This document shows positions 1 to 64,000 of a stretch of 64,000 nt of DNA, in pieces; within the stretch, counting starts at the first letter, position 1, and each line of letters opens with the position of its first letter. The notes beneath the pieces are model-generated. The model was not told where the DNA came from and searched no databases. It worked only from the letters and a program-made list of their open reading frames with translations. Position numbers and translations under genes: made by a program. Source of the DNA: Tunturiibacter empetritectus (GTDB taxonomy: Bacteria > Acidobacteriota > Terriglobia > Terriglobales > Acidobacteriaceae); the NCBI RefSeq assembly GCF_013410875.1, contig NZ_JACCCU010000002.1, forward strand, positions 806,001-870,000. Direction: 5' to 3'.

Positions 1-1
1 A

Positions 2-190
2 GCGGGTAACAGTCTTGCGATTGTTCCCGTTGCCGGACATTCTCTGATCTTTGCAAATGTAACTTCGGGGTCGGGAGCGCGATATGCGGCTGGGAGCTAT
101 ATCTGGTGGGAGGCTGGAGGCCGGGGAGTTACCTTTTCGTCGGATTCAATTGCAGGCACGATGACCTCTGAATGTCATCGTGCGGAGTAA
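2..190 (+). CDS. MliC-like lysozyme-inhibitor C-terminus (partial)
   Basis: An open frame enters from the left edge and stops with TAA at 188-190, giving about 62 residues. It contains SGARYAAGSYIWWEAGG, which resembles the C-terminal signature of the MliC/PliC family of periplasmic c-type lysozyme inhibitors (sGaRYvsgkyvWWtkG). A cysteine sits near the C-terminus (SECHRAE). The acidic loop that follows WW in typical MliC is altered here (EAGGRG), so inhibitory activity is uncertain. The start lies outside the window. The assignment rests on this one motif. Confidence 0.55.
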   Translation, partial: AGNSLAIVPVAGHSLIFANVTSGSGARYAAGSYIWWEAGGRGVTFSSDSIAGTMTSECHRAE

Positions 191-312
191 TCCGCATCAC
201 GATAGTATTTCTGCAAGGGTCAGATAGGTGTTTATGACTGCCGATTGGCCTGGTCTGGATACGCTACCTATCACCCATCTCCTAGTCTCGCCGGAAGAGA
301 GACCCTTTTTTT

Positions 313-1613
313 ATGCATTTTGAAGAGATCGAAGCAGCCGCTGCAAGCTCGGAGACGGGCGCTCCAGGGTGGAGGTTTGCCGTAGCGGCCGGCATTCTGG
401 GTTGGATTCTCGATGCATTCGATTTTTTTGTCGTCGTCTTTCTGATATCGGAGCTGATGGGCAAATTTCACGTGGGGAAGGCCGCGATTGTGTGGAGCAT
501 GACACTGACGCTGGCCATGCGACCGATTGGAGCGTTATTCTTCGGGGCCCTAGCCGATAAGTTCGGACGCAAGAAACCGCTGATTGCTTGCGTTCTGTAC
601 TTCTCGGCGGTGACCGTACTGAGCGGGCTTGCGCCGACGTATTGGATATTTATGGCGATGAGACTGTTGTACGGTCTCGGAATGGGTGGCTATTGGGGTA
701 TTGCGCTTCCTATGCGATGGAGAGCGCGCCTCGGCACAGGCGTGGCGTTCTCTCTGGTCTTATGCAGGGTGGTTATCCGTTTGGGTATCTCATGGCGGCA
801 ATCGGAATGCAGACGATAGCGCCGAGGTTCGGCTGGCAGGCGATGTTCTTTGTGGGGGTTGGGGTCACGCTAGTGATTGTTGTGCTGGCTGCAGTGGCGC
901 CTGAATCGGCGGCCTGGCGGTTGCATCGGACGCCATCTCTCGGAAAGATATTCGGAACGTTGTTTCAACACTTAGGCGTCTTCGGATACCTTTTGCTGTT
1001 GATGGCAGCGATCACCTGCCTCTCTCACGGTACCCAGGATCTTTATCCCGACTTCCTGAAGACACTGCCATGGATGAACGGCGTCACCGTGCTGGGAATG
1101 AGAGCTACTTTTGGAGTTCCGGTGATCTACAACATTGGAGCGATCATCGGGGCTATTGTGGTGGGGGCGATGTCGGAGCGGATTGGGCGTCGGTATGCCG
1201 TGATGGCTGCGCTTGGGGTGTGTCTGCTGGCGATGCCGATGTGGGCATTCGGCGGCTCGGTGCTGGCGATTGTGGTTGGATCTTACTTGATGCAGAGCGG
1301 TGTGCAGGGGGCGTTTGGGGTGATTCCGGCGCACTTGAATGAGTTGGCTCCGGATGCGATTCGCGGGTTGTTTCCGGGGTTTGTGTATCAGCTCGGCGTG
1401 CTGTTTGCTTCGCCTGTGCTGCCGCTGCAGAATCTGCTGCGGAGCAGATTTGGCTATCCTTGGGCGTTATGTTCCTTTGAGACGCTGGTGATCGTTTCGC
1501 TGCTTCTGATCTTCTGGTTTGGTCCGGAGAAGCGAGGCAGAAGCTTCGTGACAGGCCATCGAGCGGAGGCGACCGAGGAGGTGTCCTCGAGAGATAACGT
1601 TGCGCTGAGATAA
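313..1613 (+). pseudogene. MFS transporter (sialate/carboxylate symporter type), frameshifted
   Basis: Two overlapping frames together make one major facilitator. The first (from ATG 313) encodes TM1-TM4, with MRPIGALFFGALADKFGR as the MFS motif-A loop, and reads well up to about YGLGMGGYWGIA. The second takes over with SYAMESAPRHRRGVLSG and runs to TAA at 1611-1613. The join needs one extra base near 701-708, so a 1-base deletion is inferred. The order and the Q-G-G-Y-P segment fit the sialate:H+ symporter (NanT/Jen1-like) branch of MFS, which moves monocarboxylates or sialic acid. As written, the first frame ends at 819 and yields about 168 residues, which cannot form a transporter. It may be a true recent pseudogene or a sequencing error. 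Confidence 0.8.
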
Positions 1614-1646
1614 GTTTTAGAGAATTTGTTGGGGAGCGACCCGGAT

Positions 1647-1847
1647 TCAGGCCAACAGCTGCTGCGGGACAGGGGTCCGTCTGGCTGAGAAGTACGGATG
1701 ACAGATGTGGCGCAAGTCAACGCCAGACTTATCAGCCTCCTGTTCATGCTTTGAAACAACAGTCGCTAAACAGTTCAAACAAATCGAATCAGATGATCCA
1801 TCCATCTTAGGGCGACGGGGATGTGTTGCAGCGGCTTGGTCGGCCAT
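1647..1847 (-). CDS. Small CxxC protein, putative zinc-binding
   Basis: A 66-residue protein. The start is well supported: GAGGAG lies 6 bases before the ATG at 1847-1845 on the minus strand. The sequence carries DSICLNC (C23, C26), a helix with HEQE, and then RHICHP (C49, H50). This spacing of Cys and His could bind one zinc ion. The pattern DGSSDSICLNC resembles short uncharacterised proteins I associate with Acidobacteria, but no function is known to me. It is convergent with the frameshifted MFS gene and lies alone. Expression and zinc binding are inference. Confidence 0.65.
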   Translation of the reverse strand: MADQAAATHPRRPKMDGSSDSICLNCLATVVSKHEQEADKSGVDLRHICHPYFSARRTPVPQQLLA

Positions 1848-1976
1848 AGGGTCTCCTCTACAACGTAACTATGTTTTGTTGTCGGATGAGTAAACTGTCG
1901 CAGGAGTTGCCTAGGGGCCCCTGGAACTTGCCGCCGATGTCGAGTTACGGATGCCGCCTCAGGGAACCGCGATCTC

Positions 1977-2213
1977 CTAGAGGTCTTTTTGGGCCAGATT
2001 CGACTTTCGAGCCTCCACCTTCAGCTGATCGTTGATGGTTGCAAGGCGCTCATTAATAACGGCGATTGATTCGGCCCAAGTCTTGAAGGTTTCGGTGGTG
2101 TAGCCGGCATCGAAGGTTCGCGGGTGCGGCTCTTTTGCGGAGTGCCTTCGCTTGGCCTCTTCGAGCCTCTGTTGAAAATATGCAAGCCGTTGTTTGAGAT
2201 CTTCTTCGCTCAT
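1977..2213 (-). CDS. Small coiled-coil hypothetical protein
   Basis: A 78-residue, highly charged protein starting MSEEDLKQRLAYFQQRLEEAK. Two predicted helical segments (residues 1-24 and about 45-75) show heptad-like spacing of Leu, Ile and Val, separated by a Pro/Gly-containing linker (KEPHPRTFDAGY). There is no signal peptide or membrane segment. No clear Shine-Dalgarno precedes the ATG. Amino-acid composition is that of a real soluble protein rather than a shadow frame. Function unknown. Confidence 0.55.
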   Translation of the reverse strand: MSEEDLKQRLAYFQQRLEEAKRRHSAKEPHPRTFDAGYTTETFKTWAESIAVINERLATINDQLKVEARKSNLAQKDL

Positions 2214-2592
2214 GCCAGTAGTTAGTATATTCGATGCAAATCCACAACTCGCGATCGAGCCTTGAGGTGTTTGTAGAGTGGAAAACTTTGAACTGCCTGG
2301 ATCGCGTGAGTTCCGATGATTTTGCTTACGTCTAGTGACAAGACGAACGAGGCGATTGGAGCCATCACCGATGGTTCGTGAATGTCGTATGAATTATTTT
2401 CCCGTAAATTATTTAGAGTTCGCAATATTTTATTGCTGCCGCTTTAGAGCCGTCTCTAGCATCGATCATAGAGGGAGTCAGCATAAGGAGTCGGCACGAC
2501 ACTAGTACTTCCCTGTCGACTGCATAGTTTTTAAGTTCTCACCTCTCTCTGCTCTCTGCAACAGAAGCAGGCCACTAGAAACGAGGCACGCC
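2214..2592. other. Gene-free stretch upstream of glgP
   Basis: About 380 bases between the divergent small gene and glgP. It is noticeably more AT-rich than its surroundings. The only frame of size on the minus strand (2222-2425) would need a TTG start with no ribosome-binding site, so it is not called. It presumably holds the glgP promoter, but no convincing sigma-70 hexamer pair was found. A purine stretch close to the glgP ATG (acgaggcacgcc) is a weak ribosome-binding site. Confidence 0.5.
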
Positions 2593-5103
2593 ATGCAGGA
2601 ACCAACGCCGAAGGGGCATGACCTGATAGTTGATGACGATCGGACCAGCATCACGGTTCCGGCGCTCAAACAAGCGATTCTGGATAATCTGTTCTACGTT
2701 GTGGGCAAGCGAGCCGAGGTGGCGACGGACATGGATCACTTCATGGCTCTCGCCTATACAGTGCGAGACCGGATTCTGGCCCGCTGGCTCACGACCAAAG
2801 GAGATTACGTAAAGCATCACATGCGTACTGTCCATTATTTGTCGGCTGAGTTTTTGATGGGACCTCATCTGGCAAACAACATACTCAATCTTGGACTCCA
2901 GGAGGCTGTTCGCCAGGCAACGTCGGAGCTCGATCTTGACCTCGATCTATTGATCAAGCAGGAGAGCGAGCCTGGATTGGGCAATGGTGGACTGGGCCGA
3001 CTTGCGGCGTGCTATCTCGACTCATTGGCAACGCTGGGAGTTCCTGCGATGGGGTACGGGATTCGCTATGAGTATGGCATGTTTCATCAGACGATCCGTG
3101 ATGGCTGGCAGGTCGAGCTCACGGACTACTGGCTGCGCTACGGCAATCCCTGGGAGATTCGGCGTCCGCAGGCCGACGTCGAAGTAGCCTTCGGCGGACA
3201 TACTCAGTCTTGGAGAGATCCCTTCGGCGAGTACAAGGTGCAGTGGATTCCCGGGGAAGTGGTCAAGGGAATTCCTTATGACACGCCGATCCTGGGGTAT
3301 CGCTCGGGAGTCGCAAACACTCTCCGCCTGTGGAGGTCCGAAGCGACCGAATCCTTCTACTTTGAACGCTTCAACAGCGGTGACTATGAGGGTGCGGTCG
3401 GGGCGAAGGTCTTCGCCGAGAATATTTCTAAGGTTCTTTATCCGAATGACGAAGAGATTCGCGGCAAAGAACTTCGCCTGCAGCAGCAGTATTTTTTCAC
3501 CTCGTGTTCCCTGCAGGATATGATCCGGCGGCATCAGAATGCGGGCCATGCCATTGAGAACTTCCACGAGCTGTGTGTCGTCCAGCTCAACGATACTCAT
3601 CCGTCGATCGGCGTCGCCGAACTGATGCGGCTCCTGATCGATATTCATGGTCTGGGATGGGACAAGGCTTGGGAGATCACCTCGCATACCTTTAATTACA
3701 CCAACCACACTCTTCTGCCAGAGGCGCTCGAACGCTGGCCGCTGCCGATGTTCGGCTCATTGCTGCCTCGCCACCTCGAGATCATTTATGAGATCAATGC
3801 GCGCTTTCTGAGTGCGCTGCGCGAGCGGTTCCCGAACGATGAAGATCGGGTGGCTCGCATGTCTCTGATCGACGAGCATGGGGAGAGGTACGTTCGCATG
3901 GCCCACCTCGCTTGCGTTGGAAGCGAGCATATCAACGGGGTCGCTCGACTGCATACCGAGTTGCTGAAGAGCGACGTGCTTCACGACTTCTATGAGCTGT
4001 GGCCTGAGAAGTTCATCAACGTAACCAATGGCGTGACGCCGCGGCGCTGGCTGGCGGTTAGCAATCCTGAGCAGACGGAGCTGATGATCAGCAAGATTGG
4101 ACAGGATTGGATTGGGGATCTCGATCGGGTTTCACAGCTAGAGCGCTATGCCGAAGACTCCGCCTTCCGTGCGGATTGGCGCAATGTACAGTACGCCGTC
4201 AAGGTTCGACTGACCCAGTACATCGCCAACACGACCGGAATTGCTGTCGATCCGAAGTCGATGTTCGACGCGCAGGTGAAGCGCATTCACGAGTACAAGC
4301 GGCAGCATTTGAACCTTCTTTACATCTTGACGCAGTATCAGCGCTTGAAGAAGACTCCCGGGCTGGAGATTCCGGCGCGGACTTTCCTGTTCGGCGGAAA
4401 GGCTGCTCCTGGATACTTCATAGCGAAGTTGATCATCAAGCTGATCACCTCAGTCGCTGAGGTCATCAATAATGATCCGGAGGTAAATCAACAGCTGAAG
4501 GTGGTCTTTCTTCCGGACTACAACGTCACCTTCGGCCAGCTGGTCTACCCTGCCGCCGATCTTAGTGAACAGATCTCTACGGCCGGCAAAGAGGCATCCG
4601 GCACGGGCAATATGAAGTTCGCCATGAATGGAGCGCTTACCATCGGGACTCTCGACGGAGCCAACATTGAGATTCGCGAGGCTGTGGGGCATGAAAACTT
4701 CTTCCTCTTCGGATTGACCGCAGCAGAAGTTGCCGCGAAGAAGGCTGCCGGCTACCACCCTCATCAAATCTACGAGTCGAATGGGGAGCTGCGCGAGGTC
4801 ATCGATAGCATCGTCTCCGGACAGTTTTCGCGAGGCGACCGCAATCTTTTCCGCCCGCTGGTCGACGGTCTGCTCAATACTGATCCCTATCTTTTGTTCG
4901 CCGACTATCAGTCTTATGTCGACTGTCAGGATCAGGTGGGTAAAGCTTATTCGGACCAGGAGGGATGGTCGAAGATGTCGATCTACAATGCAGCACGCAT
5001 GGGTCGGTTCTCCTCCGATCGATCGATTCAGGAGTACTGCAGGAATATCTGGAACATCACTCGGTTCGGAGTTGATGCGCCTCAGGCTCCGGCAGGCAAG
5101 TAA
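2593..5103 (+). CDS. glgP: Glycogen/starch/maltodextrin phosphorylase
   Basis: An 836-residue GT35 phosphorylase, close to the usual 800-850. It removes glucose-1-phosphate from the non-reducing ends of alpha-1,4-glucans in the cytoplasm. Visible landmarks are GLGNGGLGRLAACYLDS near residue 130, the VQLNDTHPSI region near 330, the KRIHEYKRQ stretch near 560, and the PLP site EASGTGNMKFAMNGA, where Lys675 should bind pyridoxal phosphate. It stands alone and is convergent with the TonB receptor gene 100 bases downstream. A GH13 enzyme at 50.6-52.6 kb could supply maltodextrin from outside. Regulation is not visible. The family is certain; the preferred glucan is not. Confidence 0.97.
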   Translation: MQEPTPKGHDLIVDDDRTSITVPALKQAILDNLFYVVGKRAEVATDMDHFMALAYTVRDRILARWLTTKGDYVKHHMRTVHYLSAEFLMGPHLANNILNLGLQEAVRQATSELDLDLDLLIKQESEPGLGNGGLGRLAACYLDSLATLGVPAMGYGIRYEYGMFHQTIRDGWQVELTDYWLRYGNPWEIRRPQADVEVAFGGHTQSWRDPFGEYKVQWIPGEVVKGIPYDTPILGYRSGVANTLRLWRSEATESFYFERFNSGDYEGAVGAKVFAENISKVLYPNDEEIRGKELRLQQQYFFTSCSLQDMIRRHQNAGHAIENFHELCVVQLNDTHPSIGVAELMRLLIDIHGLGWDKAWEITSHTFNYTNHTLLPEALERWPLPMFGSLLPRHLEIIYEINARFLSALRERFPNDEDRVARMSLIDEHGERYVRMAHLACVGSEHINGVARLHTELLKSDVLHDFYELWPEKFINVTNGVTPRRWLAVSNPEQTELMISKIGQDWIGDLDRVSQLERYAEDSAFRADWRNVQYAVKVRLTQYIANTTGIAVDPKSMFDAQVKRIHEYKRQHLNLLYILTQYQRLKKTPGLEIPARTFLFGGKAAPGYFIAKLIIKLITSVAEVINNDPEVNQQLKVVFLPDYNVTFGQLVYPAADLSEQISTAGKEASGTGNMKFAMNGALTIGTLDGANIEIREAVGHENFFLFGLTAAEVAAKKAAGYHPHQIYESNGELREVIDSIVSGQFSRGDRNLFRPLVDGLLNTDPYLLFADYQSYVDCQDQVGKAYSDQEGWSKMSIYNAARMGRFSSDRSIQEYCRNIWNITRFGVDAPQAPAGK

Positions 5104-5182
5104 GTAGCGGCGAGGATTCGCGCCGATACTTCCATACTTTTCGCAATGCGCGAGTGGTCGAAGCAAAAAATGTGCGAGACTT

Positions 5183-5203
5183 GCGCTCCTCTAACAGAGG
5201 CGC
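5183..5203 (-). terminator. Possible terminator hairpin after the TonB receptor
   Basis: Immediately beyond the minus-strand stop codon lies an inverted repeat with CCTCT/AGAGG arms, a 3-base loop, and GCG/CGC at the base with a two-base bulge. On the minus strand a T-run follows only after about a dozen bases, so this is a weak intrinsic terminator. It may serve both convergent genes. Confidence 0.35.
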
Positions 5204-8200
5204 TCAAAAAAGTAGCTTCACGGAGAACTGGATCTGCCGCGAGGTTCCTGCGGTTTTGCTGATTACGCCGAAGCCGGATCCTTTGATCGTATTGGCCGGC
5301 AGACCCATATCTACGATGTTGAACAGGTTGAAGAACTCTGACCGGAACTCCACGTCGAAGAGTTCGGAACCGCCGACACGCCTTCCGACGGGAGTGTCCT
5401 TGATAAGCGAGAAATCAAAGTCGTAATAGGCCGGTCCGCGAAAGGTATTTCTACCAAGAAAGCCGAAGAATCCTTGGTTCGGTCCTGTGCCGCCCGGTTC
5501 ATTGATTGGGATTGAAAAGAAGTTGGCGTTGTTTGCTCCCTGTCCAAAGTAGTCTTCGCGAACTTTTCTAGCGGTGGAGAGAGTCGGCTTTGCAATCTGG
5601 TTTGGCCGATCAACTCCGTTGGAGCCTGCACCTGTCTGCTGTACGCCGGAGTAGACGGTGAAGGGCAGACCACTGCTGATCGTCGAGATGCTCAACAGCT
5701 CCCACCCGGCTGTGACTTTTCGATTGATCGGTTGCAGCAGCTCGATCTTTTCCAACTGCAGATCTTGAGCGAGGCTCATGGTGAAGCCATGGGTAACGTC
5801 GAAACTGGATGGCCCCTTTTCTGCGTGGGTATTGAATGGATTTTGCGGGTACGGATTGGATATCGCGCCAGTGGTATTTCCGTTTGCCGTGACGCCGCTT
5901 GTGTCATCGATCGACTTTGACCAGGTGTAGCTGAGTTGAATGCCGGGGCCACCCTGAAAGGGTGTCCCAGTAAGCGAAGTTTGCAACGAGTGATAGCTGG
6001 AGTGAGCATTATTTACGATGAGCTGTTCCGTCCCAAAACCGCCGATCGCGTTGCCAGAACCGTCAAACTGGGTATGAGTAGCGAATTCCGGACTGGCTCC
6101 AGAGTAGCTGTTGGGAAAGGCGGTACGCGGCAGCTTGACCGATGCAGTGCCGACATAGGCGGCGTCCGCGGTGAGCTTACCGAACTGACGTTCGGCGCCG
6201 AGTGTCCACGTTTGCAGATAACCGTTGCCGAAGTGGCGGTCGATTCCTGTCAGGTTTAGCGGCGTGAACTGAGCGCCTGGCGAGAGCGCGGCAAGATCTC
6301 TTTGATAGCGCTCCACGTCGAGAACGGTGTTGGATGGAACGCTTTTGGTATTGCCGCTGGCAAAGACGTTTTGTCCAGTGGGAGTGTAGAAGGTGGGAAG
6401 CTGCGCTGAGGTGATCTGAAATCCATACAGAATCGGCGCTCCAACGGCGGCAGTAATGTGGGGATAGATCACGAAGGGGACGGCACCGGTTAGAAAATTG
6501 TCTTGCCAGATGTTGGGCGGGATTGTCGTGATGCCGCCGCCAGCGTGAAGGTGAAGTGTATTTGTAACCTTCCAGTCGACTTGAACTCGGGGAGCGATAC
6601 CGCCCCAGTCGAAGTGATATCCAGGCTGAGGATTGACGAGATATTGCTGCTGCGAACCGTTGATGAGGAAGCCTGAGGTGCGATGAGCACGTTCGGCGAT
6701 GGGAGAGTAGATCTCGTAGCGAACTCCGTAGTCGAGCACGACCCGGTCGGAGATCTTGAAGGTGTCCTGGGCGTAGATTGCTCCGCCGTTGCGAGAGACG
6801 GCTGCAGGGCCGATGTGATCGCCACCTGAGACATAAGGTGCCGCGACCGCCCTTGTGTAAACAAAGGCACTCCCGGTGAGCAGCCCGCTAAGGGTATCTG
6901 GAAGAGGATCGCCGACGCGGATGTTGTGAGCACCGCTCTGCGAGGTGATGTCTACAGGAGAATAGGCTGTCCCTCCACCAAAGTCGTATTCGCCGTTTGG
7001 GCTGGTACCGAAGTAGGTCGTGTCGCGATTGGCGCGGAACTCTCCGCCAGCCTTGATGAGGTGACGTCCGATGGTGACTACGAAGTTCTGTCTGGCCTGA
7101 AAGAGATTGCCGTATGCGGACGCGACTGAGCCTGCCGCAGAGTTGAAGGCTTCGAAGAGTCCGTCGTTGAACTTGACTGCTGGGTCGGTGTGGTTCGGTG
7201 TTGGAAACTGGGGTGTCGTTCGAGTCACGCTTATAGAACTCTCGAAGGAGAAGCGAGGAGAGACTGTCTGGTTGTAGGTAAGGACTCCATTGCGCTGATG
7301 ATCGACGTACACGACGCCGAAGCTGGGATCAATGGCTGTTTGATCAGGGTTGGTGGTCGGGCCGAAGAGATTGTTGAAGTTGAATCTCGCGGTAAGGTGT
7401 TTGCTGGGGGAGAGCACCTGGTCGATACGCACGGAGAACTGGTTGGCGTTCGTGACTACTTTGGAGGACGCCGCGTAGGTATTGGCTCCGTAGGAGCCTG
7501 TCGGGTTATTGGGCAGCGGATAGCGGGAGAGAATCTTCGCGATCTCCGGCTTGGGCGTAATGACCAGCGTATCGCCTGGAAACGCGGTCGTGTCGATGCC
7601 AAGCCGCTCGGAGGCCGTGGGCACCGGGAGGACCTGTGTTGTTCCAAGAACCTGACGAAAGCCTTGATATTGCGCGAAGTAGAATGTCTTGCCGCTTCCG
7701 TCATAAAGATGGGGCAGGATGATCGGGCCGCCGTTGGTGAAGCCGAATTCATTGCGCCGAAATGGCGGGATTCGACCCGGTTCGGCGATAGAAGGATGAT
7801 CGAAGTAGTTGCGTGCGTCGAGTGCGGAGTTGCGAAGAAACTCGAAGACGGAGCCGTGAAAACCACTGCTTCCGGAGCGTGTCGTAATGTTTGTAAAACC
7901 TGCTGCGCCGCGCCCAATCTCGGCGGGCATCCAGCCTGAGGTCGATTGGATCTCCTGGACAGCATCGACGTTGAAGTTGCTGAACGTCGCGCCTCCCATC
8001 TCGGGGTCGCTCGTGTCGGCGCCATCCATAGCGAAGACTGCCTCGACGCCGCGCTGTCCGTTGATGGCGAACTGCTGGGTGAAGTTCGTCTGGCCATTGG
8101 CGTCGGTCATCGTTCCAGCCGCGAGCAGCAGCAACTGGCTGAAATCGCGTTTGTTCAATGGAATTGCGCTGACTGTCTGACTGGAGAGCTTCTCTCCGCC

Positions 8201-8566
8201 GGTCTTCGCAGCATCGGCTGCGCGAAATACAACCGAGATGGCTCCCTCAGCGGAGAGTGTCACTATCGCTTGGGGTGAGCCCGCTTTGAGTTTGAGTGGC
8301 TCCACGGAGCGATGAAGGATGCCGTCGGCCGTTGTTACCTCGAGCATGTAGTCGCCGGGGGCTGGATTGGGGAGTTGAAAGCTGCCGTCTGCCGATGTTT
8401 TCGAGCTAAGTTCACCTTGCTTCGCAACGAGGCGGATCGTTGCACCATCGATTGATGCGCCGGTTTCGTTCTGCAGCGTCCCGCCCCAATATCGAGTGGT
8501 CAGTTCCTGAGCGCAGAGCAAGGAGGATACGAAAAGTAGGACGAGGACAGTCTTAGTAAAACGCAT
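5204..8566 (-). CDS. Oar-like TonB-dependent receptor
   Basis: A 1120-residue outer-membrane protein. Residues 1-20 form a signal peptide (MRFTKTVLVLLFVSSLLCAQ). Residues about 25-105 form a carboxypeptidase-regulatory-like beta-sandwich (GGTLQNETGASIDGATIRL). A plug-like region follows (PLNKRDFSQLLLLAAG, AINGQRGVEAVFAMDGADT), then a long beta-barrel ending in an aromatic residue (QFSVKLLF). This is the Oar/TonB-dependent receptor type abundant in Acidobacteria and thought to bind large or glycan-derived ligands. The ligand is unknown. It lies 50 bases downstream of folD on the same strand, and co-transcription is possible. No clear Shine-Dalgarno precedes the start. Confidence 0.9.
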   Translation of the reverse strand: MRFTKTVLVLLFVSSLLCAQELTTRYWGGTLQNETGASIDGATIRLVAKQGELSSKTSADGSFQLPNPAPGDYMLEVTTADGILHRSVEPLKLKAGSPQAIVTLSAEGAISVVFRAADAAKTGGEKLSSQTVSAIPLNKRDFSQLLLLAAGTMTDANGQTNFTQQFAINGQRGVEAVFAMDGADTSDPEMGGATFSNFNVDAVQEIQSTSGWMPAEIGRGAAGFTNITTRSGSSGFHGSVFEFLRNSALDARNYFDHPSIAEPGRIPPFRRNEFGFTNGGPIILPHLYDGSGKTFYFAQYQGFRQVLGTTQVLPVPTASERLGIDTTAFPGDTLVITPKPEIAKILSRYPLPNNPTGSYGANTYAASSKVVTNANQFSVRIDQVLSPSKHLTARFNFNNLFGPTTNPDQTAIDPSFGVVYVDHQRNGVLTYNQTVSPRFSFESSISVTRTTPQFPTPNHTDPAVKFNDGLFEAFNSAAGSVASAYGNLFQARQNFVVTIGRHLIKAGGEFRANRDTTYFGTSPNGEYDFGGGTAYSPVDITSQSGAHNIRVGDPLPDTLSGLLTGSAFVYTRAVAAPYVSGGDHIGPAAVSRNGGAIYAQDTFKISDRVVLDYGVRYEIYSPIAERAHRTSGFLINGSQQQYLVNPQPGYHFDWGGIAPRVQVDWKVTNTLHLHAGGGITTIPPNIWQDNFLTGAVPFVIYPHITAAVGAPILYGFQITSAQLPTFYTPTGQNVFASGNTKSVPSNTVLDVERYQRDLAALSPGAQFTPLNLTGIDRHFGNGYLQTWTLGAERQFGKLTADAAYVGTASVKLPRTAFPNSYSGASPEFATHTQFDGSGNAIGGFGTEQLIVNNAHSSYHSLQTSLTGTPFQGGPGIQLSYTWSKSIDDTSGVTANGNTTGAISNPYPQNPFNTHAEKGPSSFDVTHGFTMSLAQDLQLEKIELLQPINRKVTAGWELLSISTISSGLPFTVYSGVQQTGAGSNGVDRPNQIAKPTLSTARKVREDYFGQGANNANFFSIPINEPGGTGPNQGFFGFLGRNTFRGPAYYDFDFSLIKDTPVGRRVGGSELFDVEFRSEFFNLFNIVDMGLPANTIKGSGFGVISKTAGTSRQIQFSVKLLF

Positions 8567-8616
8567 GAGACGTCATTATATTGAGACTTGCATTGAATTG
8601 GCCTAGAGAAGATGGC

Positions 8617-9543
8617 CTAGAGGAGATATCCGCGGACATCTTCTCCGGCGCAAAACCTTGTAGCCCTGACGACGTTTTCCATTAGACAGGCCACTGTAAC
8701 GGGTCCGACACCTCTGGGTACCGGCGTCAACAAGGCTGCAACGTGCTTCACGCCGTCGAAGTCTACATCTCCAATCAAATTGCCGTCCTTGTCGACTCGT
8801 GTGCCTACGTCGATCACTGTGGATCCGCCGCGAAGAACATCTGCTTTCAATTGATATCGAGGGCTGCCGACGCAGGTAACGACGATATCTGCCGCTCTGG
8901 TCAGGTCGTCATGCGTCTCCTTGGGCGTGAACCGGTGGCACCATGAGACCGTTGCGTTTCCCATTCGGCCGCCTAGCATATGATGAATCGGCTTGCCGGT
9001 GATGTCATTTCTGCCTACTACTACAACTCGTTTCCCTGCTGTTTCGACACCGTAGAACTTCAGCATTCGACTTACAGCCAGGGCGGTTGAGGGAAGGAAG
9101 GTCAGGCGCTCAAGTTGCCCTCGATAGAGCTCCGCTGTGGAGTGTCGCGATACACCATCGACGTCTTTGAATTGATGGATGCGGTCGAAGATATCGAATT
9201 TGCCTCTGTTTGCGGCGGTGGAGTTTTCGATGTGTAGTGGAAGGGGTAGACCGATCATGATTCCGTGAACGGATTTGTCTTCACTCAAGGCACTCACTGT
9301 GTCTTCGAGCACGGCGGCGCTGACGGTGGATTCGAAGGTGTGGGGCTTTACGGCGATGCCGATTTTGGCGAAGCTCTTTACTTTGTTCTGCAAATAGACT
9401 TCGGAGGAGGCGTCTTTTCCTACCTGGACCACCGTTAGTTGTGGGGTGATTCCGTAGCGCTCTTTTAAATCAACGACATCTGCTTTTACTTTGGTCACGA
9501 TTGCGTCGGCAACCGGTTTGCCTATCATTGGAGTTGCTGTCAT
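8617..9543 (-). CDS. folD: Methylenetetrahydrofolate dehydrogenase/cyclohydrolase (divergent FolD)
   Basis: A 308-residue FolD-family enzyme that interconverts 5,10-methylene-, methenyl- and 10-formyl-tetrahydrofolate in the cytoplasm. The N-terminal catalytic domain shows VGKDASSEVYLQNKVKS, with the expected Tyr and Lys. The folate segment is KDVDGVSRHS where most bacteria have KDVDGFHP. The Rossmann domain shows VVVVGRNDITGKPIHHML. The usual C-terminal PGGVGP motif reads PRGVGP. It is slightly longer than typical (about 285-300). The altered folate loop makes the cyclohydrolase/dehydrogenase balance uncertain. It is the first gene of a minus-strand pair with the TonB receptor. Confidence 0.9.
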   Translation of the reverse strand: MTATPMIGKPVADAIVTKVKADVVDLKERYGITPQLTVVQVGKDASSEVYLQNKVKSFAKIGIAVKPHTFESTVSAAVLEDTVSALSEDKSVHGIMIGLPLPLHIENSTAANRGKFDIFDRIHQFKDVDGVSRHSTAELYRGQLERLTFLPSTALAVSRMLKFYGVETAGKRVVVVGRNDITGKPIHHMLGGRMGNATVSWCHRFTPKETHDDLTRAADIVVTCVGSPRYQLKADVLRGGSTVIDVGTRVDKDGNLIGDVDFDGVKHVAALLTPVPRGVGPVTVACLMENVVRATRFCAGEDVRGYLL

Positions 9544-9986
9544 AAGTATGGTCCTCAGTACAGTTTACAGTCTGGTATTGGGGATTATCGGGACGGTGGC
9601 GGTAGCGTGCGCCTCCGGATTTGAATTTTGGGGATTGTGTTTTGGCGTTCGACCGGGCGGCAGACTACGGATTTTTTCCTGCGCGATGCTTTGTGCGTTT
9701 TTGCTGGGGTTTTTGGGGAAATCGGGTGTTTTAACGTGGTGTTTTGGTGGTGAAGTTGTGGTGTTTTGCGTGGTGGATGTGGTGTTTTGGCAGTCACTTT
9801 TCCGGTCTCTAAAAATGTGACAAGGATTTGGGATTTATTTTGGGGCTTTCCAATTCAGGAGAGTATTGGCATGCTTGTGCGGGCGGGCCAAGAACATGGC
9901 AGTAACTGAACCCGCTCACTCGCGTCACTTCTGGGTATCCCTGATTCGTTGCGAAAAACGAAGGTTCGACGCGCGGCAGCGAGTGT
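9544..9986. other. Gene-free stretch with a strand-biased repeat element
   Basis: About 440 bases between folD and the Gfo/Idh gene. The left half (about 9585-9800) is strongly G/T-rich on the plus strand and holds a short repeat described separately. The rest shows no convincing gene; small frames here are composition artefacts. Confidence 0.6.
9736..9788. repeat. Short direct repeat, gtggtgtttt x3
   Basis: The 10-mer gtggtgtttt occurs at 9736-9745, 9758-9767 and 9779-9788, so the period is 21-22 bases. It sits in a longer tract (about 9585-9840) almost devoid of C on the plus strand. Read on the minus strand it is CACCA/AAAAC-rich. Such tracts look like an intergenic repeat element rather than code. 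Confidence 0.6.
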
Positions 9987-11279
9987 TTAGACGATAGCGA
10001 TCTCAACCTCTCGCTTGGTGACACGCGCCTCATTTGCTGACACAACGGCCAATGCAGAGCCCAAGCCGACGTGTTCGTCTGCGATGGGCCGGTCCCCTGT
10101 TCGGACACAGTGGACGAACGCCCGCGTGGCCGCTGTCGTTGGATCTTCTCCGTCTTTAACCTGAACGGGACTTCCAGGTCCGCGGTACGGCATCTCGTTG
10201 GCCGGGTTGTAGGAGGCGCTTGTGACTGCCGGCTCGTGGCCTTCGCCGGTTTTTACAACCTTGTCTACCTCTACTTTTCGTGGCTCGTAAAAGAAGGTTG
10301 CGTCCTGCAGCGTCAGGTTCAGCGAGCCTTTGGTTCCATAGAGCCAGAGCTGATCGCCCATCTTGGCATTATCGGTCATCGAGGTGAAGACCATCCGTCT
10401 GCCAGCTGGATAGCTCAGGATGACCTGGACGTTATCGTCCGTCTCACGTCCGTCGTGGTAGCAGCAGATCGAGCCTGAGGCTTGCGCTGCTACCGGGTAG
10501 GAGCCCATGGCCCAGTTGGCGATATCCATGTGATGCGACCCTAGTTCGGCGATCAGCCCGAGTGACCACTGGTGATAGAGTCTCCAATTGATCAGCCGCT
10601 CCAACGATGGATCGGGCACGGGTCTCCGCCAACTACTGTTCCGGTTCCAATAAGCCAGAACGTGGGTGACGTCGCCGATCTCGCCTGCCTGAACCCGCGC
10701 CATGGCGGCGCGAATCCAGGGAGAGTAGCGGTACTGGTGACCTACTTGAAATATCTGCTTTCCGGCAGTCACCTCTGTCACGATCTGTCGCGCCTGTTCG
10801 ATGGTGTAGGCCATAGTCTTTTCCCCGTAGACCGGCCGGCGGCTCTTTAACGCTGCCAACACGTGTTCCGCATGCAGGCCGAGTGGTGTGGCTACCACGA
10901 TTGCATCGAGGTCGTTGCGATCGAGAAGCGCGCTGTACTCGGCGTGCTTTGCTACCTCATATCCGCATACCTTGTTGAGTTGCTCAAATCGTAGTGGGTA
11001 TACGTCAGCGGCTGCGGTGACCTTGACTCCTGGGACACGCAGAAAGCTCCGCGTCAGCTCTTGTCCGCGGCTGCCAGCGCCGATGAGACCCAATCGCAGC
11101 GGCGTCTTTACGGTCGTTCGTGCCGTCTGCCGCTCCGCTCGCGTGTCGTCAGTGGATCCCTGTGGGGCAACTACGCTGGCTGCAACCTGCAGGGCAGAGC
11201 TGCTGAGCGAAGCGGAGGAAGCCAGGGCAAGAGCTGAAAGACTCTGGGTAAACGTGCGACGATCCATCCGATGATCCAT
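9987..11279 (-). CDS. Tat-exported Gfo/Idh/MocA family oxidoreductase
   Basis: A 430-residue protein. The start at 11279 is chosen because its ATG overlaps the apbE stop (TGATG) and AAGGAG lies about 11 bases upstream. The same frame is open further upstream, but that part overlaps apbE. Residues 5-35 form a twin-arginine signal (MDRRTFTQSLSALALA). The NAD(P)-binding site is GLIGAGSRGQE. The catalytic-lysine region is YGEKTMA where many relatives have EKP. The C-terminal half is the usual alpha/beta substrate domain. These enzymes oxidise or reduce sugars and sugar alcohols, and exported members normally carry a tightly bound cofactor. The substrate is unknown. Confidence 0.9.
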   Translation of the reverse strand: MDHRMDRRTFTQSLSALALASSASLSSSALQVAASVVAPQGSTDDTRAERQTARTTVKTPLRLGLIGAGSRGQELTRSFLRVPGVKVTAAADVYPLRFEQLNKVCGYEVAKHAEYSALLDRNDLDAIVVATPLGLHAEHVLAALKSRRPVYGEKTMAYTIEQARQIVTEVTAGKQIFQVGHQYRYSPWIRAAMARVQAGEIGDVTHVLAYWNRNSSWRRPVPDPSLERLINWRLYHQWSLGLIAELGSHHMDIANWAMGSYPVAAQASGSICCYHDGRETDDNVQVILSYPAGRRMVFTSMTDNAKMGDQLWLYGTKGSLNLTLQDATFFYEPRKVEVDKVVKTGEGHEPAVTSASYNPANEMPYRGPGSPVQVKDGEDPTTAATRAFVHCVRTGDRPIADEHVGLGSALAVVSANEARVTKREVEIAIV

Positions 11280-12346
11280 CAGGGACGAACTCCTTTTCTG
11301 GTTGCGGGCATATGAGCATCGCAGGCGGAGTCCGGCGCTCCGAAGACGATGCAGGTGGGCGCACCGGGCGCCGATAAGAACAGGATAGCCTGTGTACCCT
11401 GCAGTCCGCGCAGCACCTCTCGAGTCTGCGCAGGCGGGAGCACGAAGACAACGGTCGAGAGCGCATCGCTGTCGGTCGCACTCGGTGCAATCACGGTGGA
11501 CTGAAGAACACCTTCCACTGGCATCAGAGTGCGGGGATCGAAGATGTGACAGTAGCGATGTCCGTTCTGGATGAAGAATTTTTCCGTGCATGCACCAGTG
11601 GAAAGAGACGTATCGTGCAGGAGAAACGTGGTCGCTATGCTCCCTGCGGTTCGGGGATCTGGAACTTCGACTGGCCAACCGGCCTTACCCGGCGGAGCGC
11701 CAAGGCCGTACAACGTGCTGCCCCCAGCCGAGAGGAATGCCGCGTGGACGCCGCTCTCGCGCAGCAGGGCCACCACGCTGTCTACCGCAAAACCCTTGCC
11801 GATGCTTCCCGGGTCCAGCTCCATTGGATTGTGGGTGGTAAATCGAACGGAATTCGTTGCCGGATCAAGTTTCACCTTGTCCCATCCGACCTGGTCGCGG
11901 AGAAGCTTCTGCTCTGCTTGCGTCGGTACATGTCCGTTCCGCGCCTTGAAACCCCAGGCACGAAGCAGAGGACCTACGGTGATGTCGAATGCTCCGTGAG
12001 ATCGATCGCTCCAATCGAACGATTTGGCAAGGAAGCCAAATGTCTCCGGGTCGGTGACCACGGGGCCGCTACCCGATTCGCGACTGATCCGCGACAGCTC
12101 ACTCGATGGTTGATAGTTGCTCAGCAACGCTTCCAGCCTATTGATCTCCTCGAAGGCTGCGTCCATGACCTCGTCTGCACTCTCACGATCGGGCATGTAG
12201 CATTTGATGGTGAAGACCGTACCCATCGCGGGACGGGACTCGGTGTAGAGCGCTTCAGAGGATGTGGTCGGCTGTGCCAGGACCGACGCTGCTCCAAACA
12301 GGAGGGCTACCTCGGCAATCAGCGACCACTGTTGAAAAGCTCTCAT
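11279..12346 (-). CDS. apbE: FAD:protein FMN transferase
   Basis: A 355-residue ApbE-family protein that attaches FMN covalently to a threonine of target flavoproteins on the outer side of the membrane. Landmarks are MGTVFTIKCY after the signal peptide, GAFDITVGPLLRAWGF, LDPGSIGKGFAVD, FLSAGGSTLYGLG and HIFDPRT. The start at 12346 (MRAFQQWSLIAEVALLFGA, a signal peptide) is preferred over an in-frame ATG 12 codons upstream, because a GGAG-rich stretch precedes it. The downstream Gfo/Idh gene is translationally coupled. No obvious FMN-binding target (NqrC/RnfG-like) is in the window. Confidence 0.92.
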   Translation of the reverse strand: MRAFQQWSLIAEVALLFGAASVLAQPTTSSEALYTESRPAMGTVFTIKCYMPDRESADEVMDAAFEEINRLEALLSNYQPSSELSRISRESGSGPVVTDPETFGFLAKSFDWSDRSHGAFDITVGPLLRAWGFKARNGHVPTQAEQKLLRDQVGWDKVKLDPATNSVRFTTHNPMELDPGSIGKGFAVDSVVALLRESGVHAAFLSAGGSTLYGLGAPPGKAGWPVEVPDPRTAGSIATTFLLHDTSLSTGACTEKFFIQNGHRYCHIFDPRTLMPVEGVLQSTVIAPSATDSDALSTVVFVLPPAQTREVLRGLQGTQAILFLSAPGAPTCIVFGAPDSACDAHMPATRKGVRP

Positions 12347-12504
12347 CTCCTCTCCTCGATCCTCAAAAAATCTTATATGCACCCGCCACTTAGAGGTTAG
12401 AGGCTGTCGGAGGTTTGCGGCTTAAGACTTCTTAGGTTTCGGAAGGCTGCCGCGGTGATTAACTCAGGCCAGCTCCGGAAGTGCCGGGCAAAGGAGAAAA
12501 AATT

Positions 12505-12846
12505 ATGAAGAGACTTTTGAGCGGGTTCGCACTAGTCCTCGCATTCGTGACCGTCAGCTACGCGGCAGTTCAACATTCCGCGTCGGTGACTCTGTATGAG
12601 ACCGTGACTGTAGGCTCGAATACATTGCCAGCAGGGGATTACTCCCTTCATTGGCCCGATGGCACTGGAGTTGTAGAACTTTCGATCAGCGGCAGTCGGC
12701 ATAATTTGTCCGTTCCGATCACGGTAACTCCCAGTACGGCGACTTCCAATGGGGCGATCATTACAATGTCGGGAGACAAGACTCTTCTTCAAGGCTTTTC
12801 GACAAAGCTTGGGAACCTTATGATCAAAGACACCGCAGCCAAATAG
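12505..12846 (+). CDS. Small secreted protein of unknown function
   Basis: A 113-residue protein with a clear signal peptide (MKRLLSGFALVLAFVTVSYAA). The ATG at 12505 follows AAGGAG at 12491-12496. The mature part is short, beta-rich and Ser/Thr-rich. It carries TLPAGDYSLHW, a pattern common in small acidobacterial exported beta-sandwich proteins. It precedes the two-component genes by about 90 bases on the same strand, so it could share their regulation. Function unknown. Confidence 0.75.
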   Translation: MKRLLSGFALVLAFVTVSYAAVQHSASVTLYETVTVGSNTLPAGDYSLHWPDGTGVVELSISGSRHNLSVPITVTPSTATSNGAIITMSGDKTLLQGFSTKLGNLMIKDTAAK

Positions 12847-12933
12847 CGCGATGGGTTTGGGTCCGGGTCTTCTGACGATTTCGGACCCTCGCTTTCGTCC
12901 CGCGGAACCTTTTGGGCGGCTGGCGCAAAATCA

Positions 12934-13659
12934 ATGGGCATATCCGGAGTACGTTCTACAGATACGGACACAAAGATCTCGCTGCTGCTTATCGACGATG
13001 ATGTGGAGCTTTGCCGGCTGATTGGGTTGTACCTGGGAAAGGCCGGTTACAGGTTGACCTGCAGCGCCAATGGCCGCGACGGAGTCACTGAGGCGATCTC
13101 AAACGCATACGATCTAGTTTTGCTGGACGTGACTCTTCCCGTTCTCGATGGCTTCGCGGTACTTCACCAGGTGCGTCGGAGCAGTACAATTCCGATCATT
13201 ATGCTGACGTCCAGGAGTATGGCAACGGATCGCTTGACTGGTCTCAACAGCGGTGCGGACGATTATCTGTGCAAGCCGTTCGATCCGGAGGAACTTCTGG
13301 CTCGCATCCGCGCAGTTCTTCGTCGATCCGAACCTGCTGCAGTCAGCTCGCAGTGGCAGAGGATTGGTCCTCTGCGCATCTCGGAGACGAGCCGTGAGGT
13401 CTTTCGAGAGAATGCCCGTATCAACTTTACGGCGGTGGAGTTTGAACTACTGCTGATACTAAGCCGGGCAAACGGTCGCGTGGTTACGAGGGATTCTCTG
13501 ACCACTGCGATTCAAGACAGGCAACCGAGCCACTTTGATCGAAGCCTCGATGTTCACATCAGCCACATCCGCACGAAGCTTGGTTCAGAGGGTTCGAGAA
13601 TTCGCACTGTTCGGGGCACCGGATATGTTCTGGTGATAGACGATGAGGATCCACGGTGA
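12934..13659 (+). CDS. OmpR-family response regulator (CpxR-like)
   Basis: A 241-residue two-domain regulator. The receiver domain (about 15-130) has the acidic pair at DDD21-23, phospho-acceptor Asp65 in VLLDVTLPVLDG, the Thr of LTSRS, and the conserved Lys in LCKPFDPEELL. The C-terminal winged helix (about 145-238) has INFTAVEFELLLILSRANG and a recognition region ending in RTVRGTGYVL. It resembles CpxR, an envelope-stress regulator. The kinase gene overlaps its stop codon (GTGA at 13656-13659), so the two are translationally coupled. Target genes cannot be named. Confidence 0.93.
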   Translation: MGISGVRSTDTDTKISLLLIDDDVELCRLIGLYLGKAGYRLTCSANGRDGVTEAISNAYDLVLLDVTLPVLDGFAVLHQVRRSSTIPIIMLTSRSMATDRLTGLNSGADDYLCKPFDPEELLARIRAVLRRSEPAAVSSQWQRIGPLRISETSREVFRENARINFTAVEFELLLILSRANGRVVTRDSLTTAIQDRQPSHFDRSLDVHISHIRTKLGSEGSRIRTVRGTGYVLVIDDEDPR

Positions 13660-15008
13660 TACGGTCTCTGAGCACGGCGGTCGCGCTTGCCTCGCTCTGT
13701 GTTCTTGTCATCTGCCTGTTCACTGCATTTGCGATTTCACAACAGACGGAGCACGTTTACTTCGACCCGGTGTTTCACAGGATGGACCGGATGGAGTTGG
13801 AGGACGCGCGGTCGGCATTCGAAGGCAGGGGGCTTCCGGCGCTGCGGGCTTATCTTCAGAGACTCGACAGGCAGTTCGGGGGCAAGCATTTTCTGCTGGA
13901 TGGGAGCGGCCGGAGCATGGATGGAGGAGAAGACCACTCCAGTTCTCTTCCCCCTATCCCGGAAACAAATTCACGGGGTTGGCACAACGGCCACTTTACT
14001 CTGACGCAGCAGTCCGAAGATCGCCGGTACTGGTTTTTCGTCACAGAAGAGAACGAAAGTCCTGGAGTATCCTTCGGCCGCTTTTATTTCCTTATCGCGG
14101 GTGTCGTTTTCGCTTTGGGAGCATTTTCAACGGCGTATATTGTGCTGCCATTGCGCAGAATGGCTGCCGTTGTTGAAAGCTTTGGAATGGGCAACATGAG
14201 TGCACGCATCGGAACGAAGCGACACGACGAGATTGGAGCTCTGGCGAAGTCGTATGACGACATGGCGGATCGGCTGGAGGTTGCCTTCCGAAGAGAGCGG
14301 CAGCTATTACAGGATGTTTCTCATGAACTGCGGGCTCCTTTGACGAGGCTGAGCTTTTCGACGGAGCTAGCGAGGACGGCTCCGAACCAGAGTGTTGCAA
14401 TGGATGAAGTGAAGCGAGATGTCGATCGACTCAGCTTTCTGGTCTCGGAGTTGACCGCATTGAGTCTTGGACCGCCGGGTGGCGCTAACTATGGCCTGGG
14501 AAGTTCTCCTGTTGATCTGGAGGGGATTGTGCTTGAGGCTGTTCGCGACTGCGAACTGGAGGCTGCCGCGAAGGGATGCCCGGTTTCCTGTACGGGTTCC
14601 GCAAGGGAGATGATCTCAGGCGAAGCAGAACATCTACGACGCGCGATCGGAAATGTTTTGCGGAATGCTGTTCGACATTCTCCGGAGAAGGCGACCGTTG
14701 AAGTGACGCTCAACCAGAGTCACGCCTGGTCTTCGATTACAGTTCGAGATTATGGCCCGGGAGTGCCTGAAGAGCTGCTCGAGCGTATCTTCGATCCATT
14801 CTTTCAGGTCGATCCTGCTCGGTCAGCTAGCCAAGGCGGACTTGGTTTGGGGCTTTGCATTGCGATGCGGTCTGTCGAACTTCACCGTGGGACTATTCGA
14901 GCGGAGAATGCAATGCCTGGACTGCGTGTCTCGATTAATCTTCCTACTGGAAGCCCTGCTTCCGACAATGACAAATGGGCAGAGTCTCGAACCAATGAAG
15001 CGATGTAG
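13656..15008 (+). CDS. Sensor histidine kinase (CpxA-like)
   Basis: A 450-residue membrane kinase starting at a GTG inside the regulator's stop. TM1 is about 5-27, a periplasmic sensor 28-140, TM2 142-164, HAMP 165-215. The HisKA motif DVSHELRAPL carries His223. The ATPase domain has the N-box NVLRNAVRHSP, G1 DYGPGVPEELLERIFDPFF and G2 GGLGLGLCIA. The sensor region is of CpxA size and lacks a recognised ligand domain. It should phosphorylate the upstream regulator. The signal is unknown; envelope stress is an inference from similarity. Confidence 0.93.
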   Translation: MIRSLSTAVALASLCVLVICLFTAFAISQQTEHVYFDPVFHRMDRMELEDARSAFEGRGLPALRAYLQRLDRQFGGKHFLLDGSGRSMDGGEDHSSSLPPIPETNSRGWHNGHFTLTQQSEDRRYWFFVTEENESPGVSFGRFYFLIAGVVFALGAFSTAYIVLPLRRMAAVVESFGMGNMSARIGTKRHDEIGALAKSYDDMADRLEVAFRRERQLLQDVSHELRAPLTRLSFSTELARTAPNQSVAMDEVKRDVDRLSFLVSELTALSLGPPGGANYGLGSSPVDLEGIVLEAVRDCELEAAAKGCPVSCTGSAREMISGEAEHLRRAIGNVLRNAVRHSPEKATVEVTLNQSHAWSSITVRDYGPGVPEELLERIFDPFFQVDPARSASQGGLGLGLCIAMRSVELHRGTIRAENAMPGLRVSINLPTGSPASDNDKWAESRTNEAM

Positions 15009-15081
15009 CAACAATCACGGCTGCTCTGCGAAACGGGGAGCTTGATTCCGCTAAACTAGAACTTCCCTCAGGGGAAGCCGC

Positions 15082-15864
15082 ATGCCAGCCGAAATCATTC
15101 TCCAGCAAACCCCGGATGACGCCGCCCTCCTCGACAAGCAGGAGCAACTTGCCACTGTCCGCACGACGCTGGCCGAGCGCGAATCCGAGCTTGCTCAAAT
15201 CCGAGCCCAGCTCAAGACCTTCGAAGGCCGTTACCTCCGCCAGGTCGGCATCCTTTACGCCGAACTCGACGACCTGGAGGCGCGCATCGCTGAGCGTGAG
15301 GTCGACCTCTACGACTCCGACTCCGCGCGTCGCCGAGCCGAGGAGGTTCGCCAGCGCGCACAGGAGACCTATGATGCCGCCTTCGGGGATGCGCGCGAAG
15401 CCGAGGAGTTCGACCCACCACCCAGCCTCAAGACCCTCTTCCGCGATGTCGCCAAGCGCATCCACCCCGACTTCGCGCGCGATGACGTGGAGCAAAGACA
15501 CTTCACGCTGCTGATGGCCCGCGCTAATCAGGCGTACAGTTGCGGCGATACCGAAACGCTGCAGCGCCTGCTTGACGATCATCGCGAGATCAACGCCTCG
15601 ATCGCCGGCGAAGGCGCCGCTGCTGAGCTGCTCCGCATCACGCGCCAGATTCAGCACGCCGAGCGCGATATCGCCACGCTCGATGCCGAGCGGGATGCGC
15701 TGCTCGCCGGAGAGGTCGCCCAACTGCACCGCGACGCGGAAGCCACAGCCGGGGCGCACCGCGACCTCCTCACGGAACTCGCTACCAGCCTCCGCGAGCA
15801 GATTGCCGACGCTCGGCGCCGCTTCGAACTGATCGACCGCCAGATCAGCGCGCATGGAAGATAA
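15082..15864 (+). CDS. J-domain coiled-coil protein
   Basis: A 260-residue cytoplasmic protein. Residues about 12-110 form a long charged coiled coil. Residues about 115-155 form a J-like module, LKTLFRDVAKRIHPDF, in which the HPD tripeptide (128-130) that stimulates Hsp70 is intact. A second coiled coil with many ERD repeats fills 170-260. The G/F and zinc-finger regions of DnaJ are absent, so this is a type-III-like J-protein. The Sel1-repeat gene begins 2 bases after its TAA. The pair may form a dedicated DnaK co-chaperone unit, but the client is unknown. Confidence 0.75.
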   Translation: MPAEIILQQTPDDAALLDKQEQLATVRTTLAERESELAQIRAQLKTFEGRYLRQVGILYAELDDLEARIAEREVDLYDSDSARRRAEEVRQRAQETYDAAFGDAREAEEFDPPPSLKTLFRDVAKRIHPDFARDDVEQRHFTLLMARANQAYSCGDTETLQRLLDDHREINASIAGEGAAAELLRITRQIQHAERDIATLDAERDALLAGEVAQLHRDAEATAGAHRDLLTELATSLREQIADARRRFELIDRQISAHGR

Positions 15865-15866
15865 AG

Positions 15867-16655
15867 ATGGACGATAAAGCCAAAGCCGGCCTGCAGCACA
15901 TTCCTATCGGCGCCGCGTTGTCACTCCATTCCACGCGTTCGAGCATCATCGCCCGCGGGCGCCGCGATGCCGCCAACGCAGCCTCGAACCCGAACTACCG
16001 GCAGGCTGTCACCGACTACAACGCCGGCAACTTCGCCGAAGCCGCAAACGGTTTTCGGCTCGCCGCCGAGCAAGGCCACGCCGAATCGCAGTATCTGCTG
16101 AGCACGTTGTACGACGCTGGTCAGGGATTGCCGCAAGACGACAGGCAGGCCGCCTACTGGGAGCGCAAGGCTGCCGAGCAGGGCCACGCTTACGCGCAGG
16201 CCAACCTCAGCTTTCGCTACTACGCAGCCGATGATTTCGCTGAAGCCTTCGCATGGTGCGAACGCGCCGCGCACAGTAACCTCGCCTGGGCTCAGTACAA
16301 CGTTGGCTTGATGTATCGAAAAGGGGAGGGGGTACAACAAAGCGATATCGAAGCTGCTTACTGGTATCGCCTTGCCGCTACCCAGAACTTTGCCGAAGCT
16401 CAGCAGAAGCTAGCGGACCTCTACTACATGGGTCAAGGCGTCCCGCTCAGTTACACTCAGGCCGCCGCGTGGTATCGCGAGGCTGCTGATCAGGGCAACG
16501 CAGAGGCGCAGTTTCAGCTTGGCCACCTTTACGCGGTAGGCCACGGCGTGGAGCATGACTACACCTACTCCCGTCACTGGATTCGTCAGGCAGCTCTTCA
16601 AGGCCACGAACAGGCACTGCGCGAACTCAAGCGCCGGGAGTACCGCGATCCATGA
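15867..16655 (+). CDS. Sel1-like (TPR) repeat protein
   Basis: A 262-residue protein made of Sel1-like repeats of about 36 residues, with the recurrent G-x-G-V/L-x-x-D/S and A-x-x-W/Y-Y/W-x-A signatures (AGQGLPQDDRQAAYWERKA, KGEGVQQSDIEAAYWYRLA, MGQGVPLSYTQAAAWYREA, VGHGVEHDYTYSRHWIRQA). At least five repeats fill residues 45-255. There is no signal peptide. Such proteins are protein-protein scaffolds. The near-zero gap to the J-protein gene suggests they act together. Specific function unknown. Confidence 0.88.
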   Translation: MDDKAKAGLQHIPIGAALSLHSTRSSIIARGRRDAANAASNPNYRQAVTDYNAGNFAEAANGFRLAAEQGHAESQYLLSTLYDAGQGLPQDDRQAAYWERKAAEQGHAYAQANLSFRYYAADDFAEAFAWCERAAHSNLAWAQYNVGLMYRKGEGVQQSDIEAAYWYRLAATQNFAEAQQKLADLYYMGQGVPLSYTQAAAWYREAADQGNAEAQFQLGHLYAVGHGVEHDYTYSRHWIRQAALQGHEQALRELKRREYRDP

Positions 16656-16774
16656 GTTCCGCTTCAACAGTAGATGTTTACCACATGCAGAAGTCACGTG
16701 TACCTGATTTGACTCGGCTCCTCCGGCGTTCCTATACTTCTCCACACTCGAACGGCAATTCAAGGAGGAAGTCC

Positions 16775-17884
16775 ATGTCAAAGCGTGTGCTGTTGTTCGT
16801 TCTCTTGATTGCAACCGCTACCGGCGCGTATGCACAAGAGTGGAAAGGCCATAAACCCTCTCTCGTTCCTCAGCACAGCGGCACGACACAATTGCTGATC
16901 GCGGTCAGTCCCGTGAACTCCCGCGTAGTGTGGGCGGCCGGAGCGGGTGGTACTTACGTGGTTACGACCGATGGCGGTTCGACGTGGAAGTCCGGAGTCG
17001 TGCCGGGAGCCGAAGGTCTGCAGTTCCGCGACGTGCAAGGCGTAAGCGATCGAGTTGCATATCTCATGTCGATCGGGAATGACACCGGAGATTTTCGCAT
17101 CTATAAGACGGAAGACGCCGGCGCACACTGGACTGTTCAGTTTACGAATAAGACGGCGAACGCCTTCTATGATTGCTTCGCGTTCTGGGGGCCGGATCGC
17201 GGCATCACGCATAGCGATTCCGTCAACGGAGTATTTCCCGACATTCGCACCAGCGATGGCACGACATGGCACTCGATCGCCCACATGCCGCCTGCGTTGC
17301 CAGGCGAAGCGTCGTTCTCTTCCAGCGGAACCTGCATCACTACAGAAGGATGGCAAAACGCGTGGATTGCCACAGGCGGCTCAAGCATCGCGCGAATCTT
17401 GGCGACTCGGGATGGCGGCTATACGTGGAATGCGTATGACACTCCGTTCGTGAGCAACGCCAATGCAGGCGCCTTGTCGGTAGCGTTCCGCGATCCCTGG
17501 CACGGCATCGTCGGTGGCGGCGATTTGACCAACGACAGCGCTACGCAGGCAGCAACTTCGGATAATGGCGGCCAGAGATGGACGCTTACCACCAAACCAC
17601 CTATTCCTGGAGCGATCTTCTGTCTCGCCTATGTTCGTGGCGTTGAACACAAGGATGATTGGCGGCATCGAGACGACTTCGGCCATGAACACGACCGGAG
17701 TGTGGTGATCACGACAGAGACTCAGCCGAACTTCAGCTCCGGTGCAGCTGCCTGGAGTCCGGATGAAGGACAAACCTGGATCAAACTGTCGGAGGTGAGC
17801 GGCTATTGGGCGGTCGCTTTTGCGAATCCGGAGGCCGGATGGTTCGTAGGCAACAACGGCCAGATTTTGAAGATTAGTTTCTAG
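16775..17884 (+). CDS. Secreted BNR/Ycf48-like beta-propeller protein
   Basis: A 369-residue exported protein. The ATG at 16775 is chosen because AAGGAGGAA lies just upstream and a signal peptide follows (MSKRVLLFVLLIATATGAYAQ); the longer open frame adds 41 residues unlike protein. Five Asp-box-like repeats are visible: TTDGGSTWKSG, KTEDAGAHWTVQF, ATRDGGYTWNAYD, TSDNGGQRWTLT and SPDEGQTWIKL. This indicates a sialidase/Ycf48/VPS10-type beta-propeller. The catalytic residues of true sialidases are not evident, so an adaptor or assembly role is more likely. It is monocistronic as far as can be seen. Confidence 0.82.
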   Translation: MSKRVLLFVLLIATATGAYAQEWKGHKPSLVPQHSGTTQLLIAVSPVNSRVVWAAGAGGTYVVTTDGGSTWKSGVVPGAEGLQFRDVQGVSDRVAYLMSIGNDTGDFRIYKTEDAGAHWTVQFTNKTANAFYDCFAFWGPDRGITHSDSVNGVFPDIRTSDGTTWHSIAHMPPALPGEASFSSSGTCITTEGWQNAWIATGGSSIARILATRDGGYTWNAYDTPFVSNANAGALSVAFRDPWHGIVGGGDLTNDSATQAATSDNGGQRWTLTTKPPIPGAIFCLAYVRGVEHKDDWRHRDDFGHEHDRSVVITTETQPNFSSGAAAWSPDEGQTWIKLSEVSGYWAVAFANPEAGWFVGNNGQILKISF

Positions 17885-18009
17885 TCGCTGCCTCTTCCGC
17901 ACTGGATGATAACGACATCCTTGTAGGTACGGGCTTGTGTGTTTTTGCGATTAGCGACGAGAGCGGGATGATGCAGATACAATTTTGTAACTACGAGGAC
18001 ATCCCTTCC

Positions 18010-20601
18010 ATGTATTCGAAATTTCTCACATCCTTCAATCCTGCTTTCCTGGCGAAGTTGGCCCTGAGTGCAACTGTTGCAATCTTGTGTGCGCCAGTGT
18101 TCGCCCAAGCGCCCCATCCGGTGGATGCTGCGGAACAACAGCGTGTGGATGCGATGGTGAAGCAGATGACGCTTCAGCAAAAGCTGGACTACATCGGAGG
18201 AACAGGGTTTGGGGTGCGGGCAGTTCCGTCGGCCGGGATTCCTGCGCTCGATATGTCGGATGGCCCCTTTGGGACGAGATCGAATTCGGGATTTCCTTCG
18301 ACGACGTATGGAGCAGGAATCAATACGGCAGCTTCGTGGGATCCTGCGCTGGCGGCGCGGGTGGGGGCAGGCATTGGGCGTGATGCGCGGGCACGTGGTG
18401 TTCACTTCATGCTTGGGCCCGGGGTGAATATCTACCGTTCGCCGCGAAATGGGCGCAACTTTGAATACTTCGGCGAGGATCCGTTCCTTTCAGGGCAGAT
18501 CGCCGTTGGTTACATCACGGGGATGCAGGAGCAGGGCGTCAGCGCGACGGTCAAGCATTATCTCGGCAACAATAGTGAGTTTTTGCGGCACGACTCAGAT
18601 ACCGAGATTGATGAACGCACCTTGCGCGAGATCTATCTGCCAGCCTTTGAGGCGGCGGTGAAGCAGGGGCATGTGAGCTCGGTGATGGACTCTTACAACC
18701 TGATCAATGGACAACATGCAACCCAGAACAGCTAGTTCAACATCGACATTCTGCGTAAGGAATGGGGCTTCAAAGGCGTGTTGATGTCGGACTGGGATGC
18801 GACCTACGATGCGATTGGCGCGGCGAACGGCGGGCTCGATATAGAGGAACCAAGCGGAAAGTTTATGAACAATGCAAACCTGGGCCCGGCGATACAGGCC
18901 GGCAAGGTAACCGAGGCGACGATCGACGAGAAGGTGCGGCATATCCTCGGGACGGCTGCTTCCTATGGCTGGCTGAATCGCGATCAACGCGATACGTCGA
19001 TCTCTTTCGTCGACGCGAAAAATAAAGAGGCTGCCCTTGATTCGGCTCGCGAGGGGGCTGTGCTGCTTAAGAACACAGGCAATTTGTTGCCGCTGGATAG
19101 ATCGGCGGTTAAGACGATTCTGATTGTCGGGCCGGACTCTTATCCTGGCGTGCCGGTGGGCGGAGGAAGCGCCGGGGTAGTGCCGTTTCATATGGTGAGT
19201 GCGCTTGAGGGTATCTCCAACGAAGTAGGCGCGACGACGACCGTGCTGTATGACCGGGGAGTTCCGACGTTGGAGCATCTGGCGTCCGCGACGGAGTTTA
19301 CGACCGAGGCCAAGGGTGGCAAGGCCGGGCTGACGCTTGAGAGCTTTAAAAATCTGGATCTGTCCGGGGCTCCGGCTACAAAGACTGTTGCACGTCATGC
19401 TGTCCTGGAAGGACTCACTATAAAAGATGTGATTGCAAACGTGGATGCGGTGATCGAGATGCTGTTCAACTCGCCACCGTCTGAAGTCTCGCATCGACTC
19501 ACCGGTTTTTATCATGCCGCGACCCCCACGAAATACATCTTCGCACTGGAGGACTCTGGGGAAGGATCAGGCAATCGGGTGTATGTCGATGACAAGCTGG
19601 TGATCGACAACTGGAAGATTGTGCGCGCGTTTCAGCCGCATGTAACGCTCGAGCTGGCGGAAGGGGCTCACAAGATAGTCGTCGAAGAGTGGCAAAAGAG
19701 TCCTATCGGAGGCCATGTGGAGCTGGGGATCGTGCCGGAAGACAAGGTGGTGAATCCGCAGGCCGTACAACTTGCCGCTAAAGCCGACGTGGTGCTTGTG
19801 GAGGCTGGTTTCGAACAGGAGAGCGAGGGCGAGGCTGGCGACAGGACGTTTGCGTTGCCGTATGGGCAGAGCGAACTGATTCGCGAGATCACGGCGGCAA
19901 ATCCGAAGGTTATCGTCGCTATCACGTCGGGCGGAAATGTCGATTCGGCGAAGTGGATTGATCGCGTACCCGCCGTGTTGGAGACATGGTACGCGGGACA
20001 GCAAGCGGGACAGGCGTTGGCTGAGATATTGTTCGGCGACGTTAATCCGTCGGGACATCTGCCCGCCACCTTTGAGCGCAATGCAGAGGACAATCCAACC
20101 TTCGCGAACTATTATCCCGAGGGCGACTCAAAGCGGGTCGACTACAAGGAAGGGATCTTTGTTGGATACCGCGGTTATGAGAAGAACAAGGTCAAGCCTC
20201 TGTTTCCGTTTGGATACGGTCTCTCGTACACCACCTTCAAGTTTACGAATCTGAAGTTCGATCAGAACGGCTCTGGCGATGAGGCTAGAGGCACGGCCAG
20301 CTTCGACGTGACGAACACGGGTAGTCGAAAAGGTGCTGAAGTCGCGCAGCTCTACGTGACGGAGGACCACCCGAAGGTGCCGCGACCAGAGCATGAGTTG
20401 AAGGGCTTCCAGCGGATAGAACTTTCACCCGGCGAGACGAAGCATGTCGAGATCCCATTGGAGGCGAGGTCGTTTTCTTACTATGATGTTGCGGCCAAGA
20501 GATGGGCGATTGGATCGAATCGATTCACGATTTCCGTAGGTGATTCGGTTGAATCGCTGCCGCTGAAGACGGGGGTTCCTTTGAAGTCCAGCGGGAATTG
20601 A
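18010..20601 (+). pseudogene. GH3 beta-glucosidase with in-frame TAG
   Basis: A 2592-base frame interrupted once, by TAG at 18733-18735. The ATG at 18010 starts a signal peptide (MYSKFLTSFNPAFLAKLALS). The N-terminal TIM barrel reads correctly (LDMSDGPFGTR, NGRNFEYFGEDPFLSG, KHYLGNNSE, VMDSYNLINGQHATQNS), then TAG, then FNIDILRKEWGFKGVLMSDWDA in the same frame. The Asp of SDWDA is the expected nucleophile, so the truncated product (241 residues) lacks it. Downstream are the GH3 C-domain, an inserted PA14-like segment (about GFYHAATPTKYIFALEDSG), and a fibronectin-III-like end. The enzyme would cleave beta-glucosides in the periplasm. The remaining reading frame is fully open, which points to recent mutation, sequencing error or readthrough. 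Confidence 0.88.
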
Positions 20602-20798
20602 GGGACCTCCAAGCGGATCGCCTGGCCGATAGCTTTCAGATAGCCGAAGCATCAGGGATCTTGGTGCGCACCTCCGAACTACTGTGGCTCGCCTATTAAG
20701 CCGTTGTAGTGCTTGAAATATCTATGACAGGTCTGGAACGTAAGGAAGCACGACGATGGGTTTTGAGAAGATTGGTTTGATGATCGTACCGCAGTCGG

Positions 20799-22715
20799 TT
20801 AGAACTTCACGCGCTGCAGGAGCTCGCCAAATCTTGGGTCGGAACGCAGCCCATTTAGCGTGGGGTCCACCTTCACGTATGCCATGGATGTGGAATGGTC
20901 CGCAGAACTCTTTTCCAGCCAATTCAGAGCCTGGCCATTCTCCCTCAGCCCAGCGTAGATCATCGCCATCGCAAACGCAGGGACGTATTGGTGAGCCGAT
21001 TTATTCAGCAGAGTGACGAGAACCTCACGTGCCTCACGAGTCCTGCCGGCCATCGCATAGGCATGCCCCAGCCCGGCAGTGTAATAGACGTCGCCTCCCG
21101 ACAACTGCACGGCATGGGTGAACTCCGTAATTGCCTGGTCGTACAAACCCCTTGTTTCATACACGTCACCCAGGCGAAAGTGCGTACGCGGAAAGCTTGG
21201 ATCGATGTCGATTGCTTTGTTCAAGGTCTGGATAGCCTCTTCATAGTGGCCTGCCAGGCAAAACGTCCAGCCCGCGTTGCTGTTCACGCTTAACGACAGG
21301 GGGTCCTCCTCCACCGCGCGCCGCGCCTCCACCAGCGCCTCAGGAAAGCGCCCCATCGCCGCCAGATTTTCGGCATTCCATGAGTGTGCCATCGCGTAGT
21401 TGGGATTCACATCGAAGGCGCGCTGAAACTCGTTCTGCGCTGCGGGGCCATTCCAGTCGTAATAGAAGTCAATCAACCCCAGAGTCGCGTGCGCGTCGGC
21501 CAGATCTTCGTTCATCCGGAGAGCCTTGTTCGCCGCATCCCGTGCTGCCGGAAACGCCTCCTGCGGGGGAATCGCCGCATATAGCCCCAGCGCGGCATAG
21601 GAGTCCGCCACTCCCTCATATGCCTCCGCGAAGTTCGGATCCATCCGGATAGCCTCGCGGAAGAACTCCAGCCCCTTCATCATCCCCTCGTTCGTCCGTT
21701 TGTTCCAGTAGTACCTGCCCTTGACGAACGCGCTGTAAGCCTCCTGATTCTCCGTGGGCCTCTTCGTAAACCTCTTCTCTTCCTTGTTGTTCAGCTGCAG
21801 ACGAATGGAATGGGCGACCCGCTCCGAGACCTCATCCTCCAGGCTGAAGATATTCGTGAACTCCTCATCGAACGCCTGTGCCCACAACTGCGCTCCGTCC
21901 GCTACCCTCACCATCTGGACGGTCATCCGCACGCGATTCCCCTCGCGCTGAATCCTCCCATCGATGATCGCGTCTACCTGCTGCTCCTTCCCGGCACCCT
22001 CCGCGCTGATGGAGCTGCTCCTGTACTTCTCGATCGCGCTGGTCGGCCGGACCAGGATCTTCCCTGTATTGGACAGTCTCGTAATCAGCGCGTCAGCCGT
22101 TCCCAGGCCAAGATACTCATCGGAACCCGCGCCCCCTATCATCGCAAAGGGCAGTACAGCCAGCGATTTGATCGGACGGCCGTTTGCCGAAGCTGTAGCC
22201 ACATGCCTGCTCGCCAGCCACCAGCCAGTCATAGCCAATAGACCAGCGAGTGCAATAGCAGGGCCGGCCATCCACTTCCACCCGGCCAGCATCGATGGCA
22301 AAGCCGCGTACACGATTGGAGTCATAGCCGCCGGCTCTTCCTCCACGTGCTTTGGGTGCAGGTCGATGGATTCCAGCGGAACCTCCTGCCCCTCCACGAC
22401 CTGAGCCACAAAGCGATAGCCCTGCTTCGAAACAGTCTCAATATAGATATGCTTCCCGCGATCGTCGCCCAGAATCTTCCTCAAATGCGAGACCGTCACC
22501 GCCAGATTGCCTTCCTCGACCGACACTCTCGGCCAAAGAGCGTCCATCAGCTTTTCTTTCACCAGCAGCTGGCCATTGTTCTCCACCATCAGCACAAGCA
22601 GGTCGAACGCCTTCGGAGTTACGGAAACAGGTCTGCCCTGGCGTAGAAGAAGCCTCTGAACCGGATCCAGACTGAAGCTTCCAAATTCGTATAAGTGGCT
22701 GACCGTATGGGACAT
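20799..22715 (-). CDS. CadC-like membrane regulator with TPR domain
   Basis: A 638-residue protein. Residues 8-105 are an OmpR/PhoB winged helix (SVTPKAFDLLVLMVENNG, YIETVSKQGYRFVAQV). One TM segment lies at about 148-168. Next comes a TolB/FlgO-like alpha/beta domain (IKSLAVLPFAMIGG to about 310). From about 320 to the end are TPR units (RYYWNKRTNEGMMKGLEFF, AYEGVADSYAALGLY and others). The head would bind DNA at the inner membrane and the tail would sense in the periplasm. There is no receiver domain, so activation is not by phosphorylation. It is divergent from the TonB receptor at 22875, which it probably controls together with the following operon. Confidence 0.9.
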   Translation of the reverse strand: MSHTVSHLYEFGSFSLDPVQRLLLRQGRPVSVTPKAFDLLVLMVENNGQLLVKEKLMDALWPRVSVEEGNLAVTVSHLRKILGDDRGKHIYIETVSKQGYRFVAQVVEGQEVPLESIDLHPKHVEEEPAAMTPIVYAALPSMLAGWKWMAGPAIALAGLLAMTGWWLASRHVATASANGRPIKSLAVLPFAMIGGAGSDEYLGLGTADALITRLSNTGKILVRPTSAIEKYRSSSISAEGAGKEQQVDAIIDGRIQREGNRVRMTVQMVRVADGAQLWAQAFDEEFTNIFSLEDEVSERVAHSIRLQLNNKEEKRFTKRPTENQEAYSAFVKGRYYWNKRTNEGMMKGLEFFREAIRMDPNFAEAYEGVADSYAALGLYAAIPPQEAFPAARDAANKALRMNEDLADAHATLGLIDFYYDWNGPAAQNEFQRAFDVNPNYAMAHSWNAENLAAMGRFPEALVEARRAVEEDPLSLSVNSNAGWTFCLAGHYEEAIQTLNKAIDIDPSFPRTHFRLGDVYETRGLYDQAITEFTHAVQLSGGDVYYTAGLGHAYAMAGRTREAREVLVTLLNKSAHQYVPAFAMAMIYAGLRENGQALNWLEKSSADHSTSMAYVKVDPTLNGLRSDPRFGELLQRVKF

Positions 22716-22874
22716 CGAGCTTAATAATTCCTTTATCTTTTTTTCGCACTTCTCAAAAGACTTTCTTCCGCTCTCAATCTACGGTGACTGGAACCTCATC
22801 ACGGGAGTTCTCCGTAGGCCCGAGATTATAGGCACAGCGAACTACGCAAGTCGAGACGTAAAAGAGGAGCGGCC

Positions 22875-25800
22875 ATGCATGACGCAGCCCATCGCCCGAA
22901 CCATCCGGTGAAGATCAGCCCCTTCAACCAAATCCCAGCCGCCATCGATGTCACCGGGAATCACGGACTGCTTCCAAGCCTCCTGAAGAGACCGGCGACC
23001 CACAGACTCGCCCCGCGCTCTGGAGTGTTCTTCCTGTTGGCTCTACTCCTCGTGCTCACCGTCGGCACCACCTGCGCACAGACCAGCCGCGCAAACCTCT
23101 CCGGAACTGTCGAGGACGCCACCGGAGCCAAGATACCCAAAGCCCTGGTCGTCATCACCAACATCGACACTAAGATCAGTCGAAGCATCACGGCCAACGA
23201 TGACGGCATCTACAACGCCCCCGCCCTGCCCCCCGGCAACTACATCGTCAAAGTCTCCGCCCCCGGGTTCGCCGGCGAAACGCGCAAAGGAGTCGTCCTC
23301 ACCGTCGGGGAAGCCTCCCTCATCAACTTCTCCCTCAAGGTCGGCAGTATCACCCAGGAGGTCGTCGTCACAGAGAGCCCTGCCTCGGTCGACGTCACCA
23401 GCTCCCAGCTTAGCAACGCCGTCAGTGGCCACGAGATGCGTGAGCTCCCCCTCAATGGCCGCTCCTGGACCGACCTTGCCTCCCTCTCCCCCGGCGTCAC
23501 CGTCATTCAGACCCAACCTCCTGTAAGTGCGCCCGACCGCATGAAGCGAGGACTTGGCGGTCAACTCAGCATCGCCGGTGGGCGTCCCCAGCAGAATAGC
23601 TACCTCCTCGACGGAATCAACATCAACGACTACTCCAACGCAGGCCCCGGAAGCGTGCTCGGAGGCAACATCGGAGTGGACGCACTCCAGGAGTTCACCG
23701 TCGTCACCACCAATCCCACCGCACAGTATGGCCGTACCGCAGCTGGAGTCATCAGCGCCGTCACCCGCTCAGGAACGAACTCTTTCCACGGAAGCGCCTA
23801 CGAGTTCGCCCGCAACGCTGCCCTCGACGCCCGCAACTACTTCGATCCCGTACAGAAGCCGGACTTCAGCCGCAACCAGTTCGGAGCCTCCTTCGGCGGA
23901 CCCATTCAAAAAGAAAAGACCTTCGTCTTCGGCGACTACGAAGGCGTCCGCCAAAACCTCGGCGTCTCCTACATCGATACCGTTCCTTCTCCAGCCGCAC
24001 GCGCCGGAACCCTCTGCGTCCCCTCGCCAGACGGCTCCAACCCCTGCGCCTCCACCATGCAGGTGACCCCCGACCCCGCCATCGTCAACTTCCTGAACAC
24101 CTTCATCCCCTTACCCAACACCGGAACCACCCAGGGCGACACCGGCACCTTTACCTTCCCCGCCTATCAGGTCACCAGCGAAAACTACTTCACCATCAGA
24201 GTCGACCGCACCTTCTCCCAGAAGGACACCGCCGCCGTCGTCTACATGTACGACAACTCACCGAGCCAGCAGCCGGATGCCTTCAACAACGTCCTCACCC
24301 TTAGTAAAACCGTTCGCCAGGCAGTGTCGATCCTGGAAACGCACATCCTCTCCTCCGCCACCGTAAATACCTTCCACGCTGGCTTCAGCCGCGACAACGC
24401 CGGCTCCCCCTACGCCGCCTCCGCCATCAAGCCGGCCGCTGCCGACCCGCAGTTCGGCTTTCAGCCCGGAGACAGCGCAGGAATCGTTCAGGTCCCCGGC
24501 ATCACCACCTTCACCGGAGGCGTCAGCGCTGCCAGCCCGCTGCTCTTTCGATGGAACTCCTTCCAAGGCTACGACGACGTCTCCCACACCGCCGGCAAGA
24601 ACAACATCACCTTCGGTGTCAGCATCGAGCGCATTCAGGACAATCAGGAGAGCTCCGACGCCCCCGGCGGCAACTTCTCCTTCCCCTCGCTTGACGCCTT
24701 CATCACCAACCAGCCACAGTCTTTCATCACCACTCTGCCCTCCACCCTCACCCCGCGCAATCTGCGCCAGACCATCTTCGGAGCCTACGTTCAGGACGAT
24801 CTCCGCCTGAATCCCAACCTTACCCTCAACCTCGGTCTCCGTTATGAGGCCGCCTCGGTCCCCTACGAGATCAACGGCAAGCTCTCCAACCTCCGCATCC
24901 TGCAGGGCAACACCCCCTACCTCGGCAACCCCTACATCAAGAACCCAACCTTCAAAAACTTTCAGCCCAAGGTAGGCTTCGCCTGGGATCCCTTCCACGA
25001 TGGCAACACCTCCATCCGCGGAGCCTTCGGCATCTACGACGTGCTTCCTTACATCGTCGAAATGGGCAGCGGCGTTGACGCAGCCTACCCCTTCGCCCAG
25101 GACGCCAGCACCGGCGTCCTTCCCGCAGGAGCCTTTCCCACCACCGCCTACCAGATCGTCGCCAACAACCCCGCAAACCGCAACTACTACGTCCTTCAGT
25201 ACAATCCCCCGCGCAACTACATCATGATGTGGAATCTCAACGTCCAGCGCGCCATCGCCAAGAACACCACCTTGCTCGTCGGCTACGTCGGCTCTCGCGG
25301 CGTCCACAACTGGTACCAGACCGACGACGCCAACATCGTCCTCCCCACCACTCCTGATGGAAAGAGCTTCTACTGGCCCACGCCCATCGGCAGCGGCACC
25401 GTCGTCGATCCACTCGTCGGTCAAACCCTCGATGCACGCTGGAACGGCAGCTCCTCCTTCCACGGGCTGGAGACCCAGATCACTCAATCTCCCTGGCACG
25501 GCCTCCAGGGTCAGCTCTCTTACACCTGGTCCCGCTGCATCGATACCAGCTCCGGTTCGGCTGCCTCCGATCAGTACAGAAACTCACTCAACGTCGACCT
25601 CTACATCGCACCCGCCACCCATCGCGGCCCCTGCGACACCAACGTCGGCCAGAACCTCACCATCAACGCAATCTGGAACCTCCCCGGAGACCAGGCCCGG
25701 CATGGCATCGCCGGATGGGCCATCAACGGCTGGCAGACCGGCGGCATCTTCAGCGCGGCCAGCGGAGCTCCCTTCAGCGTCACCATCGGCGGAGATCCCC

Positions 25801-26210
25801 TCGGAACCAACGCCGCCATCCCCTTCGACTTTCCCGACCGAATCAAAGGCTGCGGCAAAAGTCTTACCACCGGAGATCCAAACGGGTTTATCAATCTCAA
25901 ATGCTTTGCCTTCCCCAACCCCGTCAATCGCATGGGTAACGCTGGGAGAAACGAGCTCACCGGCCCCAGAAGCATCAACTTCGACTTCTCTCTCTACAAG
26001 AACACGCCCATTGAGCGGTTCGGCAAAGGCGCCAACCTCCAGCTTCGCGCTGAGATCTTCAACCTCATGAACCACGCCGACTTCGCAGCGCCCACCGACC
26101 ACTTCCAAATCTACGATGGCTCAGGAAACGGCGTTCCCTCCGCCGGTCTGATCGACCAAACAACTCTCACCTCCAGGCAAATTCAATTAGCGGTCAAGCT
26201 CACCTTCTAA
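22875..26210 (+). CDS. Oar-like TonB-dependent receptor (module A)
   Basis: A 1111-residue outer-membrane receptor. A GAGGAG precedes the ATG at 22875. The first 40 residues are unusually long before the hydrophobic signal core (SGVFFLLALLLVLTVGTTCAQ), so an internal start is possible. Then follow a carboxypeptidase-regulatory domain (ANLSGTVEDATGAKIPKALV), a plug (MRELPLNGRSWTDLASLSPG, SYLLDGININDYS), and a barrel ending with QIQLAVKLTF. It is divergent from a membrane regulator and lies 75 bases before a dicarboxylate symporter gene and four exported enzymes. It is therefore likely the outer-membrane entry for their substrate. Codon use is strongly C-ending, like the rest of this operon. 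Confidence 0.92.
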   Translation: MHDAAHRPNHPVKISPFNQIPAAIDVTGNHGLLPSLLKRPATHRLAPRSGVFFLLALLLVLTVGTTCAQTSRANLSGTVEDATGAKIPKALVVITNIDTKISRSITANDDGIYNAPALPPGNYIVKVSAPGFAGETRKGVVLTVGEASLINFSLKVGSITQEVVVTESPASVDVTSSQLSNAVSGHEMRELPLNGRSWTDLASLSPGVTVIQTQPPVSAPDRMKRGLGGQLSIAGGRPQQNSYLLDGININDYSNAGPGSVLGGNIGVDALQEFTVVTTNPTAQYGRTAAGVISAVTRSGTNSFHGSAYEFARNAALDARNYFDPVQKPDFSRNQFGASFGGPIQKEKTFVFGDYEGVRQNLGVSYIDTVPSPAARAGTLCVPSPDGSNPCASTMQVTPDPAIVNFLNTFIPLPNTGTTQGDTGTFTFPAYQVTSENYFTIRVDRTFSQKDTAAVVYMYDNSPSQQPDAFNNVLTLSKTVRQAVSILETHILSSATVNTFHAGFSRDNAGSPYAASAIKPAAADPQFGFQPGDSAGIVQVPGITTFTGGVSAASPLLFRWNSFQGYDDVSHTAGKNNITFGVSIERIQDNQESSDAPGGNFSFPSLDAFITNQPQSFITTLPSTLTPRNLRQTIFGAYVQDDLRLNPNLTLNLGLRYEAASVPYEINGKLSNLRILQGNTPYLGNPYIKNPTFKNFQPKVGFAWDPFHDGNTSIRGAFGIYDVLPYIVEMGSGVDAAYPFAQDASTGVLPAGAFPTTAYQIVANNPANRNYYVLQYNPPRNYIMMWNLNVQRAIAKNTTLLVGYVGSRGVHNWYQTDDANIVLPTTPDGKSFYWPTPIGSGTVVDPLVGQTLDARWNGSSSFHGLETQITQSPWHGLQGQLSYTWSRCIDTSSGSAASDQYRNSLNVDLYIAPATHRGPCDTNVGQNLTINAIWNLPGDQARHGIAGWAINGWQTGGIFSAASGAPFSVTIGGDPLGTNAAIPFDFPDRIKGCGKSLTTGDPNGFINLKCFAFPNPVNRMGNAGRNELTGPRSINFDFSLYKNTPIERFGKGANLQLRAEIFNLMNHADFAAPTDHFQIYDGSGNGVPSAGLIDQTTLTSRQIQLAVKLTF

Positions 26211-26285
26211 TTCGCCCACACCTCTCGCCAGTACCTGCATCCCGAGCAGCACACAGGCCTGGAACATGGCCCAAGGAAAGTGACC

Positions 26286-27674
26286 ATGAGAACAGAGATC
26301 GAGCCAGACGTTCCGCTGCGCAAGCCTTTCTATCAGAGCCTCTCCGTGCAGGTCACCGTGGCGATCGTTCTAGGGGTGGCTCTGGGTCGCTTCGCGCCGC
26401 AGACGGCCATCGCCATGAAGCCGCTCGGAGACGCCTTCATCAAACTCATCGCCATGGTCATCACCGTGGTGATCTTCTGCACCGTCGTCACCGGCATCGC
26501 TGGCATGCAGGATATGAAGAAGGTCGGGCGCGTCGGAGGCAAGGCCCTGCTCTACTTTGAGGTCGTCTCCACCCTCGCGCTCTTCATCGGCCTGGTCGCG
26601 GGAAATCTCGCCCACCCCGGCAGCGGATTGAACGTCAACCCCGCAACCCTCGACGTGAAGGCAGTAGCCGAGTACTCCGGCGCGGCCAAGGCGCAAAACA
26701 CCACGCAATTCCTGCTGCACATCATTCCCACCACTATGGTCGACGCCTTTGCCAAAGGAGACATCCTGCAGGTCGTCTTCATCTCCGTCCTCTTAGGTGT
26801 CGCCCTCGCCATGATGCACAGCCGCGCCGAGCCTCTCCTCCGCCTGCTCGAGGTGCTGACCCAGGCCATCTTCACCATCGTCAATCTCTTCATGCGCCTC
26901 GCACCCATCGGCGCCTTCGGAGCGATGGCCTTCACCGTGGGACGCTACGGCGTCATGTCCCTCGGGCCTCTGCTCAAGCTCATCCTCACCTTCTATCTCA
27001 CCTGCGCGCTCTTCGTCATCATCGTTCTCGGCGCGGTCTCCTGGCTGGCCGGCTTCAACATCTTCCGCTTCCTGCGCTACATCAAGGAAGAGATTCTTCT
27101 CGTCCTCGGCACCAGCTCCTCAGAGTCGGCTCTCCCCAGCCTCATGGAGAAGATGGAGCGCCTCGGCTGCTCCAAAGCTCTCGTCGGTCTCGTCGTCCCT
27201 ACCGGCTACACCTTCAACACCGATGGCAGCAGTCTCTACATCACCATGGCCGCGCTCTTCGTAGCTCAAGCGACCAACACCCACCTCACCATCGGCCAGC
27301 AGCTCAGCCTGTTTGCTGTTGCAATCCTCACCTCCAAGGGTGCAAGCGGCGTCCAGGGCGCAGGCTTCGTCGCGCTCGTCGGAACCCTCATCGTCGTGCC
27401 CACGATTCCGGTTGCGGGCATGGCGCTCATCCTCGGCATCGATCGCTTTCTCAGCACCTTTCGCGCCCTGGTCAACATGATCGGCAACGGCGTAGGCACT
27501 ATCGTTGTAGCCTCATGGGAGCATGAGATCGAGGGTTCTGCACTGACTCAAGCTCTAGCGATGCCAAATAATCGCACCATCGAACAGCAGATCATGGACC
27601 AACCGAGGATGGACCGACAAATCAGAGACCAACAGATCTCGGAGGGCGAAGAAGAACATGAACCCATCGGATGA
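26286..27674 (+). CDS. dctA: C4-dicarboxylate/proton (Na+) symporter, DctA/GltP type
   Basis: A 462-residue inner-membrane transporter of the DAACS family with 8 TM helices and two re-entrant loops. The serine-rich loop [20 protein letters not shown] and the [18 protein letters not shown] region match the substrate- and cation-binding segments of DctA/GltP. The ATG at 26286 follows AAGGAA; a GTG two codons upstream is less likely. It should import succinate-, malate- or fumarate-like acids or glutamate. The C-terminus is an extended polar tail rich in Gln, Asp and Glu. The next gene overlaps its end by 17 bases. Confidence 0.92.
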
Positions 27675-28758
27675 ACCCGTGCTCGGAGGTTCCAACACTC
27701 CAGAGACCGCGCCTTCGCGCCGAAGTTTTCTACTCCGCTCCCCCTTGGCTCTAGCGAGCACCATGACCCTGCTGGGAGACCCTCCCCCACACAGCGCCCA
27801 CGCCTCTACCCGGCCAGCCTCGCAACCGGCCACGTGGAGCCGCGAGTACTGGGCCCACAGGGGAGACATCAAGCTCTACCTCTTCCGCAAGAACGCCGGG
27901 CCTGCCCCATCAGGCCACTCCACCCGCCCCATCCTCTTCCTCTGCCACGGCTCTTCCGTCTCCTCCCGGCCGACCTTTGACCTCGAAGTCCCCGGCCACG
28001 GCGAATACTCCCTGATGAACAAGTTCGTTGAGTTCGGCTTCGATGTCTGGACGATGGACTTCGAGGGCTACGGAAGATCCTCACTCTCCGCCGGCAACTC
28101 GAACATCGCCGACGGCGTGGAAGACCTGAAGGCGGCGAGCCTGATCGTCCAGCAGGAGACCGGCCAGCCTGCCTTTCATCTCTACGGAGAGTCCGGCGGC
28201 GCACTCCGCGCCGGAGCCTTCGCCGTCGCCCAGCCCGCCAGCGTCCGTCGCCTCGTCCTCGCAGCCTTCACCTGGACAGGCAAGGGCTCGTCCACCCTCA
28301 CCAAACGTGCCGAGTCGCTCGACTCCTACCGCACCCACAACCTACGCCCCCGCGATCGCGACGCCATCCGCAGCATCTTCACCCGGGACAAACCCGGCAC
28401 CTCCGACCCCGCCGTCGCCGAGGCTATGGCCGACGCTGAACTCAAATTTGGTGACTCCGCCCCTACCGGAACCTACCTCGATATGTCCGCCAACCTTCCC
28501 CTCGTCGACCCCACCAAACTCCGCGTTCCCGTCCTCATCGTGCGCGGCGAGTATGACGGCATCGCCACCGAGGAAGATCTCCTGAACTTCTTTCGCAGCC
28601 TTCCCGTTCCCGACCGCGAGTTCGTCATCCTCCCCGGGGCCGCTCACTCGGTCGCCCTCGGCACAAACCGAAGTCAACTCTGGCACACCATGCGAGCGTT
28701 CCTCGATATGCCTCCGCGTCTCGATCAGAAGCCTCCTCCAGCAGACTCCGGTCTTTAG
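27658..28758 (+). CDS. Tat-exported alpha/beta hydrolase
   Basis: A 366-residue enzyme. A twin-arginine signal lies at residues 18-45 ([20 protein letters not shown]). The oxyanion region is FLCHGSS. The nucleophile elbow is LYGESGGA with Ser179. The acid is probably Asp in VRGEYDGIA, and the base His in [10 protein letters not shown]. It should hydrolyse an ester, lactone or thioester in the periplasm. The start overlaps dctA by 17 bases, so they are translationally coupled, and the next gene begins 16 bases on. Substrate unknown; an acid released by it could be imported by DctA. Confidence 0.88.
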
Positions 28759-28774
28759 CGTTTGTTCCTTAACA

Positions 28775-30328
28775 ATGATGACACTCCGCACGAATACTCC
28801 CGTGCACCTTCGGAAAGCGAGCAAATCTCCTCCTATGAGTCTCTCCCATCTGCTCTCCCGCCGCGCCTTCCTCGTCCAGGGAGCACTGGCCGGAGTCTCA
28901 GCCAACGCGGTCGCCCCCGCCCCATCCCCGCAAACACCCGCAGCGCAGACACCTACGCCGCAAGCACCCACCGAGGTCCAACCCTCCACTCCCCCCGCGA
29001 CCCGCATCCTCGCCGATTGGCTGGTCTCCTCTCCGCAAGACGCTGTACCCGACAATGTGCGAAAGGAAGCGGTGCGCTCCATCGTCAACTGGGTCGGAGT
29101 CACCGTCGGAGGCTCTGGCCAGCAGGCTGTCGTCCGAGCCCTCGCCACCCTTCAGCCCTACACCGGCACCTCCTCCGCACACCTCTTCGGCCGCTCCGAG
29201 ACCCTCGACCCGCTTCGCGCCGCCTTCATCACCGGCATCAGCTCCCACGTGCTCGACTACGACGACACCCACCTCGAGACCATCATCCACCCCGCAGGCC
29301 CCGTCGCCAGCGCCCTCTTCTCGCTCGCTCAGACCCGACCAGTCAGCGGAGCCGATCTCCTCCACGCCTTCATCCTTGGCACCGAGATCGAGTGCCGTCT
29401 CGGCAAAGTCATCTATCCCTCCCACTACGACATGGGCTGGCACATCACAGGAACCTGCGGAGTCTTCGGTGCCGCCGCCGCATGCGGGCGCATCCTCGGC
29501 CTGAACGCCCAGCAGATGCGGTGGGCGCTCGGCATCGCCGCCACCGAAGCAGCTGGCCTCAAGATCATGTTCGGAAGCATGTGCAAGAGCCTTAACATCG
29601 GACGTGCCGCCGAGAACGGCCTTCTCGCAGCTCTCCTCGCCGCAAACAACTTCACCAGCTCCGACGAGAGCATCGAAGGTCACGACGGCTACATCTTCGC
29701 CGCCTCCCGCCAGCACGATTACGCCCGTCTCGTCGACGGCCTCGGTCAACACTACGAGATCGCTCTCAACACCTACAAGCCATTCGCCTGCGGCATCGTT
29801 ATCCATCCCGTCATCGACGGCGTCCTCCAGCTCCGCAACCAGCACCACCTCAAAGCCCCCGAGATCCGCTCCATCGCCATCCGCGCCAACCCCCTTGTCC
29901 TCGAGCTCACCGGCAAGAAGACACCCACCACTGGACTCGAAGCCAAGTTCAGCGTCTTCCACTCCGCCGCAGTCGCTCTCCTCCGCGGCTTCGCAGGAGA
30001 GAAGGAGTACACCGACGAGGCCGCACGCGATCCCCAAGTCATTGCCCTTCGCGAGCGCGTCACCGTCGCCGTCGATCCCATCGTCCAAACTGACGAGGCA
30101 TACATCACCATTACCACCACCGACGGTCAAACCTTCACCAAGCATGTAGAGCACGCCGTAGGCAGCGTCCAGAACCCACTCTCCGACAAAGATCTCTCCT
30201 TCAAGTTCACCCAGCTCGCCACCGGCATCCTTCCCCCCGCCCAGATCGAAGAGCTTCTGACCTTTGCTTGGAACCTACCCGAGCAACACAACGCCGGCGA
30301 CCTCCCGCGCCTGGGAGCCCTCGCATGA
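28775..30328 (+). CDS. Tat-exported MmgE/PrpD family protein (1)
   Basis: A 517-residue MmgE/PrpD protein, the family of 2-methylcitrate dehydratase, cis-aconitate decarboxylase and iminodisuccinate epimerase. An N-terminal twin-arginine signal (SRRAFLVQGALAGVSANAV) and a Pro/Ala/Thr-rich linker precede the family domain, which starts near residue 70. The family core is seen as HVLDYDDTHLETIIHPAGPV. Classical members are cytoplasmic, so the export signal is unusual. The ATG at 28775 has a poor ribosome-binding site; ATG at 28835 is an alternative that keeps the signal. A second paralogue lies two genes downstream. The substrate is presumably a hydroxy- or unsaturated polycarboxylate. Confidence 0.88.
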   Translation: MMTLRTNTPVHLRKASKSPPMSLSHLLSRRAFLVQGALAGVSANAVAPAPSPQTPAAQTPTPQAPTEVQPSTPPATRILADWLVSSPQDAVPDNVRKEAVRSIVNWVGVTVGGSGQQAVVRALATLQPYTGTSSAHLFGRSETLDPLRAAFITGISSHVLDYDDTHLETIIHPAGPVASALFSLAQTRPVSGADLLHAFILGTEIECRLGKVIYPSHYDMGWHITGTCGVFGAAAACGRILGLNAQQMRWALGIAATEAAGLKIMFGSMCKSLNIGRAAENGLLAALLAANNFTSSDESIEGHDGYIFAASRQHDYARLVDGLGQHYEIALNTYKPFACGIVIHPVIDGVLQLRNQHHLKAPEIRSIAIRANPLVLELTGKKTPTTGLEAKFSVFHSAAVALLRGFAGEKEYTDEAARDPQVIALRERVTVAVDPIVQTDEAYITITTTDGQTFTKHVEHAVGSVQNPLSDKDLSFKFTQLATGILPPAQIEELLTFAWNLPEQHNAGDLPRLGALA

Positions 30329-30362
30329 CAAACTTTCCATCCACTACCTTCGCGAGGAATCC

Positions 30363-31616
30363 ATGCTGAACCAGAACGACGAAAGGCCTTCCGCCGACTC
30401 TCTATCACGCCGCTCCTTCCTGGAGGCCGGTTCCGTAGCCTTAGCCGCCGCAGCCTTAGGAGGTGCCAGCCTCTCCGCCCAACAGCCATCGGCCACCTCA
30501 CCTAACGCATCCGGCTCTAATCCCGGTCAAGAGAATCTTCCGCTCCTCAAAGAAAACCCCAGCTCTAATACTCCTCCCCGCACTGACCGCGGAGACATTG
30601 GACCGATCTGGTACTCCTTCGACCTTAACCACAAACGCCTGGAGAATGGTGGCTGGACACATCAAGTGACTCAGCGTGAGCTTCCTCCATCCAGGGATCT
30701 CGCCGGAGTCAACATGCGCCTCACCGCTGGCAGCTTCCGCGAGCTTCACTGGCACACCGCAGACGAGTGGGCCTACATGATCTACGGCTCCGCCCGCGTA
30801 ACTGTCCTCAATCCGGACGGGACCATCCAGATCGAAGATGTCTCCAAGGGCGACCTCTGGTTTTTTCCCGCTGGCTTCCCGCACTCCATTCAGGGCCTCG
30901 CCTCCGACGGCTGCGAGTTTCTTTTGGTCTTCGACGAAGGATTTTTCTCCGAGGAGAACACCTTTTCCATCTCCGAGTGGGTCGCTCACACCCCGCCAGA
31001 GATCCTTGAAAAGAACTTCCGCCTTAGCAGCAGCGAGCTTTCGAAGCTGCCCACACGCGAACTCTTCATCTTCCCCGCCGCGCTGCCGCAGTCCCTCGAG
31101 CACGACCGCCAATCCGCAGGCGGTCCCTCTGCTGTATCACCCATCCAATACATCTTCCGCGCGGGATCCATGCCGCCCACAAAGTCTTCCCCCCAGGGCG
31201 AAGTTCGCATCGTCGACTCGCGTAACTTTCCCGCCTCGAAGTCCGTCGCCGCCGGCATCGTAACCCTCAAACCCGGAGGCCTGCGCGAGCTGCATTGGCA
31301 CCCCACCGCCGCCGAATGGCAGTTCTACATCGCAGGCTCCGGCAGGATGACTGTCATAGCCCCAGGTGGCCGCGCACGCACCATGGATTTCAACGCTAAC
31401 GACGTTGGCTTCGTCCCCACGGCTGCAGGCCACTACATCGAAAACACCGGCTCCTCCGACCTCATCTTTCTTGAGATGTTCAAGCTCGATCAATTCCTCG
31501 AGTTCTCTCTCAATAACTGGATACGTCGTCTCCCCCCAGAGATGGTCTCGGCTCACCTCAACCTTGACGCCTCTTCCATAAGCCGCATTCCCGCAGAGAA
31601 GCTGGCCATCCTTTAG
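30363..31616 (+). CDS. Tat-exported oxalate-decarboxylase-like bicupin
   Basis: A 417-residue bicupin. The ATG at 30363 follows GAGGAA; an upstream in-frame start would overlap the PrpD gene. A Tat signal lies at residues 14-40 (SRRSFLEAGSVALAAAALGG). Cupin 1 has HWHTADEW (H129, H131, E135) and the distal His in GFPHS (H174). Cupin 2 has HWHPTAAEW and a distal His in AGHYIE. Both therefore keep the four manganese ligands. The lid that in Bacillus OxdC reads S-E-N-S here reads S-E-E-N (196-199), keeping the catalytic Glu that favours decarboxylation over oxidation. It would convert oxalate, or a related acid, to formate and CO2 outside the cytoplasm. Confidence 0.88.
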   Translation: MLNQNDERPSADSLSRRSFLEAGSVALAAAALGGASLSAQQPSATSPNASGSNPGQENLPLLKENPSSNTPPRTDRGDIGPIWYSFDLNHKRLENGGWTHQVTQRELPPSRDLAGVNMRLTAGSFRELHWHTADEWAYMIYGSARVTVLNPDGTIQIEDVSKGDLWFFPAGFPHSIQGLASDGCEFLLVFDEGFFSEENTFSISEWVAHTPPEILEKNFRLSSSELSKLPTRELFIFPAALPQSLEHDRQSAGGPSAVSPIQYIFRAGSMPPTKSSPQGEVRIVDSRNFPASKSVAAGIVTLKPGGLRELHWHPTAAEWQFYIAGSGRMTVIAPGGRARTMDFNANDVGFVPTAAGHYIENTGSSDLIFLEMFKLDQFLEFSLNNWIRRLPPEMVSAHLNLDASSISRIPAEKLAIL

Positions 31617-31702
31617 TCGCGTGTCGTGATGGGGATTCCTGCGTGGCATCCTCGTTGTTCCGCTTCCCCACCACCGCGATTCGCCCGAATTCAGGAGACT
31701 CA

Positions 31703-33241
31703 ATGGACGCACCGCACCTATCGTTCAAACCACTGGAGGCACCAAACTCCGTCCCCCAACTCACTCGCCGGAATCTGCTCGCAAAGGGAGCCTGTGTGCT
31801 GGCCGGCACCGCTCTACCTCTTCCTTCGTATTTATTTTCAGAGGAGCAGCAGACGCCCTCCGCCCCCATCGGCCCTGTCATGCAGACCCTCAGCACCTAC
31901 ATGGCCCAGGCCGCCACCCGGCCACTCCCTCCCGCCATCATCGAGCAGGCAAAAGATCACATCCTCGACACCTTCGCCGCTATGATCTCCGGCTCCCAGC
32001 TTCCTCCCGGCCGCGCCGCCATCGCCTTCGCACAATCCTACGGCGGTAAGCCAGTCGCCTCTGTCGCCACCTCCGTCATTCTGTGCGGTCCGCTCGAAGC
32101 GGCCCTGGCCAACGGAGTCCTCGCCCACTCCGACGAGACCGATGACTCCCACTCCCCGTCGCAGTCCCACCCAGGCTGCGCTGTAGTTCCCGCCGCACTC
32201 GCTGTGGGCGAACAGTTCAACATCTCCGGCTCCCACTTTCTCCGCGCCGTCACCCTCGGGTACGACATAGGCCCGCGCTTCGGCGTCACCCTCGGTGGAG
32301 TCAACTATCAGACCGAGACACACCGTGATCCCCACGCCACCTCCGAAGGCTTCGGAGCCGCAGCTGCCGCTGGCTGTGCCGCCTCCCTCGACGTACGCCA
32401 GATGCGCCTCCTCCTCGATTACGCTTCGCAGCAGTCCTCAGGCTTCACTGCGTGGCAACGGGACACCCTCCACGTCGAAAAAGCCTTCGTCTTCGCCGGC
32501 ATGCCCGCCCGCAATGGAGTCACCTCCGCTTTGCTGGTTCAGGCGGGCTGGAGCGGCGTCGATGATGTGCTCTCAGGCCCCGAAAGCTTCTTCGCAGCCT
32601 ACGCCCCTCACGCCAATCCTCAGGGGCTCGCCAAGAATCTAGTCGGCGGTCTCGGAGAGCACTACGAGATCACACGCACGAATATCAAGAAATGGTGCGT
32701 CGGCTCGCCCATTCAAGCGCCGCTCGACGCCGTTCAGCTCCTCCTGAACCAGCACTCCTTCACCCCGGACCAGGTTCGTCACGTCACCGTAAAAGTCGCC
32801 ACCCGCGAGGCCACGATAGTCGACAACCGCGCACTCCCCGACATCTGCCTCCAACACCTCGTCGCCGTCATGCTCGTCCAGCGAACCCTAACCTTTCGCT
32901 CTGCCCACGACGCCGCCCTCATGAAGGATTCAGGCATCCTCCAACAACGCGCCAAAGTCACTCTGATCGGAGACGAAGAGCTCGAGAAACGCCTCCCCGC
33001 CCGCGAAGCCACCGTCGAGATCCTTTTGAATGACGGCACCGTCCTCACCCAGCACGTCGACGCCGTCCGCGGAACTGCCGAGAACCCAATGAGTCGTGAA
33101 GAGATCATCGCCAAGTCCCGCGACCTCATCGAACCTGTCCTCGGACCTGCGTCCTCGAAGGCGCTTATCTCTGCAGTCCTCCAGCTCGAGCAACTCACAG
33201 ACATACACACTCTCAGCCGGTTGCTTCGCAGCTCGTCATGA
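31703..33241 (+). CDS. Tat-exported MmgE/PrpD family protein (2)
   Basis: A 512-residue paralogue of the protein at 28775. The ATG at 31703 is chosen because CAGGAG lies 6 bases upstream; the open frame extends 20 codons further. A Tat signal is at residues 18-45 (LTRRNLLAKGACVLAGTAL). The family core reads HSDETDDSHSPSQSHPGCAV, which differs from the DYDDTH of the first paralogue. The two are therefore unlikely to have identical substrates, or may form a heteromer. It is the last gene of the run, 280 bases before the tRNA-Ser gene. Regulation is presumably by the divergent membrane regulator. Confidence 0.87.
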   Translation: MDAPHLSFKPLEAPNSVPQLTRRNLLAKGACVLAGTALPLPSYLFSEEQQTPSAPIGPVMQTLSTYMAQAATRPLPPAIIEQAKDHILDTFAAMISGSQLPPGRAAIAFAQSYGGKPVASVATSVILCGPLEAALANGVLAHSDETDDSHSPSQSHPGCAVVPAALAVGEQFNISGSHFLRAVTLGYDIGPRFGVTLGGVNYQTETHRDPHATSEGFGAAAAAGCAASLDVRQMRLLLDYASQQSSGFTAWQRDTLHVEKAFVFAGMPARNGVTSALLVQAGWSGVDDVLSGPESFFAAYAPHANPQGLAKNLVGGLGEHYEITRTNIKKWCVGSPIQAPLDAVQLLLNQHSFTPDQVRHVTVKVATREATIVDNRALPDICLQHLVAVMLVQRTLTFRSAHDAALMKDSGILQQRAKVTLIGDEELEKRLPAREATVEILLNDGTVLTQHVDAVRGTAENPMSREEIIAKSRDLIEPVLGPASSKALISAVLQLEQLTDIHTLSRLLRSSS

Positions 33242-33518
33242 TATTGGGACACAAGCGCATGGAGCAAAAGGCGCGTCGACGCTTGGCTCCAAAGGCGAGA
33301 AGACCGCCCGCGTAGGCCGCGTTCACACTGGATGGAAAGCGTGCTGGAGACAATCCGCGTCATGATCGACTTGACTGCCACAGCCTGTCGTTCGTTCATT
33401 CGGGAACGAGGCTGGATCGGACGGATGGTCCGCCCACGCGAACTTCCGCGATGAGGTGATGCCTCGTCTGCTTCACCGGAAATCTAGAGGTCTCTTGGGG
33501 ATCCTGATACTAGTTTGT

Positions 33519-33610
33519 GGCGGAGAATGGGGGATTCGAACCCCCGATAGAGCTTTCGCCCTATAACGGTTTAGCAAACCGCCGCCTTCAGCCACTCGGC
33601 CAACTCTCCG
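33519..33610 (-). tRNA. tRNA-Ser(GCU)
   Basis: On the minus strand a complete class-II tRNA is visible: acceptor GGAGAGT with pairing ATTCTCC, a D-arm with GGCCGAGTGGCTGAAGG, an anticodon loop TTGCTAA giving GCU, a long variable arm (TATAGGGCGAAAGCTCTAT), a T-arm GGGGGTTCGAATCCCCC, discriminator G and an encoded CCA. The long variable arm and GCU anticodon identify serine. The 3' end faces the 22.9-33.2 kb operon. No integrase or duplicated 3' end is seen nearby. Confidence 0.95.
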
Positions 33611-33626
33611 TCTGTGTTGCGGTGAG

Positions 33627-33646
33627 CATCACCTATAGGTGATGCC
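33627..33646. promoter_or_regulatory. Perfect 20-base palindrome upstream of tRNA-Ser
   Basis: GCATCACCTATAGGTGATGC reads the same on both strands. It ends 17 bases before the mature 5' end of the tRNA. On the minus strand TATAAT lies 10 bases further upstream, so the palindrome may be in the precursor leader. Alternatively its central TATAGG is the -10 box of a promoter with TTGCCT as the -35. Confidence 0.6.
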
Positions 33647-33790
33647 CGGCTGAGGCAATTATAGCAAGACAGCTGCTTCGCGAGTCAGCGGGTTAACGAG
33701 TCGGCCACTTCGTGGCATGACGACAGGTGGAGACGACGAAGAATGTCTGGTAAGTGAGGCGCTTCGGGTTCGCGGTCTGGCGGGACTCGC

Positions 33791-33804
33791 TATATAAAGA
33801 CTGA
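33791..33804 (+). promoter_or_regulatory. TATATAAA box abutting the permease start
   Basis: TATATAAA lies 6-13 bases before the ATG at 33805, where a -10 box would place the transcript start at or next to the ATG. No Shine-Dalgarno is present. A leaderless message is therefore possible. No good -35 hexamer was found, so this is tentative. Confidence 0.35.
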
Positions 33805-35193
33805 ATGGCGCTGGGCCGGGTGGGTTTGGGAAGAGCGAGGGCGGCGGGCGGGGGGAAGATGCGGCTGCTGCCGCTGATTGCGGCGACTTACTTTATGGTG
33901 GCGGGTGGGCCGTATGGGCTGGAAGATGTAATTGGCATGGCGGGGTATGGGCGGGCGCTGCTGCTGTTGCTGGTGATTCCGGTGGTGTGGAGTCTGCCGA
34001 CGAGTTTGATGGTGGGGGAGCTGGCGTCGGCGATCCCGGAGGAGGGTGGGTACTACCGGTGGGTGCGGCGGGCGATGGGGGAGTTCTGGGGGTTTCAGGA
34101 GGCGTGGCTGAGCCTGGCGGCGAGCGTGTTCGATATGGCGATCTACCCGACGATCTTTGTGCTTTATCTGGGGCGGATTGAACCGGCGTGGACGGCGGGG
34201 TATCGCGGGACGGGGTGGGCTTTGGCGGTGGTGGTGGTATGTATGGTTTGGAACTTGCGGGGCGCGCGGGCGGTGGGTGAGGGGTCGGTGGGGCTGTTTT
34301 GCGTACTGCTGTCGCCGTTTGTGGTGCTGTCGGCGGTGGGGTTGTGGAAGGGGCTGATAGGCGGGGGCGGGCATGGGATGCTTGGTGGCGCGGGCGGGGT
34401 GGGGGCGGGCGGGGTGGGGGCGGGGGCGGCGGGTGTGGACTTTGCGGGGGCGGTGTCGGTGACGCTGTGGAACTACATGGGGTGGGATAACGCGTCGACA
34501 GTGGCGCAGGAGGTGGAGGAGCCGCAGAGGAACTATCCGCGGGCGATGCTGTCGGCGACGGGGCTAGTAGCGCTGACATATGTGCTGCCGCTGGCCGCGG
34601 TGGCGCTGGTGGGGATTCCGGCGGCACGGTTTTCTACGGGGGCGTGGACGGATGCGGCGAGAGAGCTGGTAGGACCCTGGCTGGCGCTGTGCGTGGTGCT
34701 GGGTGGAATGATCAATGGTGGGGGGATGTTCAACGCGCTGATGATGAGCTATACGCGTGTGCCGTATGCGCTGGCAGAGGAGGGTCTGCTGCCGGAGGTG
34801 ATGGAGCGGAAGAACAGGTGGGGCGTGCCGTGGGTGAGTTTGGCGGTGTGTTCGGTGGGGTGGGCGCTGGCGCTGCGGTTGTCATTTGAGCGGCTGATCT
34901 CGATTGACCTGGTGCTGTATGGAGGGGCGTTGATGCTGGAGTTTGTGGCGCTGGTGGTATTGCGGGTGAAGGAGCCCGGATTGGCAAGGCCGTTCAGGGT
35001 GCCGGGTGGGGTTTGGGGCGCGGTGGGGATGGGGGTTGGCCCGGGGGTGTTGATCGCGTTTGCGCTATGGGCAGCGCGAGGGGAACGGGTAGCTGGGCTG
35101 CCGGCGCTGGAGTTTGCGGGGATTGTGGCGACGGCGGGGCCGGTGGTTTATCTGGCGGCGCGGATGGTGCGGAAGGGCCGCTTGGGTGGGTGA
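33805..35193 (+). CDS. APC-superfamily amino acid permease
   Basis: A 462-residue inner-membrane protein with about 12 hydrophobic segments. The first helix contains ATYFMVAGGPYGLEDVIG, the unwound G-P/G-Y-G segment that binds substrate in APC amino acid and polyamine transporters. TM6 shows NYMGWDNASTVAQEVEEPQRNYPRA, typical of the family. Residues about 188-216 are a Gly/Ala/Val-rich insertion made by a G-tract repeat. The gene is unusually G-rich in third positions compared with both neighbours. The alternative ATG 18 codons downstream (MRLLPLIAA) would give a more normal N-terminus. It is convergent with ppa. The substrate is not predictable. Confidence 0.88.
   Translation: MALGRVGLGRARAAGGGKMRLLPLIAATYFMVAGGPYGLEDVIGMAGYGRALLLLLVIPVVWSLPTSLMVGELASAIPEEGGYYRWVRRAMGEFWGFQEAWLSLAASVFDMAIYPTIFVLYLGRIEPAWTAGYRGTGWALAVVVVCMVWNLRGARAVGEGSVGLFCVLLSPFVVLSAVGLWKGLIGGGGHGMLGGAGGVGAGGVGAGAAGVDFAGAVSVTLWNYMGWDNASTVAQEVEEPQRNYPRAMLSATGLVALTYVLPLAAVALVGIPAARFSTGAWTDAARELVGPWLALCVVLGGMINGGGMFNALMMSYTRVPYALAEEGLLPEVMERKNRWGVPWVSLAVCSVGWALALRLSFERLISIDLVLYGGALMLEFVALVVLRVKEPGLARPFRVPGGVWGAVGMGVGPGVLIAFALWAARGERVAGLPALEFAGIVATAGPVVYLAARMVRKGRLGG
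34392..34426 (+). repeat. G-tract tandem repeat within the permease gene
   Basis: The 15-mer gggcggggtgggggc is repeated exactly at 34392-34406 and 34407-34421, followed by another run of five G. It encodes Gly/Val/Ala in the loop before TM6. The six or more runs of at least three G on the coding strand could form a G-quadruplex in DNA or mRNA. Confidence 0.75.
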
Positions 35194-35311
35194 AAGTGCT
35201 TGTCCTGCCGGACGGGCTCACCGCGCGTGAGGCGGTCACTTCGTGACTTGTGTACCCTGTCTCGGCAGGATGAGGGGCTTGGCCCTCCCGTTGGTCGGGA
35301 TCTGGCTTAGA

Positions 35312-35869
35312 CTATTTTTTCGGGACTGGCTTGGGGATAGGCGTGACCTTGTTGTCGAGGAAGCGTTGCTGGGCTTCGAGGACCTTGTTGCGGGCGAAGG
35401 AGGCGTCGCGCCAGCCTTTGACTTCGACGCGCTTGCCTTCGAGGTCCTTGTAGATGGCGAAGAAGTGGGTGATCTCCTTGAGCATGTGGGGGTAGATCTC
35501 GGAGAAATTCCAGACATCCTTGTAGCGAGGGTTGTCCTGGCCGACGCAGAGGACCTTCTCGTCGCCGAGGCCCTGGTCGAGCATCTCGAGGACACCGATG
35601 GGGCGGACCTGCATGACGCAGCCGGAGAAGCTGGGAGTGTCGACGAGGACGAGGCAGTCGAGGGGATCGCCGTCGTCGCCGAGGGTGCTGGGGATGAAGC
35701 CGTAGTCGCCGGGGTAGTGGACGGGGGAGTAGAGGTTGCGGTCGAGACGGAAGACGTGGAGCTCCTTGTCGTACTCGTACTTGTTGACACCCTCGTAGGG
35801 AATCTCGATGACTGCGTTGATGACCTCGGGGCTTTTAGGCCCAACGGGGAGTTCCAGGTAGTTCGTCAT
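35312..35869 (-). CDS. ppa: Inorganic pyrophosphatase (family I)
   Basis: A 185-residue soluble enzyme that hydrolyses pyrophosphate to two phosphates and pulls biosynthetic reactions forward. The metal-binding signature DGDPLDCLVL, the upstream YPGDYGFIPSTLGDDG, and the DVWNFSEIYP and KVEVKGWRD-like region (KRVEVKGWRD) are all present. Length is normal for the bacterial hexameric type (about 175-185). It stands alone, convergent with the permease and divergent from purS. Confidence 0.96.
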   Translation of the reverse strand: MTNYLELPVGPKSPEVINAVIEIPYEGVNKYEYDKELHVFRLDRNLYSPVHYPGDYGFIPSTLGDDGDPLDCLVLVDTPSFSGCVMQVRPIGVLEMLDQGLGDEKVLCVGQDNPRYKDVWNFSEIYPHMLKEITHFFAIYKDLEGKRVEVKGWRDASFARNKVLEAQQRFLDNKVTPIPKPVPKK

Positions 35870-35970
35870 AAAGGCTGGTGTCTCTTCTCTTGTCCGATCA
35901 AAGTTTTAGGCGGAGGGCGGCGTTGTGTCGCTTGGGTCCGAGCTTGCCTGGCGGAGGTTCGTGACCTCGA

Positions 35971-36009
35971 TTGAGGGCGAAGGCTGCACCTTGTCTATAA
36001 TCAGACAAG
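35971..36009 (+). promoter_or_regulatory. purS promoter with palindromic operator, likely leaderless
   Basis: CTTGTCT-ataatc-AGACAAG (35990-36009) is a perfect inverted repeat with 7-base arms that abuts the purS ATG at 36010. TATAAT (35996-36001) sits inside it as a consensus -10, and TTGAGG (35971-35976) is a possible -35 at 19 bases. Transcription would start within a few bases of the ATG, and there is no Shine-Dalgarno, so the message is probably leaderless. A dimeric repressor bound to the palindrome would block the -10. Confidence 0.55.
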
Positions 36010-36255
36010 ATGAAGGCTCATGTCTATGTCACGCTGAAACGAACGGTGCTGGATGCCCAGGGGCAGACGGTTGCAGATGCTTTGCGGCGGATGGAATATC
36101 GCGGCGTTGCGGATGTACGGCAGGGGAAGTATTTTCTGCTGACTCTGGAAAATGGATTGGAACAGAGCGCCGCGCAGGCCGAAGTGGAACGGATTGCGCG
36201 TGAGGTGCTGACAAACCCTGTGATTGAAGAGTTTACGTTCCGGCTTGAGGCCTGA
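36010..36255 (+). CDS. purS: Phosphoribosylformylglycinamidine synthase subunit PurS
   Basis: An 81-residue protein matching PurS: MKAHVYVTLKRTVLDAQGQT, VADVRQGKYFLL, and NPVIEEFTFRLE at the end. PurS dimers bridge PurL and the glutaminase PurQ in the FGAM synthase complex, the fourth step of purine synthesis. Usually purS, purQ and purL are adjacent; here neither partner follows and the next gene is hemE after 149 bases. The start is fixed by the first Met and the promoter that abuts it. Confidence 0.9.
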   Translation: MKAHVYVTLKRTVLDAQGQTVADALRRMEYRGVADVRQGKYFLLTLENGLEQSAAQAEVERIAREVLTNPVIEEFTFRLEA

Positions 36256-36287
36256 GCGAAGGCTTTTTGGGTCTGTACTCGACGGGC

Positions 36288-36326
36288 GGCACCCGATACT
36301 AAAGTGACGTGAATTTTTCGGGTGCC
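36288..36326. promoter_or_regulatory. Inverted repeat between purS and hemE
   Basis: GGCACCCGA (36288-36296) and TCGGGTGCC (36318-36326) pair perfectly around a 21-base loop. No T-run follows on the plus strand, so it is not a standard terminator. It could be a protein-binding site or an mRNA element ahead of hemE. Confidence 0.4.
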
Positions 36327-36404
36327 ATGAACAGCTTAGGCTGGCGCGAGTTCGCGCGACGAGCCACGAGTGCTAGGCTTAAAAGGTTATAGAGGACGAG
36401 TCTT

Positions 36405-37529
36405 TTGAGTGATGCGATCGTGGAAGGTGCGACAGTATGGTCTGCCGATGCGGCGTCGGGCGGCAGCCGCTTTGTGCGGGCGTGCCTGCGTCGGCCGGTA
36501 GCCAGGACGCCGGTGTGGTTTCTGCGGCAGGCAGGGCGGTACATGCCGGAGTATATGGCCGTGCGGAAGCACCATTCGCTGCTGGAGATCTGCCGGACTC
36601 CGACGATTGCGGCCGAGGTAACGATTACGGCCGCTGAACGGCTGGGCGTGGATGCTGCGATTATCTTTGCCGATCTGCTGCTGCCGTTTACGCCGATGGG
36701 ACTGGACTTCGAGTTCGTTGCGGGAGAAGGGCCGGTGGTGCATACGCCGGTGCGGACGCTGGAGCATGTGAAGGCGCTGCGGACCGATCGCGTGGAGGAA
36801 CTACAGTACGTTGCGCGGGCGATCGAGCAGGTTGCAAAGCACTTTGCTGCTCCGCGGGCGGATGGGGATGAGTTGGGAATCATTGGATTCTGCGGTGCTC
36901 CGTGGACGCTGGCTGGGTACATGATTGAGGGCGGCAAGCAGGGCGGCGGGGATCGCATCTACATCGAGACGAAGAAGATGATGTACTCCGATGGAGCTGC
37001 GTGGTCGCTCCTGATGGAGAAGATTGTTACCGTTTTAGTTGCTTATGCGCAGCAGCAGGTGGAGGCTGGCGCGGATGTGATCCAGGTCTTCGATAGCTGG
37101 GTAGGAAAGCTGAGCGTTCGAGACTATCGGCGGTACTGTCTTGGATGGACGACGGAGCTGGTCGAGCGCATCAAGTCCCTTGGAGTGCCGGTGATCTACT
37201 TTGGCGTGGAGACCGCTTCCCTGCTGCCGGCGATGAGCGAGACGGGAGCAGACGTGATTGGGCTGGATTGGCGGACGCCTTTGGATGCGGGATGGAAGGC
37301 AGTCGGCCCGGGCTGCGCGGTGCAGGGAAATCTTGATCCGGTTGCATTGTTCGCAAACGAAGAGGTGTTGAAGGATCAGGTGCGCGAGATTCTGACCGCC
37401 GCAAATGGACGGCCCGGGCACATCTTCAACCTGGGCCACGGCATTGTGCCTGGTACGCCGGTGGAGAATGTAATTCGCGTGGTGGAGTGGGTCAAGGAGT
37501 TGAGCGCGGTTGGAGTGACACGACGATGA
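36405..37529 (+). CDS. hemE: Uroporphyrinogen III decarboxylase
   Basis: A 374-residue cytoplasmic enzyme that removes four carboxylates from uroporphyrinogen III to give coproporphyrinogen III. The N-terminal signature PVWFLRQAGRYMPEYMAVR and the IFADLLLPFTPMG segment with its Asp are clear; GFCGAPWTLAGYMIEGG and the C-terminal NLGHGIVPGTP complete the fold. The start is a TTG at 36405 with AGAGGA 8 bases upstream. The end overlaps hemH by 4 bases (ATGA). It is the first gene of a heme-branch run, hemE-hemH-hemY. Confidence 0.96.
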   Translation: MSDAIVEGATVWSADAASGGSRFVRACLRRPVARTPVWFLRQAGRYMPEYMAVRKHHSLLEICRTPTIAAEVTITAAERLGVDAAIIFADLLLPFTPMGLDFEFVAGEGPVVHTPVRTLEHVKALRTDRVEELQYVARAIEQVAKHFAAPRADGDELGIIGFCGAPWTLAGYMIEGGKQGGGDRIYIETKKMMYSDGAAWSLLMEKIVTVLVAYAQQQVEAGADVIQVFDSWVGKLSVRDYRRYCLGWTTELVERIKSLGVPVIYFGVETASLLPAMSETGADVIGLDWRTPLDAGWKAVGPGCAVQGNLDPVALFANEEVLKDQVREILTAANGRPGHIFNLGHGIVPGTPVENVIRVVEWVKELSAVGVTRR

Positions 37530-38548
37530 GTTTTGAGAAAGGTAAAAGCGCGGTTTTGCTGCTTGCCCATGGAACGCCGGACATGCTGGGTGAGATGGCC
37601 GAGTATCTGAGCAAGGTGACCGGCGGCCGAGCGATGCCGCAGGAGATTGTCAAAGAGCTGCAGCATCGGTATGCACAGATCGGGCTGCAAGAGGCGCCTG
37701 GGTTGGAGCCTCCGCCGCTGACGAAGTGGACGATGGTACAGGCGCATATGCTGGAGCACGTATTGGCCGCGGGTAAGGTGTATGTTGGGATGCGCAACTG
37801 GCATCCTTATATTGAGGACACTGTTGCGGAGATGCGGCGCGAGGGAGTGACGAAGATCAAGGCTGTGTGCCTGGCTCCGCAGAACTCCCGGACCAGCGTC
37901 GGACTTTACCGGAAGGCTGTGCTCTCTGCGGCGACAGGCATTGAGGTTGAGTTTGTTGCTGGATGGGCGGACAGTCCGCTGCTGGTGGAGGCCTTTGCCG
38001 AGAAGCTGCGCCCGGTGTGGACAGAAGCCTGCGCTGAGTCGGGACAGCGAGTGCCGGTTCTGTTTACAGCGCACAGCGTGCCGTGCCGAACGATCATGAC
38101 CGGTGAGGCTTCGATTGCGGGAGCGCGGCCGGGAACTCCTGTGCAGGATTCGCCGGATCCTTATCCGGTGGAGGCCAAGCGCACTGCGCAGATGGTGGCG
38201 GATCGAATGTCGGCAGCCGGTCTTCGCGAGAACGATTGGTACTTCGCGTTTCAGAGTCAGGGTATGAGCGGAGGACCGTGGATTGGGCCGACGGTGGAGG
38301 ACACGCTCAAAGCGATCAAGGCAGAAGGGCACGTGGGCGTCGTGATGCAGCCGGTGGGGTTTCTCTGCGATCATGTGGAGATTCTGTACGACATTGACGT
38401 TGCTTTTCGTCAGACGGCGAGCGAGCTGGATCTGAAGTTGTGGCGGGCGGAGAGCCTGAACGACTCGCCGGTGCTGGTGGAGGCGCTGGTGGACGTAATC
38501 ACCGGAAAATATAAGGCGACCGTCGATGAGGTGATGGTTCCGGCGTAG
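37526..38548 (+). CDS. hemH: Ferrochelatase
   Basis: A 340-residue chelatase that inserts ferrous iron into a porphyrin. The ATG at 37526 lies inside the hemE stop, favouring translational coupling; a longer open frame upstream is discarded. The catalytic His is in FTAHSVP, and the conserved second region reads GFLCDHVEILYDIDV. With hemY following, the run makes heme from coproporphyrinogen or protoporphyrinogen. Whether the order is protoporphyrin- or coproporphyrin-dependent cannot be told without HemN/HemF or HemQ. Confidence 0.93.
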   Translation: MSFEKGKSAVLLLAHGTPDMLGEMAEYLSKVTGGRAMPQEIVKELQHRYAQIGLQEAPGLEPPPLTKWTMVQAHMLEHVLAAGKVYVGMRNWHPYIEDTVAEMRREGVTKIKAVCLAPQNSRTSVGLYRKAVLSAATGIEVEFVAGWADSPLLVEAFAEKLRPVWTEACAESGQRVPVLFTAHSVPCRTIMTGEASIAGARPGTPVQDSPDPYPVEAKRTAQMVADRMSAAGLRENDWYFAFQSQGMSGGPWIGPTVEDTLKAIKAEGHVGVVMQPVGFLCDHVEILYDIDVAFRQTASELDLKLWRAESLNDSPVLVEALVDVITGKYKATVDEVMVPA

Positions 38549-38627
38549 GTATAGGCTGTCTTGAGGGCCGACGGCGGGGGCTCGGGTCTCCGCTCTTTTT
38601 ATTGGCAGATGTTTTCCTGGAGAGAAG

Positions 38628-40037
38628 ATGAAGCGCGTCGCGATCGTTGGCGGTGGAGTAGCAGGACTGGCGGCGGCGTATGAGCTGGCGCAGCAGACCC
38701 ACAACGGTGCATCGCTGCAGGTGGTGTTGTTCGAAGCCTCGACGCGGCTGGGTGGAATCATCGAGACGGTGCATGAAGGTGAGTTCGTCATTGAGTGCGG
38801 ACCCGATGCGTGGGTGACGGAGAAGCCGTGGGCGCGTGAGCTGGCAGAAGAGCTTGGCCTGGGCGATGAAGTGATGCCTTCCAACGATGCCACGCGGAAG
38901 ACTTATGTTCTGGTCGACAAGAAGCTGCAGGCGATGCCGGATGGGATGCGGATGATGGTGCCGGTCGATCTCGATGCGCTGGATGCGTCGGAGATGTTTA
39001 GCGCGGCGGCGAAGCGGGCTTATCGCGAAGAGGTGGGACGAGCGGAGCAGTTGCGGGCGGACGCTCCTGATGAGGATGAAAGCGTTGCGGAGTTTATTCG
39101 ACGCCACTTTGGAGAAGAGGTGCTGACGAAGATCGGTGCGCCTTTGCTGAGCGGTGTGTTTGGCGGCGATGTATCGAAGTTGAGCGTGCGGGCGGTGATG
39201 ACTCCCTTTGTCGCAATGGAACGAGAGCATGGCAGTCTGATCGTCGCACTGCAGGCGCGTGCGGGAGCGAAGAAACACTCAGTGTTCACTACACTGCGCA
39301 GCGGTATGGGAACGCTGGTGGATCGTATGATTGCGGCCATTCCTGAAGATTGGATTCGACTGGCTGCCGAAGTGCAATTTGTGTCGTGCGGCGACGAAGG
39401 TTGGCTGGTGGGAACAGCTCGCGGTGTGGAACGGTTCGATGCCGTGATGATGGCTGCTCCTGTTGATGTTGCTTGCTCTTTGCTTAAACCAGTGGACGCG
39501 GAGATGGCTCCCTTGATGGAGATGGAGGCAAGCTCCGCGGTGGTGGTGGCATTTGGCTTTCCCGGTGCGACGAAGTTTCCCGTGCCGCCTGGGTTTGGCT
39601 TTCTGGTGCCGCCAGGCTCCGATAGTCTGCTGCTCGCTGCAACCTTCGTCGATCAGAAGTTTGAAGACCGGGTACCGCAGGGTGGACGGTTAGTGCGAGC
39701 CTTCTTTGGAGGCAAAGCTGCAGAACGGCTGATGCGATGCCGTAACGACGAGACCGCCGCAGTGGCGCGGATGGAGCTGGCCAGGATTCTGGGGCCGCTG
39801 CCGGAGCCTCAAGTGACCGTGGTTCGGCGATGGCCGCGAAGTCTCCCACAGTATGCCGTGGGGCATCTGAAACGGATGAAGAAGCTAGATGAACGAGTGA
39901 GTGCGCTCGATGGACTGTCGCTGCTTGGCAACGGATATCGTGGCGTGGGTGTGCCCGACCTAATTCGGGATGCCCGGGTTGCGGCGAGGCGTATCGCAGG
40001 TGCGAATAAAGATCTTGCAGGGGTCGCGGAGCTGTAA
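38628..40037 (+). CDS. hemY: Protoporphyrinogen/coproporphyrinogen oxidase, HemY type
   Basis: A 469-residue FAD enzyme. The N-terminal dinucleotide fold reads VAIVGGGVAGLAAAYELA, followed by the second FAD segment LGGIIETVHEGEFVIECGPDAW. The C-terminal signature GNGYRGVGVPDLIRDA closes the FAD site. It oxidises proto- or coproporphyrinogen with oxygen, so heme synthesis here is aerobic. ATG at 38628 follows GGAGAG. It lies 79 bases after hemH and upstream of the cobalamin riboswitch. Confidence 0.93.
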   Translation: MKRVAIVGGGVAGLAAAYELAQQTHNGASLQVVLFEASTRLGGIIETVHEGEFVIECGPDAWVTEKPWARELAEELGLGDEVMPSNDATRKTYVLVDKKLQAMPDGMRMMVPVDLDALDASEMFSAAAKRAYREEVGRAEQLRADAPDEDESVAEFIRRHFGEEVLTKIGAPLLSGVFGGDVSKLSVRAVMTPFVAMEREHGSLIVALQARAGAKKHSVFTTLRSGMGTLVDRMIAAIPEDWIRLAAEVQFVSCGDEGWLVGTARGVERFDAVMMAAPVDVACSLLKPVDAEMAPLMEMEASSAVVVAFGFPGATKFPVPPGFGFLVPPGSDSLLLAATFVDQKFEDRVPQGGRLVRAFFGGKAAERLMRCRNDETAAVARMELARILGPLPEPQVTVVRRWPRSLPQYAVGHLKRMKKLDERVSALDGLSLLGNGYRGVGVPDLIRDARVAARRIAGANKDLAGVAEL

Positions 40038-40041
40038 ATAT

Positions 40042-40070
40042 TTGACCCGGCGCAATGGCCGGGATAGTCT
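40042..40070 (+). promoter_or_regulatory. Candidate promoter of the cobalamin operon
   Basis: TTGACC (40042-40047) and TAGTCT (40065-40070) are spaced by 17 bases, a good sigma-70 fit. Transcription would begin near 40077, just at the first paired bases of the riboswitch. Position and spacing support it. Confidence 0.55.
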
Positions 40071-40077
40071 TTTTCTA

Positions 40078-40230
40078 CACTGGTGTTGGGAAGACGGTGT
40101 AAATCCGTCGCTACCCCGTAACTGTAAGCGCTGAGAGTTTTGACGATTGGTATTAAGCCACTGGGATTTGTCCTGGGAAGGTGAGTCGAAGCTCGGTGAA
40201 GCGTAAGTCAGGAGACCTGCCGGTGGCCGA
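40078..40230 (+). promoter_or_regulatory. Cobalamin (AdoCbl) riboswitch
   Basis: The conserved core is present in order: gttgggaagacggtgtaaatc near 40084, gctaccccgtaactgtaa near 40110, gccactg and tgggaaggtg in the middle, and the B12 box aagtcaggagacctgcc at 40205-40221, close to the consensus. It sits between its promoter and cobU. Beyond the aptamer, TGCCCG (40294-40299) can pair with CGGGCA (40348-40353), placed just before the cobU ribosome-binding site. Control by hiding that site when cobalamin is bound is therefore inferred. The whole operon behind it should be repressed by B12. Confidence 0.95.
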
Positions 40231-40364
40231 TCAGGCTTGATTCAGCTTCGCTGGGAGAGCTGAAGAGCATTCTCGCTGACTGCAACCGAGGTCTGCCCGA
40301 GCGCTGCCTAACTTTATTCCCGCTCTGCTCGGCTGCTTCGAACGTGCCGGGCAAGGAGCTAACG

Positions 40365-40919
40365 ATGCAGGAGATGCGCCAGAGTTCCGTGACACTCGTT
40401 CTTGGCGGCGTTCGCAGCGGCAAGAGCCGTTATGCGCAGCAGCTTGCAGAGCGAGAAAGCCGCGTGATCTTTGTGGCGACAGCGAAGGCTTCGGACGACG
40501 AGATGCAGAGGAAGATCGAACGGCATCGCAAAGAGCGCCCGGCGGAGTGGATCACGGTGGAGGAGCCGTTGGAGCTGGTACAGGTACTGACGGAGCATGG
40601 GCAGAGCTGCGATGTGATGGTGGTGGATTGCCTGACGATCTTTGCGGCGAATCTTCTTGAGACCGAAGGTGATGACCAAGACGCCGTAAATCGTCGCGTT
40701 GAGGCTTTCTGTGAGGCGTTGCGGTCGGCTCGTTGCTCGGTTGTGCTGGTTTCAAACGAGGTAGGCAGCGGAGTGGTGCCCGCATACACCCTGGGACGGC
40801 GTTATCGTGATTTGCTGGGTGAGATCAATCAGAGCGTGGCAAGAGTCGCCGATGATGTGGTGCTGATGGTAGCTGGCCTGCCGCTTGCGCTGAAGGGTCA
40901 TCTTGAGGTGACTCTGTGA
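40365..40919 (+). CDS. cobU: Adenosylcobinamide kinase / guanylyltransferase
   Basis: A 184-residue enzyme that phosphorylates adenosylcobinamide and then attaches GMP. The P-loop is LGGVRSGKSRYAQQLAE; the GTP-binding segment VVDCLTIFAANLL and VSNEVGSGVVPAYTLGRRYRD with its guanylylated-His equivalent region are visible. ATG at 40365 follows AAGGAG; a GTG 7 codons upstream is rejected. It is the first gene behind the riboswitch and overlaps cbiA by 4 bases. Confidence 0.93.
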   Translation: MQEMRQSSVTLVLGGVRSGKSRYAQQLAERESRVIFVATAKASDDEMQRKIERHRKERPAEWITVEEPLELVQVLTEHGQSCDVMVVDCLTIFAANLLETEGDDQDAVNRRVEAFCEALRSARCSVVLVSNEVGSGVVPAYTLGRRYRDLLGEINQSVARVADDVVLMVAGLPLALKGHLEVTL

Positions 40920-42307
40920 GAGGGCTGCTGATTTCAGGTGCTGCAAGCGGCGTTGGTAAGACTACGGTATCTCTTGCGATTATGGCGGGCCTGCGACGGC
41001 GCGGGCTTGCGGTGCAGCCGTTCAAATGTGGACCCGACTTTCTGGACACGGGACACCACACCCGAATATGTGGGCGAAATGCTCGCAACCTTGACACGTG
41101 GATGCTGAGTGAAGAGGCGAACCGAAGTGTTCTGCGAGATGCAGCACGTGGCGCGGATGTTCTGGTTGCTGAAGGCATGATGGGTTTGTTCGATGGAAAG
41201 AGTGGGAACACTGAAGCGGGCAGCACCGCGGAGATTGCCAAGCTGCTGAAGCTGCCGGTGGTGCTGGTTGTCGATGCGGCAAAGACTGCGCGAAGCATCG
41301 CAGCGGTGGTGCTCGGCTTTGAGATGTTCGATCCGCAACTGCAGCTTGCGGGAGTGATTCTGAATCGTGTTGCGACGGAGCGGCACTACGAGATGCTGAG
41401 GGCGGCGATTGAGACAAGCTGCAGGACTAAGATTCTCGGTTGGCTGCCACGCGATCCGACGATTGCGATTCCTGAACGGCATCTTGGCTTGCAGGGGGCG
41501 GCGGAAGCGGCGATTGGTGACGATGCTGCGATCGACACACTGGCCGCGCTCGCGGAAAAGTTCTTCGATCTGGATCGTTTGCTTGAGCTGCAGTGCGGTT
41601 TGGAGCTGAACGAGGATCAGGATTTCGGCGTGAAGCATTCGCCTTCTGAAGAAGATGTGCGAATCGGCTTCCCGTCCGATCATGCTTTCTCGTTCTATTA
41701 TGAGGACAATCTTGACCTGCTGGGCGAACAGGGAGCTGAGATTGTCTGGTTCAGTCCGCTACACGACAGGTGCCTGCCACCCGGACTGGACGGGCTGTAC
41801 CTGGGGGGAGGATATCCCGAACTGCATGCAGAACAGTTGAGCAGTAATCGCAGGATGCTCGAGGATGTTCGTACCTTCGCGGCTTCGGGAAGACCGGTCT
41901 ATGCGGAGTGCGGAGGGATGATTTATCTATCCGAAAGCCTCAGCACAACGGACGGGGAGACGTACCCGATGGCTGGCGTGCTACCGCTGTCGATGCAGAT
42001 GACGGATAAACTCGTGCAGTTCGGATACGTCACTGTTGAGTTCACCGCCGACTGCTTGCTGGGCGTGAAAGGAACCACCGTTCGCGGGCACAGCTTTCAC
42101 TATTCGTGTCTTGTTTCCCGGGGAGAGGTGGCAACAAATTATCGCGTGCAGTACTCGATGTCCGGCAAAGAGGAGCTTGAGGGATTTAGGCAAGGCAATG
42201 TGCTGGCCAGCTATGTTCATCTACACTTCCGGGCGAATCCTACAATCGCGAGAGATTTTGTCGCTGCCATTCGACGAGCGCGCACACTGCAGACGGTGGC
42301 GCGGTGA
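40916..42307 (+). CDS. cbiA: Cobyrinic acid a,c-diamide synthase
   Basis: A 463-residue glutamine-dependent amidase that adds amide groups to side chains a and c of the corrin ring. The ATP-binding P-loop GAASGVGKTTVS opens the protein, AEGMMGLFDG follows, and the C-terminal glutaminase domain carries LGGGYPELHAEQL and the nucleophile Cys in YAECGGMIYL. GTG start at 40916 overlaps the cobU stop. Its presence implies that cobyrinic acid is either made elsewhere in the genome or taken up. Confidence 0.93.
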   Translation: MRGLLISGAASGVGKTTVSLAIMAGLRRRGLAVQPFKCGPDFLDTGHHTRICGRNARNLDTWMLSEEANRSVLRDAARGADVLVAEGMMGLFDGKSGNTEAGSTAEIAKLLKLPVVLVVDAAKTARSIAAVVLGFEMFDPQLQLAGVILNRVATERHYEMLRAAIETSCRTKILGWLPRDPTIAIPERHLGLQGAAEAAIGDDAAIDTLAALAEKFFDLDRLLELQCGLELNEDQDFGVKHSPSEEDVRIGFPSDHAFSFYYEDNLDLLGEQGAEIVWFSPLHDRCLPPGLDGLYLGGGYPELHAEQLSSNRRMLEDVRTFAASGRPVYAECGGMIYLSESLSTTDGETYPMAGVLPLSMQMTDKLVQFGYVTVEFTADCLLGVKGTTVRGHSFHYSCLVSRGEVATNYRVQYSMSGKEELEGFRQGNVLASYVHLHFRANPTIARDFVAAIRRARTLQTVAR

Positions 42308-43374
42308 GCGACTCTAACATCGTGTCGACCATTGAGTCGCCTAGTGAGCGTTGGCTTGCAAAGGCACGAGCGCATCTCGATACTTTGACCAAACCGCTGG
42401 GCAGTCTCGGCCGGTTGGAAGACTTTGCGGCACAGATGGTGTCGATTCGACAACAGGAGTTTGCGGAGCCGCTACGAAAGGCTGTCTACATCTTTGCAGC
42501 CGATCATGGAGTTACCGCTGAGGGCGTCAGTGCGTATCCAAGCGAAGTGACGCGGCAGATGGTGCTCAACTTTCTTGCTCATGGCGCGGCTATCAATGTG
42601 CTCGCGAAACTTCACGGCGTCGAGATGAATGTTGTCGATGTCGGTGTGGATGCGGACTTCAACCGGATCGGCGGACTGTTGCATCGCAAAGTGCGCAGGG
42701 GAACGCGCAATATGATGCATGAGCCCGCAATGAGCAGCGACGAGTTGACGGAAGCTCTTGGTGTAGGACTGGACCTGGCTGACGATTCGAAGACGAAGGG
42801 GCACAACCTGGTTGCTGTCGGCGAGATGGGCATTGGAAATACCACGGCTGCGAGCGCCATCACCACTCTTCTTACCGGGAAACCAGTTGAGTTCACTACC
42901 GGCAAAGGGACCGGCCTGAACACCGAGGCGTTGCAGCACAAGCGCCGGATCATCGAAGCAGTTTTGCAGAAGTATTTTGGGGAAGCGAAAGGTGACACTC
43001 TGCCTGATCCAGTCGATGTGCTCCGTATCGTCGGTGGGTTGGAGATCGCCGCGATGACGGGTTTCATACTCGGCGCGGCGCGGCATGGAGTCGCAGTGGT
43101 TGTCGACGGCTTCATTTCTACGGCAGCTGCTGCAATTGCATGCGCGTTCGCCCCGCAGGTGCGCGGATATCTTTTTGCTGGACATCAATCCGAAGAACCC
43201 GGGCACAAGGCGCTGCTCGACTACTTGGAAATGAGGCCGATTCTCGCGTTGAATATGCGTCTGGGCGAAGGCACTGGCGCGGTCCTGGCTATGCCGATCC
43301 TTGAGTCCGCGATGTGCCTTTATAACCAGATGGCGACGTTTGAATCTGCCAGGGTGAGCGAGGCCAGGGATTGA
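42304..43374 (+). CDS. cobT: Nicotinate-nucleotide--dimethylbenzimidazole phosphoribosyltransferase
   Basis: A 356-residue enzyme that transfers phosphoribose from NaMN to 5,6-dimethylbenzimidazole, making alpha-ribazole phosphate. Signatures are LTKPLGSLGRLEDFA at the start, the FAADHGVTAEGVSAYPSEVT stretch, GEMGIGNTTAASA, and MRLGEGTGAVLAMP, where the Glu is the expected general base. GTG start at 42304 overlaps the cbiA stop. With bluB downstream the substrate is most likely DMB. Confidence 0.95.
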   Translation: MSDSNIVSTIESPSERWLAKARAHLDTLTKPLGSLGRLEDFAAQMVSIRQQEFAEPLRKAVYIFAADHGVTAEGVSAYPSEVTRQMVLNFLAHGAAINVLAKLHGVEMNVVDVGVDADFNRIGGLLHRKVRRGTRNMMHEPAMSSDELTEALGVGLDLADDSKTKGHNLVAVGEMGIGNTTAASAITTLLTGKPVEFTTGKGTGLNTEALQHKRRIIEAVLQKYFGEAKGDTLPDPVDVLRIVGGLEIAAMTGFILGAARHGVAVVVDGFISTAAAAIACAFAPQVRGYLFAGHQSEEPGHKALLDYLEMRPILALNMRLGEGTGAVLAMPILESAMCLYNQMATFESARVSEARD

Positions 43375-44135
43375 CCGTAGCAGCACAGATTCGGAGACTT
43401 GGCGAGGAGCTCATAATCGCCTTCCAATTTCTCACGCGAATCCCCATGCCTGCGATTGCGTTCGAGTCCGATTCCCTCTCGCGTGCCGTCAAATTTTTCC
43501 CGCTGGTTGGATTAGTTGTCGGATCAGGAGCCGTGCTGCTGCAAAAGCTGCTGACAACGCACCTTATTCGTCCTCTTGCCGCGCTGGTCGTGCTGACTTA
43601 TTTTGTACTGATTACTGGCTTTCTGCATGAAGATGGCCTTGCGGATACTGCAGACGGGTTCGGCGGTGGTTGGACTAAGGATCGGGTATTAGCCATCCTG
43701 CGAGATAGCAGGATTGGAAGTTACGGCGCATCTGCTCTTGTTCTGTCGCTGCTGGCGCGCTATCTCCTGCTGTCTTCCATGCCGATGGAGCACTTTGCCG
43801 CTTACGTCATATCCGCCCATGTGCTCTGCCGATGGAGCTCCCTTCCGCTGAGTTATTTTCTCCCTCCTGCTCGCAAACAGGAGGGACAAGGTGCGCGCAT
43901 CGCTCGGCTCACCTCTCTCCCTTCGCTGCTGTTTGGTTCGACCTTCGCTGCCGCAATCGTGGTCTTCGCTCTTCGACGGGCTTCCGTGCAGCCTCTTCTC
44001 GTCTCCCTCTTTGTAGTGACATTGAGCGGATGGTTCTACTATCGAAGGATTGATGGCGTGACTGGAGATTGCTTCGGCGCAACCAATCAGCTTACCGAAA
44101 TCGCGGTTTACTTCTGCGGGGTATGGATCGCATGA
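43371..44135 (+). CDS. cobS: Adenosylcobinamide-GDP ribazoletransferase (cobalamin synthase)
   Basis: A 254-residue polytopic membrane enzyme that joins AdoCbi-GDP with alpha-ribazole. The metal-binding signature HEDGLADTADGFGGGWTKDRVLAIL with conserved Asp residues is present, and about 6-7 hydrophobic segments follow. It starts with TTG at 43371 inside the cobT stop, a rare start set by the overlap. It acts at the inner membrane together with CbiB. Confidence 0.93.
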   Translation: MTVAAQIRRLGEELIIAFQFLTRIPMPAIAFESDSLSRAVKFFPLVGLVVGSGAVLLQKLLTTHLIRPLAALVVLTYFVLITGFLHEDGLADTADGFGGGWTKDRVLAILRDSRIGSYGASALVLSLLARYLLLSSMPMEHFAAYVISAHVLCRWSSLPLSYFLPPARKQEGQGARIARLTSLPSLLFGSTFAAAIVVFALRRASVQPLLVSLFVVTLSGWFYYRRIDGVTGDCFGATNQLTEIAVYFCGVWIA

Positions 44136-44719
44136 GCGAGATACTCTTCATTCGTCATGCGGCGACAGACATGGCTGGAACCTTTTGCGGCCACTCTGAC
44201 CCTGACATCAATGCGCGCGGACAGGAACAGATCTCCGAGTTGATAGACAGACTTCGCAAGGAGAGTATCGACATCGTTTACACGAGCGATCTGCGTCGCG
44301 CTGCGGCGACTGCCAGCGCAATTGCCGAGGCGTCCGGCGTTGAGTGCGAGGTGCGTGCGGCCCTGCGTGAGATCAGCTTCGGCACATGGGAGGGGCTTAG
44401 CTGGAAAGACATTGAACAGCGCGATGCGGTTTATGCGCATCGATGGATATCGGAATATCCGAGACTTGCGGCGCCTGACGGAGAGGACTTCAGCGACTTT
44501 GAACGGCGGGTGCTGAAGGAAGTGGAGTTCTTGTGTGCAAAGGCAATAGAACAAAGGATCGCGGTCGTGACCCACGCGGGAGTCCTGAGAACCGTGCTGT
44601 GCTCGCTGGACAACTGCAGCCTGGACGATGCCTGGAGACAGACTGAGAGCTACTGTGCCATTGTTCGGCATACGGTTGCACCACCGCTCCTGACGCAGAT
44701 CATCGGAGCAAGCTCATGA
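44132..44719 (+). CDS. cobC: Alpha-ribazole phosphatase (histidine phosphatase family)
   Basis: A 195-residue phosphoglycerate-mutase-like enzyme that removes phosphate from alpha-ribazole phosphate or cobalamin phosphate. The catalytic histidine is in FIRHAATDMAGTFCG, with RHA in place of the usual RHG; YTSDLRRAAATASAIAE and the second His in VVTHAGVLR complete the site. ATG at 44132 overlaps the cobS stop by 4 bases. Function is assigned from family and operon place. Confidence 0.88.
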   Translation: MSEILFIRHAATDMAGTFCGHSDPDINARGQEQISELIDRLRKESIDIVYTSDLRRAAATASAIAEASGVECEVRAALREISFGTWEGLSWKDIEQRDAVYAHRWISEYPRLAAPDGEDFSDFERRVLKEVEFLCAKAIEQRIAVVTHAGVLRTVLCSLDNCSLDDAWRQTESYCAIVRHTVAPPLLTQIIGASS

Positions 44720-45585
44720 CTTCGCGTAAGGTTGACGTACGCGAGTTGATCGCCTGGGGTTTGGATGAATACTCCTACCGCGACGACGTCACAGGTTTCA
44801 ATTCGAGGGAGTTAACTGCCCGCATTGCGAAAGCAGGTGCGAAGTTAGCCGAACATGCTCGGTACACGAGTATCAGCGCTTTACTCGAGCGAGAGACACG
44901 AGACATTCAACCTTTGCTCGCGACGGTAACGCAACGCGAAGACTTGCAAGCGGAGTATCGGGGCCTTAACTGGATGCTGGGCGTGGTCGACCTGCGCCTC
45001 CTGCTTGCATTTCAACGCCGGTTGATCTTCAATCCATCACGGCAGGCATTGTGTATGCCGGCACAGAATGATTGGCACGGTTTGATCTCACTCACTGTCG
45101 GTTCGCAACGCAGCACGGAGCACGTTTTGGTTCATAACGACAGCGATACTGACCGTTTGGATATTAGCCTTCACTCGAATAATCCTGATCTGCAGCTACG
45201 GTTTACTCCGAAGACGAGCGGATTTGGAGCTTTGCCACTGTCGCTGTATGGCGGCACTCCTTTCTTCGAAGTAGCTGAACTACGCGGACGCTGGTTTTTG
45301 CGCGATGGCTATCATCGCGCCTACCATCTTCTGCGGGCGGGAGTCGATCGCACTCCTGCCGTCGTGATCCACACACGGAGCATCGAGGAACTTGGCGCAA
45401 CCGCCCCATGGTTTTTCGGTGAAGAGCAGATCTTCTCTGATCGTCCTCCGCGGGTCACGGATTTTCTTGATGACGACCTGATCCTGCACTACGAGAGAAC
45501 GGCTCTCCGCAAATTGATTCGTATTCGTGTGGAAGAGTCGCTGCAGCCGTTTGACGAAGTTCAAGAACAAGAGGAAAGACTATGA
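44716..45585 (+). CDS. Unknown protein with ParB-like motif in the cobalamin operon
   Basis: A 289-residue protein I do not recognise. It has no signal peptide and no TM segment. Residues 1-110 look helical and charged. Residues about 115-170 are beta-rich. The segment GRWFLRDGYHRAYHLLRAGVD (191-211) followed by RTPAVVIHT resembles the ParB/sulfiredoxin-like fold, whose DG-x-HR motif binds nucleotide or phosphate. It overlaps cobC and the adenosyltransferase gene by 4 bases each, so it is translated as part of the pathway and is not a stray insertion. A role in lower-ligand handling, nucleotide binding or B12-dependent control is possible; none is shown. Confidence 0.85.
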   Translation: MTSRKVDVRELIAWGLDEYSYRDDVTGFNSRELTARIAKAGAKLAEHARYTSISALLERETRDIQPLLATVTQREDLQAEYRGLNWMLGVVDLRLLLAFQRRLIFNPSRQALCMPAQNDWHGLISLTVGSQRSTEHVLVHNDSDTDRLDISLHSNNPDLQLRFTPKTSGFGALPLSLYGGTPFFEVAELRGRWFLRDGYHRAYHLLRAGVDRTPAVVIHTRSIEELGATAPWFFGEEQIFSDRPPRVTDFLDDDLILHYERTALRKLIRIRVEESLQPFDEVQEQEERL

Positions 45586-46160
45586 GCATTGCAACCAAAC
45601 GTGGAGATGGCGGACAGACAGGACTGGCCGGCGGAATTCGCATCTCGAAGGCTGACTTGCGTGTTGAAGCTTATGGGACGGTCGATGAGTTGAACTCGGC
45701 TCTAGGCTTTGCCCGAAGCATCTGCACAAATAAGGAGATTCATGACTGGACCGAGACGATCCAACGCACGCTGTTTCGAGTAGGGTCCGCGCTGGCTACC
45801 CCGCCGGAGAGCAAAAAACCTCCGCCATCCGTTTTGTCCGAGGACGTTGACATGCTGACAGACCTGGTTCATCAGATCGAGGCAACCGAAGGCATCCTTG
45901 CCGACTGGTCTTTGCCCGGTGCGCATACCGAGTCTGCCGCATACGAAGTTGCTCGCACAATTTGCCGGCGCGCAGAGCGAAACGCGGTTCGACTTGCGAA
46001 CAGTGGCGTAGAGCTCAAGCCTGAGATACTCTCGTACCTCAATCGCTTGTCCGACGTGATCTGGCTCTTCGGCAGACTCATTGAAGTAAAGGCAGGCGTT
46101 GATGCGCGGCTGCGCAGCGGCGACACTGCGGGACCGAAGTGGTCAAGGGCATGGAAATGA
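45582..46160 (+). CDS. pduO: ATP:cob(I)alamin adenosyltransferase, PduO type
   Basis: A 192-residue enzyme that transfers adenosyl from ATP to cob(I)alamin or cobinamide. The N-terminal ATP site TKRGDGGQTGLAGG, the AYGTVDELNSALGFAR helix and ARTICRRAERNAVRL near the C-terminus are typical of the trimeric PduO/MMAB family. ATG at 45582 overlaps the unknown gene's stop. It supplies the adenosylated intermediates used by CobU and CobS. Confidence 0.92.
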   Translation: MSIATKRGDGGQTGLAGGIRISKADLRVEAYGTVDELNSALGFARSICTNKEIHDWTETIQRTLFRVGSALATPPESKKPPPSVLSEDVDMLTDLVHQIEATEGILADWSLPGAHTESAAYEVARTICRRAERNAVRLANSGVELKPEILSYLNRLSDVIWLFGRLIEVKAGVDARLRSGDTAGPKWSRAWK

Positions 46161-46840
46161 CGAAGGCTGCAGGCTTCGACGAGAGTGAGCGAAATGCCGT
46201 CTACCGGGCTATTCGCGAGCGGAGAGATGTGCGCCGCGGCTTTCTCCCGGAGCCGATTCCGAATGAGCTGCTCTATCGGCTACTCGAAGCAGCACACAAT
46301 GCACCTTCGGTTGGTCTGATGCAGCCCTGGCGATTCATTGTCGTGCGCGAACTCGCCGTACGTCAAAAGGTTCACCAGATCTTCCTTGATGCAAATACGC
46401 AGGCGCTGGCGCACTACGAAGAGGAAAAGCAACAGAGCTATGCGGGGATGAAGCTCGAAGGCATACTGGAGGCACCGCAGAATCTGTGCATCGTGTGCGA
46501 TTCGCAGAGCAGCCAGGGGCACCAGCTGGGACGACGAACGATGCCTGAGACCGCGATCTACTCGGCCGTCTGCGCGGTTCAGAATCTGTGGCTCGCCGCA
46601 AGAGCCGAGGGCATCGGCGTGGGCTGGGTGAGTATTCTCGAGCCGTCTTTGTTGCGCGAGACTCTGAAGATTCCCGGCCATATTACTCCGGTGGCTTATC
46701 TGTGCTTGGGTTACGTCGATGCGTTTGCTACTGAGCCGGATTTGGAGCGCGCAGGATGGGAGACAAGAACGCCTCTAAAGAGCGTGCTCTCGCTGGATGA
46801 ATATGACAGCAGCTGGGACCAGGGGCGGCCGCGGTCATGA
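46157..46840 (+). CDS. bluB: 5,6-dimethylbenzimidazole synthase
   Basis: A 227-residue nitroreductase-fold flavin destructase that converts FMNH2 and oxygen to DMB, the lower ligand of B12. RRDVRRGFLPEPIPNELL and AAHNAPSVGLMQPWRFIVVR are typical, as is the C-terminal ARAEGIGVGWVSI and LGYVDAF. ATG at 46157 overlaps the adenosyltransferase stop; a GTG 6 codons upstream is rejected. Its presence points to aerobic DMB synthesis, so the organism should make true cobalamin rather than a pseudo form. Confidence 0.94.
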   Translation: MTKAAGFDESERNAVYRAIRERRDVRRGFLPEPIPNELLYRLLEAAHNAPSVGLMQPWRFIVVRELAVRQKVHQIFLDANTQALAHYEEEKQQSYAGMKLEGILEAPQNLCIVCDSQSSQGHQLGRRTMPETAIYSAVCAVQNLWLAARAEGIGVGWVSILEPSLLRETLKIPGHITPVAYLCLGYVDAFATEPDLERAGWETRTPLKSVLSLDEYDSSWDQGRPRS

Positions 46841-48447
46841 GAGCGCGAGCAATCATGGTTCTAGGTACGGGCTCTCATGTCGGGAAGTCGCTGCTGACTG
46901 CCGCTCTATGCCGAATCTTCGCGCAACATGGCTATCGCGTTGCGCCGTTCAAATCACAGAATATGTCATTGAACTCTGCAGCAACTGTTGAGGGTCTTGA
47001 GATCGGACGCGCGCAGGCATTGCAGGCAGAGGCCGCCGGAGTTGCCGCATCGGTTCACATGAATCCAATTTTGATCAAGCCTTCGGGCGACCACTCTTCC
47101 CAAGTGGTTGTGCGCGGCAAGATCTGGGGACGAGTCACGGCAGCGGACTATCATCGTCGGCGCATAGAAGAGCTGCTGCCCGTGGTACGCGAGAGCTATG
47201 ACTTGCTTGCCTCTCAGTACGACGTGATGATTCTGGAAGGCGCTGGATCACCAGCTGAGATCAACCTCAAACAGCATGACATTGCGAACATGCGAATGGC
47301 GGAGATGGCAGATGCCAGCTGCCTGCTGGTGGGGGATATAGATCGCGGAGGGGTGTTCGCGTCATTGCTGGGAACGCTGGAACTGTTGGAGCCGGACGAG
47401 CAGCGGCGGATTCGTGGATTCGCGATCAATAAATTCCGTGGTGACACAAGCCTCTTGGAGCCCGGCATACGAATGATGGAAGAGCGTGTGAAGAAGCCAT
47501 GTCTCGGCGTCGTTCCCTATCTGAATTCTCTTATGCTCGAAGAAGAAGACAGCCTGGGTCTGCCGGTGTCTGCTCAAACTCAGTGGACTGGAGAGCGGAT
47601 TGCGGACCAATGGACTGATCGCGCCTTGCGGGTCGCAGTCATTGCACTCCCTTCTTTTTCGAACTTTACGGACTTCGATTCTTTGCGGGCGGAGCCATCG
47701 GTATCACTTCTCTTCTGTCGCACAGCAGAGGCGATCGCACACGCTGATGTCGTCATTCTGCCTGGTAGTAAACAGACTGTGGATGACCTTCTTTGGATGA
47801 GAGGTTCAGGTTTAGAGGTCGCTATAAAGCGACACGCGCAGACAGGCTTGGTTGCAGGTATCTGCGGTGGTATGCAGATGCTTGGTAAAACTATCAGCGA
47901 CCCGTCCGGAATGGAGCACGAGGGATCGGTTGCGGGTCTTGGCTTGCTTCCCATCGGCACCGTCATGCACACCGAAAAAGTAACCAGAAATGCCAGCGGG
48001 CAGATTGAGGTTGAGGTTTTGTTCGGCCACCCCGTTACTGATAGCAGACTCGCAGGGTATGAGATTCACATCGGACACACTGACTATGAAGCTGGAGCAA
48101 AGCACTTCTCGACACTCTCGCCCGAGAATGACCCCTCCAGCAACAGCAGAGACGGTTGCGTCAGCGCTGACACGCGCGTCTTTGGCACCTATCTTCATGG
48201 GATCTTTGACGATGATTGCTTTCGTCATCAGTTTCTCAGTGCCGCGCGCGGGTTTCACAAGCTCTCCACGCCGACGAAGATGAATCCCTGGAAGCAACTT
48301 CGAGAAGACTCCCTGAACAGGCTGGCACGCGAGGTTGAGAGTTCGCTTGATATGAAAGCAATCTTCAAGTGGGTGGGTCTGTCTTATGAGGTCCCTCTGA
48401 CAGAGGATGTATCTCCGCAGCGTCGAAGTGCAGGTGCGATGCGATGA
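46837..48447 (+). CDS. cbiP: Cobyric acid synthase
   Basis: A 536-residue glutamine-dependent amidotransferase that adds four amides (b, d, e, g) to the corrin ring. The P-loop-like MVLGTGSHVGKSLLTAAL begins the protein, followed by APFKSQNMSLNSAAT and ILEGAGSPAEINLK. The C-terminal glutaminase domain has LPGSKQTVDDLLWMR and the catalytic Cys in VAGICGGMQMLG, and the final His in GTYLHGIFDD. ATG at 46837 overlaps the bluB stop. Also called cobQ in the aerobic pathway. Confidence 0.95.
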   Translation: MRARAIMVLGTGSHVGKSLLTAALCRIFAQHGYRVAPFKSQNMSLNSAATVEGLEIGRAQALQAEAAGVAASVHMNPILIKPSGDHSSQVVVRGKIWGRVTAADYHRRRIEELLPVVRESYDLLASQYDVMILEGAGSPAEINLKQHDIANMRMAEMADASCLLVGDIDRGGVFASLLGTLELLEPDEQRRIRGFAINKFRGDTSLLEPGIRMMEERVKKPCLGVVPYLNSLMLEEEDSLGLPVSAQTQWTGERIADQWTDRALRVAVIALPSFSNFTDFDSLRAEPSVSLLFCRTAEAIAHADVVILPGSKQTVDDLLWMRGSGLEVAIKRHAQTGLVAGICGGMQMLGKTISDPSGMEHEGSVAGLGLLPIGTVMHTEKVTRNASGQIEVEVLFGHPVTDSRLAGYEIHIGHTDYEAGAKHFSTLSPENDPSSNSRDGCVSADTRVFGTYLHGIFDDDCFRHQFLSAARGFHKLSTPTKMNPWKQLREDSLNRLAREVESSLDMKAIFKWVGLSYEVPLTEDVSPQRRSAGAMR

Positions 48448-49397
48448 GTCGTCGAAGCGTTATCGCAGCAGCTTATCTGTTCGACTGGGTAGCTGGCGAT
48501 CCTGAATGGTTCCCTCATCCCGTTCGGTTGATTGGCAAAGGAATAGAAGGGGGAGAACGAATTCTTCGAAGGCCCAGGCAGACTCCAGCAGCAGAGTTTG
48601 TCGCCGGTGGCATACTGACCTTAGGAGTGGTCGTTGCGGCGTATTTCGCGTCGGCAAAGACGATTGACTGGGCGCATAAGACGGACCGGCGGCTGGGATT
48701 CGCTGCGGAGATGCTGCTCGCATGGACGTGCCTTGCATCGCGCAGCCTGCACAAGGAGGCTTCTGCAGTTGTCGACGCTATGGAGGAAGGCGACAGCATC
48801 CTGGCCCGACAGCGGCTGACACGAATCGTCGGTCGCGATACGCAGGCACTCGACATGCAGGAGATCAGCCGCGCTGTCATCGAGACCGTGGCAGAGAGCG
48901 GTTCGGATGGCGTCGTCGCACCACTTTTTTATTTGGCTATCGGAGGAGTTCCGCTTGCCATGGCCTATAAGGCGATCAACACTCTTGATTCGATGATCGG
49001 CCATGCAGATGATCGATATTTTTACTTTGGAAAAATCGCAGCGCGGCTGGATGATGTCGCCAACTTTATACCCTCTCGATTGACAGCTCTGGGTATCGCT
49101 GCAGCAGCCGCCTTACAAGACGCGAGTCCTGCAGCAGCGCTTGAGACATGGTGGCGCGACGGCATGAAACACAAAAGTCCGAACGCGGGACAGCCAGAGA
49201 GCGCCATGGCGGGCGCACTGAAGGTGCGACTTGGAGGAGACAACTACTACGTCGGCGAGCTTATTGCAGCGCCCCTGCTTGGGGCGGGTTTTCCGCCGCC
49301 CAATGTGCTCAAAGCAAGGCTGGCCATCAGGATAGTTACTATCGTCTCTGCCCTTGGCGCAGTTACCGCACTGTTGCTGCATCGGAGACGAAGATGA
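48444..49397 (+). CDS. cbiB: Adenosylcobinamide-phosphate synthase
   Basis: A 317-residue integral membrane enzyme that attaches aminopropanol phosphate to cobyric acid. Signatures are YLFDWVAGDPEWFPHPVRLIG at the start, VIETVAESGSDGVVAPLFYLAIGG, and YKAINTLDSMIGH. Several hydrophobic helices and a C-terminal TM are visible. ATG at 48444 overlaps the cbiP stop. Named cobD in Pseudomonas nomenclature. Confidence 0.94.
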   Translation: MSRRSVIAAAYLFDWVAGDPEWFPHPVRLIGKGIEGGERILRRPRQTPAAEFVAGGILTLGVVVAAYFASAKTIDWAHKTDRRLGFAAEMLLAWTCLASRSLHKEASAVVDAMEEGDSILARQRLTRIVGRDTQALDMQEISRAVIETVAESGSDGVVAPLFYLAIGGVPLAMAYKAINTLDSMIGHADDRYFYFGKIAARLDDVANFIPSRLTALGIAAAAALQDASPAAALETWWRDGMKHKSPNAGQPESAMAGALKVRLGGDNYYVGELIAAPLLGAGFPPPNVLKARLAIRIVTIVSALGAVTALLLHRRRR

Positions 49398-50503
49398 GTC
49401 ACCCTCCGCAGGATTTTTTACCCGCACACGGGGGACAACTGCGTCAAATCGCTGCGCAATATGAAATCCCGGTGGAACAGCTCGTTGATTTCAGCGCCAA
49501 CATTAACCCGGCTGATCCCCCTGCGTCAGTGCTTGCAACTCTAAATCGAGCTTTGGCGGACTTTGCCACACTGACGGCGTATCCAGACCTTGAACTCGCC
49601 GCACTCAAGCAGGCACTGTCGAAAGCTTCGAATATTTCGCCGGAAAATATCTCTGTGGCTAACGGCTTTGTACCGCTGCTCGAAGCTGCTCTGCGTTCGT
49701 TAGGGATTACACGTTGCCTTCTGCCTGTGCCCTCGTTCAGCGAGTATCGACGTACGCTCGAGAACGCCGGAGTTGCGGCCGCTCCGCACTACCTCTTCCA
49801 AGAAAATAGTTTCTCATACGCTCCGGACTCCCTGTTGCAGGCTGCGCTGAAAGAGAGATGCAACGCAATCCTGCTGGCGAATCCGCAGAATCCTTCCGGC
49901 TCACTTTGTGAAGCGAAGACGATGCGACGTCTGATAGAAGCGGCCGCTGAGCAAGGAATTAAAGTGCTGCTTGATGAAGCTTTCATAGATTATGTTCCAG
50001 AACAGTCCCTGACTGAAGCTGCTTCTCAACATGAGAATTTGATTGTGTTCCGCTCGGTTACAAAATTTTTTGCAATCCCCGGGTTACGTGTCGCCTACGT
50101 CGTCAGCAGTCCTTCTTCGATAGAAGATCTGAACCGGAGGCTTCCGCCATGGCCGGTTACAACATTGGCATCGTGTGCAGTCTGCGCTGCGTTGCAGGAT
50201 GAGACCTATGCGGAAGACACTCGGCGGAAGAACTCTTTACGAAAGACTTGGCTGTTGGGGGAACTTGCTCGTTTGAAGATCGTCACCTACCCCTCAAACA
50301 CGAACTTCCTGCTACTTCGATTTTCCGCAGAGGTGGACGTCTCGCTGCTTTGGGAGAGGATGATCCTTGAACACCAGATCGTGCTTCGCTCCTGCGCGAA
50401 CTTCGAAGGGCTCGCGCCGGGCCATTTGCGTATCGCAGTCCGTTCAGAAGTTGAAAATGAGAGGTTGATTCGAGGTCTGGAGCAGGTCCTTCGGCGCGCG
50501 TAA
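49394..50503 (+). CDS. cobD: L-threonine-O-3-phosphate decarboxylase
   Basis: A 369-residue PLP enzyme of the aminotransferase fold that makes (R)-1-amino-2-propanol phosphate for CbiB. The N-terminal HGGQL and DFSANINPADPP, then LLANPQNPSGSL, LLDEAFIDYVPE and the PLP lysine region FRSVTKFFAIPGLRVAYV are visible. ATG at 49394 overlaps the cbiB stop; the open frame extends further upstream but inside cbiB. It closes the operon. Called cobC in Pseudomonas nomenclature. Confidence 0.92.
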   Translation: MSHPPQDFLPAHGGQLRQIAAQYEIPVEQLVDFSANINPADPPASVLATLNRALADFATLTAYPDLELAALKQALSKASNISPENISVANGFVPLLEAALRSLGITRCLLPVPSFSEYRRTLENAGVAAAPHYLFQENSFSYAPDSLLQAALKERCNAILLANPQNPSGSLCEAKTMRRLIEAAAEQGIKVLLDEAFIDYVPEQSLTEAASQHENLIVFRSVTKFFAIPGLRVAYVVSSPSSIEDLNRRLPPWPVTTLASCAVCAALQDETYAEDTRRKNSLRKTWLLGELARLKIVTYPSNTNFLLLRFSAEVDVSLLWERMILEHQIVLRSCANFEGLAPGHLRIAVRSEVENERLIRGLEQVLRRA

Positions 50504-50652
50504 GGATAGTGGCCAGAGAGGAAATTTGCACCCTCTGCTTGCAAAACAACGAGCTGCAGGCTTGGTATAGGAATCCCAGGGGAGCGGCGCGTTCTAGGCC
50601 CGCAGGGGTTGTGATCACCGAATTACACTTTTTGCTCCTAAATACTGGATTG

Positions 50653-52578
50653 CTATTTCAATCGAAGAATGACAGCGCTTTCCGGTTGAACAAGTAGCTG
50701 TAGCTTATGGGCAGATAACTCTACGGAGACTTTATCGCCGAGCAGGACATCTGCCTTGGTGCAATTCTGGAGGGCCGTCTTGTCAGTGGACAGAGGAATG
50801 GCCTTAGGATGCTCTGCTTTATTCACCATCACGAGAACGCGTTGTGACCCAGACGAACAACCACGATCCAAATCAAATCCACGCACGTAGCTGATCGAAT
50901 CAGCTGCCACGTCTTCAATCTGTACGCCGCCGGCTTCTAACTCAGGGGAGGTCTTGCGGAGGGTAGTTAGAAGGCTTACCCAGTCATGCATCTTTCGCTG
51001 GGGTTCGGTCCGCGCGCTACTGTCAAATGCATTGTTTTCTGTCTTTTGTCCATCGTGGGTAAAGCCACCGGGAAAATCACGCCGATTGTCGGGATCGTCT
51101 CCGCCGGTCATGGCGATCTCATCGCCGGAATAGATCAGCGGAGTGCCTCGCATGGTCAACAGGATTGCGAACGCCAGCTTCATCTTCTCTTCGGTCGCCC
51201 CTTGTTCACCCAAAAAGCGCTTCGTATCATGGCTGCCGATGAGTGGAACGAGACGCTCCGGATGCGGGTAGAGGCCGTCCTGACTGAGAATATCCGCGAT
51301 CTGCGACATGGGCGCGCCACGCAGCAGTGTATTCCGGATGGCAGAGTACATAGGGTAGTCAAAGGGGGTATCTAAGCCGGTGTCGATCGAGCCTTGATCG
51401 CCGCTACGCACTGCGCCCCCAGCGAAGAATGAGTTCAAGACGGGATACATATCGAAGGTCCCGTTGAATACTTCGCCTACCGTCGTTAGCTTCGGATAGG
51501 TGGCATGGAGCTGCGAATGGAAGTCATGCCAGAAGGTCCGGCCGACGTAGGGAAAGGTGTCGAGCCTGAGACCGTCCGCACCGGACTCCTCGATCCACCA
51601 GAGAGTGTTCTGGATGAGGTAACGAGAGACAGCCGGATTTTCCTGATTCATGTCGGGCAGGAGATTGACGAACCATCCGTTGAGCACCTTCTCTCGATCA
51701 CGCCAGGGAGCATAGGGATCTAGGAGCGTTTGAAACGTTCCTACTGCTTCGCTGTGGTTTGCCTTGGTGCCATGAAACCAGTCGGGCTGAGGTGAGTCTT
51801 CGACCCAAGGATGCGCCGGCCCCACGTGGTTGGGCACAATATCCAATACAAGCTTCATGCCCCGTTCGTGTAGCTTGTTCGAAAGAGTTCTCAAGTCGTC
51901 GAGAGAACCGAAGTGGTCGTCTACCTTATATAGATCCGTGGCCCCATATCCGTGGTAGCTTTCCGGTTCCCGATTCTGGACCACAGGCGTAATCCAGATG
52001 GTGGTCACGCCTAGTTCCGCAAGGTAGTCCAGGTGTTGCTCGATCCCGCGAAGATCGCCGCCGTGCCAGGCATTTGGGATATCGAGAGCGTAGGGCATCC
52101 CCGGCTGATGGTCGTTGCTGGGGTCGCCATCGGCGAACCGGTCCGTCATGATGAGGTACATTACGTCTGCCGAGGAGAAGCCGCGTGGTTGATCCGAAGC
52201 TGTCCGGCGCTTTTCGAGAGTATAGGGACTCGTGGCCACGCCATCAGCATTCCTGGCTTCGATCAAAAACGTGCCCGAAGCAGCTGAAGCTGTCGAGATG
52301 TCGAGGAATGCCCAACGTCCGTTGGTTGAAACACTCTGCTTGGTTATCGAAGCCTTGCTGTTGCGGAGTCGGAACGTGCACCCTGTGAGGTGCTCGCCAT
52401 GCACGAGCAGCATGGGAGGAGGCATGCTGATCCACCAGTTTGGCGGATCTATTTTGGTGATCACGGGCAGTTCAGCCAAGGCCGCAGCAGTAGAGAAGAG
52501 CAAGAGAGATCCAAGCACCGTGGACAGAACCGCACGAAGGACACTTAGCGAGCAGCTTCGAATCGACATGGTCAACAA
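50653..52578 (-). CDS. Exported GH13 alpha-amylase family enzyme (cyclomaltodextrinase-like)
   Basis: A 641-residue glycosidase. An N-terminal signal peptide (to about residue 35) is followed by a cyclomaltodextrinase N-domain (IDPPNWWISMPPPMLLVHGE). The GH13 barrel starts near 135 with VMYLIMTDRFADGDPSND. Conserved regions are DIVPNHVG, GLRLDTF with nucleophile Asp340, TVGEVFNG with acid/base Glu369, and GSHDTKRF with Asp451. It should split maltodextrin, cyclodextrin or pullulan in the periplasm. It lies 154 bases downstream of the TonB receptor on the same strand, a layout like Bacteroidetes starch loci. A second Met three codons in is an equally good start. Confidence 0.93.
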   Translation of the reverse strand: MLTMSIRSCSLSVLRAVLSTVLGSLLLFSTAAALAELPVITKIDPPNWWISMPPPMLLVHGEHLTGCTFRLRNSKASITKQSVSTNGRWAFLDISTASAASGTFLIEARNADGVATSPYTLEKRRTASDQPRGFSSADVMYLIMTDRFADGDPSNDHQPGMPYALDIPNAWHGGDLRGIEQHLDYLAELGVTTIWITPVVQNREPESYHGYGATDLYKVDDHFGSLDDLRTLSNKLHERGMKLVLDIVPNHVGPAHPWVEDSPQPDWFHGTKANHSEAVGTFQTLLDPYAPWRDREKVLNGWFVNLLPDMNQENPAVSRYLIQNTLWWIEESGADGLRLDTFPYVGRTFWHDFHSQLHATYPKLTTVGEVFNGTFDMYPVLNSFFAGGAVRSGDQGSIDTGLDTPFDYPMYSAIRNTLLRGAPMSQIADILSQDGLYPHPERLVPLIGSHDTKRFLGEQGATEEKMKLAFAILLTMRGTPLIYSGDEIAMTGGDDPDNRRDFPGGFTHDGQKTENNAFDSSARTEPQRKMHDWVSLLTTLRKTSPELEAGGVQIEDVAADSISYVRGFDLDRGCSSGSQRVLVMVNKAEHPKAIPLSTDKTALQNCTKADVLLGDKVSVELSAHKLQLLVQPESAVILRLK

Positions 52579-52732
52579 TGGCGCAACTTTCCGACGCCGC
52601 TACTTCAGGTTGAAGATAGCGGTGGTCTGGGGAGCGAGGTGAAGGGTGAGGGTGCCTATAGTTAGTGTTCTTCGAAGAGAGCAGCGGCACCACGAGACTC
52701 GCTCGATGATGCCGCCTGAGGGTTCCTAAGGG

Positions 52733-55700
52733 TTAGAAGTTGATGTGAGCGGCGAGTTCAAGCTGGCGTTCGGTATTGAGGCGAATGCTGTTGATGCTTC
52801 CGAAGCCGTTGTCTGCGCCGCTGGTATTTGGACCGGTGGTGAAGATGGTCGTTGATCCGGGGACGTTGGCGCCATCGTGGATGTTGGTGTCGGGGTTGCC
52901 GAACTGCGGAGTGTTGAAGAGGTTGTAGGCTTGAGCGCGAAACTCGGCGTTGACTCGTTCGGTGATACGAAATCCTTTGAAGAGTCCGAGGTCAACAGTC
53001 TTATAGCCTGGGCCGGAGAAGGCGTTGCGCTGGAGAGTGCCCGGACGAGTGAAGATGCCGGAAGAGTTGATAGGCGGCAGTGCGAATTCCCCGCTAAAGA
53101 AGGTTCGGTTGTTGGAATTCGTCGAGCCGCCGACCAGCTGGCGATGTACCTTGCTGAAGCTGATGAAGTCTGGACGGTTGTCGATGGTGCCGCCGCTGCC
53201 GTTAGTGCTGAAGTCGATCGGAGTGCCGCTATCGAGTGTGACGATGGTATTGAGCTGCCAGCCGCCGATGGCTTCGTCGAGAGCGCGATTCATGTTTGAG
53301 CCGAACATCTTGCCACGGCCGACGGGTAGAGAGTAGACGGCGCTGGCGACGAAGACGTTACGCTGATCCTGGTCGGAGTTGCCGTAGTTAGCAGGCAGAT
53401 CGACGCCCTGCTGGGTGATGAAGATGCGTCCGCTAGCGCTTGCACCGGCGCCAGAACTGAAGGCGCCATTCGAGTTATCGCGGGAGTGGGACCAGGTGTA
53501 AGCGACCGTTGCCAGGAAGCTCGAGCCAACGCGGCGATCAAGGTAGACCTGCAGTCCGTCGTACTTCGAGGAGCCGCCGGCCAGACCTTCGGTGATGGTT
53601 CCGCGGGTGGGGTAGAGGCCCTTCGTGGTGCCGTCGAGGACCGGCGCGTTGGCGTTGTACCAGGTCATGAGGTGATCGGTTTTGTTGCCAACGTAGGCAA
53701 TGTTGAGCGAGGTTGCGCGATCGAGCTGCTGCTGGATCTGCAGGTTGTATTGGGTAACCGCGCCGTTCTGATTGTTCTTTGGCACAGCGATGACGGAGGC
53801 GTTCGACAGGTCGATAGAGTTAATCGCTCCTGGTCCAAAGGGAGGTAGGGGTAGAGCAGCGGTTGCGGTGGCTGCGTTGTTAGGAATCGTGGGGCTTTGG
53901 CCGGTGAAGGTGATGCGGTAGCCGTTCGTGGCGGTGTACTGATTGATGCCATTGAAGCCGGGCTGGTTGGAGAGCTGGTTGCCGACGCCGCCACGATCGA
54001 GGAAGTAGAAGATGCCATAGCCGCCGCGGAGTGAGGTCTTACCGTTGCCGTAGAGGTCATAGGCAAAACCTATGCGAGGTGCGAAGTTGTTCTTGTCGGT
54101 GTTGATGAGCGAGCGTGAGTTTCCGTTGACGCCTGCAACCTGGAGGGACGCGGTGGCAAAGTCATAGTTCGCCTGGTTGTTGTTTTGCTCGTAGGGGTAG
54201 GTGTAGAGATCGTAGCGAACGCCAAGGTTGAGAGTAAGCCTGCGGGTCGCCTTCCAGTCGTCTTGGACGAAGTAGCCGGTCTCGTAGTTGAAGGTCTTGA
54301 AGAAGGTGCTGGCAGCGCCGATCTCATAGTCGGAGAAGCCGGCGAGAACCTCTGAGGCTTCATATCCGGTGAAGCGTCCTGTGCCGGGGAAGTTGACTCC
54401 GCCCAGGATGAAATAGCCCTTGGAGTCGTTCCCCTGAAAGAAGTCGACCTCGCGCCGAATGACATTCGCACCGCCTTTCAGGGTGTGTCTGCCACGGTTA
54501 TAGGTGACGCTGTCGAGATATTGGAAGGTCTTCTCAGGCACGGAGTAGGGTCCGCCGTCGCCGGTGTACTCGATTTGGGAGTTGTTGCCGCCGATGAGAG
54601 CGCCGCCTCCCAGAAGCGGGGTACGGTTCGCATTGACGATGCCAAGATTGGCGGAGATGGGTGTGCCCTGGTCCGGATTGACGTAGGCGAACTCTGGACG
54701 GATGTAGCCGAAGCGAAACTCGTTGACAAGATTCGAAGTAAAGATGTGGGTATACCCGGCCGCTCCGCCGCGTGGATGGTTTACGTTGCCTCCGGAGGCA
54801 AAACCTGCCGGTAGGTTGGTGAAGAGGCTATTGACGTCGAGGTTGTCCTGACCGTAGCTGTAGCGGACGAAGACGGAATCTTTCTGAGAGACGTGATAGT
54901 CAAGGCGCACATCGAAGTCGTTGAAGTTCTGAATAGACTTGCGTACTGCGAAGTAGTTGTTCAGGATGCCGCTACGTGTCGGCGCGTCGAAGGCGTTGAG
55001 GTACTTGAGGCCGGCGGAGTTGATGCGATCTTGCGGAATGATATTTCCTGCGAAGGGCTGGCAGGTTGTTGGATCGTAGATGGCTCCGACGACAACCGTC
55101 GCGTTTGCGGCTGGCGCGGGACAGCCAGTTGCCGAAGAAGATGTTCCGGGATTGCTGGTCACATTTTGACCGAGCAGCTCGGAGAAGTTGCCCTGACGCA
55201 TCAGTGGCGTGGGGACGGTGTAGAAGCCGGTGTCCTTTGGCTGTTTCTGACGAAGGGCCTGGTAGTCGCCGAAGAGGAAGATCTTATCTTTCCAGAGGGG
55301 TCCGCCTGCGGCGAAGCCGAACTGTTTACGCTGAAAGGCCGGCGTTGGATTGCCAGGGTTGAAGTATAGCGAGTTGGCGTCGAAGATCTGGTCGCGGAAG
55401 TAGCCAAAGGCCGAGCCGTGAATGCTGTTAGTTCCGGATTTGACGGAGTTCTGGAGAATGGCTCCGCCGGCGCGACCAAATTCGGCGGGGGCGACGGAGG
55501 TGGTGACGCGGAACTCCTGGATGGCTTCGGGCGGCGTGAAGAAGACGATGGAGTTGACGAGGGATTCGTTGTTGTCGACGCCATCGAGGATGAAGTTATT
55601 GGACTGCTGCCGGAGTCCGTTGGCCGATAGCGCGCCGCCGCCAGAGTCTGAGTAGCGGAAGGTTTCGACGTTCGCGTTGCGTCCGCTGGCGTCGGAGTTG

Positions 55701-56230
55701 AAGGCTCCGCGGGTTACACCGGGGATCAGATTGGCAAGAGTGGTAAAGTTTCGGCCGTTGAGTGGGAGATCGGTGACCTGTTTGCCCTCAATGACCGCTC
55801 CGGTGGACGAGGTGGACAGATTGACGACCGGTGCGGCATCGGTAACTTCGACAGTCTGGCTGGAGGAGCCGATGGGTAGCTTGAACTCGACGGTTTGGAC
55901 CTGAGAGACCTGGAGAGCGAAGGTCTGATCGATGGTCTGAAATCCGGCATGGCTGGCTTCGACGCGATAGTTGCCGCGAGGGACGGCGGAGAACGTGAAG
56001 TTGCCGTCGCTCCCTGCAGTGACCGTGAGATTAATGCCAGTGTCAATATTGGTGAGTTTGAGCGTGGTACCTGGGACAACGGCACCGGAAGGATCTGTGA
56101 CGATACCGGTGACTCGACCGGTGTCTGTCTGAGCTCTCAGGCTTAGGACTGGCAAGAAAAGCAGACAAAGGAATAAAACCAGTAGCTTGCTGGCGAGGGC
56201 CGGCTGACGTCGATCGAGATCCGTGTGCAT
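52733..56230 (-). CDS. Oar-like TonB-dependent receptor (module B)
   Basis: An 1165-residue outer-membrane receptor. The signal peptide is at 12-34 (ALASKLLVLFLCLLFLPVLS). A carboxypeptidase-regulatory domain follows (GRVTGIVTDPSGAVVPGTTL), then the plug with KQVTDLPLNGRNFTTLANLIPG and NNFILDGVDNNES, then the barrel. The last residues are ERQLELAAHINF. It is divergent from the membrane regulator at 56497 across a 266-base gap and precedes the GH13 gene, so it probably takes up an alpha-glucan product. The ligand is an inference from the neighbour. Confidence 0.92.
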   Translation of the reverse strand: MHTDLDRRQPALASKLLVLFLCLLFLPVLSLRAQTDTGRVTGIVTDPSGAVVPGTTLKLTNIDTGINLTVTAGSDGNFTFSAVPRGNYRVEASHAGFQTIDQTFALQVSQVQTVEFKLPIGSSSQTVEVTDAAPVVNLSTSSTGAVIEGKQVTDLPLNGRNFTTLANLIPGVTRGAFNSDASGRNANVETFRYSDSGGGALSANGLRQQSNNFILDGVDNNESLVNSIVFFTPPEAIQEFRVTTSVAPAEFGRAGGAILQNSVKSGTNSIHGSAFGYFRDQIFDANSLYFNPGNPTPAFQRKQFGFAAGGPLWKDKIFLFGDYQALRQKQPKDTGFYTVPTPLMRQGNFSELLGQNVTSNPGTSSSATGCPAPAANATVVVGAIYDPTTCQPFAGNIIPQDRINSAGLKYLNAFDAPTRSGILNNYFAVRKSIQNFNDFDVRLDYHVSQKDSVFVRYSYGQDNLDVNSLFTNLPAGFASGGNVNHPRGGAAGYTHIFTSNLVNEFRFGYIRPEFAYVNPDQGTPISANLGIVNANRTPLLGGGALIGGNNSQIEYTGDGGPYSVPEKTFQYLDSVTYNRGRHTLKGGANVIRREVDFFQGNDSKGYFILGGVNFPGTGRFTGYEASEVLAGFSDYEIGAASTFFKTFNYETGYFVQDDWKATRRLTLNLGVRYDLYTYPYEQNNNQANYDFATASLQVAGVNGNSRSLINTDKNNFAPRIGFAYDLYGNGKTSLRGGYGIFYFLDRGGVGNQLSNQPGFNGINQYTATNGYRITFTGQSPTIPNNAATATAALPLPPFGPGAINSIDLSNASVIAVPKNNQNGAVTQYNLQIQQQLDRATSLNIAYVGNKTDHLMTWYNANAPVLDGTTKGLYPTRGTITEGLAGGSSKYDGLQVYLDRRVGSSFLATVAYTWSHSRDNSNGAFSSGAGASASGRIFITQQGVDLPANYGNSDQDQRNVFVASAVYSLPVGRGKMFGSNMNRALDEAIGGWQLNTIVTLDSGTPIDFSTNGSGGTIDNRPDFISFSKVHRQLVGGSTNSNNRTFFSGEFALPPINSSGIFTRPGTLQRNAFSGPGYKTVDLGLFKGFRITERVNAEFRAQAYNLFNTPQFGNPDTNIHDGANVPGSTTIFTTGPNTSGADNGFGSINSIRLNTERQLELAAHINF

Positions 56231-56299
56231 GGTGAAGCCTCCAAAGGTGCTGCCTAAATTGCGTGTAGTCGATTGGTTGTCAAGACTCGAGGGAGAACG

Positions 56300-56321
56300 A
56301 TGAACGTTTCTTTGCGTTCAT
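56300..56321. promoter_or_regulatory. Inverted repeat in a divergent promoter region
   Basis: ATGAACG (56300-56306) and CGTTCAT (56315-56321) are perfect arms around an 8-base spacer, 70 bases from the TonB receptor start. The centre-to-centre arm distance of 15 bases is wider than one DNA turn. It is a candidate binding site for the winged-helix regulator or another dimeric protein. Confidence 0.45.
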
Positions 56322-56496
56322 GGCCATCTTCTGGCTGTCCTTTTTCAATCAATCTTTTGTCATCGAGTAAGTCACTCATTTTGAAAGCACATAGTTGCTT
56401 TGCATCAACAGGCAAGTGACTCCAACTTTGCTTAGATCGCAGGTGCAATCTGCTTGGATCACCGCGTGATAAAGTTTGATTACAGGGTTCCTCGTT

Positions 56497-58719
56497 ATGC
56501 TGTCTCACCCGGAAATCGCCTCTAGGTTCGGATTTGGAGTTTATGAGGCCGACCTCCAGACCGGCGAGCTGTGGAAGGCGGGCCGGAAGATCAAGCTTCA
56601 AAGTCAGCCTTTCAAGGTGCTGGCAATACTGCTGGAGAAACATGGTGAGATTGTCACCAGAGAAGAGCTGCAGCTTCGGGTGTGGGGCAAGAACGTAGTC
56701 GTCGACTTTGATCACTCGCTGGGCACCGCGATCAATAAGATCCGGGATGCGTTAGGCGACACAGCAGATAATCCGCGATTTGTAGAGACACTGGCAAAAC
56801 GGGGTTATCGCTTCGTCGCGCCCGTTACGGCACTGAACGGATCTTTAGCAGCCGAATCAATGAACCATGAGTTCAGTGCAGAATCGGGTGCTGCACGAGT
56901 TGTCTTGGAGAAATCGCCGGGGACTTCTCCTTCAATTCAAGTCTCTCCATCTTCCAACGAATTCGATCTATCACCCACGCACCAGAGGGGCTTTGGATCC
57001 TGGCTATGGCTCGCGATGTTGGTTCCCATGGCCGTTTTAGCGGGTTTGGCTGGGTTTTATTATGGCTCTCGAAGCACTGCACCTCTGCCGCGTGTGGAAC
57101 GCCTAACCCGGATCGGACGGATAGCGCCGGGAGTGCAGGCAATGGAGAGCCTTCCTGCCTCAGCAACGGATGGACTACGCATCTATATTCCGGTAATTTC
57201 AGGTGGCAGGTCGGTTCTGGCGCAGGTGGATGTGCGCACTGGGGCGGTACAGAACCTTCCACTGCCAAGCGAGCTTGCCTCCGCCACGCTTGGAGACCTG
57301 TCTCCCGATGGGTCGATGCTGCTGCTGCGAAGTCATGTATCGCCGGAGTCAGAGCAATCGCTATGGACGGTTCCCGTGGGTGGAGGCAGTCCGCTGCGGG
57401 TAGCGAATGTTGTGGCTCACGATGCGACATGGATGCCTGATGGCAAGAGCATCCTCTACGCCACGGGAGACGAGTTGTTGGTGAACAAACTTCAGGACGG
57501 CACCTCTTCCCTGTTCGCGAAACTGCCGGAACGAGCCTTCTGGTTGCGCTGGTCGCCTGACGGCAAGGTACTGAGATTTACACTGCTCGATCCGATACAA
57601 CATACGCTGGGGCTCTGGGAGGCGTCGAGCGATGGTAAGTCAGTCCGTCCAATTCTTAGCAATTGGACCAAGCCTTCGTCGGAGTGCTGTGGCATCTGGA
57701 CCGGGGATGGGAAGTACTTTGTCTTTCAGTCGGATCGTGGAGGAAGCAGCGATCTTTGGCGACTTGACGGAAAAAGTATTGGTGAACCGAAACGCGTGAC
57801 AAATGGTCCGTTGAGTTTTGTCGGACCTGTGACCTCGCGGATCGGGCATAGGATCTTCTTCCTTGGGCTTGAGACCCAATCGCTTCTTCAGCACTACGAC
57901 GCCAGCCGACATGAATTTGTACCCTTACCAGGATTTCTGGCAGAAGCAAACAGGGTTGAATACTCGCACGATCGGCAGTGGGTTCTTTGGACCGACGCGT
58001 CCGGAAGACTATGGAGGGCGAAGGCTGATGGATCAGAGTTGATCCAGATAACCCCAGATTCTTTGCAGGTATTTCTCGCCCATTGGTCGCCCGATGGAAA
58101 GAAACTGGCAATCATGGCGAAGGAGTCAGGTAAAGCGTGGCAGATCTACCTGGTGCCTGCGGACGGTGGAGCTCCAGAGAGACTACTGCGGGAGAGCCGT
58201 AATGCGGCAGACCCATCCTGGTCTGCGGATGGGCAGCAGATCGCCTTTGGGCGCGTGACCGATATGATGGGAAAAGAGGATGGGCCGCGAGCCATTCAGA
58301 TATTCGATCTGAGAACTCAGGCGGTGTCGACGGTAACTGGATCCGAAGGATGGTTCAGTCCGCGATGGTCGCCAGACGGACGTTATATAGCCGCAATCTC
58401 GCTGGATCAGCGGAAGCTTGCGCTCTTTGATACCGAGTCGAAAACTTGGCGGACGATCGCAGAGACCACGGTCGCGGATCCAGTTTGGTCGTCAGATAGT
58501 AAAACCATCTTCTTTCATGCGTCCTCGGCCGAGATGCAGCCGATCTACCGTGTTTCGATTCCAGGTGGTCGGCTGGAACAAATTGCGAACCTGTCAAACT
58601 TCAGCGGGGGAGATACGGAAGACTATTTCTTCTGTGGCTTGACGCCGGAGAGCGTGCCAATCGTGCGATCACGAACTCGTACGGGCAATCTTTATACGCT
58701 TAATCTTGATGGCCCCTAA
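56497..58719 (+). CDS. CadC-like membrane regulator with beta-propeller domain
   Basis: A 740-residue protein. The ATG at 56497 is preferred over an in-frame TTG 7 codons upstream. Residues about 11-110 are an OmpR/PhoB winged helix (IKLQSQPFKVLAILLEKHGE, LAKRGYRFVAPV). A single TM lies at 169-190. The remaining 550 residues are a periplasmic TolB/PD40-type propeller, with repeated S-P-D-G-K signatures (LSPDGSMLLL, WSPDGKVLRFT, WSPDGKKLAIM, WSADGQQIAFG, WSPDGRYIAAI). No receiver domain is present. Divergent placement suggests it controls the TonB receptor and GH13 genes. Confidence 0.9.
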   Translation: MLSHPEIASRFGFGVYEADLQTGELWKAGRKIKLQSQPFKVLAILLEKHGEIVTREELQLRVWGKNVVVDFDHSLGTAINKIRDALGDTADNPRFVETLAKRGYRFVAPVTALNGSLAAESMNHEFSAESGAARVVLEKSPGTSPSIQVSPSSNEFDLSPTHQRGFGSWLWLAMLVPMAVLAGLAGFYYGSRSTAPLPRVERLTRIGRIAPGVQAMESLPASATDGLRIYIPVISGGRSVLAQVDVRTGAVQNLPLPSELASATLGDLSPDGSMLLLRSHVSPESEQSLWTVPVGGGSPLRVANVVAHDATWMPDGKSILYATGDELLVNKLQDGTSSLFAKLPERAFWLRWSPDGKVLRFTLLDPIQHTLGLWEASSDGKSVRPILSNWTKPSSECCGIWTGDGKYFVFQSDRGGSSDLWRLDGKSIGEPKRVTNGPLSFVGPVTSRIGHRIFFLGLETQSLLQHYDASRHEFVPLPGFLAEANRVEYSHDRQWVLWTDASGRLWRAKADGSELIQITPDSLQVFLAHWSPDGKKLAIMAKESGKAWQIYLVPADGGAPERLLRESRNAADPSWSADGQQIAFGRVTDMMGKEDGPRAIQIFDLRTQAVSTVTGSEGWFSPRWSPDGRYIAAISLDQRKLALFDTESKTWRTIAETTVADPVWSSDSKTIFFHASSAEMQPIYRVSIPGGRLEQIANLSNFSGGDTEDYFFCGLTPESVPIVRSRTRTGNLYTLNLDGP

Positions 58720-58815
58720 TATCCATCAACACTCCCATTTTTTGTAACTCATAGGTCGAGTCGCGCTACTGCTGCATGCTATCGCTTCACGCGATTCATC
58801 GTCCCGGTTGGCAAG

Positions 58816-59517
58816 TTACATCGCCGGCAAGCTAGGACTTGGTTGCAGATGCTGCACGATCTCTTTTGTAATCGCCGAGGCGGTACTCTTGACCGTCTTC
58901 TCTGGCGCATTCTTTTCCATAACGAATTTAGCAGCGGCTACGTAAGGGTTCAGTGTAATAACCGCGCCAGGCTTCTTCTTGCTCGCTCCCTCTTCCGAGC
59001 TTTCATAGAGCGGCTTTTTGGGGCTCGCCAGATCCGAGAGTGTTACAACTAGCTCCATTGTCGTCTTGCCGGATCCAAAGCCGATGACCGCGCGGTGGAT
59101 ACGGCTCCCTTCATCCACCTGGGTAAACACACCGTGCACCCAGGCGCCAGCCGTTGGCTTCGGATCATCGTCTGTCAATCTTTGAGCTTTGTAACCGGCC
59201 TTTTGGAGATCGCTGACGATGCTCTTCGACATCGTGTCGACCAACTTCTTTGCCTGGGCCTCCGGATCTCGTTGCTCCTTCTTCGAAGGTCTTTCCAGAA
59301 TTCCCGGCCTTACTTGATCTATCACCGACCCCTTATCTACCTGAACATTCTGCGCGTCCAGTTCGAAGTCGCTCACGTAGACCGTCATATCCTTCGTAAA
59401 GGTGAATGTCGGAAGCGTCTGCGGCGCTGCGGAGCTTTGCGCTAGAGGAGCTTGAGCGACAACGTTGAGAGACACGAGCAAAAGGGATAGTGCCGAAAGT
59501 CGTCGCATAAGTTTCAT
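58816..59517 (-). CDS. DUF4410-like exported protein
   Basis: A 233-residue protein starting at 59517, with a signal peptide (MKLMRRLSALSLLLVSLNVV). A 27-codon upstream extension is in frame but unlike a signal. The core contains VYVSDFELDA, a helical segment with VDTMSKSIVSDLQKAGY, and HRAVIGFGSGKTTMELVVTLSD, matching DUF4410, an envelope-associated family of unknown function. It is convergent with the propeller regulator and divergent from the large secreted protein at 59820. Confidence 0.7.
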   Translation of the reverse strand: MKLMRRLSALSLLLVSLNVVAQAPLAQSSAAPQTLPTFTFTKDMTVYVSDFELDAQNVQVDKGSVIDQVRPGILERPSKKEQRDPEAQAKKLVDTMSKSIVSDLQKAGYKAQRLTDDDPKPTAGAWVHGVFTQVDEGSRIHRAVIGFGSGKTTMELVVTLSDLASPKKPLYESSEEGASKKKPGAVITLNPYVAAAKFVMEKNAPEKTVKSTASAITKEIVQHLQPSPSLPAM

Positions 59518-59819
59518 TTGTGCCTCAAAAAGAGCTAGCCAGATTGCTCCGACAGTACTTGAGCCCAGATGCGCAATTATGTTTCGGAAACGCGTCAATT
59601 CTAAGAGTGAATCTGATTTCTTGCAAATAAATTTATTGGCATTTTTACTTATCCTTCTCCAGACCTTTTGCAGACTAAAGAGGTAACGTCTTAGCTCAAC
59701 CGCTTTCCTAGTGGCCCTTCAAAAAAAATCCTTGGAAATAAAAGTTATGGGGTTACAATCGGTTTCGCACAAAAACAGGCCAGATACTACTCACTTTCGA
59801 ACGTTAAAGTAGGCCACTT
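59518..59819. other. AT-rich divergent intergenic region
   Basis: About 300 bases without a gene between the DUF4410 gene and the protein at 59820. It is clearly more AT-rich than the coding sequence around it. It holds one good plus-strand promoter, listed separately, and no other recognisable element. Confidence 0.6.
59732..59759 (+). promoter_or_regulatory. Candidate sigma-70 promoter
   Basis: TTGGAA (59732-59737) and TACAAT (59754-59759) are separated by 16 bases. The predicted start near 59766 leaves a leader of about 54 bases before the TTG at 59820. Confidence 0.5.
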
Positions 59820-62234
59820 TTGAGAGAACCAAAGGGTCTTACAATTACCGCCGTTGCGATTTGCCTTCTGGGTGGTGCAATCTCCTCCTTGGCGCTACCG
59901 GCATCTCCGGCCACCAGCAAGCCGATCGGCCCCCCAGCTTCTGCTCCTTCCTGGCCACGGGTCTTTGACCGGAACGGCGTGCACCTCGTCGTCTATCAGC
60001 CCCAGCTTAAGGCCTGGCAAAAATATCGCACGATGGTTGCGGATACTGCGATCTCCGTGACAGACAAAGGACAGAAGCCTATTCTGGGTGTTGTCTCCTG
60101 GCGCGCCGATACCATCGCCAACGTAAGTGCGCAAACTGTCTATGTGAACGATATTCAGGTACTCGATGCACGCTTTCCTTCGCTCAATGCAGCGCAGGAA
60201 GCGCAAATGCAGCAGCGTGCCCACCAACTCTATCCAACCATGACGTTCACGATTGGACTGCCGCGTATGATCGCCAGTCTTGCGAAGGTAAACGAGCCTG
60301 TGCGGACGGTTGCTGCCAGCACCCAGGCGCCATTAATTCTCGTCGCCACGGCGCCAGCGATCATGCTCCTGGTCGATGGAAAACCAATACTGGCTCCAAT
60401 TCAAGGCACAACGTTGGAGTATGTCGTCAACACCAATTGGGATCTCTTCTTTGATAAATCCGACTACTACTTACTAAGTGGCAAGACTTGGCTGAAAGCA
60501 AAAGATCTGCATGGACCTTGGGCCGCAACCATGAAGCTGCCCCCGGACATAGCCAAGTTGCCCGCTCAGCAGAACTGGGACGAGGTTTTGAAAGCCGTGC
60601 CGCCGCGCTCCAATGGTTTGGCTGCTCCTCAGGTTTTGTTCACAGAAAAGCCGGCCGAGTTGCTTGCCTTCAGGGGTAAGCCGGTCTACTCAAAGATCCC
60701 CGGCACTAGTCTCAGCTATGCAACGAATACAGAGAATAAGGTCTTCGTTCATCAGCCCGACGGCCAGATCTACGTCTTGATCTCTGGACGATGGTTTCGA
60801 GCCGCCAGACTGGATGGTTCATGGAGCTATGCAGGCGATTCTCTTCCAGCTGACTTCGCAATGATCCCGAGGGGCAATCCGTGCCACGATGTTCTTGTCT
60901 CCGTGCCAGGAACGCAGGAGGCTAGTGACGCTGTGTTGCTCTCGCAAGTACCGACTACGGCAATCGTAAATCGCGCCCAGGCGGAGGCGCAGGTCAAAGT
61001 CGCTTATGCGGGGCCGCCCCAATTCAATAAGATCGAAACCACAACGATGTCTTACGCGGTGAACACGCCCGATAAAGTGATCCGTGTCGGGGACCTCTAC
61101 TATCTTTGTTTTCAGGGAGTCTGGTTTGTCTCTCGAAACCCCGCTGGTCCGTGGAAGACCGTGGATTCAGTGCCTCCAGTCATCTACACGATTCCACCAA
61201 GCTCCCCTGTGTACAACGTCACATATGTGGTGGTCTCAAACCCGACTGTAACGACCGTGCAGACAAGCTATTCAAGCGGATATCTTGGAGTCTTCGTTGT
61301 GGGGATGGCAGTTGGATCCACCGTCGTGTATGGCACAGGCTACTACTACCCTCCCTATGTTTATTGGGGACCACATCCAATCTACTATCCGTATCCCTAT
61401 ACCTACGGCGTGGCTGCTGTGTACAGCCCCTACACAGGAGCCTATGGAGTGGGCCGCGCAGTGTACGGACCGTATGGCTCAGCTGGAACAGCGGCCTGGT
61501 ACAACCCCACCACTGGGACTTATGGACGGGCCGTAACAACTCAAAATGCCTATGGCGGTCATACATACGCCTCAACCTATAATCCCTGGACTGGTACCTC
61601 TGCCGCGACCTCCCAGGGCCACAACCAGTACAGCCAATGGGGAAGTTCCGTAGTGACCAATGGCGACAACTGGGCCCAGGCGCAGCATGTCACGAACAGC
61701 AACGGAACGGCGGGATCTTTCCAGACCTCCAAGGGAAGCGCCGGCGCCGGATATTCCGGGGCCAATGGAAACAGTGGCTTCGTGGCTAAGGATGCGAATA
61801 ACAACAATGTCTATGCGGGAGCCGATGGCAACGTCTACAAGAAAGATTCCAGCGGAAACTGGAGCAAGTACGACAACGGCAGCTGGACTCCAGTAGATCC
61901 ATCCACTGGCGCAAACCAGACGCGGCAGCAGAAGCAGAACTCCAATAGTGCCAATCAGCCGAAGCAGCCGCAATCTTCAACCCCAGGCTCGCAAGCCGGA
62001 AACACTACGCCAGCAACTGGCAGAGGGTCCGATCCGACGAACCCTCGTACTTCAGGACGCGGAACTCAGAACCAGCCTCCGTCTCAGGCACAGAATAATC
62101 CGGGAAGTTTGAACCCTCCCAGCACCATGGGCCAGTTACAGAATGATTCGCAATCGCGCGCACGCGGAGATCAACTAGAGCAATCGCAAAATCGCGGAGG
62201 CGGCGGCTCACGGGGCTCGCGCAGGCAGCGATAA
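59820..62234 (+). CDS. Large secreted repeat protein with Gly/Tyr/Asn-rich tail
   Basis: An 804-residue protein starting with TTG; a weak AGG lies upstream. A signal peptide is followed by a domain with GVVSWRADTIANVSAQTVYVND. Between about 195 and 480 lie three copies of a 55-residue unit (TTLEYVVNTNWDLFFDKSDYY, TSLSYATNTENKVFVHQPDG, TTMSYAVNTPDKVIRVGDLYY), each ending in G-x-W-[FL]-x...GPW/GSW...P-x-x-[FI]-x-x-[IL]-P. A hydrophobic Gly/Val segment with Tyr-Pro repeats then leads into a long Gly/Asn/Ser/Gln-rich, probably disordered, C-terminus. The repeats look like propeller or beta-hairpin blades. Likely surface or periplasmic. Function unknown; it heads an operon with a TolC-family gene. 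Confidence 0.85.
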   Translation: MREPKGLTITAVAICLLGGAISSLALPASPATSKPIGPPASAPSWPRVFDRNGVHLVVYQPQLKAWQKYRTMVADTAISVTDKGQKPILGVVSWRADTIANVSAQTVYVNDIQVLDARFPSLNAAQEAQMQQRAHQLYPTMTFTIGLPRMIASLAKVNEPVRTVAASTQAPLILVATAPAIMLLVDGKPILAPIQGTTLEYVVNTNWDLFFDKSDYYLLSGKTWLKAKDLHGPWAATMKLPPDIAKLPAQQNWDEVLKAVPPRSNGLAAPQVLFTEKPAELLAFRGKPVYSKIPGTSLSYATNTENKVFVHQPDGQIYVLISGRWFRAARLDGSWSYAGDSLPADFAMIPRGNPCHDVLVSVPGTQEASDAVLLSQVPTTAIVNRAQAEAQVKVAYAGPPQFNKIETTTMSYAVNTPDKVIRVGDLYYLCFQGVWFVSRNPAGPWKTVDSVPPVIYTIPPSSPVYNVTYVVVSNPTVTTVQTSYSSGYLGVFVVGMAVGSTVVYGTGYYYPPYVYWGPHPIYYPYPYTYGVAAVYSPYTGAYGVGRAVYGPYGSAGTAAWYNPTTGTYGRAVTTQNAYGGHTYASTYNPWTGTSAATSQGHNQYSQWGSSVVTNGDNWAQAQHVTNSNGTAGSFQTSKGSAGAGYSGANGNSGFVAKDANNNNVYAGADGNVYKKDSSGNWSKYDNGSWTPVDPSTGANQTRQQKQNSNSANQPKQPQSSTPGSQAGNTTPATGRGSDPTNPRTSGRGTQNQPPSQAQNNPGSLNPPSTMGQLQNDSQSRARGDQLEQSQNRGGGGSRGSRRQR

Positions 62235-62351
62235 GCAAAAGAATGAAGCATTATTTGATCGTGGCACACGTCGCCGATGACTTACCGCTCAATCACTGAT
62301 CAAGGAAATAATCCCCAGTCAATCCAGAAGATTCTCTAGAAAGCGGGATCT

Positions 62352-63023
62352 ATGAAAACCACGCGCAAGACAATCGCCTTCTCTGCCTTCCTCATGGCGG
62401 CACTCCTGTGCCCATCTTCGGTGTACGTCATAGCCCAGGACGAACCCAACCCAGTCAAGGAAAAGTTTCAGGAAGATCTTAAAGCAGCCGTCATGAACGA
62501 AAGCATCACCGTCCCCCAGTTGAAGGAGATGCAGGAGAACCTTGCGACACTCAAGGCGGCGAAGGCCGAACAGCAGCCTGGAGCGCCTGTGGACCTGATG
62601 ACCCCTTACCTGGCCGTCTCCAAAATAAGAGCGACCATGGCTACCGTCAAGGAACCGGACCGTAGCACTCTGCGGCAGGACTTTCAGCTCATGATGGCGA
62701 CGAAACAGCCCGAGCCCTCTGCTGAACCTGATACGCCGGGGAAAAAACTCGGCAGAGATATCTTCGCTGCTGTGATGCACGGCGAACCAACTCCTCCGCA
62801 AGTGCAGCAACTTCAGGAAAGCCTGAACTCCCTTCAATCGATCAAAACCAGCGGTGGCGGCATGCTCGAAAAGTTCAGGACGATGAAGACCGCCAAAGCA
62901 CAGATCGAGCAGACGATGAATGAAGGCTCGTTCCGGCCGCAGGACAAGCAAACCGTCCTCGATGACTTAAACAATCTTGGAGGCAACGGAGGCGGAGGTG
63001 GTTTGAGGAGAAATGGGCTTTAG
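62352..63023 (+). CDS. Secreted helical protein with internal duplication
   Basis: A 223-residue exported protein (signal MKTTRKTIAFSAFLMAALLC). The mature part is two related halves: DLKAAVMNESITVPQLKEMQ matches DIFAAVMHGEPTPPQVQQLQ about 95 residues later, and each is followed by a helix that ends in a D-R/K-x-T-[LV]-x-x-D motif. It is rich in Lys, Gln and Met and predicted all-helical. It lies between the large repeat protein and the TolC-family gene, whose candidate ATG begins 10 bases after its stop. A periplasmic adaptor or chaperone role is a guess. Confidence 0.75.
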   Translation: MKTTRKTIAFSAFLMAALLCPSSVYVIAQDEPNPVKEKFQEDLKAAVMNESITVPQLKEMQENLATLKAAKAEQQPGAPVDLMTPYLAVSKIRATMATVKEPDRSTLRQDFQLMMATKQPEPSAEPDTPGKKLGRDIFAAVMHGEPTPPQVQQLQESLNSLQSIKTSGGGMLEKFRTMKTAKAQIEQTMNEGSFRPQDKQTVLDDLNNLGGNGGGGGLRRNGL

Positions 63024-63033
63024 TCAGGCCGGA

Positions 63034-64000
63034 ATGAGGACGCTGACATCCTTCTTAATTCTCTGTATGGCGACGATTCGAGTAAGACGTACAGGATCTC
63101 TCGGATTTTTTTCAAGCGCACTGGTCATTCTGTGGGGCGTCTCTGGCTTTGGCCAAAGCACCTCAGACCAGGCACCGGAACTTGCGCTGGTTGACGCGAT
63201 TCAGATTGCGCTGGGAAACAATCGGCCGGTTCAAATAGCCAGGCTTGACGTTACGAAATATGGATGGGAGGTCGCCGAGGCCAAGACTCATCGATTTCCC
63301 GAACTCAAGACAGAGCTGCTCGCCTCCGGAAATATCGACTCTCCCAGCTTTACCTTCAAGCAAGGCGTCTTCGGGACCATAGACAACCAACCGGTTCCAA
63401 CGACGGATAAGCAGATCAGTCTCTCGAGCGGATTGACTGGTTACGCTATCGCAACGGTAGCTCAGCCAATCTCGCAGCTTTATCAAATACATCTCTTGGT
63501 GCGAGAGAAGCAGCTCTCCGTCGATCTTGCAGGAGAAAAATACAAGCAGAAGAGGCAGGCTACCGTGGTGGATGTAAAGCAAGGCTATTACGCCATTCTT
63601 CAATCCGAGAGCGCTCTCGAGTCCGAGCAGGCGCTGATAAAGGAATACGAGGAAACCGATCGAGTCACCACGCAATATCTGAGCAAAGAGTCCATCCTGA
63701 AATCGGACAGCCTGCAGGTGAAAGCACAACTGGCCCAGGCAAGACATCAGCTAATCACGCTCCGGGACGATCTGCAGACCCAGAAAGAACACTTCAACGA
63801 TCTGCTGGGGAGGGATCTCGATACATCCTTTCGCACTCAACCCGTTCCACCGGCCTCAACCGATGAGATGGATTTGAAGGCAGCTAGAAAGACGGCTCTC
63901 CAGCAGCGGCCCGAGTTACAGGAAGCAAAGATCAACGTCGAGAAGGCCGGTTACGACCGCAGCCTCGCAAAGGCCGAATACATCCCCGGCATCGGCGCGC
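63034..64000 (+). CDS. TolC-family outer-membrane efflux protein (partial)
   Basis: An open frame from ATG 63034 runs off the right edge with no stop, giving over 320 residues. An alternative ATG at 63067 starts nearer the hydrophobic signal (LGFFSSALVILWGVSGFG). The mature part shows the outer-membrane efflux pattern: LALVDAIQIALGNNRPVQIA, then a long amphipathic helix region with EVAEAKTHRFPELKTELLASG, a helical hairpin KQGYYAILQSESAL, and the second repeat starting ALQQRPELQEAKINVEKAG, ending KAEYIPGIGA. It would form the tunnel of an RND or ABC export system. Pump genes may lie beyond the window. Confidence 0.88.
   Translation, partial: MRTLTSFLILCMATIRVRRTGSLGFFSSALVILWGVSGFGQSTSDQAPELALVDAIQIALGNNRPVQIARLDVTKYGWEVAEAKTHRFPELKTELLASGNIDSPSFTFKQGVFGTIDNQPVPTTDKQISLSSGLTGYAIATVAQPISQLYQIHLLVREKQLSVDLAGEKYKQKRQATVVDVKQGYYAILQSESALESEQALIKEYEETDRVTTQYLSKESILKSDSLQVKAQLAQARHQLITLRDDLQTQKEHFNDLLGRDLDTSFRTQPVPPASTDEMDLKAARKTALQQRPELQEAKINVEKAGYDRSLAKAEYIPGIGA

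What the first reader, a model, noticed from the sequence alone, without database searches (positions are those of the whole stretch)
22875..33241. Operon of four different enzymes that all carry Tat signals, with receptor and symporter
Seen directly: a TonB receptor, a DctA-type symporter, an alpha/beta hydrolase, two MmgE/PrpD proteins and an oxalate-decarboxylase-like bicupin lie in one direction with gaps of -17 to 86 bases. Each of the four enzymes has an R-R-x-[FL]-L twin-arginine signal. Known: MmgE/PrpD enzymes are normally cytoplasmic. Inference: this is a complete periplasmic pathway for a polycarboxylate or its ester (hydrolase, then PrpD dehydration/decarboxylation/epimerisation, OxdC decarboxylation, import by DctA). 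I know of no described pathway with this composition.
Basis: partly seen in the sequence, partly recalled or inferred. Interest (0 to 1): 0.72.

Follow-up and report, generated by a model that had tools for sequence, protein, structure and literature searches.

The report
Exported PrpD-type acid-processing enzyme operon
An acidobacterium carries an operon in which four enzymes, two of them from a family whose studied members work inside cells, bear export signals, so it probably processes an organic acid outside the inner membrane and imports the product; close relatives keep both the operon and the signals.

Summary
Six same-strand genes encode a TonB-type receptor, DctA, an alpha/beta hydrolase, MmgE/PrpD no. 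1, an oxalate-decarboxylase-type bicupin and MmgE/PrpD no. 2. All four enzymes pass a strict twin-arginine test that 4 of 341 genes pass in a 400-kb sample of the genome. The operon with its divergent regulator recurs in four further genomes of the genus. Export looks like a clade property: Tat-like N-termini in 123 of 139 PrpD1 relatives at >=47% identity, 25 of 26 PrpD2 relatives at >=45%, and 0 of 19 PrpD1 relatives at 37-47%; a tree shows three Tat-tagged clades. PrpD2 genes often lie with a TonB receptor, an importer and, in 8 of 22 genomes, a clade C Tat-PrpD within 25 kb. This supports extracytoplasmic processing of a conjugated carboxylate before import. New variant of a known kind. 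My limited paper searches found no account of exported MmgE/PrpD enzymes.

The parts
20799..22715 (-). divergent winged-helix (Trans_reg_C) + TPR regulator, candidate operon regulator
   Evidence: kept beside the operon in L059, L060, L061, L102, L153-L155
22875..26210 (+). TonB-dependent receptor-like outer-membrane protein (CarboxypepD_reg, Plug, OMP_b-brl_4)
   Evidence: this type is very common in the genome (76 matches)
26280..27674 (+). DctA-type C4-dicarboxylate symporter
   Evidence: NF002461 625 bits, cut-off 513
27658..28758 (+). Tat-tagged alpha/beta hydrolase
   Evidence: relatives share contig lengths with PrpD1 relatives in the protein database
28775..30328 (+). PrpD1: Tat-tagged MmgE/PrpD protein of clade A (likely start 28835)
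30363..31616 (+). Tat-tagged oxalate-decarboxylase-type bicupin
   Evidence: TIGR03404 478 bits; OxdC 1j58/5vg3 395 bits, ligand residues kept
31643..33241 (+). PrpD2: Tat-tagged MmgE/PrpD protein of clade B (likely start 31703)
   Evidence: (strict test only)
33518..33609 (-). tRNA-Ser(GCT), beyond the 3' end of the operon

Best explanation
The operon encodes an extracytoplasmic processing-and-uptake route for an organic acid that arrives as an ester or other conjugate. The outer-membrane receptor admits it; the Tat-exported alpha/beta hydrolase frees a hydroxy-di- or tricarboxylate; PrpD1 and PrpD2, exported folded by Tat, do cofactor-free chemistry at a carbon next to a carboxylate (epimerisation, dehydration or decarboxylation); DctA imports the resulting C4 dicarboxylate. 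The bicupin, folded with Mn in the cytoplasm and exported by Tat as in cyanobacterial MncA, decarboxylates oxalate in the same compartment and is probably an accessory, not a step of the main route. Shown by calls: gene order, families, Tat-like N-termini, conservation, clade structure, linkage to hydrolases and importers. Inferred: actual export, substrate, order of steps, each reaction. A tartrate- or malate-like substrate is favoured only for the related family-wide clusters, by the adjacent tartrate-dehydrogenase-type gene.
For: Operon with regulator in G150, G406, G494 and G502 as well as G000 (the hydrolase of G150 seen). Tat-like N-termini: PrpD1 relatives >=80% 17 of 17, 47-80% 106 of 122, 37-47% 0 of 19; PrpD2 relatives >=45% 25 of 26 (rows under 430 aa dropped; the window's own proteins and near-copies are included). 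Three separate Tat clades. Clade A outside the operon: a CocE/NonD- or tannase-type hydrolase with a signal-like N-terminus (by eye) directly upstream in 6 of 11 loci (L062, L063, L065, L068, L069, L070; L063 and L065 confirmed by NCBIfam/Pfam, the others by similarity to them). PrpD1 and hydrolase relatives share 13 contig lengths against 0.7 expected. Clade B: of 20 loci fetched, leaving out G150 and two short contigs, 15 of 17 show a TonB receptor and 12 of 17 an MFS or DctA importer somewhere in the stretch held (L121 has DctA, amidase and TonB receptor with PrpD2). Clades B and C co-occur in 12 of 200 family genomes (B 22, C 19; Fisher p 4e-9), in 8 of the 12 within 25 kb. TTC-type dehydrogenase within about 2 kb of clade C in 13 of 19 loci (one member tested, TIGR02089 541 bits, cut-off 470). 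Catalytic His of IDS-epimerase/IRG1 in 35 of 35 PrpD1-set rows and 30 of 30 PrpD2 rows; IDS-epimerase Tyr base in 33 of 35 PrpD1-set rows.
Against: No substrate, product or localisation is shown. TonB receptors of this type are abundant (76 matches in the genome), so their presence alone says little. L061 keeps only DctA-PrpD1-PrpD2. Window PrpD2 has no clear A-x-A site and fails the charge-free test. The own genome has no TTC gene over the cut-off (best 237 bits), so the tartrate clue does not come from this operon. 5 of 11 clade A loci outside the operon have no CocE or tannase hydrolase next door, and in one of the six that do (L070) the PrpD1 frame is split and no Tat signal was seen. Clade A is rare in the sampled phylum (7 of 396 genomes at E<=1e-110) and genus (5 of 60). 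8 of 122 rows at 47-80% have an N-terminal extension without a detected RR and 8 have no extension. Co-occurrence counts are not corrected for relatedness.
Confidence: 0.5

Rival explanations
1. Two functions share one transcript: oxalate decarboxylation by the bicupin (oxalate detoxification or pH control) and a separate hydrolase-PrpD-DctA carboxylate route.
For: In the loci held, the bicupin lies next to the PrpDs only in the 5 full-operon genomes and is absent from the L061 operon; it keeps the OxdC ligand set and lid Glu; MncA is a precedent for a Tat-exported oxalate decarboxylase.
Against: It sits between the two PrpD genes with gaps of 34 and 86 bases and is 95-99% identical among the full operons, which suggests constant co-expression.
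Confidence: 0.35
2. The PrpDs epimerise imino- or amino-dicarboxylates (IDS/EDDS- or opine-like chelators) rather than hydroxy acids; the hydrolases cleave amides.
For: The best solved relative of PrpD1 is IDS-epimerase (156 bits), with both proposed base residues kept. Amidohydrolase-, amidase- or creatininase-like genes lie near some relatives.
Against: The match is distant (156 bits) and B. subtilis IRG1 scores nearly as well (142 bits); the operon hydrolase is esterase-like; other relatives carry tannase-, CocE- or tartrate-dehydrogenase-type genes.
Confidence: 0.15
3. The twin-arginine N-termini are not functional export signals and the PrpDs act in the cytoplasm.
For: Window PrpD2 lacks a clear A-x-A site and has a Lys at the start of its hydrophobic stretch; studied PrpD/IRG1 enzymes are cytosolic or mitochondrial (recalled).
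Against: Sharp clade boundary: 0 of 19 against 123 of 139 and 25 of 26; hydrophobic stretch after RR; linkage to hydrolases with signal-like N-termini.
Confidence: 0.07

Closest known systems
IDS-epimerase and IRG1/cis-aconitate decarboxylase (MmgE/PrpD family)
   Same: Sequence family; catalytic His and, in PrpD1, Tyr base kept
   Different: Those enzymes have no Tat signal (recalled); here the proteins are Tat-tagged and paired in an operon with a symporter and an outer-membrane receptor; PrpD2 rows have E for D in the acidic motif, K-K for K-P and an extra His segment
PrpD 2-methylcitrate dehydratase (methylcitrate cycle)
   Same: Pfam family
   Different: Far below the NCBIfam cut-offs (PrpD1 47 of 950, 33 of 575 and 29 of 458 bits; PrpD2 39 of 950); no prpB/prpC genes among the six
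OxdC / MncA (Sll1358) oxalate decarboxylase bicupins
   Same: TIGR03404; metal-ligand residues and lid Glu kept; MncA is also a Tat substrate
   Different: Lid loop reads SEENT, not SENST; lies between two PrpD genes
ttu tartrate utilisation genes (transporter + tartrate dehydrogenase; recalled)
   Same: Several clade B/C clusters in the family hold an MFS importer and a TTC-type dehydrogenase
   Different: Add Tat-PrpDs, TonB receptor and secreted hydrolase; the window operon itself has no TTC gene

Membership tests
MmgE/PrpD family (PF03972 + PF19305) | both domains over the curated cut-off | tested here: met
   both proteins
PrpD 2-methylcitrate dehydratase | NCBIfam equivalog score | tested here: not met
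   PrpD1 47 of 950, 33 of 575 and 29 of 458 bits; PrpD2 39 of 950
IDS-epimerase-type | two proposed base residues H99 and Y145 (PMC7347537) | tested here: met
   PrpD1 H172, Y218; His 35 of 35 rows, Tyr 33 of 35. For PrpD2 only partly: His 30 of 30, Tyr 15 of 30 in A4 and 7 of 20 in A2; the window PrpD2 has the Tyr
IDS-epimerase-type | epimerase activity on iminodisuccinate | not testable with these tools
   needs enzyme assay
Oxalate decarboxylase bicupin | TIGR03404 over cut-off and both metal sites | tested here: met
   478 bits, cut-off 254; ligands read from the alignment (roles of the residues recalled)
Oxalate decarboxylase bicupin | lid-loop glutamate and SENST loop (recalled) | tested here: inconclusive
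   Glu kept, loop SEENT
DctA | NF002461 over cut-off | tested here: met
   625 bits, cut-off 513
Tat substrates | RR motif plus hydrophobic stretch | tested here: met
   all four enzymes pass the strict test; PrpD2 fails the looser charge-free test
Tat substrates | A-x-A cleavage site | tested here: inconclusive
   by eye: seen in hydrolase and PrpD1, less clear in the bicupin, none in window PrpD2
Tat substrates | Tat-dependent export | not testable with these tools
   needs tat mutant or reporter
ttu-type tartrate catabolism | TTC dehydrogenase in the locus | tested here: not met
   none in the operon; genome best 237 bits, cut-off 470

The most novel reading that the evidence does not exclude
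MmgE/PrpD enzymes have been moved outside the inner membrane several times, as pairs with different active sites, to interconvert stereoisomers or dehydrate hydroxy-dicarboxylates (tartrate or a relative, freed from plant, fungal or lichen conjugates) before uptake. A PrpD1/clade C enzyme would be an epimerase working like IDS-epimerase, possibly a gene for the old 'tartrate epimerase' activity (that activity and its lack of a gene are recalled, not checked), and PrpD2 a lyase or decarboxylase acting on its product.
Probability: 0.15. Interest if true: 0.72.

Novelty: new variant of a known kind. Interest (0 to 1): 0.52.

Why it matters
If the enzymes are exported, carbon-acid chemistry known from central metabolism runs outside the inner membrane in Acidobacteriota and some Pseudomonadota. 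Many proteins that a source names '2-methylcitrate dehydratase PrpD' (dozens among the 240 listed) would then be misnamed, and a defined gene set (two Tat-PrpDs, hydrolase, importer, TonB receptor) would mark a carbon source of these bacteria that growth tests could find.

Tried and rejected
Methylcitrate-cycle role: rejected, scores far below the PrpD equivalog cut-offs and no prpB/prpC among the six genes. Chance grouping of RR motifs: rejected. TonB receptor as specific evidence: down-weighted, 76 matches of this type in the genome. TTC dehydrogenase in the own genome: none over the cut-off. Lichen alkylcitrates as substrate: thought of because two full-operon records are named Edaphobacter lichenicola; no data, left as speculation. 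Structure models were not obtained: structure prediction was busy, so no fold search was run. 'tartrate epimerase' as a paper search gave one vinegar-fermentation paper (listing only). The phrase 'MmgE PrpD' was a poor choice: the family name is printed with a slash, and the phrase had no hits even in a paper about the family.
Full report
What is there. Six same-strand genes lie in window 22875-33241 with junctions of -17 to 86 bases when the likely starts are used. Pfam and NCBIfam name them as a TonB-type receptor, DctA, an alpha/beta hydrolase, an MmgE/PrpD protein (PrpD1), an oxalate-decarboxylase-type bicupin and a second MmgE/PrpD protein (PrpD2). A divergent winged-helix/TPR regulator precedes them and a tRNA-Ser lies after them on the other strand. 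The genome (5.07 Mb, 5 contigs) has no other PF03972 match and no other TIGR03404 match at the search threshold.

Tat signals. All four enzymes pass a strict twin-arginine test ([ST]RRx[FL] plus hydrophobic stretch). In a 400-kb sample of the same genome 4 of 341 called genes pass, never two in a row; with a looser motif but no charge allowed, 17 of 341 pass, longest run two, and of the four enzymes PrpD2 then fails because of a Lys. These are scripts of mine, not SignalP. Window PrpD2 has no clear A-x-A site; the Granulicella relative has one.

Conservation of the operon. In 60 genomes sampled from the genus, 5 have a PrpD1 relative at E<=1e-110, four of them with this operon (the window's own included) and one (G592, 57%) in another setting; in 396 sampled from the phylum, 7. 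A Granulicella record (L061) has regulator, DctA, PrpD1 and PrpD2 at 76-85% without hydrolase, bicupin or TonB receptor in the operon; a different, broken hydrolase-like ORF lies beyond the regulator. The core is thus DctA + two PrpDs.

Export as a clade property. Among relatives of 430 aa or more a Tat-like N-terminus is found in 17 of 17 PrpD1 relatives at >=80%, 106 of 122 at 47-80% (8 have no N-terminal extension, 8 an extension without a detected RR; one of those, L064, does show RR by eye), 0 of 19 at 37-47% (Roseomonas and relatives, Chloroflexota, one Acidothermales record), 18 of 39 below 37%, and 25 of 26 PrpD2 relatives at >=45%, the last being cut by a contig end. These rows include the window's own proteins and near-copies. 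In a quick maximum-likelihood tree of 122 rows three Tat clades appear: A (PrpD1; 37 rows, of which 32 tagged, 2 untagged, 3 unclear), B (PrpD2; 26 rows, 25 tagged) and C (about 32% to PrpD1; 19 rows, all tagged), with untagged clades between; the Tat label needs 6 changes, 5 of them forced by well-supported branches. Some long branches make the deep order unsure. That Tat export arose more than once is the simplest reading, but losses cannot be excluded.

Active sites. PrpD1 is closest among solved proteins to IDS-epimerase (2hp0, 156 bits) and B. subtilis IRG1 (7bra, 142 bits), PrpD2 to the same two at about 82 bits. According to PMC7347537 (passages, section 9), H99 and Y145 are the proposed bases of IDS-epimerase. 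PrpD1 has both (H172, Y218) and the second His (H223). In the PrpD1 alignment (35 rows, some from untagged clades) the His is in 35, the Tyr in 33. In the PrpD2 rows the His is in 30 of 30, the Tyr in 15 of 30 (7 of 20 in the other alignment); these rows have E instead of D in the acidic motif and nearly all K-K instead of K-P. The two are therefore not simple duplicates and may do different reactions.

Bicupin. It scores 478 bits against TIGR03404 and 395 bits against OxdC; the alignment shows both metal sites, the arginines beside them and the lid glutamate kept, with loop SEENT instead of SENST (residue roles recalled). PMC4192464 and PMC11742986 (passages read) state that MncA, a periplasmic Mn-cupin with oxalate decarboxylase activity, is a Tat substrate that traps Mn before export. 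A Tat-exported oxalate decarboxylase is therefore not new in itself.

Gene neighbourhoods elsewhere. For clade A, 6 of 11 loci outside the operon have a CocE/NonD- or tannase-type hydrolase with a signal-like N-terminus directly upstream (L062, L063, L065, L068, L069, L070); in L070 the PrpD1 frame is split. L156 has a creatininase-like gene and TonB receptor, L158 an amidohydrolase-like gene nearby, L064 an amidase-like gene about 2 kb off on the other strand; L066 and L067 (near-identical) show none next door (L063 and L157 are one contig). In the protein database the longest-contig lengths of PrpD1 and hydrolase relatives coincide 13 times against 0.7 expected by jittering (an indirect test). 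For clade B, of 20 loci fetched I left out G150 and two short contigs; of the other 17, 15 show a TonB receptor and 12 an MFS or DctA importer somewhere in the stretch held, at up to about 9 kb. L121 combines TonB receptor, amidase, two enolase-superfamily proteins, DctA and PrpD2. Clades B and C occur together in 12 of 200 family genomes (B in 22, C in 19), 8 of them within 25 kb on one contig, 4 on different contigs. A TTC-type dehydrogenase lies within about 2 kb of clade C in 13 of 19 loci, farther off in two and unseen in four, two of which are short contigs; the one member tested passes TIGR02089 (541 bits, cut-off 470).

Reading. Different hydrolases, different importers and different second PrpDs recur around these proteins. 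That pattern is the best support for hydrolysis, PrpD chemistry and import outside and across the inner membrane. The tartrate-dehydrogenase link makes a hydroxy-dicarboxylate likely for the B/C clusters; for the window operon, DctA points to a C4 dicarboxylate. The bicupin is probably an accessory for oxalate. None of the reactions is shown.

Literature. Of the open-access full-text searches, searches used the phrase 'MmgE PrpD', which cannot match the usual slash spelling, and say little. Searches (MmgE, PrpD, twin-arginine: 4 papers; MmgE, TonB-dependent receptor, operon: 1; MmgE, Acidobacteri: 6) listed nothing that by title and abstract start treats exported MmgE/PrpD enzymes; none of the 15 listed papers held 'PrpD family protein'. 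Of these listed papers one was opened: PMC10924467 names an MmgE/PrpD gene only in a neighbourhood legend (passage). The others were seen as listings. Subscription journals are not covered.

Verdict. Observation confirmed; interpretation partly supported; a new variant of known families with an unusual location. Interest 0.52.

Noticed in passing
window 17935-20601 (+): A GH3-like glycosidase gene is interrupted by one in-frame stop near 18733, giving two ORFs (family read from sequence); described only.
   Followed up: partly
own genome: 76 matches to the OMP_b-brl_4 barrel (PF25183) in 5.07 Mb, some of them pieces of one gene: a large set of TonB-type receptors.
   Followed up: partly
L113, L115, L119, L120, L161, L163 and relatives: A recurring family-wide cluster, not all parts in each locus: TonB receptor, PrpD2-type protein, beta-propeller protein with CxxCH (seen in L113, L119), MFS importer, TTC dehydrogenase, clade C Tat-PrpD, amidohydrolase, two-component system.
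   Followed up: partly
L104, L107, L108, L110, L111, L112: A second cluster type around PrpD2, not all parts in each locus: phosphodiesterase/sulfatase-like protein, Vgb-lyase-like protein, MFS importer, two-component system.
   Followed up: no
window 50653-58719: Amylase-like gene, TonB receptor and a divergent winged-helix-type regulator repeat the regulator-receptor-enzyme layout (read from sequence).
   Followed up: no
window 40916-50503: A run of genes that look like cobalamin synthesis genes (read from sequence, not scanned).
   Followed up: no
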